The position numbers and the translations under genes are program-made. DNA of 64,000 nucleotides from assembly GCA_002049455.2 (NCBI GenBank), contig KV918873.1, forward strand, positions 124,001 to 188,000, in the 5' to 3' direction. A model generated the notes under the pieces. The model was not told where the DNA came from, did not search any database, and saw only the letters and a program-made list of their open reading frames with translations. The stretch comes from Porphyra umbilicalis. Lineage: Eukaryota; Rhodophyta; Bangiophyceae; Bangiales; Bangiaceae. Position 1 is the first letter of the stretch. Each line of letters starts with the position of its first letter. This document shows, in pieces, positions 1 to 64,000 of this stretch.

Positions 1-68
1 TTGCCCGCGTCGAAGGTCTTGAGGCGCCACTCACGCCTCACCCTCTTATCCCGTCCGTTCCCCTCGGA

Positions 69-163
69 CCCTCGGAAAACCCTCCTCAGACACCCTCAAA
101 GGACCCTCGGAAAACCCTGCTCAGATACCCTGAAAGGACACACGAAAAACCCTCCCCTCAGGG
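69..163. repeat. 35-bp tandem repeat, about 2.7 copies
   Basis: Two full 35-bp units (69-103 and 104-138) beginning CCCTCGGAAAACCCT, with a third decayed unit to about 163. No gene is seen in the first 400 bases. A second short duplication, ATATGTGGTAG, occurs twice at about 439-471. Confidence 0.75.
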
Positions 164-499
164 CCCACGGGGCCCATAACCCGGAGGACGGCCGAAGCTT
201 CGAATACCGCCTTGAGTAGAGGCGGGGAAAGGGTGCTACGTGACACCCTCGCGGCGCCCCGGGGTCAGGGGCGCGGAGTAACATACGTCGATAATCCAAG
301 TCGGGTTCACACAAAATTAGGCCCTTAAGTAGGGGCCCGCTCGGGGGTTTACGAATCCCAGGGAAGTATTGGGATTGCGGTTGTGGTTGGCGAGTTACGA
401 GGTGATCACAAGTGGGTCGCCAACGGAACAATTTGAAATATGTGGTAGTGGAATTTGACATATGTGGTAGAGGGGCATATTTCCGGGGAATCTGGTTCC

Positions 500-2461
500 C
501 CGAGTGTGGGGGCCATGTGACGGACCGTCACACCGGGGAGGCAAACGTGACGTGGCGGGGAGCGAACGAGGAGTTGGGGCGGACAGGGGGGATGGAGGGG
601 GATGGCGATGCCACCCCCCCTGGGCGTCTCCCGCCCCGCGGGAAACGAGACCATTTGGCGGCGGCGTCGCTGACGATCGCGGGCGAAACGGCGCGAGCCG
701 CGTGCTCGTCTGGTGCAAAAAGCGGCCACAGTGGCATGCGCGTGCGCGTCGGACGCAGGCCAAAGGTCGCTCACGCCCGGCCAACCGTGAGGTTCAGGCG
801 CCGCAGAAACCCGCTCCCCCACGTTCGACTCGCCGGATACTCGCAGCGAACTCGGAACGCTGGCAGCAGTGGGCGCCGCCGCCAGCGACACAGCCATGAC
901 CAGACTCGCTGCAGCGCCGCCCACATGCGCCGGCGCCAAAGCAGCAGCGTGCAGCCAGGCAACACGCGTTCGTCCCGCAATGCCAACTGGCGACGCGTTG
1001 TCCGCACAGGCGAGGCTGTGCCCGAACTCGGAGTCGTGCGGCGCCCGCACGCGCCGCTCAGGGGGGGTGTCAGTGGGGGAGCGCGCGAAAGAGCGGCATG
1101 CGCGCAGAGAATCGCCAGACCCCCCGAGCCATGGACGTCGCTCCCCACGTCGGAGGGGAGGCGCATCAACGCGGCGGCAGCGGCGTTGGCGCCGGCGGAA
1201 GCGGCGACAGCGCGCGCGGCGGCGCTCCGAGCACGTTAGGCGATGCCCGTAGAGGGCTGTTGCCCGCAGACTGCGCGCTTTGGAAACCGGCACATCGTAC
1301 GCGGCTACGATGCGCGCGGCCCCCCGTAAAAATCCTCGTGCGGTCACCAAGGACACGTCGGACTCGTCAGCGAAACGCCCCTCAGTCGACGGAGATATCG
1401 GGGGGCCTGGCAGACCCGATGACAACACAGCAAGGTCCGCACCCACCGCGGCGGCGGCCGCCGCCGCCATGCGCACGCCGCTTGCCTTGGATGCATCAGC
1501 CCGCGCCTCTGCGGCGGTATGATCGATGCGCCGCGGTCGGGCGGCCGCGTCAGGGGCCTCAGCCAGAACAGCGCCCGCGGCGGTCGCGCGCGCGAGCCGC
1601 ACGGCCGCCGCCGCAGCGACGTCGCCGTTCTTGGCCTTGTTTTGCGCCGCGGCGGCCGCCGCACGCCCACTACGGCTGCAGGGGCAGCATTTCGCCCGTC
1701 GATAACCTCGTCGGCCCATGTCGCGGTGGGCCGCGCGGAAATCCGCGGCAGGCGCGGCGACGGCGGCTTGGGCGGCTCGCGCTGGGGCAACTGGTAGGGG
1801 GGGGGCGAGGACCAGCCGGCGCCAACGTTGGCGGCGTCCGCGGGGAGCCCTGTGACTTGGGCAGCGGCGGCAGGGGCAGCGGAGGCAGCTGCCGCCGCCG
1901 CAAGCACGGGGGGGGTAGCTCGGAAACCGCGAGGGAAAGACAGGCCGGCGCCGGCGGCGGCGCCGGCGGGAGCAGCGGAAAGCAGGCGACCAGCCACCGT
2001 CGCGGCGGCGATATGGCGGCGCGCGGTGCGGAGGGCCCGGCGGCCGCGCCGGCCGGGCATTGGCGGGGAAGTTTTCGCGTCGACGGGCGGGGGGGAGGCA
2101 GCGGCAGCAGGAGCTGGGGGAGCAGGAAGCGAAGGGGCCGGCGGGGGGGGGGGGGGGGGTGGGGGGGGGGGGGGGGGGGGCGGGGTTTAAGGTGAGGGAG
2201 CACGCGGGGGTGGGGGGAGTTGCGGCGCCGGGCTAAGCTGCTGATAGCGATCAGCGGCGCCGCGCCAGCCAATGAAAAGCGAGTATCCAGAAGAGGCCTG
2301 TTCTCAGCCAATGAATCCTCCAAAAGTTTCGCAACGGCCAACAGCAAGAGCGATCGCCTCGCCGTTGCCGTCGAGTCGACGGCGACGGCGTCGAGTATCG
2401 ACGCGATCGCGCGCGCTGTCGCGGAGACGGCGGCGGCCCCCCCGGCCGCCACCGCGTCCAT
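500..2461 (-). CDS. possible Ala/Pro-rich hypothetical protein, several frames
   Basis: No family is recognised. On the minus strand, segments in different frames have an Ala/Ser/Val/Asp composition with little Arg, unlike the Arg/Pro-rich shadow frames. Examples are about 2461-2240 (Ala-rich helix-like start), 2000-1650 (contains ATWADEVIDGRNAAP) and 1650-1260 (contains EGRFADESDVSLVTARGFLR). A hydrophobic stretch lies near 900. The segments do not share a frame, so this is either a multi-exon gene, a gene with homopolymer errors, or chance in 70%+ GC DNA. A long G tract (2143-2180), poly-C in the sense of this gene, splits its 5' part. Treat as a placeholder for coding potential, not as a gene model. 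Confidence 0.22.
2143..2180. repeat. poly(G) tract, 37 of 38 bases
   Basis: Seventeen G, one T, then twenty G. It is the first of several mononucleotide G/C tracts of roughly 18-29 bases in the window. Confidence 0.95.
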
Positions 2462-2599
2462 CGCTGCCGTGTCGCCAAGGGGGGGGGGCGCCGGACCACA
2501 AACGCACTGCTGTGCCGCGTCACCGTCTCCCCCGACTCAGCTACTCGTCTTCGAGCCGCCTCGTCGGCTGTCGTGCCCAAGGTGACTCTTTTGTTCTTT

Positions 2600-3190
2600 A
2601 TGGGCGACACAATGGCGACACAATACAACAGAGTGTCGCCAGAGAGTCGCGCAGGCAGGCTCAAGGTGTCGCAGACGGTTGCAACACGGGAGCACTTCAG
2701 CGGCGGATAAGTGTGAAGTCGATGATGTTGAAAGGGTGCGTTGTTTTCCTGGGCACGGCGTTTCCAGGCCTGCGAAGGCGCGCCTGATATCCCTTAGTCC
2801 ACCTCAGCCGCAGGGCCTTCCCAGGCACCCACAATGGCGCGGACGACAAGGCCCGCACGGCGCCTGCCAGAGCAACTTTCACACCTCCGGAGAGCGCTCA
2901 CAGCCTCACAGTCAAGGCGCCGCTCCCCTCAAAAATGTCTCACAGAGCACAACTTCTGATGGGTTCCCCGCCGAAAACTCCACACATAAGTACATGCAGT
3001 GACACCAAAATACAAAGACTTACAACTTACGCAAGGGCCAATTGTCCCTGACAGACTGCGAAAGCACACTTCCCACTCCCCCAAGTACCCCAGGGATAAT
3101 TGCAGCCACCCGGTCGAACTCCTGTCATCGAAAGTCCATGCAAGGCTCTCTGGGGACGTTCTGACCAAGGGGTCTAAAGCCGTTTAGACC
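2600..3190. other. intergenic, nothing supported
   Basis: No domain-bearing frame, RNA gene or strong repeat is seen here. GC drops compared with the preceding 2 kb. Confidence 0.6.
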
Positions 3191-3204
3191 CTCTTGACGC
3201 AAAG

Positions 3205-3715
3205 GGGTCTAACGCCCTTCAGCCCGCTGTCCAGATGTCGGAACTTCAACCGACCTCCGACGGGGCCAAAACAGGCTCGCAAGGATGCCAAAGGCACCTC
3301 CGGGCCTCCATGCTGCCCGTATGACCCCATCTGGTTGATCACGCACGACCCCCAGAATGACCGTTCTGGCCGCGGGGTCTAAAGCCCTTGAGAGCTTTTC
3401 CGAAAGTCGGTTATTCAACCTACGTCAGATGGGGCTCAGGGCGGCCTTTGAGGGTGCCAGAGGCACCCCCGGACCTTCCTGGCTCCCATATGACCCCAGC
3501 TGGTCCATCGGGCACCACCTCCCATCATGGCACATCTGCCCCGGGGCTCAAGCCTTTTAGATCCCTTCCGAATATCGATTTTTAAACTGCCCTCGGATAG
3601 GGCCGAGGAAGGTCCGGGCAGGTGCCTGAAGCACGCCCGACCCGTCCGGATGCCTGTACGACCACACCCGGCTCGTCGGGCACCAACGGAAGAGGGCCTA
3701 AAGCACTTTAGCCCC
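3205..3715. repeat. degenerate ~165-bp tandem repeat, about 3 copies
   Basis: Units start with a GGGGTCTAAAGCCCTT-like block (3205, 3376, about 3541, remnant near 3690). They share internal landmarks in the same order: TTCAACC, TGCCnnAGGCACC, CCGG-CCT and ATGACCCCA-CTGGT. Isolated copies of the TAAAGCCCTTTAG block recur near 4675, next to the downstream retroelement, so the array may derive from retroelement flanking sequence. Copies are clearly diverged, so the array is old. Confidence 0.65.
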
Positions 3716-3729
3716 ACAGCCTCGTGTTG

Positions 3730-4740
3730 CAACGACGCGACGTGTTGAATCAGCGCCACATGTTTGTAGTGGTTTCTGCCCGCAAAGCTGACGGGGCACG
3801 GCTCCGTCAGAAAACCCAGCACAGGATGCGGAGCGACACAAAGGAGAAAGATCAAGAACGCCTGGATCACAGGGCACGAAGCGCACCAGAACGCCGGAAC
3901 TAACGCAAACGCAACGCTGATTTATTCTAACACACACGTTGACCCCAAAGCATACACTCATATACGCTCAGAAACCAGACGCAGGACGTGCACAATCCCG
4001 ACCCAGGAAAAGAGGGTCATAGGGGGACCGGTGCCCGACGGGCCACGGTCCCTGACGCGGGGTCCTGGTGGCCCCTGCCACGGATCAAGGGACCCCCTTC
4101 CACTTGAAGAGAGATCTGGCCTCTGGATTTAAGCCTGCTTGGACTGAAATTGCCCAATACATCACTAGGGACTTATCCCCAGATTTTCAAGTATTCGATC
4201 GAAGTCCTCGTCAGATATAGACCGTGGCCAAGATTTAATCTCGCCCCCGGGACTTGCCCTGGTCAAAGAAGCTTCCACAGGCTTCCAGGCCCCTTTGGGA
4301 GGCCCGGATCGAGGTGTCGCGCGTCCCCTCGTCCGTGTCAGGCCCTCCCCCCACTCGGGCCCTGGGGGAGAGGGGTTTAAGCCCCGGGGGCGGCCCTAAG
4401 CCCCACCTGGCATGCGCCCCAAAGGGGCGCCGCACACCGCTCCCTCTGGGAGCATTACATGTGTGCTCGCGGCCCCTCCCCCGGCCCATACCGGGGGGAT
4501 CGCGTCACCAGAGGATAGAGGGTTTCCCCCACAATGCTGCAACGGCGCCATATGTCGCCTATGTCGCCACGTCGTCGCCACGTCAACGCCGCGTGTCGGG
4601 CCCGGAACTATATTCCAGGCTGCGACATGCGGGGCCGAAATCTTGGAATCGGCGCCCGGACCCGCCCAGCCGGAGGCGCTAAAGCCCTTTAGCGCCCCAA
4701 AGCCGGGCGGTGTGATGACGTGCCTTGGCACGCCGGGTCC
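3730..4740. other. non-coding stretch beside retroelement
   Basis: No gene seen. It lies at the 3' side of the minus-strand copia element and may hold its untranslated or terminal sequence, but no matching terminal repeat was found by eye. Confidence 0.4.
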
Positions 4741-4743
4741 GGC

Positions 4744-7146
4744 TCAAACACTTCTGCCGCCATGCACAAGTCGGGCCCGACTCGGCCTCAGCCGTTGACG
4801 TCCCCACCGTCGACTGGCGCTTGCTTTCTCACGAGACTGGCCTGCCGTTGAGGGTGAAGATGAAGCCCGTCGTCGACTAACGAGCGTCAACGTCCCCTCC
4901 CCAGTCGGCGTTGACGTACCCTTGGAGAGGCTTGTCGGCGCCGTACGCGACCCCGAGGCGCGTAGCCCGTGAAGGTACCGAAGCATCCCCTTGGCCGCGC
5001 GCATGTGGTCCTCCTCGGGGCAGCCCATGTATGGCGACAGCACTTCCACGGAAAAGGCAATGTCCGGCCTCGTCGCTGTAGACAGATAGAGCAGAGTGCC
5101 GACAAGTTCGGCCTATCGGTTGCCGTCGGGCAAGAGATTCTCCCCCGTCTTGGCCAGCTTGGCCCCGGACACCATTGGTGTCTTGTTGGGCGTGGAGTTG
5201 GATATCCCAAACGCCTCAAGGAGTGCGATAACATGCCCAGGGTTGCTCAGGGTGAGCATTTTGGCTGCCCGGTCTCGCATTATCTTGATGCAGATGAAGT
5301 TATTAACCTCTTCCTTGTCGCGCACATTGAACGTCGCCGACACCGAGTTCTTGACCGCCTGAACCCCGTCGAGGCCCTTGCCCGCAACGATGAGATCTTC
5401 CACGTAGAGTAGGATCTGACAAGCCCGTGCACTGGGTGGCTCCACGTGTAAAGGCACGGGTCCACCGTGGACCGGACCGCCCCCATAGCCTTGAGCTCTT
5501 TTTCGAACTTGATGCCCAACAGACGGCCCGCCTGCTTTTTCTTGTACGGAGCTAAGTTGATACGAAGGACCTCGTCGGCCTCCCCCGGCTCGGTGCCGTC
5601 TGTAAGCTTGATGTTTATCTCCTTTTCCATCTTGGCGTTGAGGAAATGCCGTCTTGACGTCCACGTGGTGAACTTCGCAGTCCTTGGCCGCGGCCACCGC
5701 AAAAAATTGCGCGTGTTGTAGCCGAGCTGGGTACTGGCGCCCACGTCTCGTCAAAATCACGACCCGGCACATGGTTGAACCCTTGAGCGACCAGGTGCGC
5801 CTTGTAACTCGTCACGTTTCCCTCTGAATCGCGCTTGATGTCGTACACGTACCGAGTCTTGACAGATTTGCGCTTGTTATTGCTCTTGGTCTTGGACCAG
5901 GTACCAAGCTTCTTTTGCGCCAGGTACTCTTCTCTGCCGCCTTCCATAGCGGCCAGTCCGAGCGTGCACGCGCCTCCTTCGCGTGTGTCGGCGGCTTGCT
6001 CAGGTCCCAGGCAGTCTTCGAGCCACCAAAGGGCCCCGCTGCCACATACGCCTTTGGGTTTCTCTCCCACCAGGTAACCTTTGGTGCCGGCTTGCACTTG
6101 GACCGCCGGGGTGCTTGCACTCCGTTGTCATCACTCTCCGTCGTCGGGTCAGGCAGCACTTGTTGCACCTCTTGAGGCGCCGAGACCTCGCCGGCGTCAT
6201 TTCCAGCTCCGCCTTCCGCGTCATGGACGGCCTCCTTGTCCGGCGCGCCGTCGCTCTCTTACGACTACTGCGGAGATTGCTTGTCCCCGTTAGGGACTTC
6301 CGCGTCCAGCATGTCCATCGCACCGTCCTCTCTGTCACCATCTGTCCACGCCGTCAGGCGAGGACTGGCGCTTGACCCAGAAGCAGACATCTTGTTAATG
6401 ATCTTGCTTGGGATCTCCTCCATGAGCACGTCTTGGCGCTCGAAGATCTTGTCTGAGTCATCCTCGAGGATTCGGTAGGCCTTACCACCAACGGTGTAGC
6501 CAACAAAGCGGCCAACATCGGTCCTTGGTTCCAGCTTTCGCTACTGCTGCTTGGGCTTGAGAGCCCAGGCCCGGCTCCCCCAGACGCAAAATCCCTTCAC
6601 GTCGGGGCGTCGCCCCGTGAGCGCCTCGAGGGGCGTCACATCTTGCTCCGACTTGGGGGACCAGTTGAGCATGTGGATGACCGAGGAGAGTGCTTCACCG
6701 CACAGCTCCTCTTCCGCACGGCGCTCAGCAATGCCGCACGAACGCGCTCCATGATGAAGCGGTTGGCACGCTCCGCCTTGCCGTTCTGCTGCGATGAGTA
6801 CGGCGCCGTCTGCTTCGACGTAATGCCCTTGTTGACATGCCACGCCTTGAGGTCGTGGCTGACGTACTCCTTTGCGCTATCGTGGCGACCTCGCTTCACT
6901 TTGAGCCCGGTGAGGGTCGCAAGCTGCGTAGTGCGGGCCTGGATGACGTCCGGTAATATCCCCTTGGTTTTGATGGGCGTCGCCGTGATGAAGCCAGCAG
7001 ATTCCTCCATAAGCGTCATGAAGTATACTGAACCGCCTAGCGACTCCGCCAAGGGCGCGCCAGCGCCCTGAACGCCAGGGTATTGCACGCACGTGCCTGG
7101 AATTGGTAAGGTGGAGCCCTTTTCTGCGTGCACAAATTGTCAGCAC
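4744..7146 (-). mobile_element. Ty1/copia-type LTR retrotransposon, broken fossil
   Basis: Minus-strand pol remnants lie in the Ty1/copia order: integrase (about 7146-6540, with the PYSSQQNGKAERANR-type core end), reverse transcriptase (about 6000-5120, with the DVKTAF-type start of the catalytic region) and RNase H (about 5050-4744). Integrase upstream of reverse transcriptase is what separates copia from gypsy. The copy is broken in several places (at least four breaks by eye) and no gag region or paired long terminal repeats are evident. It is therefore an old, partial, inactive copy. The neighbouring tandem array and non-coding DNA on its 3' side may be its own flanks. Confidence 0.88.
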
Positions 7147-7149
7147 ATG

Positions 7150-8870
7150 CCTGCTTTAGTATCGGTGCATTTGATTGGGGCGCGTGATCGTGACCTGTCG
7201 AAGCTACAATGAATATCACTTTCCCCAATGACACGTCAGGAGGTGCCGCCTCTGCTAACACTGTCAGGGGCCGTTCTGGAAGCACAGTGGGACCGAGTGG
7301 GTCACGTTACGTTGTCGGACCGTTGAAGGACGCCAGTGGGCCGAGAAAAAAAGAAAAAACCGCGGTGTCTCATTCCCCTGGCCTTGAGGATAGGGTACTA
7401 TCCAATACGCGCATAGGGGCCCCCATTCTGTTTTTCTTCTGAGCTAGTGCACGTCGCGGGAGTATTCGCGAGAAGGCGGGGTGGCCGCGGAGAGACCTCG
7501 TGCGGCTCGGGCGGACGTCGCCGTACTGTGAGTCCGACATGGTTAGAAGTGTCACTCTGCGACGTATCTCTGCATGTGTTTTGGCAGCATGGCCGTATGT
7601 TGGGCGTTTGTGAGGTCCAACCATGTGAAGGAAGGGTTTTTTTCTCGTTCAAATGGCTTGAAACGGGGGATCTGTGCTTCGGACGAGCTGGAAACGAGGA
7701 TGCGTGCTGCCTATGACGGCGTCGGGTGAGTAATTCGAGGGCGTAATTGGTGGAATTTGCTCTGAGATTCTTCGGACGGTGTTTTTGTTCTTCAAACTTT
7801 TGAACGCGCAGGAGAGGGCCAAGATCGGGGACAGCCGAGACGCGTGGAATGTGGTGTGATCGTGGCGCGCAGTGACTGAAGCGGGCAGTAGCGAGTGGCG
7901 TGACTCAGCTGCCCGCGTGGTGCGGTGCGCGGGCCTGTGACGAGGAGAGGGCGGCGCCGTGCGTGCGGCCCGTGCGAGGGAGTGGTGGTGTCGCGGTGGC
8001 GGGTCTGGCCGTTTGGGATGTCGCGCAGCTGACCGCGCGATACGTCGTGGGTGGAGGAGACCGGACAGGGGGTACGTTCGGAGGGTTGTGGAGGGGTTGA
8101 AGGGAGGTGGGGCTGGAGGGGGGGGGGGTGAGGACGCCGCTGACTTTCCGGTGGCAGCCCCTACGGCGGCGGCGGCGGCCCCTGCGCTCGCGCCCCCTGC
8201 TGCGATAGGCTTGCTGCTGGCAACAAACCTAGCCACCATGGACGAGGGGGCGGGATTGGCGTGGCGTTTGCCTTGGGGGGCGCGTGGGCAGCGCGGTAGC
8301 GGCGGCGAAGGCGGACGTATGTGTGAGGCCGGAGGGCTGGGGGGGGTGAGGCTGTCGGCGAGCCGTGCGTGACTTGGGACTGTCGCAAGCACGGCGTCGC
8401 CTGGGTGGGGGGCCGGCACGCTTCGGGGCTGACGGCTCGGGCGCGCGCGCCTGCACGTCGACGCCGGCAGGGACATGAAGAAAAAAACCAATGCAGTGCA
8501 TGAAGAATATAGCCACGTGCCAAGTGAAGCGCGACGCGGCTTGTTTGAAGTCTAAATAATGCTTAGGAACTTACACAAATAGGTGGTCTTCGATCACGGC
8601 ACAAAAAGGTCAGGGTGTTTTCGCGAACGCGCTTTCATTTTTGGGACACGCACCATAGGTTCAGGCGACGTACAGCATGTCAAGTCATGTGCTTACAGTA
8701 CTGTGAGGGCAGGAGTCTTTGTATCAGCGCACGTGTGGCCCTCGACGCACTGAGTGTCTCTTGCGTACGAGGCACTACAGCTGTTGGTCAGTGATCCGTG
8801 GCTCCAAGGCCTGGAGCCCCGTTGAACAGCACTGTGGTGGCGGCAGCCGCGCCGACCCGTCGGTTCGAAG
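7150..8870. other. intergenic, no gene supported
   Basis: Long frames on both strands are Arg/Pro/Gly-rich and overlap one another without a domain, so they look like GC shadows. This stretch would hold the promoter of the receptor gene that starts at 8871. No clear TATA box was seen. Confidence 0.5.
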
Positions 8871-11800
8871 ATGCAGCGCTGTGTCGGCGCTCCCAGGTGT
8901 CGCGACGGGCGCCAGTTGCTTGGGGGTGACGATGCGCCACCTTTGGCTCGGCGCCACCGCCACCGCGCGGCCACGGCGGTGCTCGCCGCCGTGGCGGTGG
9001 TAGCCGCCGCGGCTGCCCAACCTGCCGCGTCGCAGGGGGCGACCGGGGCGGCGGTGAAGAGGGTTCGGCTGGCCGTCCTCATCCCCCACAATTATAAGGC
9101 ATCCAACCTCATGACGACGCTCTACTCGTCGATGCGGCTCGCGCAATGGGACATCAATCGGGCCGACGACGTCCTGCCCGGGCACCGGCTCGAGTTGGAC
9201 CTTTTGCCGCTGAACCGAGCGCCGCAGTCACTGGCCGGTCTCACCACGTTGTGCCGCGCCTTCCTCGCCCCCCAACTCAAAGGTGAAGACGGGGAGACCG
9301 TCGCATCCGGCCCGGTCAACCCCCCCATCCACGGCATCCTCGGCCCATTCACGTCGCCGGTCGCGTCGGGGCTGGCGCCAGTTGTCTCGGCCAACGCTTA
9401 CAACCTGCCGACGTTGTCGCCGACGGCTCTTATCGGCGACCCGCGGGTGGTGACCCTCCGGGAGCAGCATCTCAGTTTTCGAAGTCGTCGCCTCTTCCTC
9501 GTTCTCCCCGGCGGGGCGGACGCACACGCGCGGGCGCTTGTCAGCACCGTGCTGGCGATGAAGCAATACCGAGAGCAGGTGCGGAATCGGGATTCGTCCA
9601 CGGCGGCGCTGCTCGTCAATGCCGACTTGTTTAGGCCCGAACGCATCGGCATCCTCTACTCGACCGACGCGTACGGGCAGGGGGGGTTGCGCGTCATGCT
9701 GAGCGCCGTCGACAGGCGGCGCCAATTTGCGCCTAATGAGAAGTTTGTGAAAAGCCACGCACTGGTGGAGGTGGTCGTCGCCCTTCCGTTCAACGTCAAC
9801 GAGCCCGAGACGGTGTTGGCCCAGTTTGCGGCCGCCTCCCCGCGGGTGATTGTTGTATGGGCGCTGCTCATGGGTGGGCGGGCGGTGCGGCTGTTTCGGG
9901 AGGCTGAAAAGGTCGGCCTCGTCAATGACCAGCACCAGTGGATCCTGTCGGATGGGGGCAGCGAAAACGACATTTGGGACGTGCCTGTGACGCCAGACCC
10001 AGAGGCTTCAGCGGCGGCGAATGACATGGGCGACAAGCGAGACGGCGGCGACGCCACCGCCGCCGACAGCGGCAACGCCCTCAGTGACAGCTTCAACGAC
10101 GACGACGCGCCTGGTCTGTTGCCGGATGCAGACGTGACCGTGGATCGGGATACGGCGATGGCCATCAAGGCGGTCGGCGCCCTGGCCATCCGCCAAACGT
10201 CGTTGATGCCCAGCTTGGCAGCTGACGCGTTTGAGCGGCGGTGGCGGCGGCTCAACGCCACCGACTACCCCGGTGCCGGGACGGACATGCTCCGCTCCCA
10301 GGAGCTCGATGCGTACCTGCTGTTTGGTTACGACGCGGTCATTGCCATGGCGCGGGCGCTCGACAAGGTCATCCGCCACCGTGGAGGGGTGGCGCCAGAT
10401 GGATTTTCGCTCTCCCCGGCCCGGGCCCACCCCGACAAGCCCGTCGCCGCTGGCACCGAGTGCGTGTGGGGCTCCCCGTGGGAGGCTGGCGACGAACTGG
10501 CCGACGCGCTCATTGCGACGGACTTTCAAGGCGCGAGCGGCCGCGTGACGCTCGATTTTTTCGACGGCATTCGGCCCATGGCGCAGGCCGGGTTTACGGT
10601 GCTCAACTTACAAACACGCGGCGGCGACGCGGTGTGGGTGCCGATCGCCAATGGGAGCTACGTGTATTCGCAGCATCCTACGAAGGTGGGCGATGGCTTC
10701 GCGACCACCCCGGGCGGCCTCATGGACTACAGGGATTATATCTCGGGCGCGTGGCTCCAATCCCTGCCCTCTGCGTGGCAGCAGTTCCCGGGTGGCTCCT
10801 CGTCCCGCACTCGTCAGTATCCTTACGACCGAGACTCGCTCCGCGGCCGACTGCAGCCACTGCGGGTGATTGTCAAGCCCCTCGCCCCCTTTGTGCGACT
10901 CGACGAGCGGCGATCGGGCAACGACCGCTTCTATGGCGTTGCCGTGGATGTGCTGCTGCGCATTGCCGAGGAGCTCTCATTCACCGTCGAGATGTTTGCG
11001 TCGCCTGAGGGGATGGGCACCTCTGAGGTGCTGGCGGCCTTGGTGCCGGGCGGCCGCATCCCCGTCCACCAGTTTGGGGGGGGGGGCACTGTGGCACTCA
11101 CCGGCAACGCGTCGGCGGGGGCGACGCTCGACGATGGTGTGGTAGACAACACGCCGGCGCCGCAGTTTGACATGGCCATTGGGGCCATCTCCATCACGTC
11201 GGCGCGGGCGGCCAACCTCAGCTTCACCACCCCGTTCTGGCAGTCGTCGATGCAAGTGATGGTGCGGGGGTCGGCCACAGGCACCTCCCTTTGGCGTTTC
11301 CTGGCGCCGCTCGACCTGCGCGTGTGGGCGCTGGTCGTTGCCCTGACGGTCACCTATGGGATGATGATGCTGTTTTTTGAGGGTACCCAGGCGGTAGCCA
11401 ACGCCGACTTTCGCGGCCGCTCCGCCCTCAGCTCTGTGGCGCTCTCCATCTGGCACGCAGCTATGGTCGCCGTCGGCGGCCGCCAGTTTGTTGCTGCCAA
11501 AACCGCCGAAGGCCGCCTTGTCACCGTCGCCTTTGTCACGGGTGTGCTGGTCGTGGCCATGGCCTACACTGCCGAGCTCGGCGCCTTCCTCTCGACCGAG
11601 TCAGCCGCGTCCGTGCAGCTGAGCAGCGTGGAAGACATTCGCGGTGGCGTGTTGCCCCTTCATCGCATCGCCGTGTTGGTGGGGGGCGCCTCGGAGGAGT
11701 GGCTGCAGCGGGAGATTGCAGGCGGCGGCATCAGCGGGGACTTCCTTACTCGAGCGGCGGTTGGCGACAAGCCGTACCTGACTTGCACCGTCCCAGAGGA

Positions 11801-12408
11801 ATGTGAATCGCTGTTGTATCGGATGATTGGGGACGGCTGGTTGAGCGACGGACCGCTTCTCAAGGTAAGAGTGCTTCCGCCTCCATTGGGTTCGCCCCTT
11901 GTCGTCTCAAAGGGTTATTTCTAGCGCTGGTCGTTGGGGCGGGGTTACGGACATTTGCAATAGCGACAGGGCTGACGTGGCGATTTCTCTCTTTCGGTGC
12001 GCCTGTGCTGCTCTGCCTTCGTCGATTGCTCCTGTGCGCGCTGTACCGTCCCTCCCCCGCCCCGCGCTGCGGACAGTACCGGGCGGGCACCACATCGTGC
12101 AACCTCTCTGTGGTCCCCGTCCAGCTGACACAGGAGGGCTTTGGCTTCGCGCTCCCAGCCTCGGCGCGGGTGTCGGTGCTGCGGGAGCTGAATACGGCGC
12201 TGATGCAGCTGTCGGAGAGGTCCATCCTTTCCCGCCTCAAGGCGACCTACTTTGTCAACGATTGCTTGGAGCAAGAAAGCGGGGGGGGGGGGTCGCGGCT
12301 GAAGCCATTGACTCACACACTATCACGGAGTTGAGCGGCCTCTTTATCTTGTTGGGGGTGTTTATGGCGGGCGCCGTGTTGATACGGCTGCTGCGCTTGT
12401 ACTGGTAA
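8871..12408 (+). CDS. ionotropic glutamate receptor-like channel
   Basis: Predicted plasma-membrane ligand-gated cation channel with the full iGluR/GLR order. It has a hydrophobic signal segment (residues ~33-55) and an N-terminal periplasmic-binding-like receptor domain (~66-400, with GILGPFTSPVASGLAPV and RIGILYSTDAYGQGG). Then come ligand-binding lobe S1 (~664-800), M1 (~817-840), the pore, and M3 with AYTAELGAF (898-906), the counterpart of the iGluR SYTANLAAF gate. Exon 1 ends at 11864. A phase-0 GT-AG intron follows, and exon 2 (12077 on) carries lobe S2 (EGFGFALPASARVSVLRELN). The M4 helix and C-terminus (LSGLFILLGVFMAGAVLIRL, stop at 12408) are in another frame after a run of 12 G (12281-12292). 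A run of 10 or 13 would keep frame, so a homopolymer error or length variant is likely. It is convergent with the gene at 12958. Ligand and ion selectivity cannot be read from sequence. Confidence 0.88.
11865..12076 (+). other. intron of the glutamate receptor gene
   Basis: 212 bp, phase 0, donor AAG|GTAAGA, acceptor preceded by a pyrimidine-rich stretch and ending GGACAG|TAC. Removing it joins lobe-S2 residues (TSCNLSVVPVQ) directly to the upstream ligand-binding sequence, as expected for the family. Confidence 0.8.
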
Positions 12409-12957
12409 GCGTGGTCGTGGGTAGCAGCGATTCCTCTTGTTTGGCGACCCCTGGTTCTTGCTTTTTCTCAATCGGTTCATGTCGTAGCGCCTTTGTGCCA
12501 ACGTCTCAGTGTGGGGAGGGGCGACATAGCGCAGCAGCCACTGCTTGCTGCTTGGTGGGTGGACGAGCGCGAACGAGGTGTAAATGGCAACGGCACTGTC
12601 AACGCAACAGATAGCTTCACACGTAATGACGAGTCATCCATGCCGACGGCGTGCAAGAGCGCCGCCCAGACCGGCTCTCGGCCACGCTCGCGAGACGGCG
12701 AGTTGAAAAAACCGCGTGCGCCTATACGTGTCGCTACGCGGCTCGTGGAAGTGCGAGGCCCACCCGCAGCCGCCCAACCAGCTCCAACAGTCAAGCCAGC
12801 ACCAAGCGCATGACGACCGCAGCTGCGAAAGACACGAAATCGATTCCCGACCACAAGCAGCCAACGTCACCACCGACACCACCATCGCCAGAGTGACCAC
12901 CGCTTTGACCACCACCGCGACCGCCATTGTGCGGCGGTGGCTCCGCCTCATCGCCGC

Positions 12958-14076
12958 TCATTCGGGGTCGGTGGAGGGCAGCTCACCAATTGGCGGTAGC
13001 AGCGGTAGCGCGTTGCTCTCGCGGATGGATGCCCGCTCCTCCTCGAGCGTCAAGTTTCGAAAGTCGTCGCGCCGATAGCCGACACCCCCAAACAGCTCTC
13101 CCTCCACGCCACCCGCCTGCAGCGAGTCGCTGGACGGTGATAAGAAGGCTGCGACGCGCACCCCGTCCTCTCCGCCGCCGCCACCATTGCCACCGCCGTC
13201 GCCGTCGCCATCGCCAAAGCCCAGCCGCGGCACCGGCTCCGCGCCAGCCTGGCCCCCCATCCGCGGAGAGCTCGCGACTGAAGTGCCGCCTCGGCTGCAC
13301 GCACTGTCGGTGCTCAGCCGAACGGGCCCCCACTCGCGGCTCGCCCGCCGTGGCTCGATGCTGCCGCGCAACGACCCAGACCGGGGCGTCGTGCCCTCGT
13401 CAGCGCCCGACAACAGTGGCACCCAGCCAATGACCCCAGACTCGTTCGACGACGAGCCCGACCGCCCCGTACTTGTCCTCACCACCCGGTCAACGGGTCG
13501 GGGCGACACGCGGCGAGAGCGGGCCTCCCGGCTAAAGTCGCGGGGGGGTAGCTCCAGGCTCCGCCGCCCCGGCGTCAAGTCGCCGCACTCCTCATCATCG
13601 TCGTCGCCATGGTGAGCCGCGCCGCCGAGACAACGCCGCCGCGGGCCGGTCGACTGGTTGTTCGTCGTCATACGGCGAAGCGGCACGTCGGGGCTCCCGC
13701 CCAAGGCGAGCAACGCCTCCATGCGCAGACGGCCGCAACCGCGGTTGCGACCGGCAGGGCTCGACGGCAATGACGTCAACGACTCGCTACGGTCCACAGA
13801 GGAGAGTGGCAGGGCCGAGGACAGTGCGCCGCCATTCTCGTTGCCAGCGGCCGCCTTCCGGTCGACCGTCGCTGGGGGGGCATCCGACAGGCTTGTCGTC
13901 GGGGAAGTGGCGACGTCGCCCAGCGTGGCCGCGCCAGAAGCCCGCTTGGAGCCGCCCTTCTTCAACGCTTGGATGGCCGCCTTGGCCAAGCGACTGCCCC
14001 GGGAGCGTGCCTTCTCCCGTGGCGACGCCGGCGACCCATCGGCTGCGGTGGCCGCAACGACCCCAGAAGAGTTCAT
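12958..14076 (-). CDS. Ser/Arg/Gly-rich hypothetical protein
   Basis: No family recognised. One open frame of 372 residues if started at the ATG at 14076 (MNSSGVVAATAADGS); an earlier in-frame ATG at 14118 would add 14 hydrophobic residues. The protein is low complexity and probably disordered. It has a basic Lys/Arg/Ser N-terminal third (KARSRGSRLAKAAIQALKK), a DDDDEE patch near the middle, Ser/Arg stretches, a (GD)n/Gly run and an acidic end (LTLEEERASIRESNALPLL). Serines in basic context suggest a phosphoprotein, possibly nuclear. It is tail to tail with the glutamate receptor gene about 550 bp away. The uninterrupted frame and balanced composition argue that it is real. Confidence 0.6.
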   Translation of the reverse strand: MNSSGVVAATAADGSPASPREKARSRGSRLAKAAIQALKKGGSKRASGAATLGDVATSPTTSLSDAPPATVDRKAAAGNENGGALSSALPLSSVDRSESLTSLPSSPAGRNRGCGRLRMEALLALGGSPDVPLRRMTTNNQSTGPRRRCLGGAAHHGDDDDEECGDLTPGRRSLELPPRDFSREARSRRVSPRPVDRVVRTSTGRSGSSSNESGVIGWVPLLSGADEGTTPRSGSLRGSIEPRRASREWGPVRLSTDSACSRGGTSVASSPRMGGQAGAEPVPRLGFGDGDGDGGGNGGGGGEDGVRVAAFLSPSSDSLQAGGVEGELFGGVGYRRDDFRNLTLEEERASIRESNALPLLPPIGELPSTDPE

Positions 14077-14279
14077 GTTGACCAGAGGGGAGAACAACAA
14101 ACACAAGCAAGGGACCACAACACATCAAAACAAGGGGAGGAGAGCAGCACGACGGGCAGACGACGGGCCTAAGGGAGAGCGCAAGACAGAAGAAACGACG
14201 AAATCGCATGAGACGACGGGGAGAGGCGGGACCAAGGGCGGTCGCCCACGCGAGTCGTGAACAGGACACTGGCCGACAA

Positions 14280-15450
14280 CAGGCAGTCGCGAGCTATGTA
14301 CACCGTGCGTCAGTGGCGGGGACGAGGCATGCGGTGACTGCTTATCGCGGCTGCTTGCCCGGTGGTGCCGCGCACACGCAGCGTGTGGGCGCGTCGCCGT
14401 GGCCAGGCAGAGGGGGGCGAGGGAGGGGCGAGCCGTCCTGTGATGGCGGCCAGTCGGAAGTGAGAAGGGGCTGGGTCAGCCTCCGCCGCGCGCCGCCACC
14501 TGCCCAAACGGGTGGCCGGGCCGGCGCTCCCCGCGCCGCATCGCGGTAAGGCAGGCGACCCGACGCCCGCCATGGCCCGCGGGTGGGCTCCCAACAGGCA
14601 ACCGCCGGCGCCGCAACACCCACCTGCACGGGCGTCCAACGTCACGGCACTTGGTCGGCGCGCGCAACCACAAAAAATCTGGGCGACCGAACCACCGCCG
14701 CCGCCCCGGATCAGCGGTCGCACGCAGTGTGGCGGGGCTGCGCGACGCCGCGGGGGGGGGGCGGAGCGCGGTCGCCAGTTGCCCGTAGCGGTGACAAACG
14801 ACGAGGCGGCGGCCGCAGCGCCGCACGTTGCGCGGCACGCGGCGCGTCTGCGGGGTCGGGCGAGGACGCGTCGCGCAGCGGCGGCCGCTTGCGTGGCAGG
14901 GGCGTGCCGCGACTGTAAAGAGGCCCGTCGGGGCCTGCCCATGGACCCGCCCCGCAGCGGCGGCCGTGGCCGACGGCGCCCACAAGGCAGGAACGCGCGA
15001 CCCATACGTGCGGGGCGGCAACGACACCCCACCGCCCGACAGCCACCGCCCGACAGCAGCCCCCCGACAACCCCACCGCGCGACCACCGGCGCGGCTCGG
15101 TGAACAGACCGAGCCGCGGCGACGGGGGCGCGAGTCTCCATCTCGGCGACGGCGCCGAGCGCCGTCGCTCAACCGCGGCGCAGTGCGTCCGTTGGTGCCC
15201 AATGCGGCCGCCGGCGTCGTGCGGCACCCCGCCGGCGGGTCGCAGGTGCCGTCCTTGCCCACCGCGGTCGGTGTGGGGAACCCCCACCGGACGGCGGACG
15301 CGGCGGCGGCAGCGCAAAAGGGGCCACCCGCGGGGGCGGCCGCCGCAACAGCGCCCGCGGCGGACCGCCGCGCCGCGCGCCGAGCGCAGCGCTGCCGCCC
15401 CCACCCGCCGTATGGGCACGCGCCGCGCGCACGGCGGCGGCCGGTCTCCC
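14280..15450. other. GC-rich stretch, coding status unresolved
   Basis: Competing 200-370-codon frames on both strands are Arg/Pro/Ala-rich, with no domain. A gene upstream of, or overlapping, the 3' end of the pseudouridine synthase is possible but cannot be supported. Confidence 0.4.
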
Positions 15451-15452
15451 CC

Positions 15453-16391
15453 TCACAACCCCGCCAGCGGCTCCCAGCCGTCGAGCGGCACGCCGACCCC
15501 CCCCGCAGCGGCGCGGAGGTAGGGTGGCACGGGGGCGGTGACCCCCCCCACGCCCCACCCCCTCGGGAGCGTTACCCCCCCCCGTGCAGGTAAATCGGCC
15601 GCACGTCCGTCGCGCCGGCGGGCATCCACGGGTGGCGGAGGGTCTCCCCGCCGTCGGCGGCGGGGCCCCCCCCGCCCCCCCACCGCCCGTACCGGTCGTC
15701 GCCGAGGAGCGGCGCGCCGAGCCCCGCCGCCACGTGCCGCCGCAGCTGGTGCTTGCGCCCGCCCGCCGGCCACAGCGCCACGACCGCCACGGGGCGGCCG
15801 CCGCGGGCGCCGGCGCCGAGCACCGCCCACCGGGTGGACGCCGCGCGGCCGTCGAGGTCGTCGGTGAGCGTGCCGCCGGCGCCAGCGACGAGGCGGGGGG
15901 GGTGCGGGGAGGGCGCTTCCCCCCACCGCCGTCGCCAATGGCCACCATGCCGACATAGGCCTTGCGGAGGCGGCCACCGCCGCTGCCGCCGTCGCTGCCG
16001 TCGCCGCGAAACGCGGCGCCCGCCTCGGCCGCCGCCGCCCACCCGCGGGCGACGAGGAGCACGCCACTAACACGCGCGTCGAGGCGGTGCACGAGCCGCG
16101 GGGCGGCGGCGGCGGCCGCCGCCGCCGCCGCCGCTGCCGCGCCGGCGGGCGGTGCGGTCCCCCCCCGTGCCGAGTGGCCACCACTGGTGGACGCCACAGC
16201 GTCGCTGCCGCCGCACGCGTCCGGCAGCAAGCCGAGCAGGCCGTCGACGCACACGCCGACGCGGCGGCCGCCCTGCACCGGGAGGCCCGCGGGTTTGGAC
16301 AGCGCCCAACCCCACGCGCCCGACGCGACGACGCGGGCGGCCAGCCACGGGGCGGCGGCGGTGGAGGCCGCCCACGGGTGGCGGCCGCGGC

Positions 16392-16425
<34 letters not shown>

Positions 16426-16767
16426 AGCGGGGGCGGCCCGCCGCCCGCCGCGGTCGCGGGGGAGGGTAGCTGCCGCCGCCGCCGCCTCTGGCAGCTGCCA
16501 CCAATCGCGCGGCGCTACTGCTGCTACCGCCGGTGACGTCCCAGGCGGCTGGACGGCTACCGACACGGTGTCGCCAGCAGTGACACGGTCGCCCGGCGTC
16601 GCCGCCGCGCCATTGAGCAGCAGCCGCCGCCGACGGGCGGCGGCGTGGAGCGCGCCCTGCCGGGGTGGGGGGTTCAGGGAGCGGCGGAGAAAGCGGTCCA
16701 GACGGGTGCCTGCAGGCGTCCCTGGGGGTACACACAGGTCACGCAGCGGGGGGGGGCGGGGGGGCAT
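15453..16767 (-). CDS. RluA-family RNA pseudouridine synthase
   Basis: Would isomerise uridine to pseudouridine in rRNA or tRNA. From the ATG at 16767 it shows an S4-type RNA-binding segment (TRLDRFLRRSL, residues 21-31, then VTAGDTVSV), the ALSKPAGLPVQGG strand and the catalytic motif HRLD (227-230, in LVHRLDARVSGVLLVARG) with the catalytic Asp. Next are RKAYVGMV and, in a second frame, GRKHQLRRHVA with GAPLLGDDRYG. The C-terminal tail (IYLHGG, then LPRGWGVGG) is in a third frame, stop at 15453. The two frame changes fall at C runs 15919-15924 and 15575-15583, so they look like homopolymer errors. Poly-Ala insertions of 15-20 residues interrupt the fold. Alternative starts at 16863 and 16887 would lengthen the N-terminus, perhaps as an organelle transit peptide. 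Confidence 0.82.
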
Positions 16768-16899
16768 GGTGCACCGTGAGGGGGTGGGAGAGGGGCGAAA
16801 AGACGAAGGACGAAAGCAACACGCGGCTGCGGCGGCGGGCGTCGACGGGCGCGGTGGATGCATTGGACGTGGGCCTCGATCGGACAAAAAAGTCGGCTG

Positions 16900-18250
16900 T
16901 ACAGTATGACATGGGGGAGGCTACAGAGAGCTGAAAGCGCGTTCGCGAAAATACCCTGGGCTTGCAAAACGATGAAACTGTTTTCACGCGACAAGAGATA
17001 CATAGGCAAGTCGAGCAGCGCCTCCCGACCGACGCCGCTTGGGAGCGCACGTACGAGCGGGAGATCAGAAAAAAGGAGACGAGGACGGCGGCCATGGCGG
17101 CGGTGGTGGCGGTCGCCGACGTGACCACCGCTTGCTGGCGCAGGGGGCGCTCCGCCCACCGCCGCCGCGGCGTCTACCGCGGCCCGCACGAGCGGCAGCC
17201 GCTGCCGTCGGGAGGGTACCCGCCCACTGGTGGGTAGCGGCCGCCCGCACGCCCCTCGAAGACCAGCGCTTTGTCTTCGTCCGAGGGGGGGTAGGTGATC
17301 GCCCCGAGGGGCTCCTGCCGCACCCACCGGAGGGTCAGCAGCGGCCGCTACCGCCGTGGCGGGCGGCGGCTGCCACCGAGGCACGGCCGCCACCATCCGG
17401 ACAACCACCGGCCGACGCTGGCTGGGCGGTCGTCGCTTGCCGCAGCGCAGACTCGAGGCCGAGCTGCGCGATGCGCACGTGCGCGGCGGCGACGCGGTGG
17501 ATGGGGAGGGGGGGGTATGTGGGGCCACAGAGGGGGAGGGGGGGGGAAGAAGCGATCGATGGCACTGGGAAGCGGGCGGCAGGGTGGAGAGAGAAAATAG
17601 CCGGGGCGCCACGCCGCCGCCGCCGCCGCCGCCGGCACCGCCGCGGTCGCGGGAGCCGCGGCCGTGGGCGCCTCTCGCTGCCGTGTGCGGGCGCGCGTCG
17701 TGCGCACGGTCGCTCACTGCTCACCGCTGCGTCGGCGGCAGGCGCGGCGGCAACACCGCCAGCGGGGGTGGCCGCCGCCCCCACCCGCCGCGCGCGTGTG
17801 TTGCGGGAAGGGATGCGACCACGAAGACCGCAGCGCCGACACGACCCCCTGTTTGAAAACTCAAAATCGACGTCTCCCACAGGGCCCGCAGAGCCCGATT
17901 GTGGCCAACTACCGCGAATTGCGACATCATGGCCGTTCAGGGCCGCGTCCTCCTGCCCCCACGACCCCGTAAACGCCGCACCTGCTCTCACGTACCTTTT
18001 TAACAACGATTGTGCTTCCGCCGAACGTAAGGGCGATGAAAACGTCGCCACCTCTAGCAACTTCACAGAAAGATGCGGGCAGCCCCGGCGCATGTTCCCA
18101 GAGTCAAGAAAGCGCCGGGGGACGTTCTCCAACGGCGTAGGGAGTAGAGATGTGCAAATTGCAGCCACGTCGTGCAATTTTCGGAAACTTTCCTGTGTCG
18201 CGCTGGAAGGGTCCTGGGAGCGTCACGCCGTAAATTACGATTGCAGCCAC
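16900..18250. other. GC-rich stretch with possible minus-strand exon pieces
   Basis: No gene can be modelled. On the minus strand, 17340-17200 reads LTLRWVRQEPLGAITYPPSD in one frame, and 17480-17340 reads RIAQLGLESALRQATTAQPA in another. Both look more protein-like than their surroundings, so a small interrupted gene may lie here. No family is recognised. Confidence 0.25.
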
Positions 18251-18725
18251 GTGTGTGGACCTCGGAAGGGAGATCCGGGTGCGCTGGAGGCGTATCGGAC
18301 GCTTGTGGTTGTGCTTCGAGCACACAGGCACGGCTCGACCTCACCCGTCGGCCCTCAGGCGCATCCTAGGCCGTTTACGGCTGTGCCTGGGCGCGGACAG
18401 ACCACTTTCAGCCTCAAATATCGGCCAGCAGGGGCACGCGGGGCGTTCCCTTGGCTGCCTTTTTCCCCTTCGCGCTGCGGGCACTTCCGCGGACGCACAC
18501 GCCGAGAGTCGCCTCGTCCGTTGTGATGCCAGTGGCCGGCCGCACCTTGTGGTCCTCGAGGTTACGGCATTCGACACCGCCAGATACTGCCCACGCATCA
18601 ACCTACCACTGTTCTCAACGTCGGCCCGTGCCCTTCTTCCTCTCCTCGTTCCCCCGCACTTGTACAATTTTTTCTCACCCAACCCCCCCCCTCGCCCGGA
18701 CTCGTGCCCCACTATTGGCTACGCG

Positions 18726-20783
18726 ATGCCTGCACATGCGCACCGGGCTCCGGCGTGGAGGTTCCTGGCGACCACGGAGGTCAACGGACGGCTGCGGTTG
18801 TCATGCGCGGCGCCAGGCTGCTCCTACCGCGCGCGCGTGGCTAACATCACCCGGGCTACAGCTCATCTGCTCGCCTGTCCGCTAGCCAAGCACACGTGGC
18901 CCGGGCTCGCCGCCGCCTTGTCACCCCGTCGCCTATCGGACGATGCGCCGCCTCCCTCATGCGCAGAGATTGCCACGTGGGCAGAGCAGTGCGCGGCGCT
19001 GATGTTTCAGTCCGGCCTGGCGTTTGGAACGTTTGACAACCCCCGCTGGCGTGCCTTCTTCCTTACCATCTCAGGCGGGCGGTTCTCTGGGCCAGGGGAC
19101 CGTCGCGCTGTCGGGGGCTCGCTCCTGCAATCGGTGTTTAATCGGGTTTTCGCCCAGGTTTTGGCGGTGGTGGCCGCCCATCACGGCCGGACTTTGACCT
19201 GCGACGGCATCACCGACGCCAACTCCAGGGGAGCCTACAACGTAATTGCTTGCGCTCCAGTTCCCTTCATTATGTCGGTCTTCCGGCTGGGAGTGAACCC
19301 GTCTACCGCCGAGAACCTGTTGAACGGGCTCGTGTCTTCCCTGCCCCAGTCGCTCACGGAACCGCAGCCCGTGTCGGCTCTTCTCCGTGGCCGCGCCATC
19401 CCCAGCGCCCGGTTGGATGCTCTGCTGGGCTTCCCTTTTTGGGCGATGGTGACGGACAACGCGAGCAACATGGTGCTGATGCGCAACAAGGCGGTAGAGA
19501 GCGGCCTCTCCATCATGGCGTACGGCTGTTTTGCTCATGTCGTGAACCTGTTGGCCAAGGATGTCAGCAAGCAGTCGGCTCTACAGCTGGGCATCAAGTC
19601 CGCCGTCACCTGGAGCGTCTTTTTCCGCCGGTGCACGCGGGCTCGCAGCTCGTTGACCAATGACAGGGCCGTGCAGCGGCTTGCCGGGGTACTTATTGAG
19701 TCGCCGAAGTCATTTAGCCCTACGAGGTGGGTCGGACAGAGCGTAGTCATACGCTCGTATTTGAGTAATTTGGAGGCTTCTCGCCGGGTGTTAGCGGCAA
19801 ATCGGCACAACCCCACCGGCTTCGATGTGCCCGACAGTGTTTTTTCCGCAGTGGACCAGGCTGCTCCCGCCTCGTCGGCGGCTGTCGCCGCCCCGGTGTT
19901 GCGGATGTTGTTCCGTATGTCTGCGTCTTTGGAAGCAGACGCGTCCCCTCTCTCGGCCGTGGTGGGTCTACTGTCTGGGTTTGTGGTGGCGCTGCGCACT
20001 GGTTTTCCCGAGCTGCCCGAGAGCACCCGCAGCTACTTGGTGGACCGCGTACACGCACGATTCGCCTCCTTTGGTGACCCGCACGTCGTCCTTGCGTTTT
20101 ACCTCGATCCATTCTTTGCCCCGTGCCGACACGCCGACGACGGGGCGCTGTGGGGGACTCGAACACTGGCGGGGCACCGCGACGCCGCCATCGAGCGGCT
20201 AGCCGGGGACGACGTGGCGTTTCGCAACGCGCTTATCGGAGACCTGGGCGGGTACATCACCCACGTGGACTCCGCGGCGGGCGTTGACGGCTCCCCTCTT
20301 CACCCCGCCACGTGGTGGCGGCTGTATGGTGACTCGTGGCCTACGCTTCAGGTGGTGGCCACCCGGCTGCTGTCGCTCGCATGCTCCTCTGCGGGTTCGG
20401 AGCGCTCCTTCAAGACCCTCGGCGTCGTGTTGTCCCGCACCCGCAACAGGACGCACGACGAACGCGTCGACCGGCAGTGGTCTGTGGCCTTCAACTCGAG
20501 GCAGCTCAACCGGGTTAATGCGGTGGCCATTTACCAGCGATCCAGGACAGAGAAGGAGGTGGTGGGTTTGGTGCGTGTGGCGGTGGCTGCCGCGGTTGCG
20601 GGGGCGGGGGCGGGCGGTGCACCTGCTGGAGGGGCGCCTGCTGCTGAAGGCGACGATGACGGAGATGATGATGACGAGGGGGATGAGGACGGGGGAAGTG
20701 GAGATGAAGGAGGCGCTTTGGAAGCTGAGGATATTGAAGCTGGGGCGGTGGATGGTGAGGTGAACATTCTGCTTGCTGACTAA
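18726..20783 (+). CDS. hAT-family transposase, apparently whole (hAT copy 1)
   Basis: Cut-and-paste DNA transposase. The ATG at 18726 (MPAHAHRAPAWRFL) is preferred because the BED-type zinc finger starts just after it: Cys-x4-Cys ... His-x3-Cys in LSCAAPGCSYRARVA and AHLLACP. The frame is open further upstream to 18255 but that part lacks family features. The RNase-H-like core follows, with CDGITDANSRGAYN (first acidic residue) and MVTDNASNMVLMRN (second). The hATC dimerisation domain comes near the end (ATWWRLYGDSWPTLQ, then SSAGSERSFKTLG and FNSRQL). The last ~75 residues are a Gly/Ala then Asp/Glu-rich tail. The frame is uninterrupted, so the element may be recent or active. Terminal inverted repeats were not found by eye. 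A damaged relative lies at 57240-59314. Confidence 0.88.
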   Translation: MPAHAHRAPAWRFLATTEVNGRLRLSCAAPGCSYRARVANITRATAHLLACPLAKHTWPGLAAALSPRRLSDDAPPPSCAEIATWAEQCAALMFQSGLAFGTFDNPRWRAFFLTISGGRFSGPGDRRAVGGSLLQSVFNRVFAQVLAVVAAHHGRTLTCDGITDANSRGAYNVIACAPVPFIMSVFRLGVNPSTAENLLNGLVSSLPQSLTEPQPVSALLRGRAIPSARLDALLGFPFWAMVTDNASNMVLMRNKAVESGLSIMAYGCFAHVVNLLAKDVSKQSALQLGIKSAVTWSVFFRRCTRARSSLTNDRAVQRLAGVLIESPKSFSPTRWVGQSVVIRSYLSNLEASRRVLAANRHNPTGFDVPDSVFSAVDQAAPASSAAVAAPVLRMLFRMSASLEADASPLSAVVGLLSGFVVALRTGFPELPESTRSYLVDRVHARFASFGDPHVVLAFYLDPFFAPCRHADDGALWGTRTLAGHRDAAIERLAGDDVAFRNALIGDLGGYITHVDSAAGVDGSPLHPATWWRLYGDSWPTLQVVATRLLSLACSSAGSERSFKTLGVVLSRTRNRTHDERVDRQWSVAFNSRQLNRVNAVAIYQRSRTEKEVVGLVRVAVAAAVAGAGAGGAPAGGAPAAEGDDDGDDDDEGDEDGGSGDEGGALEAEDIEAGAVDGEVNILLAD

Positions 20784-20789
20784 ACTTGT

Positions 20790-21950
20790 GTGCTACTTTT
20801 CTTTCTTTCAGTTGCCCGATCGACAGTGTCCATTCGTCACCAGCTGAGCAAGTGTAGTATGAGCAACGCACAGCAACCTCCATTCCGATGGAGCCAGACG
20901 CGACTACGGTTGCCCAGTACCAACTGCACTTTGCCCCCGCTCTCCGCAAGGCACCCTCGTTGCTCGCTTCTATCCCTGACCGCACCACGTGGGTGTCACA
21001 CATGTTGGAACAAGCCTCTGCAACCTCCGATACATTTCTTCATGCCGCCACATCCGCCCCCAACACACTACCCCAGCTCCCCCCCGCCCCCCACGTCTCG
21101 TACAATCACTTTCCTACCACCATGGATCCTGTCCGCACGCGCACTATCTCAGCCACTGCGTGCTCCTGTACAAAAGCCAGTCGAGTAGATTCCCACTGCT
21201 GGCGACTCGGGAGCCACCAGCCGTCAGCAACTCATTTTGCCGCTACTGCCCGCCGTACACCCCCCCCGTCGATGGCGGGACGGCCACCTCGTAGCTTGTT
21301 GCATGATTGCCCCTCTTGGACCTTCCGGCGGATGGTCTCAATCATCATCTGTTCAGCACCCACACGCCCGTGGAAATGTAGGGAGAGATTCTGCAGAACG
21401 AGACAAGAGAGAATCAAAAGCGACGCGAAGAGCGTTTTGTTGACTCTGATGGACGTGGGCGTCTTCTTCGCGCACCAAAATTGCCGTGCACCTCGACCAT
21501 GTGGATTAGCACCGCTCGTTGTTAGCGTCTTCTTCGCCATTACGTGTTGATCGGCATGGTACCTGCAATAATTGACCGCACTCCCGTGCCGCACTCAACA
21601 AGCCGATGTACTGGAATAATGTCAACCAGCGCAGTCGCGCGCTGTCCCTTCCCCTTGCTCCCGCCCCCGAATACCACCCAAAATATATCTCGATGCGAAC
21701 ACGTACCTGGCTCAGCTCGACTCCCAAGACAAGACACAGAGTACTGGTCAAAAACTTTGAGACCAGGGCGATGCGCGACCTGAGAGCGGGGACGGCGTTG
21801 CCGACCGAGAGCCGAACACCCCGCCGCCGAAAAAGGGCCCCACAGCAGCAGCAGACGCAGCGTGGCGCCCACTATTCCCAAAAAGGGGGGAGCGCCACGG
21901 CCGACGAAAGGGCGAATCGCCACCAACACGGAAGCACACCGCCGACAACA
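20790..21950. other. intergenic 3' of hAT copy 1
   Basis: No gene supported. Part of this should be the 3' end of the hAT element. A frame at 20888-21550 has no recognisable domain. Confidence 0.45.
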
Positions 21951-21959
21951 AAATGCGTA

Positions 21960-22430
21960 GGTTGGCTGATCGTAGGCGGGAGGCAGGCCAACGACCGCGG
22001 GGCGACCGACGGAGGGCAGGGGGCAGACCAAAACCAATGGGGTCGCCAGCGGTGGGTGGAGGGCACCCCAAAGACCGCGGGGCGGCCGAAGGCCGCCATG
22101 AGGCAAGCCAACGGCCGCGGGGTGGCCGACGGCGGGCGGGGGGCGTGACAACGACCGCGGGGCGGCCGAGAGCGGGCGGGGGGGAAGCCGACGACCGCGG
22201 GGTGGCCGGCGGCGGGCTGGGGGCACGCCCACGACCGCCGGGTGGCCGATGGAAGGAGGGGGGTAAGAAAATGATGGCGGGGTGACTGATGCCGGGCAGG
22301 GTGAAGGCCGACACCCGCGTGGGTGCCGGCGACGGACGGGGGGCTGGCCGACGCGCAGGTTGGCCGGTGGCAGGTAGGGGCCCGGCCGGCACGCGGGATG
22401 CCGACGACAGGGGAGACGCCGGGGAGATCG
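21960..22430. repeat. ~45-bp GC-rich minisatellite, about 10 degenerate copies
   Basis: Units run GACCGCGGGGnGGCCGACGGCGGGCGGGGGGC with variations, seen at about 1.5-turn spacing of 42-48 bases. Read on the minus strand the period of ~15 codons gives a repeating Pro/Arg/His peptide with no stop, which explains the long frames here. It is not evidence of a gene. Confidence 0.75.
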
Positions 22431-22439
22431 CGGCCAAAG

Positions 22440-25150
22440 GCAGGGGGGGGTGGGGCGCCGAGAAGGGGTACTGGAAGAAGCAGCAGGGCGGCAACTGTGC
22501 GTCTTTGGTGGCGCGCGTTGTCTGCGGAGCTGGTGGTGGGGTGGCCCTTGCCAGGAGGCGGCAAGACTGTGCGCGAGGGTGCAATCGGTCGTCCAGATGC
22601 CTCGCTGTGCAACACGCTGACAGCAGTTTCAGAAAAATACTTGTCATCGTAAATTTACGCTGTTTCCTCTTTCTTTCATCCACACCACTAGTAGGGAGCC
22701 CAACGGACCGTCAAAAACGGTTTGTTAAGTACTCCCGCAACGTGCACCAGAAAAAAGGACTTTTTGTTGAAGTGTGGGTGTGGGAAAGCACCCTAGAATA
22801 AAGTCCAGGGAACTTTCTCAACCTGGATGCCAGATCAATTCCAGTCGCTCCACTGAACCCCGCGCGTGGCCACACGTCACGTGGCGGGACACCACTGCTG
22901 AATGCGGCCTCCGCACACGCACGAGCGGCGGCGGTCTGGCTGTCGCCCCGCCCCCGCGCCGGCCGTCGAACAGCCTCGCTGTCGCGGTCTCACACATAAC
23001 TGCGCACTACGTATCGCCGCGTCTCGGTCGCCCATGTCCACACCGTCAACCCCACCGCTTGGGTGGGGTGGCCACGTTGAAGGTGCGACCACTGGCGGTC
23101 CTCACAACAGTGGTGACTAGACACAAATGCCATTTTTCGCAATGTGGACCCACATTCGGTCATAGAATCGGCCTGAGCGGGGTCACACGCGCAGGTTCTT
23201 CCCACAAATATTCTTGGATGATATTTGCTATCTTGCGCGGTTGGGGGTCTTTACACCGCCAGAAGCGTCTCGACGAGACGAAGAGTATCGCGCCTAGTCT
23301 AGCCGCCCGAAGGGACCTGAAGTGTGCTTCATAGAACCATGTGGAACAGCCGCAGCGTTCCTCCACAAAAGCATGCGGAGGTGACAGACCATTTGTGGGT
23401 GGCCCGTTGTGTGTGGGCATATCTCCCATCAGTAAGGCGACAAGTTGAGAGTGCTCTCCCACCATGCCGGTCCAGTTGAGAGCGTCGAGGGACGTCAGAA
23501 GGGACGTTTCGAGCCTTCATTGGCCATTACCGCCTAGACAGAAAGCGTTGATTGGCTGTTTCTAACTGTCAGGCCGTCTGTTGATGGGGAGATACTCTGT
23601 TCTGATATGCCGTGGGTCGACCCACGAACTGTGACCCACAAGAGCCACCACAAAACCCTGTCCATGTGTGTTGTTTTTGGTGTCCTCCAGAATCCTCACA
23701 CGTTGCGCTTATCTTTTCACTGGGCAAAATGTAGTTTGTTTCCCACCCCCGGTTTGTCACCACTGCGCTGGCTCGGTGGTTTGGTTTGGTGCTCTTGCCC
23801 CCGCCTCGCGAGCGCGTCTGGCCCCGCCTTTGCGCGCCAGCCTTGGATTCCAGGCGGCACGGCGTGCGACACGTCGGCGGCCGCGGGGCCTGCGCGCGCG
23901 GCGCACCACCCAATGCGTGGCGCGAGCCGCGCGCCTCGCGCGCCGCCTTGACGGCCAAGGTCGGCGGGCCGCGCGACTCGCGGGGCTGTGCATTGAGTCG
24001 CGCCGCGTTGCCGTCCAGCAGGTGCCCGCTACGCGAGGCATCTGACAGCCGACGGTGGTGGCGGGGCAAGATGACGCTGCGGTGGCGCGCGGCGGTGCGC
24101 CCCCCTGGGGTCTCCACCAAACAGGAGCCCCACCGCACAGCTGCTGCCCGCAGGGCCGGCGAGGGGGCCGCGACCACGAGTATGACTGGCGGACGTCCCG
24201 CGGCCGCCCGCGTCCCACCGCGTCCGAACCCCACGCGCCGCCCCCCCGTCTTGGCGGGAGACAGACGGCCGACGGGGTGTCCCACTCGTACTCCGCGGCG
24301 GGGGGAGTGGGCCACGGCGGGACTGGGCGGAAGCACCCCACGCGTGGGCCCCGGCTCTGTCAGGCGGGCGACGCGCGCGCCGCCCCCCGACGGCCCGCCG
24401 CCTCTGCGAGATGACCCGCTGCACGGTGGCCCCCCCCCTGGCGTCCACGTGCGGGGGGACCACCACCGCCCGCAAATGACGCTGCTGCAAGCGCCCCGTC
24501 CAGCGTCCAACACACGGGGGGACGGGGGGGGACGCGAGGCGCGGCGGCGGCCAACAGTTTGGATCAGGGGCGCGCAGGCCCGTGGTTGACAGCCGCGCGC
24601 TCCCGTCGCGGGCCGCCGCGCGACCCGCCGGCAGCGGCCGGCCGTCATACTCGCGGCGGCGGGGATGGGTCGGGTGGCGCGACGGGCGCGCCGCGGGGCG
24701 CGGCGGTTGTGGGGCCGCGCGCGGGGGGGGGGGCACCGACGAGCCGCGTCGGGTCGATCGCCCACACAGACGCCGGGGGTGGCGGGAGCGACGGCCGGCG
24801 GGGCCCCCCGGCGGGACTGGTGGGCCGACGGGGACCCCAGCGGGAGACCGCTGCCGTACAAGAGGGACCGCCGAGTACGAAGGGGTCGGTCGCCCGCGGT
24901 CGGTAGGGGAACCAACGGCGAGGGGAGTGCGTGCTGCTTGTTGGACGCGCGCGGCTCGCCTCCCGCCGCCGCCGCGCGTTCCCGGCGGCGCGGACGAGGC
25001 GAGGCGACCACGCGCCGCCCTCGATCGGCGGTCGCGGTCGGCTTGCCGCTGCCCCTCGGCGCTGCGATCGTGTCGCGCCGAGGCCAAGGCCGCGGCCATC
25101 CCACCCCCCCCCCCCCCCCAATCCCACCCGGGCACCGCCACTCCCACCAC
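22440..25150. other. intergenic, GC-rich from 23.8 kb, unresolved
   Basis: 22.4-23.6 kb has moderate GC and no gene-like frame. From 23.8 to 25.1 kb frames of 200-800 codons overlap on both strands with Arg/Pro/Ala composition. Minus-strand pieces such as DPFVLGGPSCTAAVSRWG (near 24880) hint at a gene divergent from the one starting at 25156, but no model can be built. Confidence 0.35.
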
Positions 25151-25155
25151 CGCCC

Positions 25156-26283
25156 ATGGACGAGGTGAGCATGTGCACCATGGACGGGGGCACCCCCCCC
25201 CCCTCCCCCTCCCCCCCTGTCCCCCCTCGCGCCCCTGTCGGCGCTCCCCCTCCTCCCCTCCCTCGACGCCGACGCGCCGCTGCCGTCGCCGACGTGGGCG
25301 TGGTGGCCCACCGCGTCGCCCCTCCCCCCCACCGGCGGCGCCGGCGGCGCCGCGACGGACGCTGCCGCCGCCGCCGCCGCCGACGCGCTCATGGCGCACG
25401 TGGTCGATTGGGGGTTCCCGCCGTCGCCGTTGCCCGCGGCGGCGCCGCCGCCCGACGCGCCGCCGTGCACGTCCACCGCGGGTGGCACGGACGGCGACGG
25501 CAAGGGCGACGGCAAGAGCAACGGGCATGGCAACGGCATGGCGGCGGCGCCTGCCGCCGCCGCCGCCGCCACCCACGCGGCGCTCGACCGTCTCGGCGAC
25601 GGCTGGGCGGCCACGGCCGCTGCGCCGCCGTCGCCGCCGCCGCCGCCGCCGGCACTGCGGTGGGGCGCCCCGCCGTGCCGCCTGCGCCTGCCATTGCGGG
25701 TGGTCGCCCTGGCCGAGGGCGACGGGCGGTTGTCGGCCGCCGGCGGGGCGCCGGCGCCGGCGCCGGCGCGGCCGCCGACGCGGTCGGGCTTGTCCGCCAG
25801 AGGTACGTGCCGCTGCCGCGCCGCCGCGTGTCTCTTGTCTGGGTGGGGGCTGTCCATCTGCTCTCGTTTTTAATATTTTTGTGTGTTGCGCGTCTGCCCG
25901 TGGGGAGCCCCCACCCCGCGTCGGTCGCCGGCCAAAGCGGGGCAGCCCGACTGACTCGCCGCCCGCCGCCCCCCCTCGGGTGCGTCTTTTGTGTTTTTGC
26001 CCCCTCCCGCTGCCGACGCGCGCCCTGCGTCGTGTCGCACGCGGGGTGGGACCCCCCAGTGTCCATCTCAGTGTCCCCCGAGCGGTCCCCGTCGCCGCCG
26101 GCGCGCGCCTCCACCCCCCGCCGGCGGTGCCGGCGGCTGACGTTTGGGGGCGCCCCCGCCGCCGCCGCCGCCACGGGCGGCGGCCCCCGCGCCGAGGCGC
26201 CGGCGGCGGCGGCGCCGGCGACGGGCCGCGCGCGCGCGCCGCCGCCGCCGCCGCCGCCGCCGCCCGCCAAGCGCGCACGCGCG

Positions 26284-26319
<36 letters not shown>

Positions 26320-26348
26320 CGCTGGGCGGTGGCGCCCCTGGCGCCGCC

Positions 26349-26380
<32 letters not shown>

Positions 26381-26860
26381 CGCCCGTGTCGCCGCGGCGG
26401 CGGCATGGTGCGGCGGCGGCGCCGCCGCCGCCGCCGGCCGTGACGCCTCCACCGCCGGCCGTGGCGCCGCCCGCCGCCGTGGCGGTGGCGCCGCGGCCGC
26501 CGCCGACCGCCGTTGCCGCCGTTGCCGCCGCCGCCGGCGCGGGCGCGGCCGCCGACGCGGCGGCGGCGGCGTGCGCGGCAGCCGCAACCGGCAGAGGCGG
26601 TGGGGCGGGGAGCGCCGCCGACGCGGCGCCCGCCGCCGCGGTCGCCCCGTGGCCCCCCGTGTCGGCGGCGCTGTGGGAGCGGCTGGCGCCGCTCATGGGC
26701 GCCGGCGGCCGCGGCGACGGCGGCGGGGGCGCCCGCACGCCCGTCGGGTCGGCTGCGCCGCGGGGGGGGGGGGGGGGCGCGCCGCGTGGCCGCCACGACG
26801 GGCGGCGCGCGTGCGCCGGCGCGTGCGCGGGGCGGCGCCGGTGGCAGCGTAAGGGGGGGC
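25156..26860 (+). CDS. Ala/Pro-rich hypothetical protein, probable two exons
   Basis: No family recognised. The proposed start ATG at 25156 gives MDEVSMCTMDGG. After a C-rich run (about 25192-25220) the protein-like frame shifts and reads LDADAPLPSPTWAWWPTASP, then DALMAHVVDWGFPPSPLP and ALRWGAPPCRLRLPLRVVAL. A donor-like site AG|GTACGT lies at about 25803. A second coding block from ~26050 in another frame contains a basic PAKRARA patch, long poly-Ala and poly-Pro, and ends with SAALWERLAPLMGAGGRG and a basic tail. The His/Trp/Leu blocks between low-complexity linkers resemble a nuclear regulatory protein, but that is inference. The gene is divergent from unresolved DNA on its left and convergent with the desaturase on its right. 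Confidence 0.4.
26156..26560. repeat. (GCC)n/(CCG)n trinucleotide-rich block
   Basis: Several pure or near-pure runs, the longest about 12 GCC units near 26283-26320. Read in the plus frame of the gene above they give poly-Ala and poly-Pro. Similar shorter tracts occur at 16087-16140, 16375-16440, 34408-34450 and 39095-39125. Confidence 0.85.
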
Positions 26861-27212
26861 GAGACGGTAGGGGGGTGGGTGGGTGGGGGGGGAAGGCGCC
26901 GCGTCGGACGGGGGTGACCAGCGGGCGATCCCGGCGGTGCGCGTGGCCCCATTGTGACTCTGTGTTTCTCCACGAGCGGCGGCCGCCCACATTGGGGACA
27001 GGCCTGAGAGCCCCAAGTAACGGTGTGGGGCGGTTGCGGGACGACCCCCACCAATGGGCACACGGCCACGTACCTCAAGAGCGCAGCCAACTGATACCAA
27101 AACGGAGACGGGACCCGTGCAACCAAAAAAAAAAAATGAAAACATGGTACAGCGGGGCCATATTCACACCCGTACACGCGCACTTCACGCTTGCGGTGCG
27201 CTCCTATGGTCC

Positions 27213-28622
27213 CTAAAGGTTGCGGCCGAGGTCTGCCAGCAGCCGGCAGACGGCCACGTTGCCTTCCACCAGCCCCTCGCACGTATACCGGATGCCGTAC
27301 TTGGCGCAAAACGGGCGGAGGATGCGCGCCGCCGCCGGCAGCGAGTGCCGCGGCAGCGTCGGCCAGATGTGGTGCTCGACCTGGTAGCCGAGGCCGCCCG
27401 TGAACCAGTCGTTAAAGAGCCCCGGCGTCACGTCGCGGGTTGTCCGCACCTGCAAGCGTACAAAGTCGGTCGCCGACACGTCCACGTCGTTCAGCACCTC
27501 CATCGCGTTGTGGCCGACCGTAAAGACGACGCCGATGAGGAGGCCGCCCAAGCCCTGGGAGAGGGTGCAAAAGAGAAGCCACAGCGGCCAGCTACCGGCG
27601 TAGCTCGACAGTGCGAGGAAGCCAACGTGGTGCATGACGAGGCCGGCGGCCTCAGCATACCGCATCCGCTTCGTCGAGCAGTAGACCGAGTCCGGCTCGG
27701 CCTGGAAGAGAAGGGACTGGATGACCCAGGACGTGCGGGCCATGCACAGGATCGGCCAGTACAGGAACCACTGGTTGCGCATCAGCCACCGAGGCAGCGA
27801 CGCAAAGTCCTCACCCTCAATCAGCTTCTCGCTCCACAGGAGAACTGGGGTGGTGTGGATGTCCGGGTCCCCGCCGCTGAGGGCGTCGACCACGTTGGGC
27901 ACCGCGTGGTGGTGGTTGTGCTTGGTCTTCCACCACGACACGGAGAAGCCCTGCCAGATGTTGCCGATCAGGATGCCCGCCGCGTTCCCCAGCGCCCGGT
28001 TCCGGAACACCTGGTGGTGCAGGAAATCGTGCGCCAACCACCCGCATTGTTGCCAAAAGAGTGCCAGCACCAGGGCAGACGCAACCACCCCGCCGAGCGT
28101 CGAGCCAAACGACCTCAGCAGCGCCACCGACGTCACCAGCAGCGACAGGTTGAAAAGGACTTTGTACACATAAAACGGCTTGGACGAGTCGAATAGCCGC
28201 TGGCGCTGGAGCTCCTGCCGCATGCCGACCACGTCCGCCAGGTATTCGGGAGATCGCACGCTTGTGGTGCCGTCAATGGCGGCCACGCCCGCGCCCGGCG
28301 CCTTGACGTCCTCCACCAGCTCGCCAACATACAGGCCAGGCAGCAGCTTGTATGAGTCGGTGTTTTGGTGAAACGCCGCAAAGACGTCCGTGGCGTCCTT
28401 GCCCGCTGCCGTCAGCACAATGTCCCCGCCGGGGTGAACCGCCGAAAAGGCCGACACGTCGTACACCTTGCCGCGGATGGAGATCCACGCGTCCGCCCGG
28501 GACGCATGCTTCCGCAGCTCCGCCGCCTCCACCGTCCGCCCGTGGCCGCGCAGGCTGCCGGTCAGGTCCGCCAGGCCCTCATCGTCGGCGTCGGGGTTGA
28601 ACCGGCGGATGTCGGGCGCCAT
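27213..28622 (-). CDS. cytochrome b5-fused front-end fatty acid desaturase
   Basis: ER-membrane enzyme that inserts a double bond between an existing one and the carboxyl end of an acyl chain (delta-5/6/8 type), using electrons delivered through its own cytochrome b5 domain. Length 469 residues from the ATG at 28622 (MAPDIRRFNP), normal for the family; an upstream in-frame ATG at 28739 would add a Pro-rich leader. It has a b5 domain with HPGG (63-66) and a second haem His near 85 (AAFHQNTD). The histidine boxes are HDFLHH (198-203), HNHHH (235-239) and QVEHH (414-418). Gln replacing the first His of box III marks front-end desaturases. Hydrophobic segments flank boxes I and II and fill 340-380. 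The frame is clean, so this is the best-supported gene in the window. Regioselectivity cannot be told from motifs. It fits long-chain polyunsaturated lipid (ARA/EPA) synthesis in algae. Confidence 0.95.
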   Translation of the reverse strand: MAPDIRRFNPDADDEGLADLTGSLRGHGRTVEAAELRKHASRADAWISIRGKVYDVSAFSAVHPGGDIVLTAAGKDATDVFAAFHQNTDSYKLLPGLYVGELVEDVKAPGAGVAAIDGTTSVRSPEYLADVVGMRQELQRQRLFDSSKPFYVYKVLFNLSLLVTSVALLRSFGSTLGGVVASALVLALFWQQCGWLAHDFLHHQVFRNRALGNAAGILIGNIWQGFSVSWWKTKHNHHHAVPNVVDALSGGDPDIHTTPVLLWSEKLIEGEDFASLPRWLMRNQWFLYWPILCMARTSWVIQSLLFQAEPDSVYCSTKRMRYAEAAGLVMHHVGFLALSSYAGSWPLWLLFCTLSQGLGGLLIGVVFTVGHNAMEVLNDVDVSATDFVRLQVRTTRDVTPGLFNDWFTGGLGYQVEHHIWPTLPRHSLPAAARILRPFCAKYGIRYTCEGLVEGNVAVCRLLADLGRNL

Positions 28623-28739
28623 AGCAAAGCGGGGGAGCGAGGCCGGGGGAAGAAGCTGCTGCGTGCGTGTGGTGGCAGGAGATGGCGGTCCTGGTGGGAA
28701 TGGAAGTGCCGGCGGTACGAGGAATGAAGGGGGATGCAC

Positions 28740-30840
28740 ACAAAATAAAGATCGTCAGAAGACGGGGATAGCGGCGCCCGAACCAGACGAGGGGGATAAG
28801 TTGGTAACCCAGCGTCGGGCGCCCTATCGGAGCGCCAGTGCGATATGGATACGAATCGGTGCGGTTGGCCCGAGCGCGGCCCGCGACGCCCAGCGCGACG
28901 TACGCTTGCCTGCGGCTCACAGCGACGTAGGCACCACCGAGGCATCCGCCGCACCTCGCTCGCCGAGGGGTCTCTTCCACACGTGGCGCTGCGTCTCTAC
29001 CAATGACCGGATCCGCTGGCGTGGACGGTCAGGGAAGGCGCTGACGGTGGCAATGGAGTCAGTGTGCGGTGGTCACGCTCGACATGACGGGCCAGGGCCG
29101 TCGAGGCCACGGCGAGGATTGAGCCACGTGGCATGACGGGAGCACAACCGCGGCTACGCTGCCGCACAGCAGCTCGCCGGATCAGAAGAGCCAGACATAA
29201 CACGATCGCTACCAAACAACCGGATAACCAGAGTTTCAAATGTATTGTACCTGTGCGTTGCAATGGAGCCTGGCAACTAAAGAGTTGTCTGCCGGCGGTA
29301 CATCAGGACCTACAGGTTATTGTGCCCCGGGAAAGGTTGGGCCCGAAGGATTAGGCGAAATTAGTTAAGAGGTGCCCCAACGACCTTACTCGCGCAGGTG
29401 TCAGATTTCTGGCCCGACCGCGACCTTTCCCCGGCCCGAACCGCGGATCAAGTTACGGAAGCCTCTTTGGCCAATCACATGCCCGTGTCCAACATTAGCT
29501 AGCGATCGAGCGCAAGCGCGCTCTAAGTGCGCCGAGCGCCACTTCGCGCGACGCGATGGTCTGTCGCCGATATCGGGTGGGGGGAGGGCGCCGGGAGGTC
29601 CATTTTTGGCGCTGGCGCGCCAAGTTCTGCTGGTTCCCGCCGTGGTTCCTGCGAGTTATTGTCCTCGGGGAAAGGTTCCCCGGGGAGACTGCGAGAGAGC
29701 AATAACGGCGCACGTGTCCCTGAGAATCCCCCCTCAGAGGCTCTTGGAGTGGGCTCGGTGGGTTAGGACTAACTAGGGGGCCTAATCGGAACTAGGGGGG
29801 ACCTTTCCCGAGAGGAAGAACTGTGGGACACGCCCCTCACCGGTCCACTGTTATTAGCGAAGCTTCTAGTAGGGATGCATTCGTGTTCTCAACGCTCAGG
29901 CAGCCACGTTGGATAGAATGGATGGCCCTAGTCGATTTGATGGTCACCCTCTAGGCCATTTGATTGGATGGTCCCATGTGCACGCCCAATCAAGAATATC
30001 CACGTTTCAGCATTCGATGGCTCACGATTGCTCTGGTCCAGATGGCACACGCAAGCGATTACAGATTCCGCCAAAAGCGTTTACATATGCCTTCGGGGAA
30101 CCCCCACTGTACAGTATACACTCCACACCAAGGCCCAGAAATGGTCAGCAGCGCGCCTACACTGCCTCCCCGCTCTCTTCCGTCGTTTCACCATCTTGTC
30201 ATCTGGCCCCTCCGTCGGGCCTTTCACACCACCACTCCATCGTCGTCACCGCACCGCCATGCTCTCTCTTTGACGCGCGCGCCGCATCCGCTCCTTCTTC
30301 GGGCCCGCGCTCCGCATCCGCCCCTTTTTTTGCCGCCCCCCCCCCCCTTTCTTTGCGCCCGCGCGCCGCATCTGCCCCATTCTTTGCCCCCCTCCCTCCC
30401 CCCATCCGCACGCCATGCAAGTCGCGCTGTACTGACGTTCGTTTTTTTCCTCCATGCGTTTCACGTCCTTCCCCGTTCCCCCCCCGGCCCCTGCCGGAGT
30501 ATTTACTCATCTCTTGTTCATTTCTTGAGGCATCTGGCGGCGTCCGCTGTCGACCTCCCCCTGCGTGTGGCGGCGCGCCGGGTGCTGTGCTTGTTTGCTT
30601 TGCTGACCATTGCTGTATACTGAGAACCATACGACAAAGATGAAGATATCAAATGGGGACCGACAATGGGGACGCGACAACTGGAGAAGAGAAAAAGACA
30701 CAGCGCCAACGGGGTAAGAAAAAAGGGACCAAACTCCATGGTCGTCACAAGAGCAAAGGGACAGGACGACCAGCCGCCATTACAGTGACGAAGCTCGGAA
30801 TTCTATGACAGCATCGAAAAGACATTCTCCCTCAATGTAT
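28740..30840. other. intergenic, no gene supported
   Basis: Holds the presumed desaturase promoter (no clear TATA box) and a CT-rich stretch at 30330-30500. At 29316-29355 and 29770-29830 there is a loosely inverted pair sharing CGGGAAAGGT and GATTAGGC, which could be the ends of a ~0.5-kb decayed DNA element. No convincing coding frame. Confidence 0.4.
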
Positions 30841-30841
30841 T

Positions 30842-31218
30842 GCTAATCCCACAATTTTGTCCTCATCGGCCAAGACCGGGACTGCTTTGTAAAACAGGCC
30901 AACCATTGGTCTAGAACAGCATCAAACAGCTGCTGAGTGCGTATCTTCGACGCGCCATTGGCTCTCCAACCGCCAGGTTCGTTCAGAATCGAGATTCTCG
31001 GTTTTCTTGAAATATTCTTCCTTTCTCAGTCGTCTCATGTGGTAAAGTAGCCAAGAGCAGTGAGTTATCGAGATTTTCTTCAGGATTCTCAAATAATCTC
31101 AGAAAAACGAGTGCGCCGATTGTGCGTTTGCGGGCCGTACGGGCACATTCTGTAAAGATGGGACCCGACATGCACTGCTGTTGCTCCTCTTGGCCAATCA
31201 CAAACGTCCCTGCATTCC
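30842..31218 (+). mobile_element. truncated copy of a non-autonomous DNA element
   Basis: Collinear with the complete-looking 436-bp element at 41907-42342. It shares the left end (GCTAATCCCACAATTTTGTC versus GCTGATCCCCCAATTCTGTC), the interior CGTACGGGCACATTCTGTAA and following bases. Homology stops before the right inverted repeat, so the copy is 3'-truncated. Confidence 0.65.
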
Positions 31219-31532
31219 AGCTTGCGGGGGGTGGCGCTCCGGCCGTGGTGCGGACCTTGTCCAGCTCACTCCCACCTCGGCCGGGACCAGTGTTTTGCCT
31301 GACAGGCGGTGAGTGTTTTCCGTATGTCCGACACGAAACAGCAGAGCACGACAGGCCGAGAAAATGAATGCAGACTGTCACCTCTGAAACGGAGAGCAAG
31401 TCCCACGATCTAAGTATATGTGTGCATCACTACACTTTGAGAGTACCCTGTCCTAAAGGCCAGGAAAAATAACATACGGAAGCCTGTTGCCCCGGCCTCG
31501 CGCAGTCCTCCAGTGTCAGGTACTGCATCTCC

Positions 31533-31947
31533 GACGCGAGCAGCAGCTCGGTCGCATCCGACCGCGTCGCCTTGGCGGCAGCTCGCGACACGAGCATCTT
31601 GTGTCGCACGTGCTGGCCGAGGGAGGGCACCTCCGTCGGCGCCAGGGTGCAGACGGCGACGGCGGCACCCCGACGCGAGCAGCAGCTCCGTCGCATCCGA
31701 CCGCGTCGCCTCGGCGGCAGCTCGCGACACGAGCATCTTGTGTCGCACGTGCTGGCCGAGGGAGGGCACCTCCGTCGGCGCCAGGGTGCAGACGGCGACG
31801 GCGGTACCCCGACGCGAGCAGCAGCTCGGTCACATCCGACCGCGTCGCCTCGGCGGCGGCTCGCGACACGAGCATATTGTGCGGCACGTGCTGGCCGAGG
31901 GAGGGCTTCTCCGTCGGCGCCAGGGTGCAGACGGCGATGGCAGCACC
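31533..31947. repeat. 139-bp tandem repeat, three copies
   Basis: The landmark GCTCGCGACACGAGCAT starts at 31581, 31720 and 31859, giving an exact 139-bp period and more than 90% identity between copies. 139 is not a multiple of three, so each copy changes the reading frame. The array sits over the 3' end of the minus-strand coiled-coil frame and would scramble its C-terminus. Confidence 0.9.
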
Positions 31948-32750
31948 GGCCGCTCGGCAGTCGCGTCCTGCCCCGTCGATCCACTCGACATGACGCTCGC
32001 CGCCATCACCTCCCGCATCCCTTGGGCGAAACCCATGCGCCAATGGGTGCGGCAGAAAGCGTTACGGGCAACCGCACAGAGGTGGTTGATGATGTGCTCA
32101 CGTTGACCCAGCTCCATGGTGGCCTTGTCGGCGACTTCACGAATCCTCCTGAGGTCGGTATCCAGCTTGCGGATGCGAGCCTTTACGCGGCTGATGGCCT
32201 TTCGAAGCCGGAAGGTGCCCCTGGCTCCCGCTGCCAATGCGGTGGTCCATTTTTGAAGCGACGAGGTGTCCCGCCGCAACCTCTGGGTCAACTGCATTTG
32301 CATGTCGATGACAGAGGTGACGCGCCTACGGATCAGCCTGACGTCGGGCGCGTGAGCGCGCAACGACACGAAGGTCTCCGAGATGCCGCTGTAGGCCGCC
32401 ACCCCCTTGACGACAAGCGCAGCCGCCACCTTGAGGGCGTCCAGGTCGTCAGTAGCGGTCGCAACAAAGACGACTGAGCCCCCCCGCCCGTCAAGCAGCA
32501 GCTGACGACGAAGTTGGCCGCCCAAAGCAGCTCCCTGGCGGTGTTGTCGTCGATGGCGCGGCGGACTGGTTGTTAAAAACAAAGCGCAGGAGGGGAAAAC
32601 CGATCCAGAGAGCACGAAGAAGGGTTGCCGGATAGTAGGAGGTGCCGAGCCGCCTAACAGAGGCAAAACCCCGCACTCCATACGAGCCCCACTCGTCGCC
32701 GTGCCCCGTCCACCGGTTCGGCGCACAACGAGCACACACCAGCAAGACAA
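31948..32750 (-). CDS. coiled-coil hypothetical protein, C-terminus overlaps tandem repeat
   Basis: No family recognised. The minus-strand frame is open from 32750 to 31830. The convincing part is about 32470-31990: DDLDALKVAAALVVKGVAAY, then TSVIDMQMQLTQRLRRDTSS and a long basic heptad-like region (AISRVKARIRKLDTDLRRIR, VADKATMELGQREHIINHLC). This suggests a coiled coil. The start is uncertain; the N-terminal ~90 codons are weakly protein-like. The frame runs directly into the 139-bp repeat array, which contributes a meaningless C-terminus until a stop at 31830. It could be a gene truncated by array expansion or the remains of an element-encoded protein. Confidence 0.4.
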
Positions 32751-32857
32751 AGCAGAGCAAACAAAACGCCCGGCGACGTACTCGGTGCAGCGATCAAAAA
32801 TGACAAACAGTGCGACATATAGGACTGGACGGTAGTGGTGCGAGCGGCGGTGGAGTC

Positions 32858-33199
32858 CTAAAGACCGGGCAGTGCTAGCAGCCTGCCGCCACTGTTTGTG
32901 AGGGTGCTGGGCGGGTCCCCCTCAGACACGCCCGTGTTCCCCTCCTCCTGCAGGGCCGTCTCCCCTGCCTCATCAGTCACCTGTGTCGCCTTGCTCCGGG
33001 GGGCATTGAACGCTTTCCTGCGAGGGGCAGGCAGTACGGTCGCCTTGCGCTGACGGGCCTTGAATGGTCTTTTTGACGGAGCAGGCAGGACGAATGGCAC
33101 GGTGACGCAAGCCTCGACCATCGCCCAGGAGTGGTTGCGACACTGGTAGACGACGCGGGTTTTGAACGTCTTTGCAAATATGCCTCCCGGGCAGGGCAC
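32858..33199 (-). CDS. hypothetical protein fragment, Lys/Arg/Pro-rich
   Basis: No family recognised. A minus-strand frame with FAKTFKTRVVYQCRNHSWAM and VEACVTVPFVLPAPSKR is followed by a basic Lys/Arg/Ala stretch and an acidic tail, stop at 32858. Likely a 3' exon; the upstream part is not found. It overlaps an antisense plus-strand frame at 33131-33388, so strand choice is not certain. Confidence 0.3.
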   Translation of the reverse strand: MPCPGGIFAKTFKTRVVYQCRNHSWAMVEACVTVPFVLPAPSKRPFKARQRKATVLPAPRRKAFNAPRSKATQVTDEAGETALQEEGNTGVSEGDPPSTLTNSGGRLLALPGL

Positions 33200-33339
33200 C
33201 GGCGGCTAGCCTTGAAAGCGGCGGTCGCGCGCGAGAAAAGACCGGTTCTCCTGGTCGGTCCATTCACCTCTCCGCCACGGGTCGCGCGCGTCCTTCGAAC
33301 GATGGTGAAACGTCGCCGGGCGGCTCTGCTGCACATCGA

Positions 33340-34074
33340 TGACCAGCGCCGCTCTCTGAAGCGTATCGCCTGCTGCTCCGCCGCATAGGTGGGCAGCGCG
33401 GCTGCCCGCTGCTAGGAGACATCCCTTATCGCATCCAGGCGCCGGTCCTCCACTGCGTCGGCAAAATATCCAAGTGCCTGATGGACTTTTTGCTGGCGCT
33501 ACTCACCCAGGCCTTCATGAACATTGCGCGCACCAAGATTTACAAGCTGTTAGGCCGCTACATCTTGGGGGCTATGTACCGGTACGAGTTTGCACGGTTG
33601 TGCGCCATGGTGGTGGCGGTGACGCGCATCGTCAGCGACGACTGTGACGTCAGCAGCGGTGTCGTCGTCATCCTCCAGCTCATCCGGGTCCTCACCGCTT
33701 CCTGGCGCCGTGCCAGCGGCGTCCATCCCGCTGACGGGCGGGAACGTGCCGCGGCTGTCTTGCAGCTGTCTTTCTTTCTCTTGGCGCCGATGTACGCCGC
33801 ACTCAAGCCCTTCGACCCCGAGACCAAGAAAGCGGGGGTGCTCAACCTCTATGTGTATGCATCCCTGTCGCATGTGCGTCAGGCCGTCGGTCAGGCGTTT
33901 CCCACGCTTGCGATGGTCTATCACGACAACATTGAGGGAACGATTGCGGAGATGAACCGCAACGTCCCAAGCAGGCGGCTGCGATGGCGTCAGACACGGC
34001 GGCGGCAGCGCTGCTCGAGTTGGTCGGGGTTGTGCCCCTGCTCCAGTCCCTTGATGCCGAACCGGACCCGTTGA
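33340..34074 (+). CDS. probable transposon-encoded protein fragment
   Basis: The frame is open from about 33340, before the first ATG at 33481. It reads RLLLRRIGGQRGCPLLGDIP, YRIQAPVLHCVGKISKCLMD, FLLALLTQAFMNIARTKIYK, and later KKAGVLNLYVYASLSHVRQA and PTLAMVYHDNIEGTIAEMNR. After ~33960 it becomes Arg-rich, so the true end is probably a lost frame or splice site. The hydrophobic, Leu-rich, low-Arg composition is unlike shadow frames. The style resembles accessory or transposase proteins of large plant and algal DNA transposons, but no catalytic motif is identified and the family is unsettled. Confidence 0.42.
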
Positions 34075-34840
34075 AGAAGGACAACACTCACAATTTGTAG
34101 CTGAGCATGGAACGGACGCTGCAGCAAGAGCTTGAGGCCACACACTGTGCGGCCTCACACTGTGCGGCACAGCGCCGTATCTGTATGTGTGTTTGCGGTC
34201 TGATGCCTGCTGTCAGCGGCGTCGCTTCCAAGGCAATGAAGTAGCTCGCCGCCGGGACATCCGAATCAGACGAGGACGATGACGATACAGCGGATGAGGT
34301 TGCGCCGGGCTGGGCAATGATGGGACCTGCGGCGGCAGCGCCACGCGCGGGGGGGCGCACCGGGGCGGCAGGGTCGACGTCGACGGGGTTGTCTTCGTCG
34401 TCGGCCGCGGTGGCGGCGGCGGCGGCGGCGGCGGCGACGGCGGCGGCGGCGGCTGTTGAACCCAATGGTATGAAGAGAACCCACCCGACCGCTATCGGCT
34501 CAGGCAGCAAACTGCATCTTCTTCGAACTGGGCTCGTCGGATGTCATCTCTTTCGCATGAGAGCCGAAGACAGATCAGAGACCGGCCTTCACTTGGAGTC
34601 GACTCAAGGGCATCTCGCCTGTTCAGTAGGTGTCATGCGCTGATTGGCCCACATCCACTTCCGCAGGAAGAACTGAGGACGTGGAAGCAGTAAGTGCGTT
34701 CTTTTCCAACCCCACTGCCGGCCACCGCAACAGCCAATAGAAAGCCGAAATTGTTGGACCAATCCAATCAGGTGGCTTCCTGGGCCCTGAAATCCAAAAG
34801 AGCCGCTGGAGGCGGTCTTAACTAGGCGTGGTGTGGTGGC

Positions 34841-34965
34841 GACGCCGTCGGCAGCGATCGTAGTCGCATCGACCAGTTCGTGTTTATACCCGCTGACAAC
34901 CGGAAGGGCACCTTCTATTATTTAATCACGGATGTTTGTATAAATATTCTAGCCTGCGGATCTGG
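34841..34965 (-). promoter_or_regulatory. orphan copy of the AAA gene 5' region
   Basis: 125 bp clearly related to 38173-38301, the promoter and 5' end of the AAA gene at 35712-38066. Shared blocks are CATCGACC, TTTATACCCGCTG, TTTGTAT and TAGCCTGCG-ATCTGG. It includes a TATA-like TATAAACA on the minus strand. No coding sequence follows it, so it is a detached duplicate. Confidence 0.6.
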
Positions 34966-34967
34966 TA

Positions 34968-35098
34968 CAGTGCGTTCTCGTTATAAGAGACAGCTGATTC
35001 GGCTCAATACGAAGAAAAAGTGGCCCACACGGACTGGAATGGATGACACGCGACCCATATTCTTTTGTAAACGATTCTCTTATAACGAGAACGCACTG
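34968..35098. mobile_element. 131-bp hairpin MITE, pogo/Tigger-like ends
   Basis: Perfect 23-bp terminal inverted repeats (34968-34990 and 35076-35098) starting CAGTGCGTTCTCGTTATAAG. Termini beginning CAGT next to a TA (34966-34967) are typical of pogo/Tigger elements of the Tc1/mariner superfamily. The right flank is TC, so the TA duplication is imperfect. The element is non-coding. It interrupts the duplicated AAA 5' region. Confidence 0.8.
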
Positions 35099-35427
35099 TC
35101 TGACGTGGCACATGAATTTCTAATCTGAGAAATCATTGTGTGAAGAACTCGTACAGACATTTGCTTGGCTTGGGTGCTGTTTCCAGCAGGACATCAGGAG
35201 CGCCCCGGCGGGAACGGAAAATACCGCCGACCACGCGAGGCTGTCCCGAGGCGAGCCGTGATTTTCTTTTCCGGTGGGGATGAAATTAAGCCTTTATCAG
35301 AGCAGCCGACGCGATGGAGCGGCGACGCCTGTGCACACCCCCTGGCGCGGGCCCAGATGCGTGCAGCCAAGCGGGACAGACCACGCGACCGTTGGCAGCG
35401 GCGCTGTGTCGCCACACCGGGAGAGGC

Positions 35428-35607
35428 GTTGCCGGATTGTCGACATCTCGCTTGACAGTTCTTGCAAAAGAGGAATTACAAACACGCAAGACGTGGAAAT
35501 CTCCCTTCACAGACGGTATACAGTGGTGTAAACATACGCGGGGATCCGTACAGTACCGGTATACCGTCACGTGACGACCTCGGCCAATCGCATCCACGCT
35601 ACGTCGG
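35428..35607 (+). repeat. dispersed repeat, copy 1
   Basis: Matches 61176-61361 at roughly 80% over 180 bp. Shared blocks are CCGGATTGTCGACA, TTGACAGTTCTTGCAAAAGA, CATACGCGGGGATCC and ACCGGTATACCGTC. Palindromic GGTATACC units suggest the end of a DNA transposon. No coding frame. Confidence 0.7.
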
Positions 35608-35711
35608 CACACCGTGCCACGCGCACGGACCACCCACTCGCAGGAGCAATGGACGGTCGACGCACGCCGCTCGGCTGCGGCGGTTTGTGGCTGCCACACC
35701 CCCCCCCCACC

Positions 35712-36972
35712 CTACATGTTGCAGTGGCAAACGGGAAGGGTGCTGCGCTTGCCCCGCTCCGCTCGGGGTGTCGGCGCGGTCGACGCCTCGTCCGACGGTT
35801 GGACAGGCGTCTCGTCAGTCGCGGCTCGTGTGCCACGCGGCGCGCCAGACGCGTCACTGTCTATGGCGGGACCACGGGCGCCGCGGTTGCCTTCGCGGGG
35901 GCGGTCAGCGTTCGTGTCGCGGCAACCGGCGCGGTGCCCCACAGGTGCGGCAGCAGCCACACCGTCCGGTGCGTGCGAGGCCGACCGAGCGGCACGTGCG
36001 CCACCGAGGGACGTGCGGCCGCCGCTCACAGACAGCTGGTCGATGGCCGCCAGCACCGTCACCACCCACGCGTCGATCCCGTGCGCCACAGGCGCTGCCT
36101 CGTGTACGCTCGCGACGGCGTCGAGGAGCTGCTGAAAAACGCGCTCCATCTCGTCCACTGGTGCGTGCGTGAGGTGCACGCCGTCCAACGCCACGTCCAA
36201 GTCGGTGACGCGGGCACGCGCGACGCCGGTCTTGTGCCTGCGCACGACCGCCTTGAGCGCGTCGACGACCGGGCACCAGTACTGCCGCCGCCGCTGCTCC
36301 GACGCCTCGTCCATGCGCACGACCGTCGACCACGTCGGCGCCCACGCGTTTGTCACGTCCTCAGTCGCGTTGGCAATGCCGAGCACCAACACGGACGTGT
36401 CGACGGGGATGCGGGCCAGCACGCTGCGCAGCAGCGCGGTGGGCGGCCCGCCGGCGGCGGCGGCAAATTCGGCCATCCACATCTCGGCGTAGGGCATGTA
36501 GAGGACCGACGGCGCGACGCGGACGGCCGCCGCCACCGTGGACAGCAGCAGCGGTAGCTGCCCGTCGGTGCCACTCGCAGTGAGGGAGAGGAAGCCGACG
36601 TCAAACACGGGCAGGGACTGCAGGCGGCACAGCACCGCAGCCCCAACCAGCGACTGCCCCATGCCCGCATGCCCCGCAATGCAGAGGCGATGCGGGAGGA
36701 CCGGCCACGCGGCGAGCATGGCGGCGGCAGACGCACTCGACGTCGGCCCGTCACGGCCTGGGTGGCCCCTCGGCGCCGGGGGTGATCAGCTTGTCCCGCG
36801 GAAAGCGCGTGTCGAGGACCCCCACCACCCGCGACACGGCGGCTCGAGGAGCGCGCTCAGGCGCAACGGCAGCGGCCGGTGCAGCGCCGGGGATCCCCCG
36901 CCCGGCGGACTGCGCTCGGGAGGCCAGCGCCACGTCCCAGTCCGCGTGCGTCACGTCTGGGAGCGGCGGCGG

Positions 36973-37004
<32 letters not shown>

Positions 37005-38066
37005 CCGCACCACCCCCGACTTCGCCGGGTCTGTGGCGGCGGTCGCCACCGCCTCGAGCCACTGCGGGTCGGTCCGGCGCCACGCGCAGCACACGGCTTC
37101 GGTGGCAGGCCCCGGATTTCCGCTCCCGACCAGCCGTCTGTGCGTCGGACGACGTACGAGACCGCCGTCTCGTCTGCCGACGTGCCTGCGTGCAACTCCA
37201 TCAGCCGCCGGCGGTCGGACGCGTCGGGCAGCTGAAAGTCGAGCTCCAAGTCAAACCGGCCCGGACGCCGAAACGCCGAGTCCAACAGGTCCACCTGGTT
37301 GGTCGCGGCGAGGACCAACACGCGACCGCGCGAGCGAAAGCCGTCGAGCAAGGCGAGAAGGGTGTTGACGACCCGCGAGTGGTCGCGGTTGTCGTCCCGC
37401 GTCGCCGCGAGGGCGTCGACTTGGTCGAAAAACAAGATGGACGGGGCCGCCGCGGTCGCAGCGTCAAACAGGCGGCGCAGGCGGCGCTCGCCCTCGCCGA
37501 CGTACTTGGAGAGGATTTCGCCGCCGCGGATGAGGTACAGAGGCACGGGGGCGCCACCATTGGCCGCCCGCGCGTGCGAGGCGAGCACCCGGACGCTCAG
37601 CGTCTTGTCCGTCCCGGGCGGACCGGTCAGCAGCACACCCCGGGGAAAGGGCAGGGGCCGCCCGACACCTCCTCCGCGCGGCGTGGCGGTGAGCAGCGCC
37701 AGCACTTCGCGCAGCCGCAACACGTGCGCGTCGTGCCCCGCCACCGTTGCCCACGGGAGCGGGGCGGGGGGCTCGGGCTCGGGAAAAATACCCTTCTCGC
37801 CCCGCCGGCGGCGCTTGGTCGCCCGCCCGACACTGACCGGTCGGTGCGGGCGCGCTTGGCCCCGAGGAGCGCACCGGCGAGCCACCCGGTCGACGGGCGG
37901 GGGGGGGGCACGCGGTTGGCGGCGCTCGCGGCACTCGCCGGCGGCAGGGTGTGGAGGCGCCCGTCCAAGCGCGACGCCACGTCTCGCACGGCGGCAAGCG
38001 CCGCGCGTTCCCGCGCGGAACGACCACCCCGAGGCGTGCCGCGCGGCGAGGGCGACGCGGAGACAT
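35712..38066 (-). CDS. ATAD2/Yta7-like double-AAA protein with altered catalytic residues (copy 1)
   Basis: Probable chromatin-associated AAA+ ATPase. The first AAA domain (about 37680-37090) has Walker A GPPGTDKT (37601-37624; Asp where the family has Gly), Walker B ILFFDQVDAL (37409-37438; Gln instead of catalytic Glu) and sensor/arginine region LVLAATNQVDLLDSAFRRPG. The second, degenerate AAA-like domain (36719-36350) reads HRLCIAGHAGMGQSLVGAAV, SVLYMPYAEMWMAEF and SVLVLGIANATEDV. This is the pattern of ATAD2/Yta7, whose second domain lacks ATPase motifs. No bromodomain is seen. Both changes in domain 1 predict loss of hydrolysis. The frame changes in the N-terminal region and near the C29 tract (36978-37006). 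The start is uncertain: ATG at 38066 is the first after the TATA box at 38217. A tandem paralogue lies at 39045-41337. Confidence 0.72.
36978..37006. repeat. poly(C) tract, 29 bases
   Basis: Longest pure homopolymer in the window. It lies inside the AAA gene, where it reads poly-Gly on the minus strand; the protein-like frame differs on its two sides. Confidence 0.95.
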
Positions 38067-38216
38067 GGTGCTGCAGACGGGTGGCAAAAGACAGGGCGGC
38101 GGCACCGCGCGCACCCCGCGCGCCGCCGAGCGAGCCGCGCGGTCTCGCACGAGGGCGCCTCGGTGTGACGTCGACGCCCGTCGGCGGCGGTCGCAGTAGT
38201 CTCATCGACCGGTCCG

Positions 38217-38224
38217 TATTTATA
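38217..38224 (-). promoter_or_regulatory. TATA box of AAA copy 1
   Basis: TATAAATA on the minus strand, followed by CGG, upstream of the AAA gene. The same TATAAATACG occurs upstream of the ParB-methyltransferase gene (48365-48372), which supports a conserved core promoter in this organism. Confidence 0.55.
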
Positions 38225-38510
38225 CCCGCTGTCGACAGGGGGGGCAGCGGCTAATTTTTAACCACGGAAGTTTGTATTCATACGGTAGCCTGCGAATCTG
38301 GCAGTGGCACGTGTGGTGGCAGATGCTGGTTGCAGACGGTCCCGTCCCAACATCCGCTTTGGCATCATGAACCGGCCCCTGAGCCCTGAGCCAATGAAAC
38401 AGTGAGTTTGCTGACGCACCTAGGTCCGAGTTTTGTGAGAAGCACAGTAACACCCCGCCCCCTGCGCGTCCGCCCCCCCCCCCCTGCCTCCCCCACCCGT
38501 CCGCCCCCGT

Positions 38511-38570
38511 CCCCACGTCTCTGTCCTTTGCTGCAGCCTTCCCCACGTCTCTGTCCTTGGCTGCAGCCTT
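38511..38570. repeat. 30-bp tandem duplication
   Basis: Two 30-bp units (38511-38540, 38541-38570), CCCCACGTCTCTGTCCTTTG then CTGCAGCCTT, one mismatch between them. Lies in a C-rich intergenic stretch. Confidence 0.85.
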
Positions 38571-38758
38571 CCCCGCCCGCCTCCCCCCCTCCCTCCCCCC
38601 TGCTCCACCCTCGACGCCCGCCCAATGTCTTGTGTTTAGAAACCCCCCGTGTCTCATATCCCTAGAGGTTCCTCATCACCGCACGTGTCATACGCCTCCT
38701 CTGCAAAGCGTTCACAGCTACACGCGCTCCCTTGGCTGTGTACCCCACAGGCGTCCTG

Positions 38759-38885
38759 GGGGGGGGGCTTGGATCACTAGCGACGCGCAGGGATCCCCCC
38801 GGGCCGCACCCCGGTAGGTGGTTGCGTCGTGGGGGGGGCTTGGGTGCCCAGCGACGCGCAGGGGTCCCCCCGGGCCGCACCGCGG
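38759..38885. repeat. ~70-bp tandem duplication
   Basis: Two units sharing AGCGACGCGCAGGG and TCCCCCCGGGCCGCACC, with GGGGGGCTTGG at each start. Intergenic between the AAA paralogues. Confidence 0.75.
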
Positions 38886-39044
38886 AAGCCGCGACGGGGT
38901 GGTTGTTTTTGCAAATATATTTTTTTGTAGCCCACCAGGCTACCATAAAACCAACGGTACATCACCCCATCCGGGGTGGGGTGCCCTGCGGGTGCCCACT
39001 CGCGTCCACCTGCGCAAAGCCCCCCCGCCGGTTGGTGTGTGTGT

Positions 39045-41337
39045 CTAGACACCTCGCGAGCGCTTTGCCGGCCGTCCACGTCCACGAGAGCCGTCAGCGG
39101 CGCCGTCGCCGCCGCCGCCGCCGCCACCATTGTGCGTGTCGTCGCTGGCGACACCGTCGGCGTTGTTTGCGCCGACACTCGGCGCTTTGCCGTCGAGCGC
39201 GACGGTGGCCGCCAAAAGGCTCGCCCACAGGTCCCCCCCGTCTGGACTGGCATGCACAGGAGGGCGCGGAGACCTCAAACACCTGCTCCATTGCGTCGAC
39301 GCTCCACTCCGCCGACTGAGTCAGCAACGCCTCCAACCGTGCGTGTACGGCCTTCATGGCGACTGGCAGGCGCACATCTAGCCCTCGCTTCACGGCAAAC
39401 GTTTTGAGGCACGCCTTGACAATGTGGGCCCAGTCGTGGCGGCGCTGCGCATCCGTGGCGCATTTGAAAGAAAAGGTGGAGGGGAAACTGGCCAGCAACG
39501 CAGGACGGGCGCGCCCACCCGTTGTGGCCAGAACCAGGAGCGGCGTGCCGACGGGCACGTCCCGGAGCGCCGCCTCAAAAACGCACGAGTCCGTAGAGTC
39601 CCCCGCCGACGGGTCGTCCACCCACAAGTCTGCGTGGGGGATGAAGAGCACGGCCGGCGCGGCGCACGTGGCGGCGTAAATCGTCTCTGCCAGCCGCTGC
39701 TGGGGGGTGCGCGCCCCAGCCCCACGTGTGAGCGACACAAAGCCCTCTTCATAGATCGGCATTGGTGTCAGCGCATGCAGAACCGCACCCGCGACGGTGC
39801 CTGGGCACATCCCCTCGTCCCCGTCAATGAGCAGTCGCTGGGGCAAAACGGGAAGGTCCTTGGCCAAGGCTCTGAACCCAGTGTCCGCGCCGCACCCAAC
39901 CGCCGCTGCGGCGGCGCAACGCCCAGGCACCGACGGGAGCCGCTGGACGGGAAAGTGGCGAACGAGAAACGCCCGCACGTCGGCCAGCGTCGATGCCAGC
40001 AGCAGCGCCACGCGTTTCGGGAGCGGCCGCCGCAGGGGCGGCGGCGCCCCGAGCCGCGTGGACTGTTCGCGCCGATAGAGGGTGTCCTGCCAGTCGAAAC
40101 GCACGTCGGCAGTGTCGTCGGCAGCCTCCTCAATCGAGTCGGGCCACCCCGGAAACCGCCGCGCGAGGACGGTCGTGGCGGCGTTGTCACAGAGGCCAGC
40201 GAGCTCGGCCCCCGACCAGTCGTCGGTGTGGGCGGCGATCCAGGCCGCGTCCGCGGCGTCCATGTGCACGCCCTCTGCGGCGGCCGACACGCGCATGATA
40301 GCCGCGCGGCCGGCCGCGTCGGGGAGCCCAAAGCGCAGCTCCGTATCAAACCGGCCGGGCCGACGAAACGCGCGATCGATCAGGTCGACACGGTTCGTCG
40401 CCGCCACAACCAACACCCGGTCCCGCCGCACCAACCCGTCCAGGAGTGCCAACAGCGTGGCGATCATCGGGATCGACTCTTGGCGCCCGTCGGTGCGCGC
40501 GGCCGCGATTGCGTCAAACTCGTCGAAAAAATGATGGACGGCTGCGCGGCGGTGGCGGCGTCAATCACACGCCGGACGCGCTGTTCTCCCTCACCAATAA
40601 ACTTAGAGAGGAGCTCGCCGCCATTGACGACCCACAGGGGCACCGTGGTGCCCCCATTGAGCGCCTTGGCACGGCCCGCCAGCAGGCGGACGGCCAGCGT
40701 CTTGCCCGTCCCGGGGGGGCCCGTCAACAAAACCCCATTCTTGGTCGAGGCCCCCGCCGCCCGTCACGCGTCGGGCATTAGGAGGACAGCGAGGGCGACT
40801 TTAAGGGCGTCCACGTTGGCCGCTTGGCCGGCAAGCGCGTCCTATCTCGGCGTATCGTCGGGCAGTTTCAGCAACTCGGGCGGTGGCGTCGTCGATCGCG
40901 GTGAGTCGGGGGACGCGCGGCGCCCGTTGTCGGGCGTGCGAGTGCGGTGGCGCTGCCGTCGCTGCGGCGGTGGCTGCTCCTCCTCCTGGTGCTGTGGACG
41001 CGGAGGGAGCGGGCCAGCCAACAACGAACAAAAGGAACCATAATACATCGCCGAAATGTTCTGGGCGCCGCCCGTGGCAGGTGATCGGGGGGGGGGGTGG
41101 TGGGCGGGGCCTCGGGCGGGGCCTCGGTGCGTCTGCCACCCCGAGCGCCGGCACTTCGGCCGGCAGTGGGGGGGGTGCAGGCGGGCGTGCCCCGGCAGAC
41201 GACAGCGGGAGGCGCCCAAGGACGGCCCGCCGGCCCCCCCTGCCCCGAGCGGGCGCGGCTGCGCCGCCCACGCCGCGCGGACCAGCGTCGGGGGGGGGGG
41301 CACCCCAGCGCCCGCGCGGTCGCCACCGGCACCGTCA
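39045..41337 (-). CDS. ATAD2/Yta7-like double-AAA protein, catalytic motifs kept but frame interrupted (copy 2)
   Basis: Tandem paralogue of the gene at 35712-38066. AAA domain 1 has Walker [16 protein letters not shown] (about 40698-40725) and, one frame over, Walker [11 protein letters not shown]; the change falls at a run of six A (40535-40540) where seven would fit. The sensor region is [20 protein letters not shown]. Domain 2 is degenerate ([33 protein letters not shown]). The C-terminus [20 protein letters not shown] with a basic [10 protein letters not shown] end is reached after a C run at 39232-39238. Upstream of Walker A two in-frame stops (about 40842 and 40766) interrupt [17 protein letters not shown]. 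It is therefore either spliced there, mis-sequenced or a pseudogene. The start at 41337 ([12 protein letters not shown]) is a guess based on the TATA-like site at 41538-41544. Confidence 0.6.
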
Positions 41338-41401
41338 TCTCGCGTGGCACGCGCCTTGCCGACCGTGTTGACAAGCGAGGAGAGCCGCCGCCACGTCACG
41401 A

Positions 41402-41426
41402 GGGGGGGGGGGGGGGGGGGGGGGGG
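41402..41426. repeat. poly(G) tract, 25 bases
   Basis: Lies between the TATA-like site (41538) and the proposed start (41337) of AAA copy 2. In the sense of that gene it is poly-C. Confidence 0.95.
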
Positions 41427-41537
41427 CGCCCGACCGACGCGGCCACGGGGGCAGTGGGGGTGGGGTGGGAGGAGGGTGTCGCTGCCTGGACCACCGCGCT
41501 GTCCGTCTTTTGCCCCGACCCACAGCGCCAACAAATC

Positions 41538-41544
41538 ATTTATA
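41538..41544 (-). promoter_or_regulatory. TATA-like site of AAA copy 2
   Basis: TATAAAT on the minus strand about 200 bp before the proposed start codon. Weaker context than the other two TATA boxes. Confidence 0.4.
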
Positions 41545-41906
41545 GGGGCTCGCGCCCGCGGGACGACCAATTGCGATAGACCGACAGCCCAGGCTCATCA
41601 ACAGGAATGCAGCCGTGCCCATACCAGAAACCACGACCGCCAGTCTCGAGGGCCCTGTGGCAGAGCCGTTCAATACCACAGTCGGTGTTTGCACCCACCA
41701 CCCATATAATGCCGTACTGTCTGTCCCTGGCGCAATTCTGGATCAGCGACGCAAAGCTGGATCACCGTAATCGTCGATTCCAGCTCATTTGCCCGTCTTG
41801 TACTGCTGTTTCTCTCTACTGCAGCGCTGCTACAAAAAGACAACAGCGGCGGGAGAGAAATATATCAACAGAAAGCCCAGAGGAAGGCGCATCTTTTGCT
41901 GTTATC

Positions 41907-42342
41907 GCTGATCCCCCAATTCTGTCCTTATCGACCAGGAACGGTTCCTGGCGTACGGTTCTTGTGGAACTGGCCATCTGTTGGTTAAACGCAGCCGTAA
42001 ACAGGTGCTCAGCACGAATCTGAGACGTCCTGTTGGCTCTCCCACCGCCACTTCCGAGCAAATCAGAGATCCTTCTTTTTCTCGAAATTTTCTTCCGATC
42101 CCTTCCGTGCCAAGGCAGCAACCGGCCCGCAATCGTTGGGATATCGAGATTTTCTGGCAGATACGCAGAAAAGTGCAGAAAAACGCAGGCGTCGATTGTG
42201 CGATTGGGAGCCGTACGGGCACATTCTGTAAAGATCGGGCCGGACGTGCACTGCTGTCGGACTGCTCGACCAATGAGAGATCTGCATTCATTGCCGTTCC
42301 ACCACCATTTCTGGGCGATGAGGACAGAATTGGGGGATCAGC
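41907..42342. mobile_element. 436-bp non-autonomous DNA element with 27-bp inverted ends
   Basis: Left end 41907-41933 and right end 42316-42342 are inverted repeats matching at 26 of 27 positions (GCTGATCCCCCAATTCTGTC...). The interior is non-coding with short A/T-rich blocks. A truncated relative lies at 30842-31218. No clear target-site duplication was seen. Superfamily unassigned. Confidence 0.75.
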
Positions 42343-42942
42343 AATATGTGCCCTCGTATGCTCGAAAAAAATCGGAGACGGTCGGGGTGGCGATGGTGGA
42401 GGCCGTTCTGTTGGTGTCAAGTGCCCGTACCATGGCAGATCCGACCGATCGACCACGGTCGGGACCACAAACCGTTGATTCGGCGCGGTGATCGGGGGCA
42501 CTACTCCTCCCGGCTGGCACTCATCCGCGAGCGCGCACTTTCTCGCCGTCTCGTCCACTCGTTGCTGCAAAGTGCCCGCGCGCGAGCCCTTCCGTCAACG
42601 CCCCCTGTCTGTGCCAAGGACAGGAGCCTCTCAGTCCACAAGTGGGCACCCGGTCGTGCCCGAGGGCCGACTGGGGCGATCTCCTCGCCCTCTGTAACCG
42701 GTGGCAGTGCCGCTCAACGGCCACGACTCATCTGTCACCCACCACCACACCACCACCGCACAACGACCACCCATTCCCGCCCCCTGCTCACTTTTTTTTC
42801 CACCACGCAACGCGTCTTGCGTGCGCTGAGGGTCATTCTACACCAGCCCAAACGCCCCGATCGTCGGAACGCTGAACGGCCATATCGACATCCCATTGGG
42901 CAACGTGGCCTCGGCTGGGATGCTTTGCCAATGGAATTTCAA

Positions 42943-43440
42943 CATGCGGGAGACGCGTATCCTAGTGCTACCTCAAATGCGCGTCAACAGGGGGTGGTGT
43001 GGGCAGCGTTTGCAAGGGCGGCGCCTCGCCCGTGCGAGTGGCTCGGCCGCTCGCAATGACAAAAGACGCACACACACGAGCAGCAAGGCGCTGGGGGGTC
43101 ATGAGCACCCCTTGTGTGGGGTTGACACAATGGGTGGCAGTCATGGAGGAGTCGACTTCCAGTGCCTCTGTCTGTCCGCCCACAATTCCATTTGTATTTG
43201 TTACCTGTCCAAGGCGGGCAAAGCTTATCGGAATATCCGGTGAGAACAGAGGCACGGTCATCTGGGAGCAAAAGTACAAAGACTTAGATCTACTACCGAG
43301 TTGTTGCTGCTGGTGCAGGTCCCACTGGGCCGCCTACAGTGAGCGCGGCGAGGGTGTCGTCAGACGCCACATTCGCCCGGTGCCATTCGACTGAACAGCG
43401 GGCCCGCCGGATCCCATCGTATGCTTGACATACAGTACGC
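42943..43440 (-). repeat. ~490-bp direct repeat, copy Q1
   Basis: Pairs with 49687-50175 at about 85-90% identity, same orientation, on the other side of the ParB-methyltransferase-SET gene. It contains the 36-bp core at 43230-43265. On the minus strand both copies keep the same frame across the core (MTV-x2-FSPD), then SSMTATHCVNPTQGVLMTPQ and RLAARVCASFVIASGRATRT, ending in a stop. Before the core is a CAG acceptor-like site and the peptide ARCSVEWHRANVA. This looks like duplicated exon material of one gene family. Confidence 0.75.
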
Positions 43441-43444
43441 AGCG

Positions 43445-44060
43445 GGTCGGCGGCGTGGTCGAAATTGCCACAACAAATAACAGCTGGCGCGTGTACAATA
43501 CCCTGTTGTTCGTTTTTTGTGTGAGATGCACAAAAATCTCGCACACGGTCACAGTACGGCCCCGAATTGCCCAAATGGGGCGCGTGTAACAAGGTAAGGC
43601 TTTTGTGTGCGGAGACACCGTTCCGGGACGAAGATTCACAAACGGGGGGGGGTGCGTGATTGGAACGGCGTGCGTTCGTGGGTGGCTTGAGCTCTCCAGG
43701 TGTGGTTCCAGGGTGTAGAGCGGCATCGGGCAAAGGTGTAGGCGTCTCAGCCGACTCGAAGCTGTTCCCCACAGCTCCACCTCTGTTGTTTGAGGATTGC
43801 AATGATTCTACCGCCACAATGTTTTGTCGAGGATCAGCCATACATATGATCCTCACACTGCTGTGGCCTACTCCTCCCACCATTCACACGCCGCGTACTG
43901 GCTGTACGGTCAGTCCGAGTGACCATAATCGTCCAATCAAGGCTGTTGTATGCTGAAACGTGAGCGGCCGACGCGGCCGTCCAAGCTATTTTGCAACGTA
44001 CACCCACACCGACGACACGCACGCACAACACACACACAGTCTATCTCTCCCTTCCACGGG
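43445..44060. other. intergenic, nothing firm
   Basis: Between repeat Q1 and the stop codon of the SET-domain segment. No supported gene. Confidence 0.5.
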
Positions 44061-44066
44061 CCCGCG

Positions 44067-47000
44067 TCACGCCGATTGGGGCGTCGTACCAGAGGACGCT
44101 GCGAGCATCGCGTTGACTCGACTCCAATCAAAGTCGAACCCATAGACGAGAAACAGCTCCTCCCCAAAGGCGACGTCCGCCGTGGCCACCACCGTCAACA
44201 GGTCGGGGTGCACCATGTCGGACGGGCGCTTGAGGGGCCGCAAGCGCAGGCGCACGTTGGGCTTGAGGGAGAGCGTCGAGCCGTCCGCCTGAAAGTTGAC
44301 CTTCTCGGCGCCACTAACCGCCCCATAGTGGTTGATGTAGCCACACGCGCAGCCGACAGACGGGACGAGCCAAAACTTGGGCGGCGGCGGAGCACCGCAC
44401 CGCGCCTTGAGCGGCACCAAGTGCGCATTGCGGGTAAACGTCTGGGGGGTGATGCAGGCCGTCGCCCTCATCGTGCCATACGGTCTGTGGGGGTTGTCTT
44501 GCAACGTCTTCAGACGGAGGTCCTTAAAGACGAGCCCCCCCCACATGGACCCGACCTGGTCGCCGACGCGCAAGCCGCCGGGGTGGCTGACAAAGACGCC
44601 CAAGCCACCAAAGGGGACGCCCGACGAGGCGACGCGCACCCGACATGCGGTCGCGTCCGCGGCTCGCACAGTGGCCGTGTCGGCACACTCGAAAACCGCC
44701 CGCATCTGCTGCGGCCAGTCGTGCACCGGCTGGACGAGCAGGTCGTCGAGGCCCTTGACGGTAAAGAAGTCGTTTGGCACATGGTGGCCAGGGAGACGAG
44801 AAAGTGGACGATGTGTGTCGGAACCCGGGTGTGTGCCGACTCGCCGGCTTTCAGGGTCAATGCCGACGACAGCCACTTGGTCGACGACGAGGGCTCAGGG
44901 CGACGCGCCGCGAGCTCGGCGGCCACCCTTTCCACAGCGTCGAGCAGCTGCGGTGTCACCCCACCTGCACCTTGGTTCGCCTTGGCCCAGTCGACAAACG
45001 CAAAGTAGGTGCGACGACGCGCGGCCTTGACGACCACGTCGTCGACGTCGCAGCCGTAAAACTGCGTCGCGTCTGCACACACGCGACCGCCGTCGTGCCC
45101 GTCCCCATAAACAGGTCGAGGACCGCGTCACCCGCGTGAGAAAAGCGGCACACCAGCTCCCGCACGCACCCCACCGACTTTTGCTCGGGGCGCAACCACT
45201 TGCCGTCCTCGTTGTACACAATCTCCAACGGGCCAGGCGGAGCGACGTTGGTGATCGCGTTGCAGTGGCCGGGCAGGGGAGACGAGGTCTGGTTGTGATT
45301 CTTAAAGCTCACCCTGCGATGCGTCCCGGTGCCGCCGCCCGTACGCGTCGCGTGGAGGGCCTTGTCCACCCAATTGGCCAGCGCGTGCTGGAGCGACCAC
45401 CCCACCGCCGTTGGACGACACCGCGACCATGGAGCACGGGTCGACGAGCCACTCGGGCTCGCCCCGACCCTTCAGCGCCGTCGCCGTCCGTAGGTTGGAC
45501 AGGATGTCAAACCACTTGGAAACCTGCAAGTCGGAACACTGGATGATGAGCTGGCCGCCGTGACGCACCATCCCAGTCACGTCGCGCGCCACTGCCAGCA
45601 TGTCCGCTCCGACAGCCGGTCATGGGCAGAGTTGGGTTCCCCGCGCTTCAGCCGTGTGCCGTAGGGCGGGTCGAGGTACGCCAGTTGAATCTTGTCTTGA
45701 GGTTGCCGTGGGGAACTGCCAAAAGTTGCACGATACCATCTGGACACGCGCCGCGAGGGCCCCCTCAATGAGACGCACGTCGGCGACGCTGACGGCAGAG
45801 AATGGTCGGCCGTCGGCCACGGCATCGAGCATGTCCGAAGAGGGCGCCCCATCGGCCAACTTGGCGGGGGCCTCGTCGTCCAGCCACAGTTCCCGCAGGG
45901 AGGGCCAAGGACGGGCACCACGCCACCAACGAGAGCCGACTCGTGGGGTAGAAAGGAGCAGACGCTCAACTTGCCCCTGTCCGTTTGCCTCGACAGCGGC
46001 TCGTACGTCGCGGACCACAACTCTGGGGACCCCAACACGTCGCTCATGTGCCGCGCGTACTGCGCCGCCGCCTTGCGCAGCAGCCGATCGTCGTCGGGGG
46101 AGTTGGTAAAGGTCGCCAGCGCCACGGGGTCGACCACGTCGGGGTCCATGGACGTTGGCAGACCATGGAAGAGGCGGTACCGCTGGCACCGCGGGGAGAA
46201 GCCATCCGAAGGATGCAACAAGGGCTTCAACTTGCACTCCTCGGCGCACCACACCAAGTACGGCCAAAACATCGTCATGGCGTCTGCGTAGCCACACTTG
46301 GCCGCGACAACGTCCCAGGACCGGTTGACGATCATGGCGGCGTACGACACGCGCACAGTCCGCATGTCGCGCTCGACAACAGCGCCGGGGGTTTTCGACG
46401 CTGCCGCACCGGCCACTGACTTTCCCTTGGCAGACGCCGACAGCCGCTTTTGCTTTTTGGCCGACAACGTCTGACCCGTACCACGCCCCCGGGTGGTACC
46501 GTCGCCGTCGTCGTCGCCGTCGGGGTGCGCCTTCCCTCGCGCACGTCTGCCATGAGCTGCAAAACGAGCCACACGCGCTCGTCCATGGTGCTCAGGGGCC
46601 GATGACCGGGTCGAGCGGGTCGTCCAACAGCTCCGGCACCGCGCCCCCTGCCGCCGACCCCGCGCGGCGGCAGACGCAGGTGCGCCCCGATCACGAGGCA
46701 CCAAACCATCGCCTTGATCGTCCTCATCCGCGTCCATGTCCGCGGCCTTGCGCTTAGCACCCTTTCCGGTCCCCGGCATCGGCAACAGATCCTCGCTCTG
46801 CTTCTTGGCTGCAGCGCGTCGCGCCTTGTCGATACCCGCCTGCCCCTCATCCGGCCGCGTCTGGATGTAGCTGACCATCACCTGCCACCGACGGAGGGCG
46901 CCCGCAACGGCGGCCGTGTGTGCTGCACCCTTTTCCGTCCGTCGAGGCGTCGCGGCGAGTGCGGCAAGGCGGTCCCGCATAGCCATCTCACGACGCCCGC

Positions 47001-48197
47001 TGCTCACCTTGGGCCACGCAAAGCCGCTCAAGTCCCGCCACTGCAGGGCCACCGGATATCGACAAACCAAAGCGTCAACCCGGACGCGCGGCGTCCGGTC
47101 CGGCGGTCGGTCGCGGACGATCACACCCAACCCGCCGACGGGCGACACGAACCCAGGGGCGGGCACAGGGGTGGCCACCCGAGAGCTGGGACCGCCCCCG
47201 GTGGCCGCCGACGCGTCTGTCGGAGCGACCGGCGCCTGCTCCGCCGGCCCGTCAGCGTCGACCAGCACATCCTGCAGCTGCTCCAAACGGTGGCTCATGA
47301 AGAGCAGGAGCTCCCACAAGCGCGTGTCCACGGGGGCGCCCCCCGCCATCCGCGCACGGTGCAGGTTCCACGTCACCCAGGCCTTGCACCACATGAGGAC
47401 GGCGTACCACAAGTACGTGCGCTCCTGACTCATCTTGGCGAGCAGAGCACTGCTTGACGTAGACGACGGTGCCATGGCCGCCACCCTGGTCTGAGTTCAA
47501 CAATCGACACTTTTGGCCAGAAGGCAGCTCGCGCAGCGTCGCTCCGGAGCGCTGCGAGTCGCTCGTTCGCCACCTCGTCTCGCACGACGACCGCCGCAAG
47601 GACCACGTCCATGGCGGCCATGGCCTTGACATTCTCGGCCACCCACTGCAAACCAATGGCTTCAACGATGCGGCTGCCGTCGCGCGGGTTCGCAGCAGAC
47701 GCTTGGGAGACGGCGTCCTTTGCCAAGAGCATCGGGAGGCGGTGGAACCCGTCGGCAAACGTGCCGTTGGTAGCGCCGCGGAGGGCCGCCTCGAAGCGGG
47801 CGTGCCCCGACACGAGCACCACGGCGTCCTCCCCTCCACCTTGCGGCCAGCGCATGGCGCTTGGGCGTACTCCTTGAGGGAGGTCACGCCCACGTCGACC
47901 ACGTGCTCGTCGTGTGCAGGCCGTATGTCCGTCCAGTAGCGCACCATGGAGAGGTGCACCCAACAGGTGGCGTTGGGCGACTGCTCTCGCCAGTTGGCAA
48001 TGGGAACACCCTCAACGTCCGTCACCAGCGCCTCGTCCTGTGCACGGGCTGGGCGCACAACCGCAGCCCGAGGGCCGTCGGGCGGCACCGTCGGCGCCCC
48101 ATGAGGGACCCCCGTCGGCGAACTGTCGCGGGCGCCACCGTCTCGGCGGGTGGCCCGGCCGCCGGACGCGTGGCGTGGGCATGGCACGCGCGGGCAT
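44067..48197 (-). CDS. ParB-like / N6-N4 DNA methyltransferase / SET-domain gene, interrupted frames
   Basis: Segments in order on the minus strand. (1) A ParB-like region (about 48060-47600): EALVTDVEGVPIANWREQSP, VGVTSLKEYAQ, AVVLVSGHARFEAALRG, FADGFHRLPMLLAKDA. (2) A central helical and basic region (47484-46000), with WVTWNLHRARMAGG, KGAKRKAADMDADEDDQGD and RVSYAAMIVNRSWDVVAAKC. (3) A beta-class DNA amino-methyltransferase: catalytic motif IV LAYLDPPYGTRL (about 45675), then LVDPCSMVAVSSNG, then AdoMet motif I GDAVLDLFMGTGTTAVAC (about 45130), then FYGCDVDD. (4) SET (44640-44070): GVPFGGLGVFVSHPGGLRVG, CACGYINHYGAVSG, VAFGEELFLVYGFDFDW, stop at 44067. Predicted role: methylate DNA and protein (histone) lysine at ParB-targeted sites. 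The frame changes several times; introns, homopolymer errors or decay are all possible. Start at 48197 is the first ATG after the TATA box and is uncertain. Confidence 0.68.
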
Positions 48198-48198
48198 A

Positions 48199-48223
48199 GG
48201 GGGGGGGGGGGGGGGGGGGGGGG
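48199..48223. repeat. poly(G) tract, 25 bases
   Basis: Immediately before the first ATG downstream of the TATA box of the ParB-methyltransferase-SET gene. Poly-C in the sense of that gene, so presumably in its 5' leader. Confidence 0.95.
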
Positions 48224-48364
48224 CTGAGAACCGTCGAGCACCACGCCGACGCAAACTTCGCTCCGCGGCACCGGACACCCCGAAAGGCACGCAGTGTGGG
48301 GGGTCGCCGCGTGTCTCGGGACCGTGCGGCGAGCTCCGCAAGCGCAGGGCTTGACGAGGCAACG

Positions 48365-48372
48365 TATTTATA
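48365..48372 (-). promoter_or_regulatory. TATA box of the ParB-methyltransferase-SET gene
   Basis: TATAAATACG on the minus strand, identical in 10 positions to the TATA region of AAA copy 1. It places transcription start near 48340. Confidence 0.55.
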
Positions 48373-48533
48373 GTGGAAAACCACGCCCAGACCCAGTGTG
48401 GGACGACTCGGCCCGTTTGTGGGCGGAACACAGCCCGACGGTGGCTCGAACGCCGCGCGCGGGAGACGACGTGCGGGCGACCCGACAGATACGGGTTGCA
48501 ACGGCGTCCCCATGCAAAAAGTCCGCGTAATTG

Positions 48534-48598
48534 TCACCAAGCGACGCCGCCGGAACGCTCTCGGATTATCCGGTGAGAACAGCGTCACGGTCATCTGG
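48534..48598 (+). repeat. inverted repeat copy P carrying the 36-bp core
   Basis: 65 bp matching 50630-50694 in reverse orientation at about 59 of 65 positions. The core GGATTATCCGGTGAGAAC...TCATCTGG is at 48563-48598. Read toward the methyltransferase gene it is CAG|ATGACCGTG then FSPDNPRAF in translation. Confidence 0.8.
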
Positions 48599-48599
48599 C

Positions 48600-49686
48600 A
48601 AAACAAGTAGATCAAATTACATTTGGTGAACAACGCCTGTACCGTGGAGGGATTCCCACGTGTCTGCCGTGCGCGACAACCCGACGACGGTACGACCGTC
48701 CGCACGTGCCTCTGGGGATCGCGCTACGGTCCCCGCACGTCACTGGTACGGGGTGGTATTCTGTATCTTGACGAGGTGCTTTCGGGGCTGTGACGTACGC
48801 AACACATCATCACTGGGCTGGAAAGTCGACCCGCACGGCATGAATGACTCCCAGTGCCGTTACGACCACTTATTTGTGTCTCTCCCCAGGACAAACACCC
48901 TGACGCGCTGCGGTGCATCAAAGCGCCTCTCCGCTGCTGCGACGCCTGGACCGTGTGCGCACGCAAATGGACCCAAGATCGGACGTCAGTGAGGCCGATT
49001 CTGGACACAATTGCTCTCCCAGTTATATAGCAGCGTGCTATACAACGAAAGGTGCATCCCACGCATTATAACCTCTGGCGGCGACGCATGCTCAGGCCCA
49101 GCAGAGAGGGACACCAACGCCCCCGATGCCGAATGTCCCACTATAGAAAGAACCACCAACTTGCAAGCGTTCAGTCCATGCGCGCCGAGGCAAATTTTGC
49201 ACTGCATGTTGGAGCTTTGTCGTGCGTGCAAAAAGAAGAGGGTGCCGGTTTTGTGGTACTTTTTGCGCCCTCGTTGACGCCATGCTTCTACGGTGGCCAT
49301 GGGAGGCGTGCTCGACCAGGGAAAGTTGTAAGCATGTACATGACGCATGCAGCCAGCCGGCTTGATCCGCCCTATCAATTTGCGTGGACAGTATTTATCA
49401 GCTGGATCTTTGTTGCAACGGCTAGTGTTGAGCTGGAAACCAGACGCAGACCTTCACCAGTGTCACGCAACCCACGCCATTCGGGCGCTTCTCGCACTCA
49501 CAGGCCCTTTAATTCGGTGTACCGCCAGAACACCCATGTCTGTCATCTGGGAGACTTTGGCTCCTGGAGGTCCATTTCCGACGCCCTCACATCGTTTTTG
49601 GGACAGGTGTTAGTGCATGGGGTACGGTATACCTTTAGTGTCGATATAACCGGATATTGACTGTACCAGCTCGATGCCAGGGCGTC
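48600..49686. other. spacer between divergent ParB genes, no gene supported
   Basis: Moderate GC. Contains a small perfect stem ATAGCA/TGCTAT at about 49027 and a partial core-like TGTCATCTGGGAG at 49545. No convincing coding frame. Confidence 0.5.
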
Positions 49687-50175
49687 ATGCGGGAGACGCT
49701 TCTCCTACCTCAAATGCGCGTTAACAGGGGGTGGTGTGGGCAGCGTATGCAAGGGCGGCGCCTCGCCCGTGCGAGTGGCTCGGCCGCTCGCAATGACAAA
49801 AGACGCACACACACGAGCAGCAAGGCGCTGGGGGGTCATGAGCACCCCTTGTTTGGGGTTGACACAATGGGTGGCAGTCATGGAGGAGTCGATTTCCAGT
49901 GCCTCCGTCCGCCCACAACTCCATGTATTTGTGACCTGGTCACGGCGTGGGAAGCTGATCGGATTATCCGGTGAGAACTGAGGCACGGTCATCTGGGAGC
50001 AAAAGTACAAAGACTTAGATCTACCGCCGAGTTGTCGCTGCTGGTACAGGTCCCACTGGGGCGCCTACAGTGAGCGCGCCGAGGGCGTCGGCAATAGCCA
50101 CATTCGCTCGGTGCCATGCGACTGAACAGCGGGCCCACTGAGTCCCATCGTCTGGCTCACAGACGGTACACAGAG
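49687..50175 (-). repeat. ~490-bp direct repeat, copy Q2
   Basis: Partner of 42943-43440. Core at 49961-49996. Its minus-strand upstream part extends (50230-50021) into a Cys-rich peptide, CPVCVGKTGRLGGCPLCTVC then ARCSVAWHRANVA. The spaced CxxC pairs look like a small zinc-binding module, possibly PHD-like. It ends near the CAG acceptor before the core. Confidence 0.72.
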
Positions 50176-50629
50176 GGCAGCCACCCAGGCGCCCCGTCTT
50201 TCCCACGCACACGGGGCACTGAGCACACACGCGCAGCGTGGGTGGGGGGGGTCTCCCCAGAAGAAACCACCGCCGTGCCGCTCCCGCCCTTCACATTGCC
50301 TGGCAGCACACACAATCTCCGGCGAGAATCGGCGCGCCGGTCAAATCAGACCAGCAAGCAATCACAGCCACACACAGACACCCCCCCGCACGCTAGCGGC
50401 GCTGCGATCATCCGGCACGGTGCGGCACTCTTGCAGAGCCACAGCCCGTTCCACACACACGACCAAAGAAGCACGCGGTTGGGCCATTGGTGGCCGACAC
50501 GGTCAGATGTGCGCGAGGATGTGCGGGCTGCCGCACTTTCCATATGACGCCCAGATCCCCGATCAGAATTTCACAATGTTGCTTTCTTTACGTCGCTTTC
50601 ATATTGTACTTGTATTCTGTATTTATATC

Positions 50630-50694
50630 CCAGATGACCGTGATGTTGTTCTCACCGGATAATCCGAGAGCGTTCTGCCCGCGTTGCTTGGTGA
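50630..50694 (-). repeat. inverted repeat copy R carrying the 36-bp core
   Basis: Inverted partner of 48534-48598. Core at 50630-50665. It lies about 390 bp before the ATG of the intact ParB-like gene and has the same orientation relative to that gene as copy P has to the methyltransferase gene. Confidence 0.8.
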
Positions 50695-50980
50695 TGAATA
50701 CGTGGATTTGATTGTCGTGCCATGCGTTGTGCAACGCAGGGACCCGCTGCGCGCTCTGATTGGTCAATCTCCGACTCGTTTCAACCGTCGAGGCGGTGGT
50801 GACACATGCACAAGGGGGCCGATAAAGGCGGCAACGTCGGACCCGCCGGTCATCAGCCGACAGGCCCGCACTGTCCTGTCCACACCACCCCCGGCGTGCA
50901 CGCAGTTGCCTGAGGCGTGCGTACGCACCGCTGCTCTCTCTCCCCAGGGACAGACCCCAGCGCTCACGCGAGGCGCCCTT

Positions 50981-51004
50981 CCCCCCCCCCCCCCCCCCCC
51001 CCCC
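50981..51004. repeat. poly(C) tract, 24 bases
   Basis: Ends 78 bp before the ATG of the ParB-like gene, in its presumed 5' leader, C on the sense strand as for the two other genes with such tracts. Confidence 0.95.
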
Positions 51005-51082
51005 GGCGCACTCGCCCTCGCCCATTCGTGGGTCTGACCCTGCGCTTCGTGTCGGCTGTTCGCCCCAACCCGCTGCTGTGGA

Positions 51083-52852
51083 ATGTCGCACGCCGTGGGC
51101 AACCTGGTGCCACGTGTGATTACCGTCGCGGATCTGTGTTTGCCGGACGAGTCTGCGCGGACGGTCGATGACCAGCACATTCGGAGGCTCAAGGCAGACA
51201 TCCGCAATGGGACCTTTATCGGCAACGTGTCCCGCATGGTCGTCTTTGTCCTACCAGGGGACCCTCCCCGCTACCGTCCCGTCGACGGCTTTCACCGTGG
51301 CAGCGCCTTGACGCAGTCGGTTCAGGAAGACGTCCTCGAGCCGACGTTCCCGTTCTCCGTCGACGTAGTCTCAGACGAAAAAGGCCGCCCCCGCCATCTG
51401 ACCGACAGCGAGTGGGTCGGCTCGTCCATGCAACGGAACGACATTGGCGACAAGTGCGCTGTCGTGACCCTGACGGACACGCTAAAGAGCGTCAAACTCC
51501 TGTTCACAAGTGTGTGGGGCGACGACCCACCACCTTCCTACGCCGTCGCCCAGTCGTTTCAGGCGAACCAGGCTGTCGCCGCGCTCTACACCAGCGGCAC
51601 CGTTCCGGGGGATCCGCAAGCCCGCGTCAAGGGGCTGGCCACGGTCTTCCTCGCGGTGTGGCCGTTCCTGGACAGTCCACGCGCCTGGGCGGAGTTCCTC
51701 AGGATCACCCACTTTCAGCGCTTTGGTGGTGGCTACCCGCACAAGCGGTACTCCATGAGCATGCTCGGCAAACCGCCTTTCCGATTGCCGCTGGCCGACT
51801 TGGATCCGGCGCTCGGCTCATCGGCGCTCTCCGACTCTGTGCGCTTCCTCATGCTGAGGACCGCGGAGGCTTGGCTTGATCTGCACAATTGCCATGTGGA
51901 TGATGCGCGGGCGCGAGATGCGGAAAAGTCGCCCAAACTCTCCGTTCCGGTCGCCTCTGACCAGTTCTCCGCCGTCTCCAAGTACGTGTGTGGCATGGTC
52001 GCGTGTGACAAAGGTCAAGCGGACGTCCTCGACAACCCCATCCTCCATCTACACGACGGTGCGCCCGTCGTTCCGTCGGTCGCGATCGTGGACGCGTTTC
52101 GCTTCTTTCGTGAACCAAAGAATTCGGCGGCTGGACTCGTGTCGTCCGCCTCGACTATTGGCAGCATGGCTGAGTTGTTTGTTGACAAGGCCACGCGCCT
52201 GCGAGCTCTTGTTCGCTCGTCACTGGCTGATGGGGGCGCGCGAGTGCCATGGGGCATTGCAGGTGTCACGGACGACCCCGCGCTGTTGTCGGAACCTCTA
52301 CCGGCTGAGGACTCGACCGACGGAGCGCGTTCGAGGCTGTCGGCGTCGCCTCCTTCCGCCGTTTCTGAGGACGACGAAACCAACAAGTCCGGCGGCGGCA
52401 TGCTCGCCTACTTTGCAGGCTTGAACATGAGCCAGTACTCTGGTGCGTCTGCTGGGGACCCCAGCGCCACAGCTGCGGCGGCCGGTGGCGCACCTGCGGT
52501 GGAGACCCCTGGTTCTGCTGCAGGGGGCTGTGAGTCGCCTGGTGCGGACCCGCCTGGTGCTCCTGCAGGGCGCAGCGGCGCGCCTGGAGAGGCCCCGCCC
52601 GGTGCTCCTGCTCGGGGCGGTGAGTCGCCTCGAGCAGACTCGCCTGCGCCACCTGCGGTCGTCCCGGCGGCGCCGGGCGGTGAGTCGCCTGGTGCGGACC
52701 CGCCTGGTGCTCCTGCAGGGCACAGCGATCAGGTACGACGCGACTTGGGGATTTGCCACCGCGGTTTTCAGATTGGTGGCAGTACGTCTGAAATGGCTGC
52801 ACTGGGACATGTTCGACCGCACTTTTTAACAGTGTCTACACAATCAGTATAG
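51083..52852 (+). CDS. intact ParB-like domain protein
   Basis: 589 residues in one frame from the ATG at 51083 (MSHAVGNLVPRVI). The N-terminal ~75 residues match the ParB/sulfiredoxin-like fold by pattern: an initial strand with VADLCLPDESARTVDDQHIR, then RLKADIRNGTF, then a strand and PPRYRPVDGFHRGSALTQSV, equivalent to the ParB yxVvDGhHRxxA motif. Residues ~80-400 are a well-behaved helical domain (SYAVAQSFQANQAVAALYTS, AEFLRITHFQRFGGGYPHKR) of unknown family. The last ~150 are Ser/Asp/Glu then Gly/Ala/Pro repeats (SPGADPPGAPAG twice). ParB domains bind and can hydrolyse CTP or act as nucleases in bacteria; which applies here is unknown. Head-to-head with the ParB-methyltransferase-SET gene across a 2.9-kb spacer sharing core repeats. 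No introns seen. Likely of bacterial or phage descent. Confidence 0.72.
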   Translation: MSHAVGNLVPRVITVADLCLPDESARTVDDQHIRRLKADIRNGTFIGNVSRMVVFVLPGDPPRYRPVDGFHRGSALTQSVQEDVLEPTFPFSVDVVSDEKGRPRHLTDSEWVGSSMQRNDIGDKCAVVTLTDTLKSVKLLFTSVWGDDPPPSYAVAQSFQANQAVAALYTSGTVPGDPQARVKGLATVFLAVWPFLDSPRAWAEFLRITHFQRFGGGYPHKRYSMSMLGKPPFRLPLADLDPALGSSALSDSVRFLMLRTAEAWLDLHNCHVDDARARDAEKSPKLSVPVASDQFSAVSKYVCGMVACDKGQADVLDNPILHLHDGAPVVPSVAIVDAFRFFREPKNSAAGLVSSASTIGSMAELFVDKATRLRALVRSSLADGGARVPWGIAGVTDDPALLSEPLPAEDSTDGARSRLSASPPSAVSEDDETNKSGGGMLAYFAGLNMSQYSGASAGDPSATAAAAGGAPAVETPGSAAGGCESPGADPPGAPAGRSGAPGEAPPGAPARGGESPRADSPAPPAVVPAAPGGESPGADPPGAPAGHSDQVRRDLGICHRGFQIGGSTSEMAALGHVRPHFLTVSTQSV

Positions 52853-54300
52853 ACCAGGGGTCGTCAAGCGTACTTCTCCTCAATCATATTCGCGCATACT
52901 TTCTGTTGAAACGCAGTGGGGATAGGGGATGGGGGACCACGGTGAAGTGCTTGAGTGGCTTGAGCTTGTGTGTATGTGTGCGAACGTGCTTTGTTGGTTG
53001 TCTCTCCAAAGCGCCCCTCTTCCCATCAAGGGCACTCCTCAAGTAGTCCAAGTCGGAGCACTCAAGCCCACCACGAAGCCCAAGCAGCTCGCCCGCGCAC
53101 GCGCCCGCCCACACTCTAAATCAAAACGCTCACCAAATCAAAACATCAGGGATCAAAGCAAAGCCCACGCAAATCAAAGCATCAGAAGCGCAAGAACAAA
53201 AAATGTGAAATCGCAAAATTTCACTCAAAATCGCACGGGTACAAATGTCGAATGCACCAGCGGTCACCAAACTGCGAGGAAGTCGCATGGGTAGCCTAGT
53301 GGGAAGTAGGCACCCATTCTCATTAGGCGTGACCTTCGGGTCGCGTCAGGGAGTCGGGGGTTCGAACCCTGTCAATACCTGGTTTCTTGAATTTTGCTTT
53401 TTAGAGCAGGAGGGCTTACAGCGGCGTTGAGCATGACGTTCCAACACTTTCTTCGGATGTACACCCGAACGCTTGACTTTCGCGGATATACGCTACCCAG
53501 TGATTTCGCACAGTCGAATGTACGCTTGAGGTGAATGTCATCGGGTGCTTCCGGACATAACTAACCCGACTGTCGACAAGGAAAATACGTGCGACTTGGG
53601 CATTCGCGCGCGTGTTTGCTCACGCGCAGTTCAAGAACAGTCCGACTTATCTGACATCCAAGCGAAACAGGAGGCACTCTTCATTTGGATTTCTGAAGTC
53701 AATAAACATTAAAAGTCCGTTCAGCCAATGACCAACTACCTCTAGTACCCGAAGAGCTCCCAGACTTGCCAATATGCTTGGTCGAGTTATTGTTTGAAAA
53801 ACACGCGGAAATGTACGCTTGCCGTTTGCTGGCTGGAAAGTATGCTTGAACCAGACCTCTCGCGCTCGACATACGCGAACGTTTGCCATGCACCATACCG
53901 AAGTCGCAGACGCTATTTCAAAATAGGTACTCTTGAAGACCCCTTGTATGGACGGCATATTCGCATTTAAGAGCTACAGTTCGCGGCCAGCGCGGTTTTG
54001 ACACTGTCCAACGACATTTCTGGGAGCCGCCTTCCCCTCCCCATCAGAGCTCCAATCGGGGGCATCGCAGCATCTGCTGAGACAAGTCACGTGGCCCCCC
54101 TCGGTGTCACTATTGCGAGCGTGCCTGGGCTGGATTCGTATTCTATCAGCAGGACACTATTGCAGTCTGCTCAATTTTGCCGGTACGCAACAAGAAGGGG
54201 ACAAGAACAAGAGTGGAAATTCCCGACTGAGGCCATGTAAACATGGACAGTTTCTAACTACTTCCGGGCCCCGATTGTTGGCAGCAGTCGAAAAAAACAA
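52853..54300. other. AT-richer island
   Basis: GC falls visibly compared with the flanks. Contains several TACGCTTGA-like words (52867 inverted, 53468, 53521, 53815, 53841), the tRNA-like sequence at 53284-53402 and a 103-codon minus frame (53958-53647) of normal composition but no known family. Perhaps an inserted element. Confidence 0.5.
53284..53402 (+). ncRNA. tRNA-like sequence / SINE head with Pol III boxes
   Basis: A box TAGCCTAGTGGG (53292-53303) and B box GGTTCGAACCC (53359-53369), with a T5 terminator at 53398-53402. A D-arm-like GCC...GGC pairs around the A box, and a 7-bp hairpin with a UUCG loop (CGTGACC/GGTCGCG) sits where a long variable arm would be. The acceptor and anticodon stems do not pair properly, so this is not a working tRNA; a tRNA-derived SINE or tRNA relic fits better. 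Confidence 0.5.
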
Positions 54301-55820
54301 CAGTCTTCAGAGAATTGAAACAAGGGGGGGGCACCCATGCCTTCGCTATCGGCGATTTGGATTGAAACGGCCACGAAAAGATTCGGGGGCGGGCAAGATT
54401 GTGTGCAGCATCTGTCCCGATCCCGGCGCGGATTGGCGGAGAACGGAGGGGATCCGATGGGAACCGGCCTGCCTTGAAGGCCCCGAGCCCTGAATTGGTG
54501 GCGGATCGACGGGAAGCGACCGAGAAACGACGGGAACCGACGGGGCCCGACCCACGCCACCCTCTTGTCGCAAAGCGACGTGACTGTCTGTCAGACACCT
54601 CTGCACAGTGGATCTACTCCCGATTGGCTGCAACGGGAGCTCCTTGCAATGTGTAGTCGATCGCTGATTGGCTGTCATATGATCCGTGTCGCTCTTCGTC
54701 TTTGTCGTCTGCTCCGTTCCCTACCCCATTGCAAGTGGCAAACAAGAAGGGTTTCGTCCATGCGTCCAGAGGACGCGGAGACACCGCAAACATGGGGGGG
54801 ATCTGACTGCTGAGCAGGGAACAAGAAGTCGCGTCTAGCAATGGATTTCAGGAAAGCGAATGCAATGCACAAGCCATACGATCTCTCCACACCCTACCTC
54901 TCAGTCCGCCATCCTCAGAATGCCTTCCTACAGGACAGATGGCTGTCGCGAACAAGGAAATCGCAGCAAAACCAGAAGTAGATCACAAAGAACAGGAGTA
55001 CCACCAGCAAGGCCTAGACCACCGCCCCCCGTCCCTGGACCCGCCCCCACGACGCACTCAACCCGCCTCAGAACCCCCCCCCCCTCCCAGAGCCATCCCT
55101 TCCCGTGAGGTACCCGTCCCCGATTCTCCCCTGCGGCCGAGCTGCCGGCTCCCTCCCCTTCAGCGCAGATGCACAAAATTAATGGCAGCGGTAGAGATGT
55201 GCTCTCCGATCAATGCAGAAACTATGAACAACAGATTTGCAGTGGGGCGATGGGGGTGGTGGCGGGCGTCGCAGTGGACGTGATGAATGCGCCGTCCACG
55301 ACGGCCGTGGTCCTTGCTTCTGCGGGCCGACTTCAATTTAAATTCGCTGTGCACAAGTTTTGAAAATATGGATATCAAATGCAAACAAAATGCGGACCTA
55401 ATAGAGTTTCATGAAAACGACTCTTGTCCCAGTCTTGTTCTGTACCGGCAAAATTGAGCAGCCTGCAATACGTTGTGCATACCGACCGTCATACGCATCG
55501 CTCTCTAGAGAGCTCTCGTATCGGGCCTCTGCGGCGCCACGTCGTCCCACCCGGGCGGCATACGTTACAGGCGGAAAGACGCATTTTATAAGGTCCTCCA
55601 GCGCCTCCTTGGGGGGGGGGGGGGGAACAGGGGGAGGGCAGCAGTATGCTTCTTGCCAACCCCCCCCGTGCACGTCCCGCTCCCCCCCACCGGGGCCGTG
55701 CGCTTCTCCTCCCGCGCCCCCCGCTCCCCCCCTGCAACCCCCCACCACCAAGCAAACCAGAAAAGAGAGAAACAGAGCAGACCAAACCAAACTAAGTACA
55801 CACAAGACAGGAGCATACGA
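54300..55820. other. intergenic, no gene supported
   Basis: Mixed GC, C-rich from 55.6 kb with an 11-13 base G run near 55612. Frames here lack domains. Confidence 0.45.
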
Positions 55821-56775
55821 CTAAGACGAGTTGCGCCGCGTCGCGACGTCATCGGGCGCAAACTCAGAGTTCGACCCCATACTGTTTTCACCCCCTGAGC
55901 CCCCAAAATGCGCCGCCGTGACCACAAGTGCTTGCGGGGCCGCCGGACGACGTCTTCCTCCTTCGTCCGAACGGTCAAAAGGGTGAAGCTGCCACGACAG
56001 CAGGCGCCCCGTCCTCGAAGGCAATGCGTCGCTGCCGCTGGCAGCGTCGGCGCTCGCACCCGTCTCCCCCCCATCGCGCCCTTCGCCATTTGCGGCACCG
56101 CCGCAGGGGTGCTGGACACGGCAGCGTGGTGCCGCGGAGCCGTCGCCAGACGCCGTGCCGCCGCCAGCCGCCGTGCCGCCGCAGGTGCAAGTACTGCTGC
56201 CGCGCTGGTGATGGCCGTCCGCTGCGTCGCCACCCTCACCCCCCCCGTCCCCATCCCCTCCGACCCGGCCTTCCTCGCCTCTGCCCCCCCGATTTCCATC
56301 CCTATCCGCACCCCCATCGCGACCTTTCCCGGCTCCGCCTCCGCCACCCCCGTCTCCCCCCCCCCCGTCCCTCTTCTACATCCTCATCAGCATCCAGGTC
56401 GACCACTGCCGCGGCATTCTCCATACGCCCAGCGATCCAAGAGTCGCCCATCTCCCGGAGGGTATCAATCTCCTCTTTCTTCACGTCCTTTTCCGCAAGG
56501 AGCCTGGAGCCATCCACGAAGACGTCGGCCAGCTGGGCAACGTCGTTGGTGGGGTACGGCGGGGGCTGCAGGTTTGTCGCGCGGTTGTCCTCGTCTTGGC
56601 TCGTTTGGAACAGCCTTCCCCAGTAGTCGCCGGCCTCGTCGACGCAGACGTTCAAGTACCGCAGCACCTTGGCCCACATGTTGCGCCCAGACTTGGCACT
56701 GATGCCGTGTAGCGCAATACATTCTTCGCCATTACCAATGGCTTCCAGGTAGTCGACCTCGAGTGATACCCAAAT
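55821..56775 (-). CDS. conserved-looking hypothetical protein
   Basis: No family recognised. The minus-strand frame reads QIWVSLEVDYLEAIGNGEEC, IALHGISAKSGRNMWAKVLR, YLNVCVDEAGDYWGRLFQTS, and NDVAQLADVFVDGSRLLAEK. It then becomes acidic (DLDADEDVEEG). A 3'-splice-like CTTCTTCCCCAG precedes the codon at 56775, so this may be an internal or last exon; the first ATG inside is at 56679. After a run of C at about 56357-56366 the protein-like frame shifts to an Ala-rich stretch. The probable end, GGENSMGSNSEFAPDDVATR with stop at 55821, lies in a third frame. The N-terminal block is globular and not low complexity, so a real gene is likely. The next feature to the right is a hAT element, which may have displaced upstream exons. 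Confidence 0.5.
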
Positions 56776-57239
56776 CTGGGGAAGAAGCTGCCCTCCTGAT
56801 TCGAGATGGCAGATTTCCAGACACGTATGGAAATTTCAAGGAAACTTCCGTTACCTCCCACATGGGGTGTTCTGCCCTCGTTTCGGTAATTTCCGTTTCG
56901 TCACCGTTTTCTCTCGAGACATTGAAACGTGTGTCACTGACAACCGTCCCTCTGTCTGTGGCGCTGCTTTGTGGCTGTGCATGGCGCATCCTAGCCACAC
57001 AGACGACGAAGGCTGCCCACAGGGAGCAGCTGCAAAGCGGCTGCTTTGCACTGCGCGCAGGGCGTGCTGAGGACCGACGAGGGCACCCTGGCGACAGGGC
57101 CCGCCGGGCGCAAGCTGACTCGCCTTGGCCGCCTCGGGGGACAAGCGCATACTCTCCTCAGCTCGCTGTCGTTGACGTGACCATCATTGTCCTGGCTTCC
57201 TCCACCGCACAGCACCTGCTTACCCCCCACTTGGCCCCC

Positions 57240-59314
57240 ATGCCGCCTCCACCGCTACCTGCACCCCCCGCTCTTCTCCCCGCTCCCCCTCCCGATGCCC
57301 CACCTTCCCCCCCCCAGCCCATGGCATCGTTGGTGTGGCGCTTCATCACCTTGCATCCCTGTGGCCAGCGCATGTCCTGCCAGGACCGCCATTGCACCTA
57401 CAAGAACGTGCGGCGCAACGCAACGCGGGCCCGCCGACACCTCCACACCTGCACGGGGGCGTTGGCGCTCTACCCCGACCTCGCCCTGCCAATGTGTTGG
57501 CCATGTGGAGGACCAATTTTGCTGCAGTCGTGCTTCAAGCGGGGCTGCCTTTTGGCCTCTTTGACACCGCGGCGTGGCGGTCGGTTTTTTTGCTGATTTC
57601 GGGCGGCCGGTTTGATGGACCGAGGGGTCGCCGCGCCGTTGGCGGGGCGCTGCTAACGTCAGCGGTTGCGGCCGTAGACAGCAGCCTGGCGCGCTTCTTA
57701 GAGGGGTACCACTCTGTGTCCCTCTCCATTGACGGGATGACTGACGCGAGCGGGGGTGGGGTCTACAACGTCGTCATCTACACCCCGCGCCCCTTTTTGG
57801 TGGCTACGTTTCGCATGGGATCGGAACCCAGCACAGCGGCCAATCTCTTGACCCGCCTGCAAGGAGCCCTTCAAGCCCCCCTCTTGTCTAGCTTCGCCAC
57901 GTCGGCCACCACTGAGTTGGCGGCCGGGGCGTCGGTCCTTTCCTTGTTCGGTCACCGTCGGGTCCTTGCACTCGTAACGGACTCGCCAACGACGATGGTG
58001 GCCTTGCGGGGTATGGCTGTCGCCAGCGGCTCGTTCCTGTTTGCTTTTGGGTGCGGGGCTCACGCCGCCAACCTCGTGGCGCAAGACGCCGCACGGGTGC
58101 CCATTTGCGCTCAGGCGTTGCGTGCAGCGCTGTTGATCACTGTGTTTTTTACGCGATCGACGCGCGCACACGCGCTCCTGCGGGCCGTGTGGGCGCGCCT
58201 GCCGGCCGCGGGTCGACGCGTGGGGTCCGTTAAGACCAACTCCCGCACACGATGGGCGAAGGAGGGGGCCACCATTGCAGCTGTTGGGTCAAATCTTCCG
58301 GCTTTGGACCATACTCTGCTCGAGAACACCCATTCCCCTTCGCCGTTTGACGTGCCGACGCCCGTGGCCGACGCCATCCGGTCCCCCGCGGTCCGGTCGT
58401 CGATTGATGGGTGCGTGCCGTTTCTTCTATTTCTGGCTCGTCTGGTGGCCCACATGGAAGGTGACGCCACCCCCCTGTCGTCCTACGTGGCTATTTTTGC
58501 GTGCCTCCGTGCATCGCTGGCCACTCATTTCACGGGCCTATCTGTGGCAGCGCGGCAGGCGATGCAGTCTTCAATCGAGCGTCGCTACACGTCGTTTTCA
58601 GACCCACTGGTAGCCCTCGCGTTTTGGCTGGACCCTTTTTGGGCCTCGGTGCGGACGCGGCTGTCGTGCCTCCTTTGGGGCACCAAGTCGCTCGCAACCT
58701 TACGCGATGCGGCCGTGGTCTTCCTATGCCGACCCGACAATGCTGCAAGGGCTTTGGTCCTCGCCGAGTTGGCAAGCTTTGAAGACACGGAGCAAGGCCC
58801 TGCTGCTTTGGAGCAATCCCGTGATTTACACCCTGTGATGTGGTGGCGCCTTTGGGGATGGCGCTTCCCCACTTTGCAGCCGCTGGCTGTGCGCCTACTT
58901 GCCATCCCCCCTTCTGCGGCGGGGGGCGAGCGCATCTTCAAGGCGTTAAAGACTGTGCTCTCCACGCGCCGTAGCCGCCTCGCCCCGGAGCGCGTCGACA
59001 ACCAAACACGATGACGGTTCAACACGCGGCAGCTGGAACGCGCAGACGTGCTGGCGGCGTTTCGCCGCCCCTCGGTTGAGTTTGAGTTGCGGGCGCTGCT
59101 CGCCGGGGAGACGGGGGCGGGCGCGCCGGCGGCCGCTCCCCCCGCCGCGGCGGAGCCGGATTCGGACGGCGATGGGGGAGGGTCTTCTGGCGAAGACGTA
59201 TCAGATGACGAGGGCGGTGACACTGGTGGCGGTCATCCGTCAGATGACGCCACTGTTGACCATTTGTTGGGAACGGCGGGCGTAGACGCTGCGGTAGACT
59301 TTTTGTTGAGCTAG
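57240..59314 (+). pseudogene. hAT-family transposase, damaged (hAT copy 2)
   Basis: Diverged relative of the hAT transposase at 18726-20783, same domain order. The BED-type finger is VWRFITLHPCGQRMSCQDRH with Cys-x4-Cys and HLHTC (about 57325-57460). The core is IDGMTDASGGGVYNVVIYTP and ALVTDSPTTMVALRGM. The hATC domain is PVMWWRLWGWRFPTLQPLAV, AAGGERIFKALKTV and FNTRQLE. The N-terminal finger is one frame away from the core, with the change near 57480-57510. A single in-frame TGA (59012-59014) separates hATC from the last ~100 residues, which are acidic as in copy 1. Two lesions only, so inactivation is recent or one may be an error. Proposed start ATG at 57240 (MPPPPLPAPPALLP). Confidence 0.82.
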
Positions 59315-59423
59315 ACGAGTAAAGTAGAAATGGCTTGGTTGTATCACAATGAAGTGAAATGAGTTTTTTATCTGATGCTACTGGGCGCTGCCCAACAAGC
59401 GGATGGGTACCGCCTTTGTCGCC

Positions 59424-59603
59424 GCCACCACCACTGCCGCACTCATTGACCATCGTCCCGCGCAGACAGTGGTCATAACCACGCCTACCACCACCGCCGC
59501 ACGCCGTGACCATTGCCCCGCGCAGACAGTGGACATAACCACGCCCACCACCACCGCTGCACACCGTGACCATCGTCCCGCACAGACAGTGGGCATAACG
59601 GCG
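59424..59603. repeat. 60-bp tandem repeat, three copies
   Basis: Each unit contains TGACCATCGTCCCGCGCAGA then CAGTGGnCATAACCACGCC. The period is 60 bp, so it encodes a 20-codon repeat in any frame. Just downstream of hAT copy 2. Confidence 0.9.
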
Positions 59604-59718
59604 CCTCGCCCTCCCCATCTTGGCGTTGTGCGAGGTGCCGCATGTAGGGGTTGTCGTTGCCGTGGGCCCAACGTGGTCCGCACAGCCGCTGCCGCTCAGC
59701 CGCCTCCCCAACTTGCCG

Positions 59719-59743
59719 CCCCCCCCCCCCCCCCCCCCCCCCC
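59719..59743. repeat. poly(C) tract, 25 bases
   Basis: Pure C run; no gene can be assigned around it. An 18-base poly(G) lies at 60236-60253. Confidence 0.95.
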
Positions 59744-59749
59744 TCGCTG

Positions 59750-60840
59750 TCCCCACGAACGAGGCCGCCGCCACCGCGATTGCCTGCGATGCTCCGCGTC
59801 TCCTCCTGTGATGGCCCTTTGCAACTCGGCAGGGTCAAAACAAAGGCCTTTACTCCACGCAAGTCCTGCTCGTCCCACCACTCACCCCCCTCAAGCTCCC
59901 GCTCCTCTGGAGCATACGGCAGTGTAGAAAGGCGTCCCGTGGAGGTGGTTGATGCGCTGATGCGGGTGTCGTGACCTGCACAAGAAACGAAAGAAAGGGG
60001 GACAAACAGGGTGCGTAGCACAAAACAGCAACGTCAACAAACGAAGCACAAACAGCAATGCGGGTGGCATACGGTAGCCCCAGAATACGCAAAAAGACTT
60101 GCATTGATGCGGACACAACGATGCTGCAGAGCGGTGGACAGGTGGGGTCGGTGGAGCCGTACCACTGGACGAAAGCCGTGCCAATGCAGTCGAAAGAAAC
60201 CCCTACCAAGGTCCAAACCGCGCGGGCAAATGGTCGGGGGGGGGGGGGGGGGGACGGGGGGGGGGGTGAAGCACGGCATCACACGGGGATGCGGACGAAA
60301 GCAGCCATCCTCATGGGGGTGGTCGGCGGTGGGCGTGATGAGTTGCCCGAAAGCACCTCCTCGGTGCGCGGGTGACTCCAGATGGTCACGGCTGGTGTCG
60401 TGAGTGGTGGCGTGTGCCTCAGCCTCGGCTGGCCGAGGAAACGCCGAAACGCAGTTGCGGGAAAGCAACGGGAATTGGATTTTCTGCAACCTTTCCTCGG
60501 CAACGGCGCCACCTGTACTCCTGATTCGATCAATGCAGGTCGGTCTCTGAAATGGTGCTCAGAGCCTTGCGCGACGTGAGAATGTGCCTTGATTGCCTCT
60601 CTGGGGGCGATCGTCGGTCGACTCGGTAAAGGCCCACCTGGGCCTATACCGGGTGTGACAAAGTCGGGCATTGACTGTACCGACCGCCATGCAGCTTGTC
60701 AACGCACGGCGACCGCCAACATGGACCATTTCCGCACCCTACGCGCGGGCGCCTTCGTGACGTCGCTGGCGGGGGTAGTGCACTCTAGCCTGAGTATCTT
60801 TTTATCACTCACTCAATACACAACCACTCGCGTTTCTTTT
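59750..60840. other. intergenic, no gene supported
   Basis: Frames of 100-150 codons on both strands lack domains and conflict with each other. Confidence 0.45.
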
Positions 60841-60847
60841 TTTCCAT

Positions 60848-61060
60848 GTGCGTGCTCGTTACGGTCCCCACTTTGAGCGCGCAGTGCGCATGTCTGACCG
60901 CGCATTTCATGCCTTGGTGGGCATTTTGCGTCCTCGCTTGCCTCGCCCCGGTCTCTCGGCAAGTGTCTACCGCCATAACGGTCAGCTACCGTGTCGCGCG
61001 CCGCGATCGTTGTTCCCAAAGGAGGGGGGGTGGGGGGGAACGGTGTGCAGTTTGAAAGGG
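60848..61060 (+). pseudogene. possible PIF/Harbinger transposase N-terminal fragment
   Basis: The plus frame reads RYGPHFERAVRMSDRAFHAL then VGILRPRLPRPGLSASVYRH. The F-x3-xRMS-x2-xF-xxL...LrPrL pattern is that of the N-terminal helical region of PIF/Harbinger DDE proteins. No DDE core follows; homology is lost at a G-rich run near 61022. Short, so tentative. Confidence 0.35.
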
Positions 61061-61175
61061 CGGCGGGTGGGGAGGGTTGCAGCGAACAGTGCCATGCAGC
61101 GCGGTGCGTCTCGAGTGGGCTGCGGTGCGCGGGTCGACTTCTCATGCCCGCTCGCAGCGGCGTGTGTCGCGAGGA

Positions 61176-61361
61176 GCTTCCGGATTGTCGACAAGTCGTT
61201 TGACAGTTCTTGCAAAAGAGGAATTTTAAACACTCAAGACGTGGAATTCCCCGTTCTCAGACGGTATACCGCGGTATAAACATACGCGGGGATCCCGCGT
61301 ATGTCTGTACCGGTATACCGTCGCGTGACGGGCTCAGCCAATCAGATCAACGTTACGTCGG
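61176..61361 (+). repeat. dispersed repeat, copy 2
   Basis: Partner of 35428-35607. It carries an extra CGCGTATGT block in the middle and two further GGTATACCG palindromes, so it may be the longer or original form. Confidence 0.7.
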
Positions 61362-61387
61362 TATACCGTCACATGGTTTGCAACTGC

Positions 61388-62286
61388 GAACGGGCCTCAG
61401 GCCCTTTCTTAGCAGTTCCTTCGTTCATGCGACGCTTCGTGTGACGAGCTCTCAGCTTAGAAAGGTCGCAGTGGGTTGTCCCTTCGTGTGAGAGTGTGAG
61501 GCGGAAATTTTTCGATGAATTTAACGCAAGTGATTGTCTGTCAAAGGGCTGACTTCGAGCGCTCGGTTGCTGGGGTCGGCACGGGCGCACACCGATGCTG
61601 TAAAACGCCTTGGTTCAACATATCCCATGAGGGCGACGCCTTCGTCGCCCTCCCCTCCTTGCCGGCGCCTCGTTGCCCAGCCCGACAGCCTGAAATCGAA
61701 CCCTTGGCGCCACGTTCGCCGAAGCAGGATAGCCTCCCTGGATGGTCCATGCGGCAGGCTGTGCACAGCCGGGAAAGAAGTCCATTTGGGGGCGCAGCTT
61801 GGGCCCACCATGATACCCGCAGCGTACGCTCGTATCGCGCTGCGGGCGTACTGAGGAATCCTCGAATGTGTGCTGTCGTACAGAAACGGCGACGGAGAGG
61901 CGGCCATCTGCCACAGGGCAGCGTAGGGGGCCAGTTGGTCATTCGGACAAGGCTGGGGGGCGTGGGGCGTCGCCGACGAAGGGGGAAGACGTGGCCCGAC
62001 TCGACTGTGGCGTCGCTTTCGACTGCAGCCAGCAGGGGCCGACGGACTCGAATGTCCATCACACCAGTCGATTTGGAATTGATTGTTTCCAAATTCGCAC
62101 TTGAAACCGTTCCACAAGACCAGCACGATGAGATCACATGAAGCAACGTCGGAAAGTTCTTTTCCGAGGTTGCTTCGTGTGATCACATGTGATCACACTG
62201 TTTCGCGTTGCAGCCAATAGCTGGCCGCCCCACATCGTCACATGAACCGTCACACGAACGAAGCTGCAGCTAAGAACGGGCCTCAG
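61388..62286. mobile_element. ~0.9-kb element with imperfect inverted ends
   Basis: The left arm 61388-61446 and right arm 62248-62286 are inverted relatives sharing CGTCACACGAA and TAAGAA-GGGCCT. Frames inside have no recognised domain. Contains a strong hairpin (62132-62184) near its right end. Probably a non-autonomous DNA element. Confidence 0.45.
62132..62196. repeat. hairpin plus 18-bp perfect palindrome
   Basis: 24-base arms 62132-62155 and 62161-62184 pair at 22 positions around a 5-base loop (GATCACATGAAGCAACGTCG arm). They overlap the perfect palindrome GTGATCACATGTGATCAC at 62179-62196. Confidence 0.85.
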
Positions 62287-62299
62287 AGACTCCCGTCCG

Positions 62300-63700
62300 T
62301 GAGATAGCCTCGGCAATCCTAAAAGCTATTCCGACTCGAAATAGAAAAGCGATAGACGCACAGCTAATCTTGGTCAGCGGCAGCTTGAATCAAGTAGGGA
62401 GTTCGATTTCCATGGCCCGAACAAAAATAGAGCTTCTTCGTCTAAAAAGTGGTGTTACATCGGACTTCAGGTGCTTAATGGGACACGTTGTGCAACGTGG
62501 CGTGAAGATGACGATAGCACCTCATTGTGAACAATGCTCTTAAAACGTATCAACTGGCTCCCCCGCGTCCAGGAGGCCACTTGCCTCGAGGCAGGGAGTA
62601 CATCTCCCAGTCATGCCCACAACAGGCGGTCGTCTCCCCACGACAGTCATTGCGCATGTATATGTGTCCCGCTTAAGGTAATACCCTGCTTTATAACTGA
62701 GCACAACTCGATCGCTCCAGTGCAGGGCCCACCGCACTTGATGGCACTTGAAATGATGATTCACAGCTGATCTGTGATCGAGTTGTCTGTCGCCTCAAGT
62801 CTGTCAGAATTTGCCTGCATACCCCCCAGGAACACCTCGTGAAGAACGGGGCACAAGTCTTGCCACGCCTCTCCGTGTCTCATTGCACCATTTATCATTC
62901 AAATCCACGATCGAGCGTCATGAGCGCCTCGAGTGGTTGTCGATTCGGAACCGATTGTCCAATCAGATATAAATTAACACGTGGGCTACAAAGTGCTCCA
63001 CCGTGCTTTATAAGCGCACAATGACGGTACATCTGTGCGCACACGCAGAAGCGGCTACCCGCTCCATTTTGGCGGCGGGCCCCTCAGAGCAAAGCCACCA
63101 ATGTCGGTCTATCACAACGTGTCTATATTATTGATGAAACGTGTCTAAATTCGTTTAATAGGGCACAGGTAGGTGCTTGTCAATGTGAACGTGCCCTAAC
63201 GAACGTCGAGCCACATTCTCGAATTTGGATAATTCCAACTCGATTCGATAGTCCCGGTGTCACGATAGATCGCGCATGTCCTATTCGAAGCCGAAATACG
63301 GCACGCACACCCTATTCAGGACGGTTGGAGTATGCTACGGGCCCTCTCATTGGCTGGGCGCCAAATGATTTTATTGCCATACGTGTCTGACGACGACCGA
63401 CGACGCAAAACAACGACCGCGACACGATCGAGGCCCGATGCACTGGGCAGATGGTGACACGTGACCGAGGGACTGATGCAGACGCAAACCTTGTGAAAGG
63501 CCGCGACGTATGAGGGCGACAGAGACTCGTGGCACGCAGCCACAAGCATGCCCACACTTCAGAACGTAGATTGATCCCCGGCAGCAATCGCGTTGCACTC
63601 TGGGCCCGACTTGTGCCTCTCGAGTCGTGCGAGGAATGAGAATCAGGGGGAGCGGTGGACGCGCAGCTCATGCTACGTATCAGTCAGTGAAGTGTGAGTG
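62300..63700. other. intergenic, no gene supported
   Basis: Lower GC than average. No domain-bearing frame, RNA gene or clear repeat seen. Confidence 0.5.
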
Positions 63701-63714
63701 CGTGGGACGTACAC

Positions 63715-64000
63715 CTGTCGATGCGGATGTCGTAGTACTGGCTGCCAGCCTCTCCTACGTATGAGAGAGTCGTCAGCTCTGTTGAGCCTGGTTGGTCACG
63801 CGACACGATTGGTTCAGCGACTAACACTGATTCCAAGGCTGTACCGGATGGCAGGTACGGCCCGGCTGCGCCAGAATATGCGCGGTCTGCCGGGGGTGCC
63901 AGCGGGGGGGTGTCCCAGAACCGAGGCGCACGCGTGCCCCTGTCGTCGCCCTGCCTCACCTGCCGCTGTGCTCGCCACCGTCGTGCTCGCGACCGTCGTG
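63715..64000 (-). CDS. partial hypothetical protein at window edge
   Basis: No family recognised. The minus-strand frame reads DTPPLAPPADRAYSGAAGPY, LPSGTALESVLVAEPIVSRD and STELTTLSYVGEAGSQYYDI, with unbiased composition. A donor-like site CGACAG|GTGTACGT follows at 63715/63714, so this is probably an exon whose 5' part lies beyond the window. A second donor-like CAG|GTGAGG near 63958 means the left-hand exon boundary is uncertain. Confidence 0.35.

Follow-up and report, generated by a model that had tools for sequence, protein, structure and literature searches.

Gene layout and reading frame

The window, the whole stretch of DNA analysed here, comprises 64,000 nt of Porphyra umbilicalis (assembly GCA_002049455.2, contig KV918873.1, positions 124,001-188,000 of the forward strand), and all positions below refer to it. 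On its minus strand a long coding stretch (44067..48181), delimited by a codon-usage path, carries in order a ParB-like part, a middle region, a DNA amino-methyltransferase and a SET-like part. A preceding sequence-only reading had quoted peptides from the ParB-like, methyltransferase and SET segments, and their strand, positions and order are all confirmed. It had also placed these three segments in one transcription unit; they do share a single minus-strand coding stretch, but this is broken by about eight frame changes. The best path spans about 1366 codons. It needs eight frame changes and no internal stop at penalties of 8 and 12, and six frame changes plus one internal stop at a penalty of 16; the nine resulting segments have GC3 values of 0.76-0.88. 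As assembled, this copy is therefore unable to make the whole protein.

The middle region (45904..47491, minus strand, about 529 codons) separates the ParB-like part from the methyltransferase, and domain searches recognised no domain in it. Further compensating frame changes, judged by eye, appear near 46.5-46.7 kb. Introns were considered as the main cause of the frame changes and set aside as improbable after modelling of paths with introns allowed. When introns are cheap the path takes six of them (23-159 nt) and still needs two frame changes, and one of the six (45747-45607) would remove the DPPY motif of the methyltransferase. At equal cost this same intron is the only one left, together with six frame changes, so introns explain the frame changes poorly.

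The codon usage of the broken gene is host-like. It correlates with that of six other genes of the window at 0.86-0.95 (0.95 with a receptor and 0.93 with a desaturase gene), values to be read with the caveat that the frames were chosen with a codon model partly trained on these same comparison genes.

Sequencing or assembly errors would be another source of the frame changes, and the gene would then be intact and working. It speaks for errors that none of the nine segments has an internal stop, the breaks being frame changes only, that the codon bias persists to the end of the gene, and that the window's two AAA genes likewise need frame changes if introns are forbidden, so that breaks are not confined to the methyltransferase gene. 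On the other hand, five control genes are read without any frame change at penalty 16, although at lower penalties a stop and two changes appear in one of them and the set is biased towards intactness because its members were picked as long frames. Moreover, only two of the eight sites lie near a run of at least three equal bases, compared with 43% of positions. Errors as the whole explanation are thus considered somewhat unlikely. We favour, with a probability of roughly 0.55, the view that this is the decayed copy of one gene at home in a eukaryote, which encoded a ParB-like part, the middle region, a beta-class methyltransferase and a SET-like C-terminus.

The amino-methyltransferase

The identity of the DNA amino-methyltransferase (about 44992..45699, minus strand; PF01555 and phrog_67) is certain. 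PF01555 matches a single intact frame with 34 bits (3.8e-8) and the joined fragments with 48.6 bits (1.3e-12), both above the cut-off of 26.7, and methyltransferase families of PHROGs match as well (phrog_67 at 1.9e-12). In beta-class enzymes the DPPY motif IV stands ahead of the FxGxG motif I. Here DPPY lies at 45661-45672 (DPPYGT from 45672 downwards) and is followed by LDLFMGTGTT at 45091-45120 on the minus strand, which bears out the class assigned from the letters alone. The frame of this part is itself not intact, with changes near 45700, 45609, 45409 and 45075.

The PF01555 match and the host-like codon usage together support a bacterial or phage-type amino-methyltransferase that resides in a eukaryotic genome, in agreement with the earlier proposal of a captured prokaryotic enzyme in a eukaryote. 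The bacterial type of the methyltransferase would also suit contamination or an integrated segment of a giant virus. This origin is very improbable, since the codon usage fits that of the desaturase and receptor genes, the same window carries hAT transposase frames and a cytochrome-b5 desaturase, and three gene pieces are without a relative among viral contigs, in scans that reach close relatives only. The second ParB-like gene and the conserved block described below found no relative in these scans either.

The SET-like and ParB-like parts

Both assignments are moderately or weakly supported by sequence comparison. Of the profiles proposed with the sequence-only reading PF01555 matches, whereas Pfam finds neither SET nor ParB.

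The putative SET-like domain (about 44127..44640, minus strand) reads GLGVF ... GYINHYG ... GEELFLVYG. SET domains show the motifs GxGxF, NH and GEEL..xY in this order, and all three occur in order in this piece; its histidine motif is NHYG, whereas NHSC is usual. Pfam (including PF00856), NCBIfam, PHROGs and PDB sequences gave no match to it at E values up to 10. A SET profile of 87 domains, a collection assembled for the present analysis, ranks the piece first among 274 window sequences by hhalign (23.2 versus 18.3) and above all of 100 shuffles, yet with a probability of 7.8%, and with the same collection HMMER places it fourth among 762 frames. A signature of the three motifs (GxG..F, NH, GEEL..xY), which was composed after the sequence had been seen, is absent from all of 20000 shuffles and present in one of 273 window frames; at slightly looser spacing 59 of the 87 true SET domains match it. 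An AlphaFold model from the single sequence is worthless (pLDDT 29). The SET domain named by the sequence-only reading is favoured by profile-profile ranking and shuffles, stands only fourth by HMMER and is missed by the libraries, and its coupling to the methyltransferase in one chain has moderate support.

The ParB-like core (47718..47962, minus strand, ends computed from frames) reads WVHLSMVRYW ... LVSGHARFEAALRG ... FHRLPMLL, and the frame change near 47833 falls inside it. No match naming ParB was found in Pfam, NCBIfam or PHROGs at E values up to 10. The lone library match to this segment is to an unrelated family (E 0.11). When the segment is compared with a broad profile built from 31 bacterial ParB-like sequences, it scores above all of 150 shuffles, and LVSGHARFEAALRG falls on the ParB box, the very site given by the sequence-only reading. 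The segment tops the 274 window sequences with this profile, by a thin margin (20.2 versus 19.4 for the best unrelated frame), and its hhalign probability is 3%. By HMM ranking it is the best of 762 frames, but with only 4.9 bits and E 1.6. Profiles of phage ParB fail on this segment: 36 of 200 shuffles score equally high, and further tests gave 30 such cases among 742 reported shuffles and 29 among 774. Support for the ParB-like region therefore comes from the broad profile, while libraries and phage-ParB profiles are negative.

The ADGFHR motif was also tried as the ParB box of this gene and was dropped, as the broad profile puts the box at LVSGHARFEAALRG. A signature based on ADGFHR, composed after viewing the sequence, occurs in none of 50000 shuffles, and its loosest form in 149 of 50000.

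Possibly the methyltransferase alone is real, and the likeness to SET and ParB is chance in diverged GC-rich coding sequence. The silence of the curated libraries on both parts, the fourth rank of the SET piece by HMMER and the thin ParB margin point in this direction. Against chance, each part is first of 274 by profile-profile comparison and passed its shuffle tests, and the SET signature, chosen with hindsight, is absent from 20000 shuffles and met in one of 273 frames. We regard chance likeness as doubtful. Equally doubtful is a division into two or more adjacent genes, in which the ParB-like gene would end near 47430 and a gene for methyltransferase and SET would begin with the ATG at 47475. 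By eye, a frame change at 47492 falls just ahead of this ATG, and the ParB segment's own frame continues to a stop near 47430. Such genes would however overlap in their frames with zero spacer, most of the other frame changes lie within or beside the methyltransferase, and a fusion of ParB with a methyltransferase is already known (PMC12704722).

The neighbouring ParB-type gene

An intact gene lies nearby on the plus strand (51083..52852; 589 aa from the first in-frame ATG). Its N-terminal ParB-like domain is clearer than that of the broken gene: compared with an alignment of phage ParB, hhalign gives a probability of 88.5 and E 2.7e-6, none of 200 shuffles scores as high with the phage-ParB profile, and the gene ranks first of 274 window sequences. 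It goes unrecognised by the broad bacterial profile, with 40 of 150 shuffles scoring as high, and the curated profile libraries give no ParB match. An AlphaFold model of its ParB region together with eight viral-contig sequences reached pLDDT 40, too poor to add support, and a fold search of the PDB with this model returned no match at E ≤0.001. Sulfiredoxin (E 4.9) had the highest TM-scores among the best 50 of 134 matches of this search. Comparison of the two ParB-type genes shows no relatedness beyond DGFHR; one such comparison was matched in score by 3 of 200 shuffles, the likeness running through this motif.

Shared block, repeats and mobility

A conserved block precedes both ParB-type genes. 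Ahead of the methyltransferase gene it occupies 48519..48609 (minus strand) and contains CACCGGATAATCCGA; upstream of the second gene it lies at 50628..50709 on the plus strand, in inverted orientation. The blocks are 86% identical over 80 bp. Their palindromic core, CGGATAATCCG, also occurs within both copies of a repeat of about 500 bp, namely copy A (42943..43446, minus strand, core at 43228-43276) and copy B (49686..50177, minus strand, core at 49959-50007). These copies are 89% identical and sit either side of the broken gene as direct repeats, and their flanks match over no more than 5 bases.

Inverted copies of the block bracket this gene (43228-43267 and 50628-50667; 40 nt, 88%), as does a weak pair of 18 nt, and another inverted pair (48519-48598 and 50630-50709; 80 nt, 86%) brackets the 2-kb stretch between the genes. 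No target-site duplication above chance was found at the ends of the bracketing pairs: the flanks of the block pairs match over 3 bases at most and those of the weak 18-nt pair over 7, a match that runs into the pair's own arm, and random pairs commonly reach 4-5, with 10 of 400 reaching at least 7. No transposase domain was found in the gene fragments scanned. Of the mobile element that had been suggested, inverted block copies around the locus are present, while neither a target-site duplication above chance nor, in the scanned fragments, a transposase domain was found; the locus is at most a candidate mobile element. There are hAT transposase frames elsewhere in the window, at 18-21 kb and at 57-59 kb. 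Scans for Rfam families and for tRNAs gave no match anywhere in the window.

Relation to known systems

The combination of ParB-like, methylase and SET-like parts looks new, and we know of no described methylase-SET fusion. The sequence-only reading had regarded ParB fused to an N6_N4 methyltransferase as a prokaryotic and phage architecture, and this agrees with the available text of PMC12704722, where such fusions are commoner in phages than in bacteria and where the words "SET domain" do not occur. The present gene resembles them in joining a ParB-like part with a PF01555 methyltransferase. It differs, as they are prokaryotic and its two parts are separated by a middle region of more than 500 codons (PMC12704722). 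A scan of viral contigs with phage ParB gave 26 loci, and of two SET queries one gave none and the other 14. Among six phage regions fetched, a ParB-like gene stands directly before a DNA methyltransferase in one, and the two are one gene apart in another.

N4CMT of bdelloid rotifers is a captured bacterial amino-methyltransferase with a C-terminal chromodomain (PMC8885841). There, too, an N6_N4 methyltransferase of bacterial origin has settled in a eukaryote and has a link to chromatin. The part fused to N4CMT is a histone reader, and SET acts from a separate protein, SETDB1 partners being proposed in trans, whereas here the SET-like and ParB-like parts are in the same chain; no chromodomain matched in the gene fragments scanned. 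A SET gene is carried by HarbingerS and MuDR transposons of Phytophthora (cited in PMC12730594). The locus shares with them a SET enzyme, here putative, in repeat-rich context, and differs in its fused DNA methyltransferase and in that no transposase was found with the gene. In algal viruses, genes for a methyltransferase and an endonuclease are found on Mariner elements, another case of a DNA methyltransferase on mobile DNA associated with eukaryotes; they differ in having other methyltransferase families in separate genes, and a SET domain is unmentioned in the accessible part of PMC3627910.

Possible function and significance

Under the preferred reading of a degenerate single gene, the ParB-like part of an intact copy would bind a nucleotide triphosphate and DNA and so place the enzyme. 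The methyltransferase would methylate the amino group of adenine, as its DPPY-type motif suggests (N4 of cytosine is also possible), and the SET-like part may methylate lysine on a nearby protein. DNA and chromatin marks would then be laid at one site. A bolder and decidedly unlikely extension is a small eukaryotic family of genes with ParB-like N-termini that address their own DNA: intact members would load on the block sites via the ParB-like part and write DNA amino-methyl and chromatin lysine-methyl marks from one polypeptide, as cis-acting, self-marking and possibly mobile units.

In bdelloid rotifers DNA amino-methyl and histone marks are thought to be linked through separate proteins (PMC8885841). 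If the preferred reading is true, one chain possibly writing both marks would represent a direct physical link between them, and ParB-methylase modules of phage type could be rebuilt into eukaryotic chromatin enzymes.

Domain composition of the methylase gene

On the minus strand, from 48.18 down to 44.07 kb (44067–48181), the fragments of the methylase gene read in the order ParB-like stretch, long middle part, DNA amino-methyltransferase and SET-like stretch, as a sequence-only reading had it. The window is probably eukaryotic DNA, because its further genes belong to ionotropic-receptor-like, cytochrome-b5 desaturase, hAT transposase and AAA ATPase families. Two mutually similar hAT transposase frames lie at 18234–20783 and 57176–59014 (both plus strand), and two AAA ATPase genes, which along about 430 bp are 69% alike, stand in tandem at 35712–41380 (minus strand). 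The window also holds a 139-bp unit in three tandem copies (31531–31947), two dispersed copies of an approximately 225-bp repeat (35389–35615 and 61148–61369; 80% identity) and inverted 49-bp repeats (54158–54206 and 55422–55470, 90% complementary, about 1.2 kb between them), perhaps a small transposon.

The beta-class amino-methyltransferase was named correctly from the sequence. PF01555 exceeds its curated cut-off on one intact frame (3.8e-8) and on the joined fragments (1.3e-12), PHROG methyltransferase families match down to 1.9e-12, and the motifs follow the beta-class order. The phage and plasmid matches listed align along 43% of the query or less, with about 30–51% identity, and are too distant for the donor to be named.

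The C-terminal part is, with moderate support, SET-like. Pfam, NCBIfam, PHROGs and PDB sequences gave no match to it. It was compared with a collection of 87 full-length SET domains (seven from viral contigs, the remainder mostly bacterial, at most two from PDB), selected from 93 domains that were detected among 94 loci and two PDB segments. In profile–profile alignment (hhalign) the piece scored 23.2, beat 100 of 100 shuffles (top shuffle 19.0) and ranked above 273 other window sequences (best 18.3), with a probability of only 7.8%; HMMER with the same collection placed it fourth among 762 frames. A three-motif SET signature, composed with the window sequence in view, occurred in none of 20000 shuffles and in one of 273 window frames, namely the SET-like one, and with slightly looser spacing it found 59 of the 87 true SET domains. 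The histidine motif is NHYG, unlike the usual NHSC.

For the N-terminal part the evidence for a ParB-like domain is weak to moderate. No library match names ParB (the sole match is unrelated, E 0.11), and with a phage-ParB profile it does not stand out: 36 of 200 shuffles and, in a second run, 30 of 742 reported shuffles (1000 made) are equally high. In its favour is a comparison with a broad profile of 31 ParB-like sequences, seeded with a bacterial ParB–methyltransferase fusion frame that is included twice: LVSGHARFEAALRG aligns with the ParB box, and the region beats 150 of 150 shuffles (best 18.5) and comes out top among 274 window sequences (20.2 versus 19.4 for the best unrelated frame). 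In HMMER the frame tops 762 frames, yet with 4.9 bits and E 1.6. A known phage ParB–methyltransferase fusion raises the prior for this assignment.

Probably one broken gene

Whether the three parts form one unit was addressed by tracing a path of best codon usage, with five long window frames as training set. At frame-change penalties of 8 and 12 the path stays in one coding stretch until the stop at 44069 and shifts frame eight times; at 16 it shifts frame six times and meets an internal stop. The proposed unity is retained for a coding stretch whose frame, as assembled, is broken in about eight places. By eye, the middle region near 46.5–46.7 kb has additional compensating frame changes. Five control genes, all picked as long frames, keep their frame throughout at penalty 16; at the lower penalties the second ParB-like gene, which is among them, has two frame changes and a stop. 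Both AAA genes require frame changes if introns are forbidden and otherwise take introns. Introns fit the methylase gene poorly, since one of those proposed would excise the catalytic DPPY motif. The nine segments have alike position-specific GC content throughout (GC3 0.76–0.88) and contain no stop codons, and because of this absence an assembly error is a live alternative; true decay is favoured.

Second ParB-like gene and shared upstream block

An intact gene at 51083–52852 (plus strand) combines a ParB-like N-terminus with Pro/Gly-rich C-terminal repeats. Judged against phage ParB its N-terminus is clearly ParB-like (hhalign probability 88.5; 45.0 versus 19.8 for the next window frame), equalled by none of 200 shuffles and none of 498 reported (1000 made). 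With the broad bacterial profile it does not stand out from shuffles (40 of 150 equally high), its top-scoring phage match, a protein annotated ParB-like, reaches E 0.9 only, and domain and profile-library scans gave no methyltransferase or SET match.

Upstream of both genes lies an 80-bp block (86% identity) whose core contains the palindrome CGGATAATCCG and is also found inside both 500-bp repeats (42943–43446 and 49686–50177, minus strand). With up to three mismatches allowed, the window has four copies of the core, confined to 43.2–50.7 kb, against a chance expectation of none; the block copies are at 43228–43276, 48519–48609, 49959–50007 and 50628–50709, two of the four upstream of ParB-like genes. 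As they occur in both orientations, inverted pairs bracket the methylase gene and also the stretch between it and the second gene; target-site duplication at the ends of these pairs is not above chance. Possible roles of the block are those of promoter element, terminal repeat and binding site. A partial match of 18 nt lies at 49535–49552. Runs of C or G (24–29 bases) occur at 36978–37006, 41402–41426, 48199–48223, 50981–51004 and 59719–59743, two of them immediately ahead of the two ParB-like genes, where the sense strand has C.

Relation to known systems and proposed function

In the search results and excerpts consulted, with few subscription papers among the literature searched, no methyltransferase–SET fusion is described, which agrees with the initial view that no system with this trio was known. 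A query combining N6_N4_Mtase and SET domain had the paper on bdelloid N4CMT as its one match; in the portion consulted, N4CMT unites a captured amino-methyltransferase and a chromodomain in one protein, with SETDB1 proposed as partner in trans (PMC8885841). Phytophthora transposons with SET genes are cited in the part of PMC12730594 consulted.

Our picture of an intact copy is guided by the reported CTP, ATP or GTP binding of ParB-like folds (excerpts of PMC12704722) and the reported DNA nicking by a Bacillus cereus ParB-methylase (excerpts of PMC5512222). Domain matches establish the methyltransferase, and the families of the other domains suggest the remaining steps. Most likely the ParB-like domain would place the enzyme, the methyltransferase would amino-methylate DNA there, and the SET-like domain would methylate lysine at the same place as the DNA mark.
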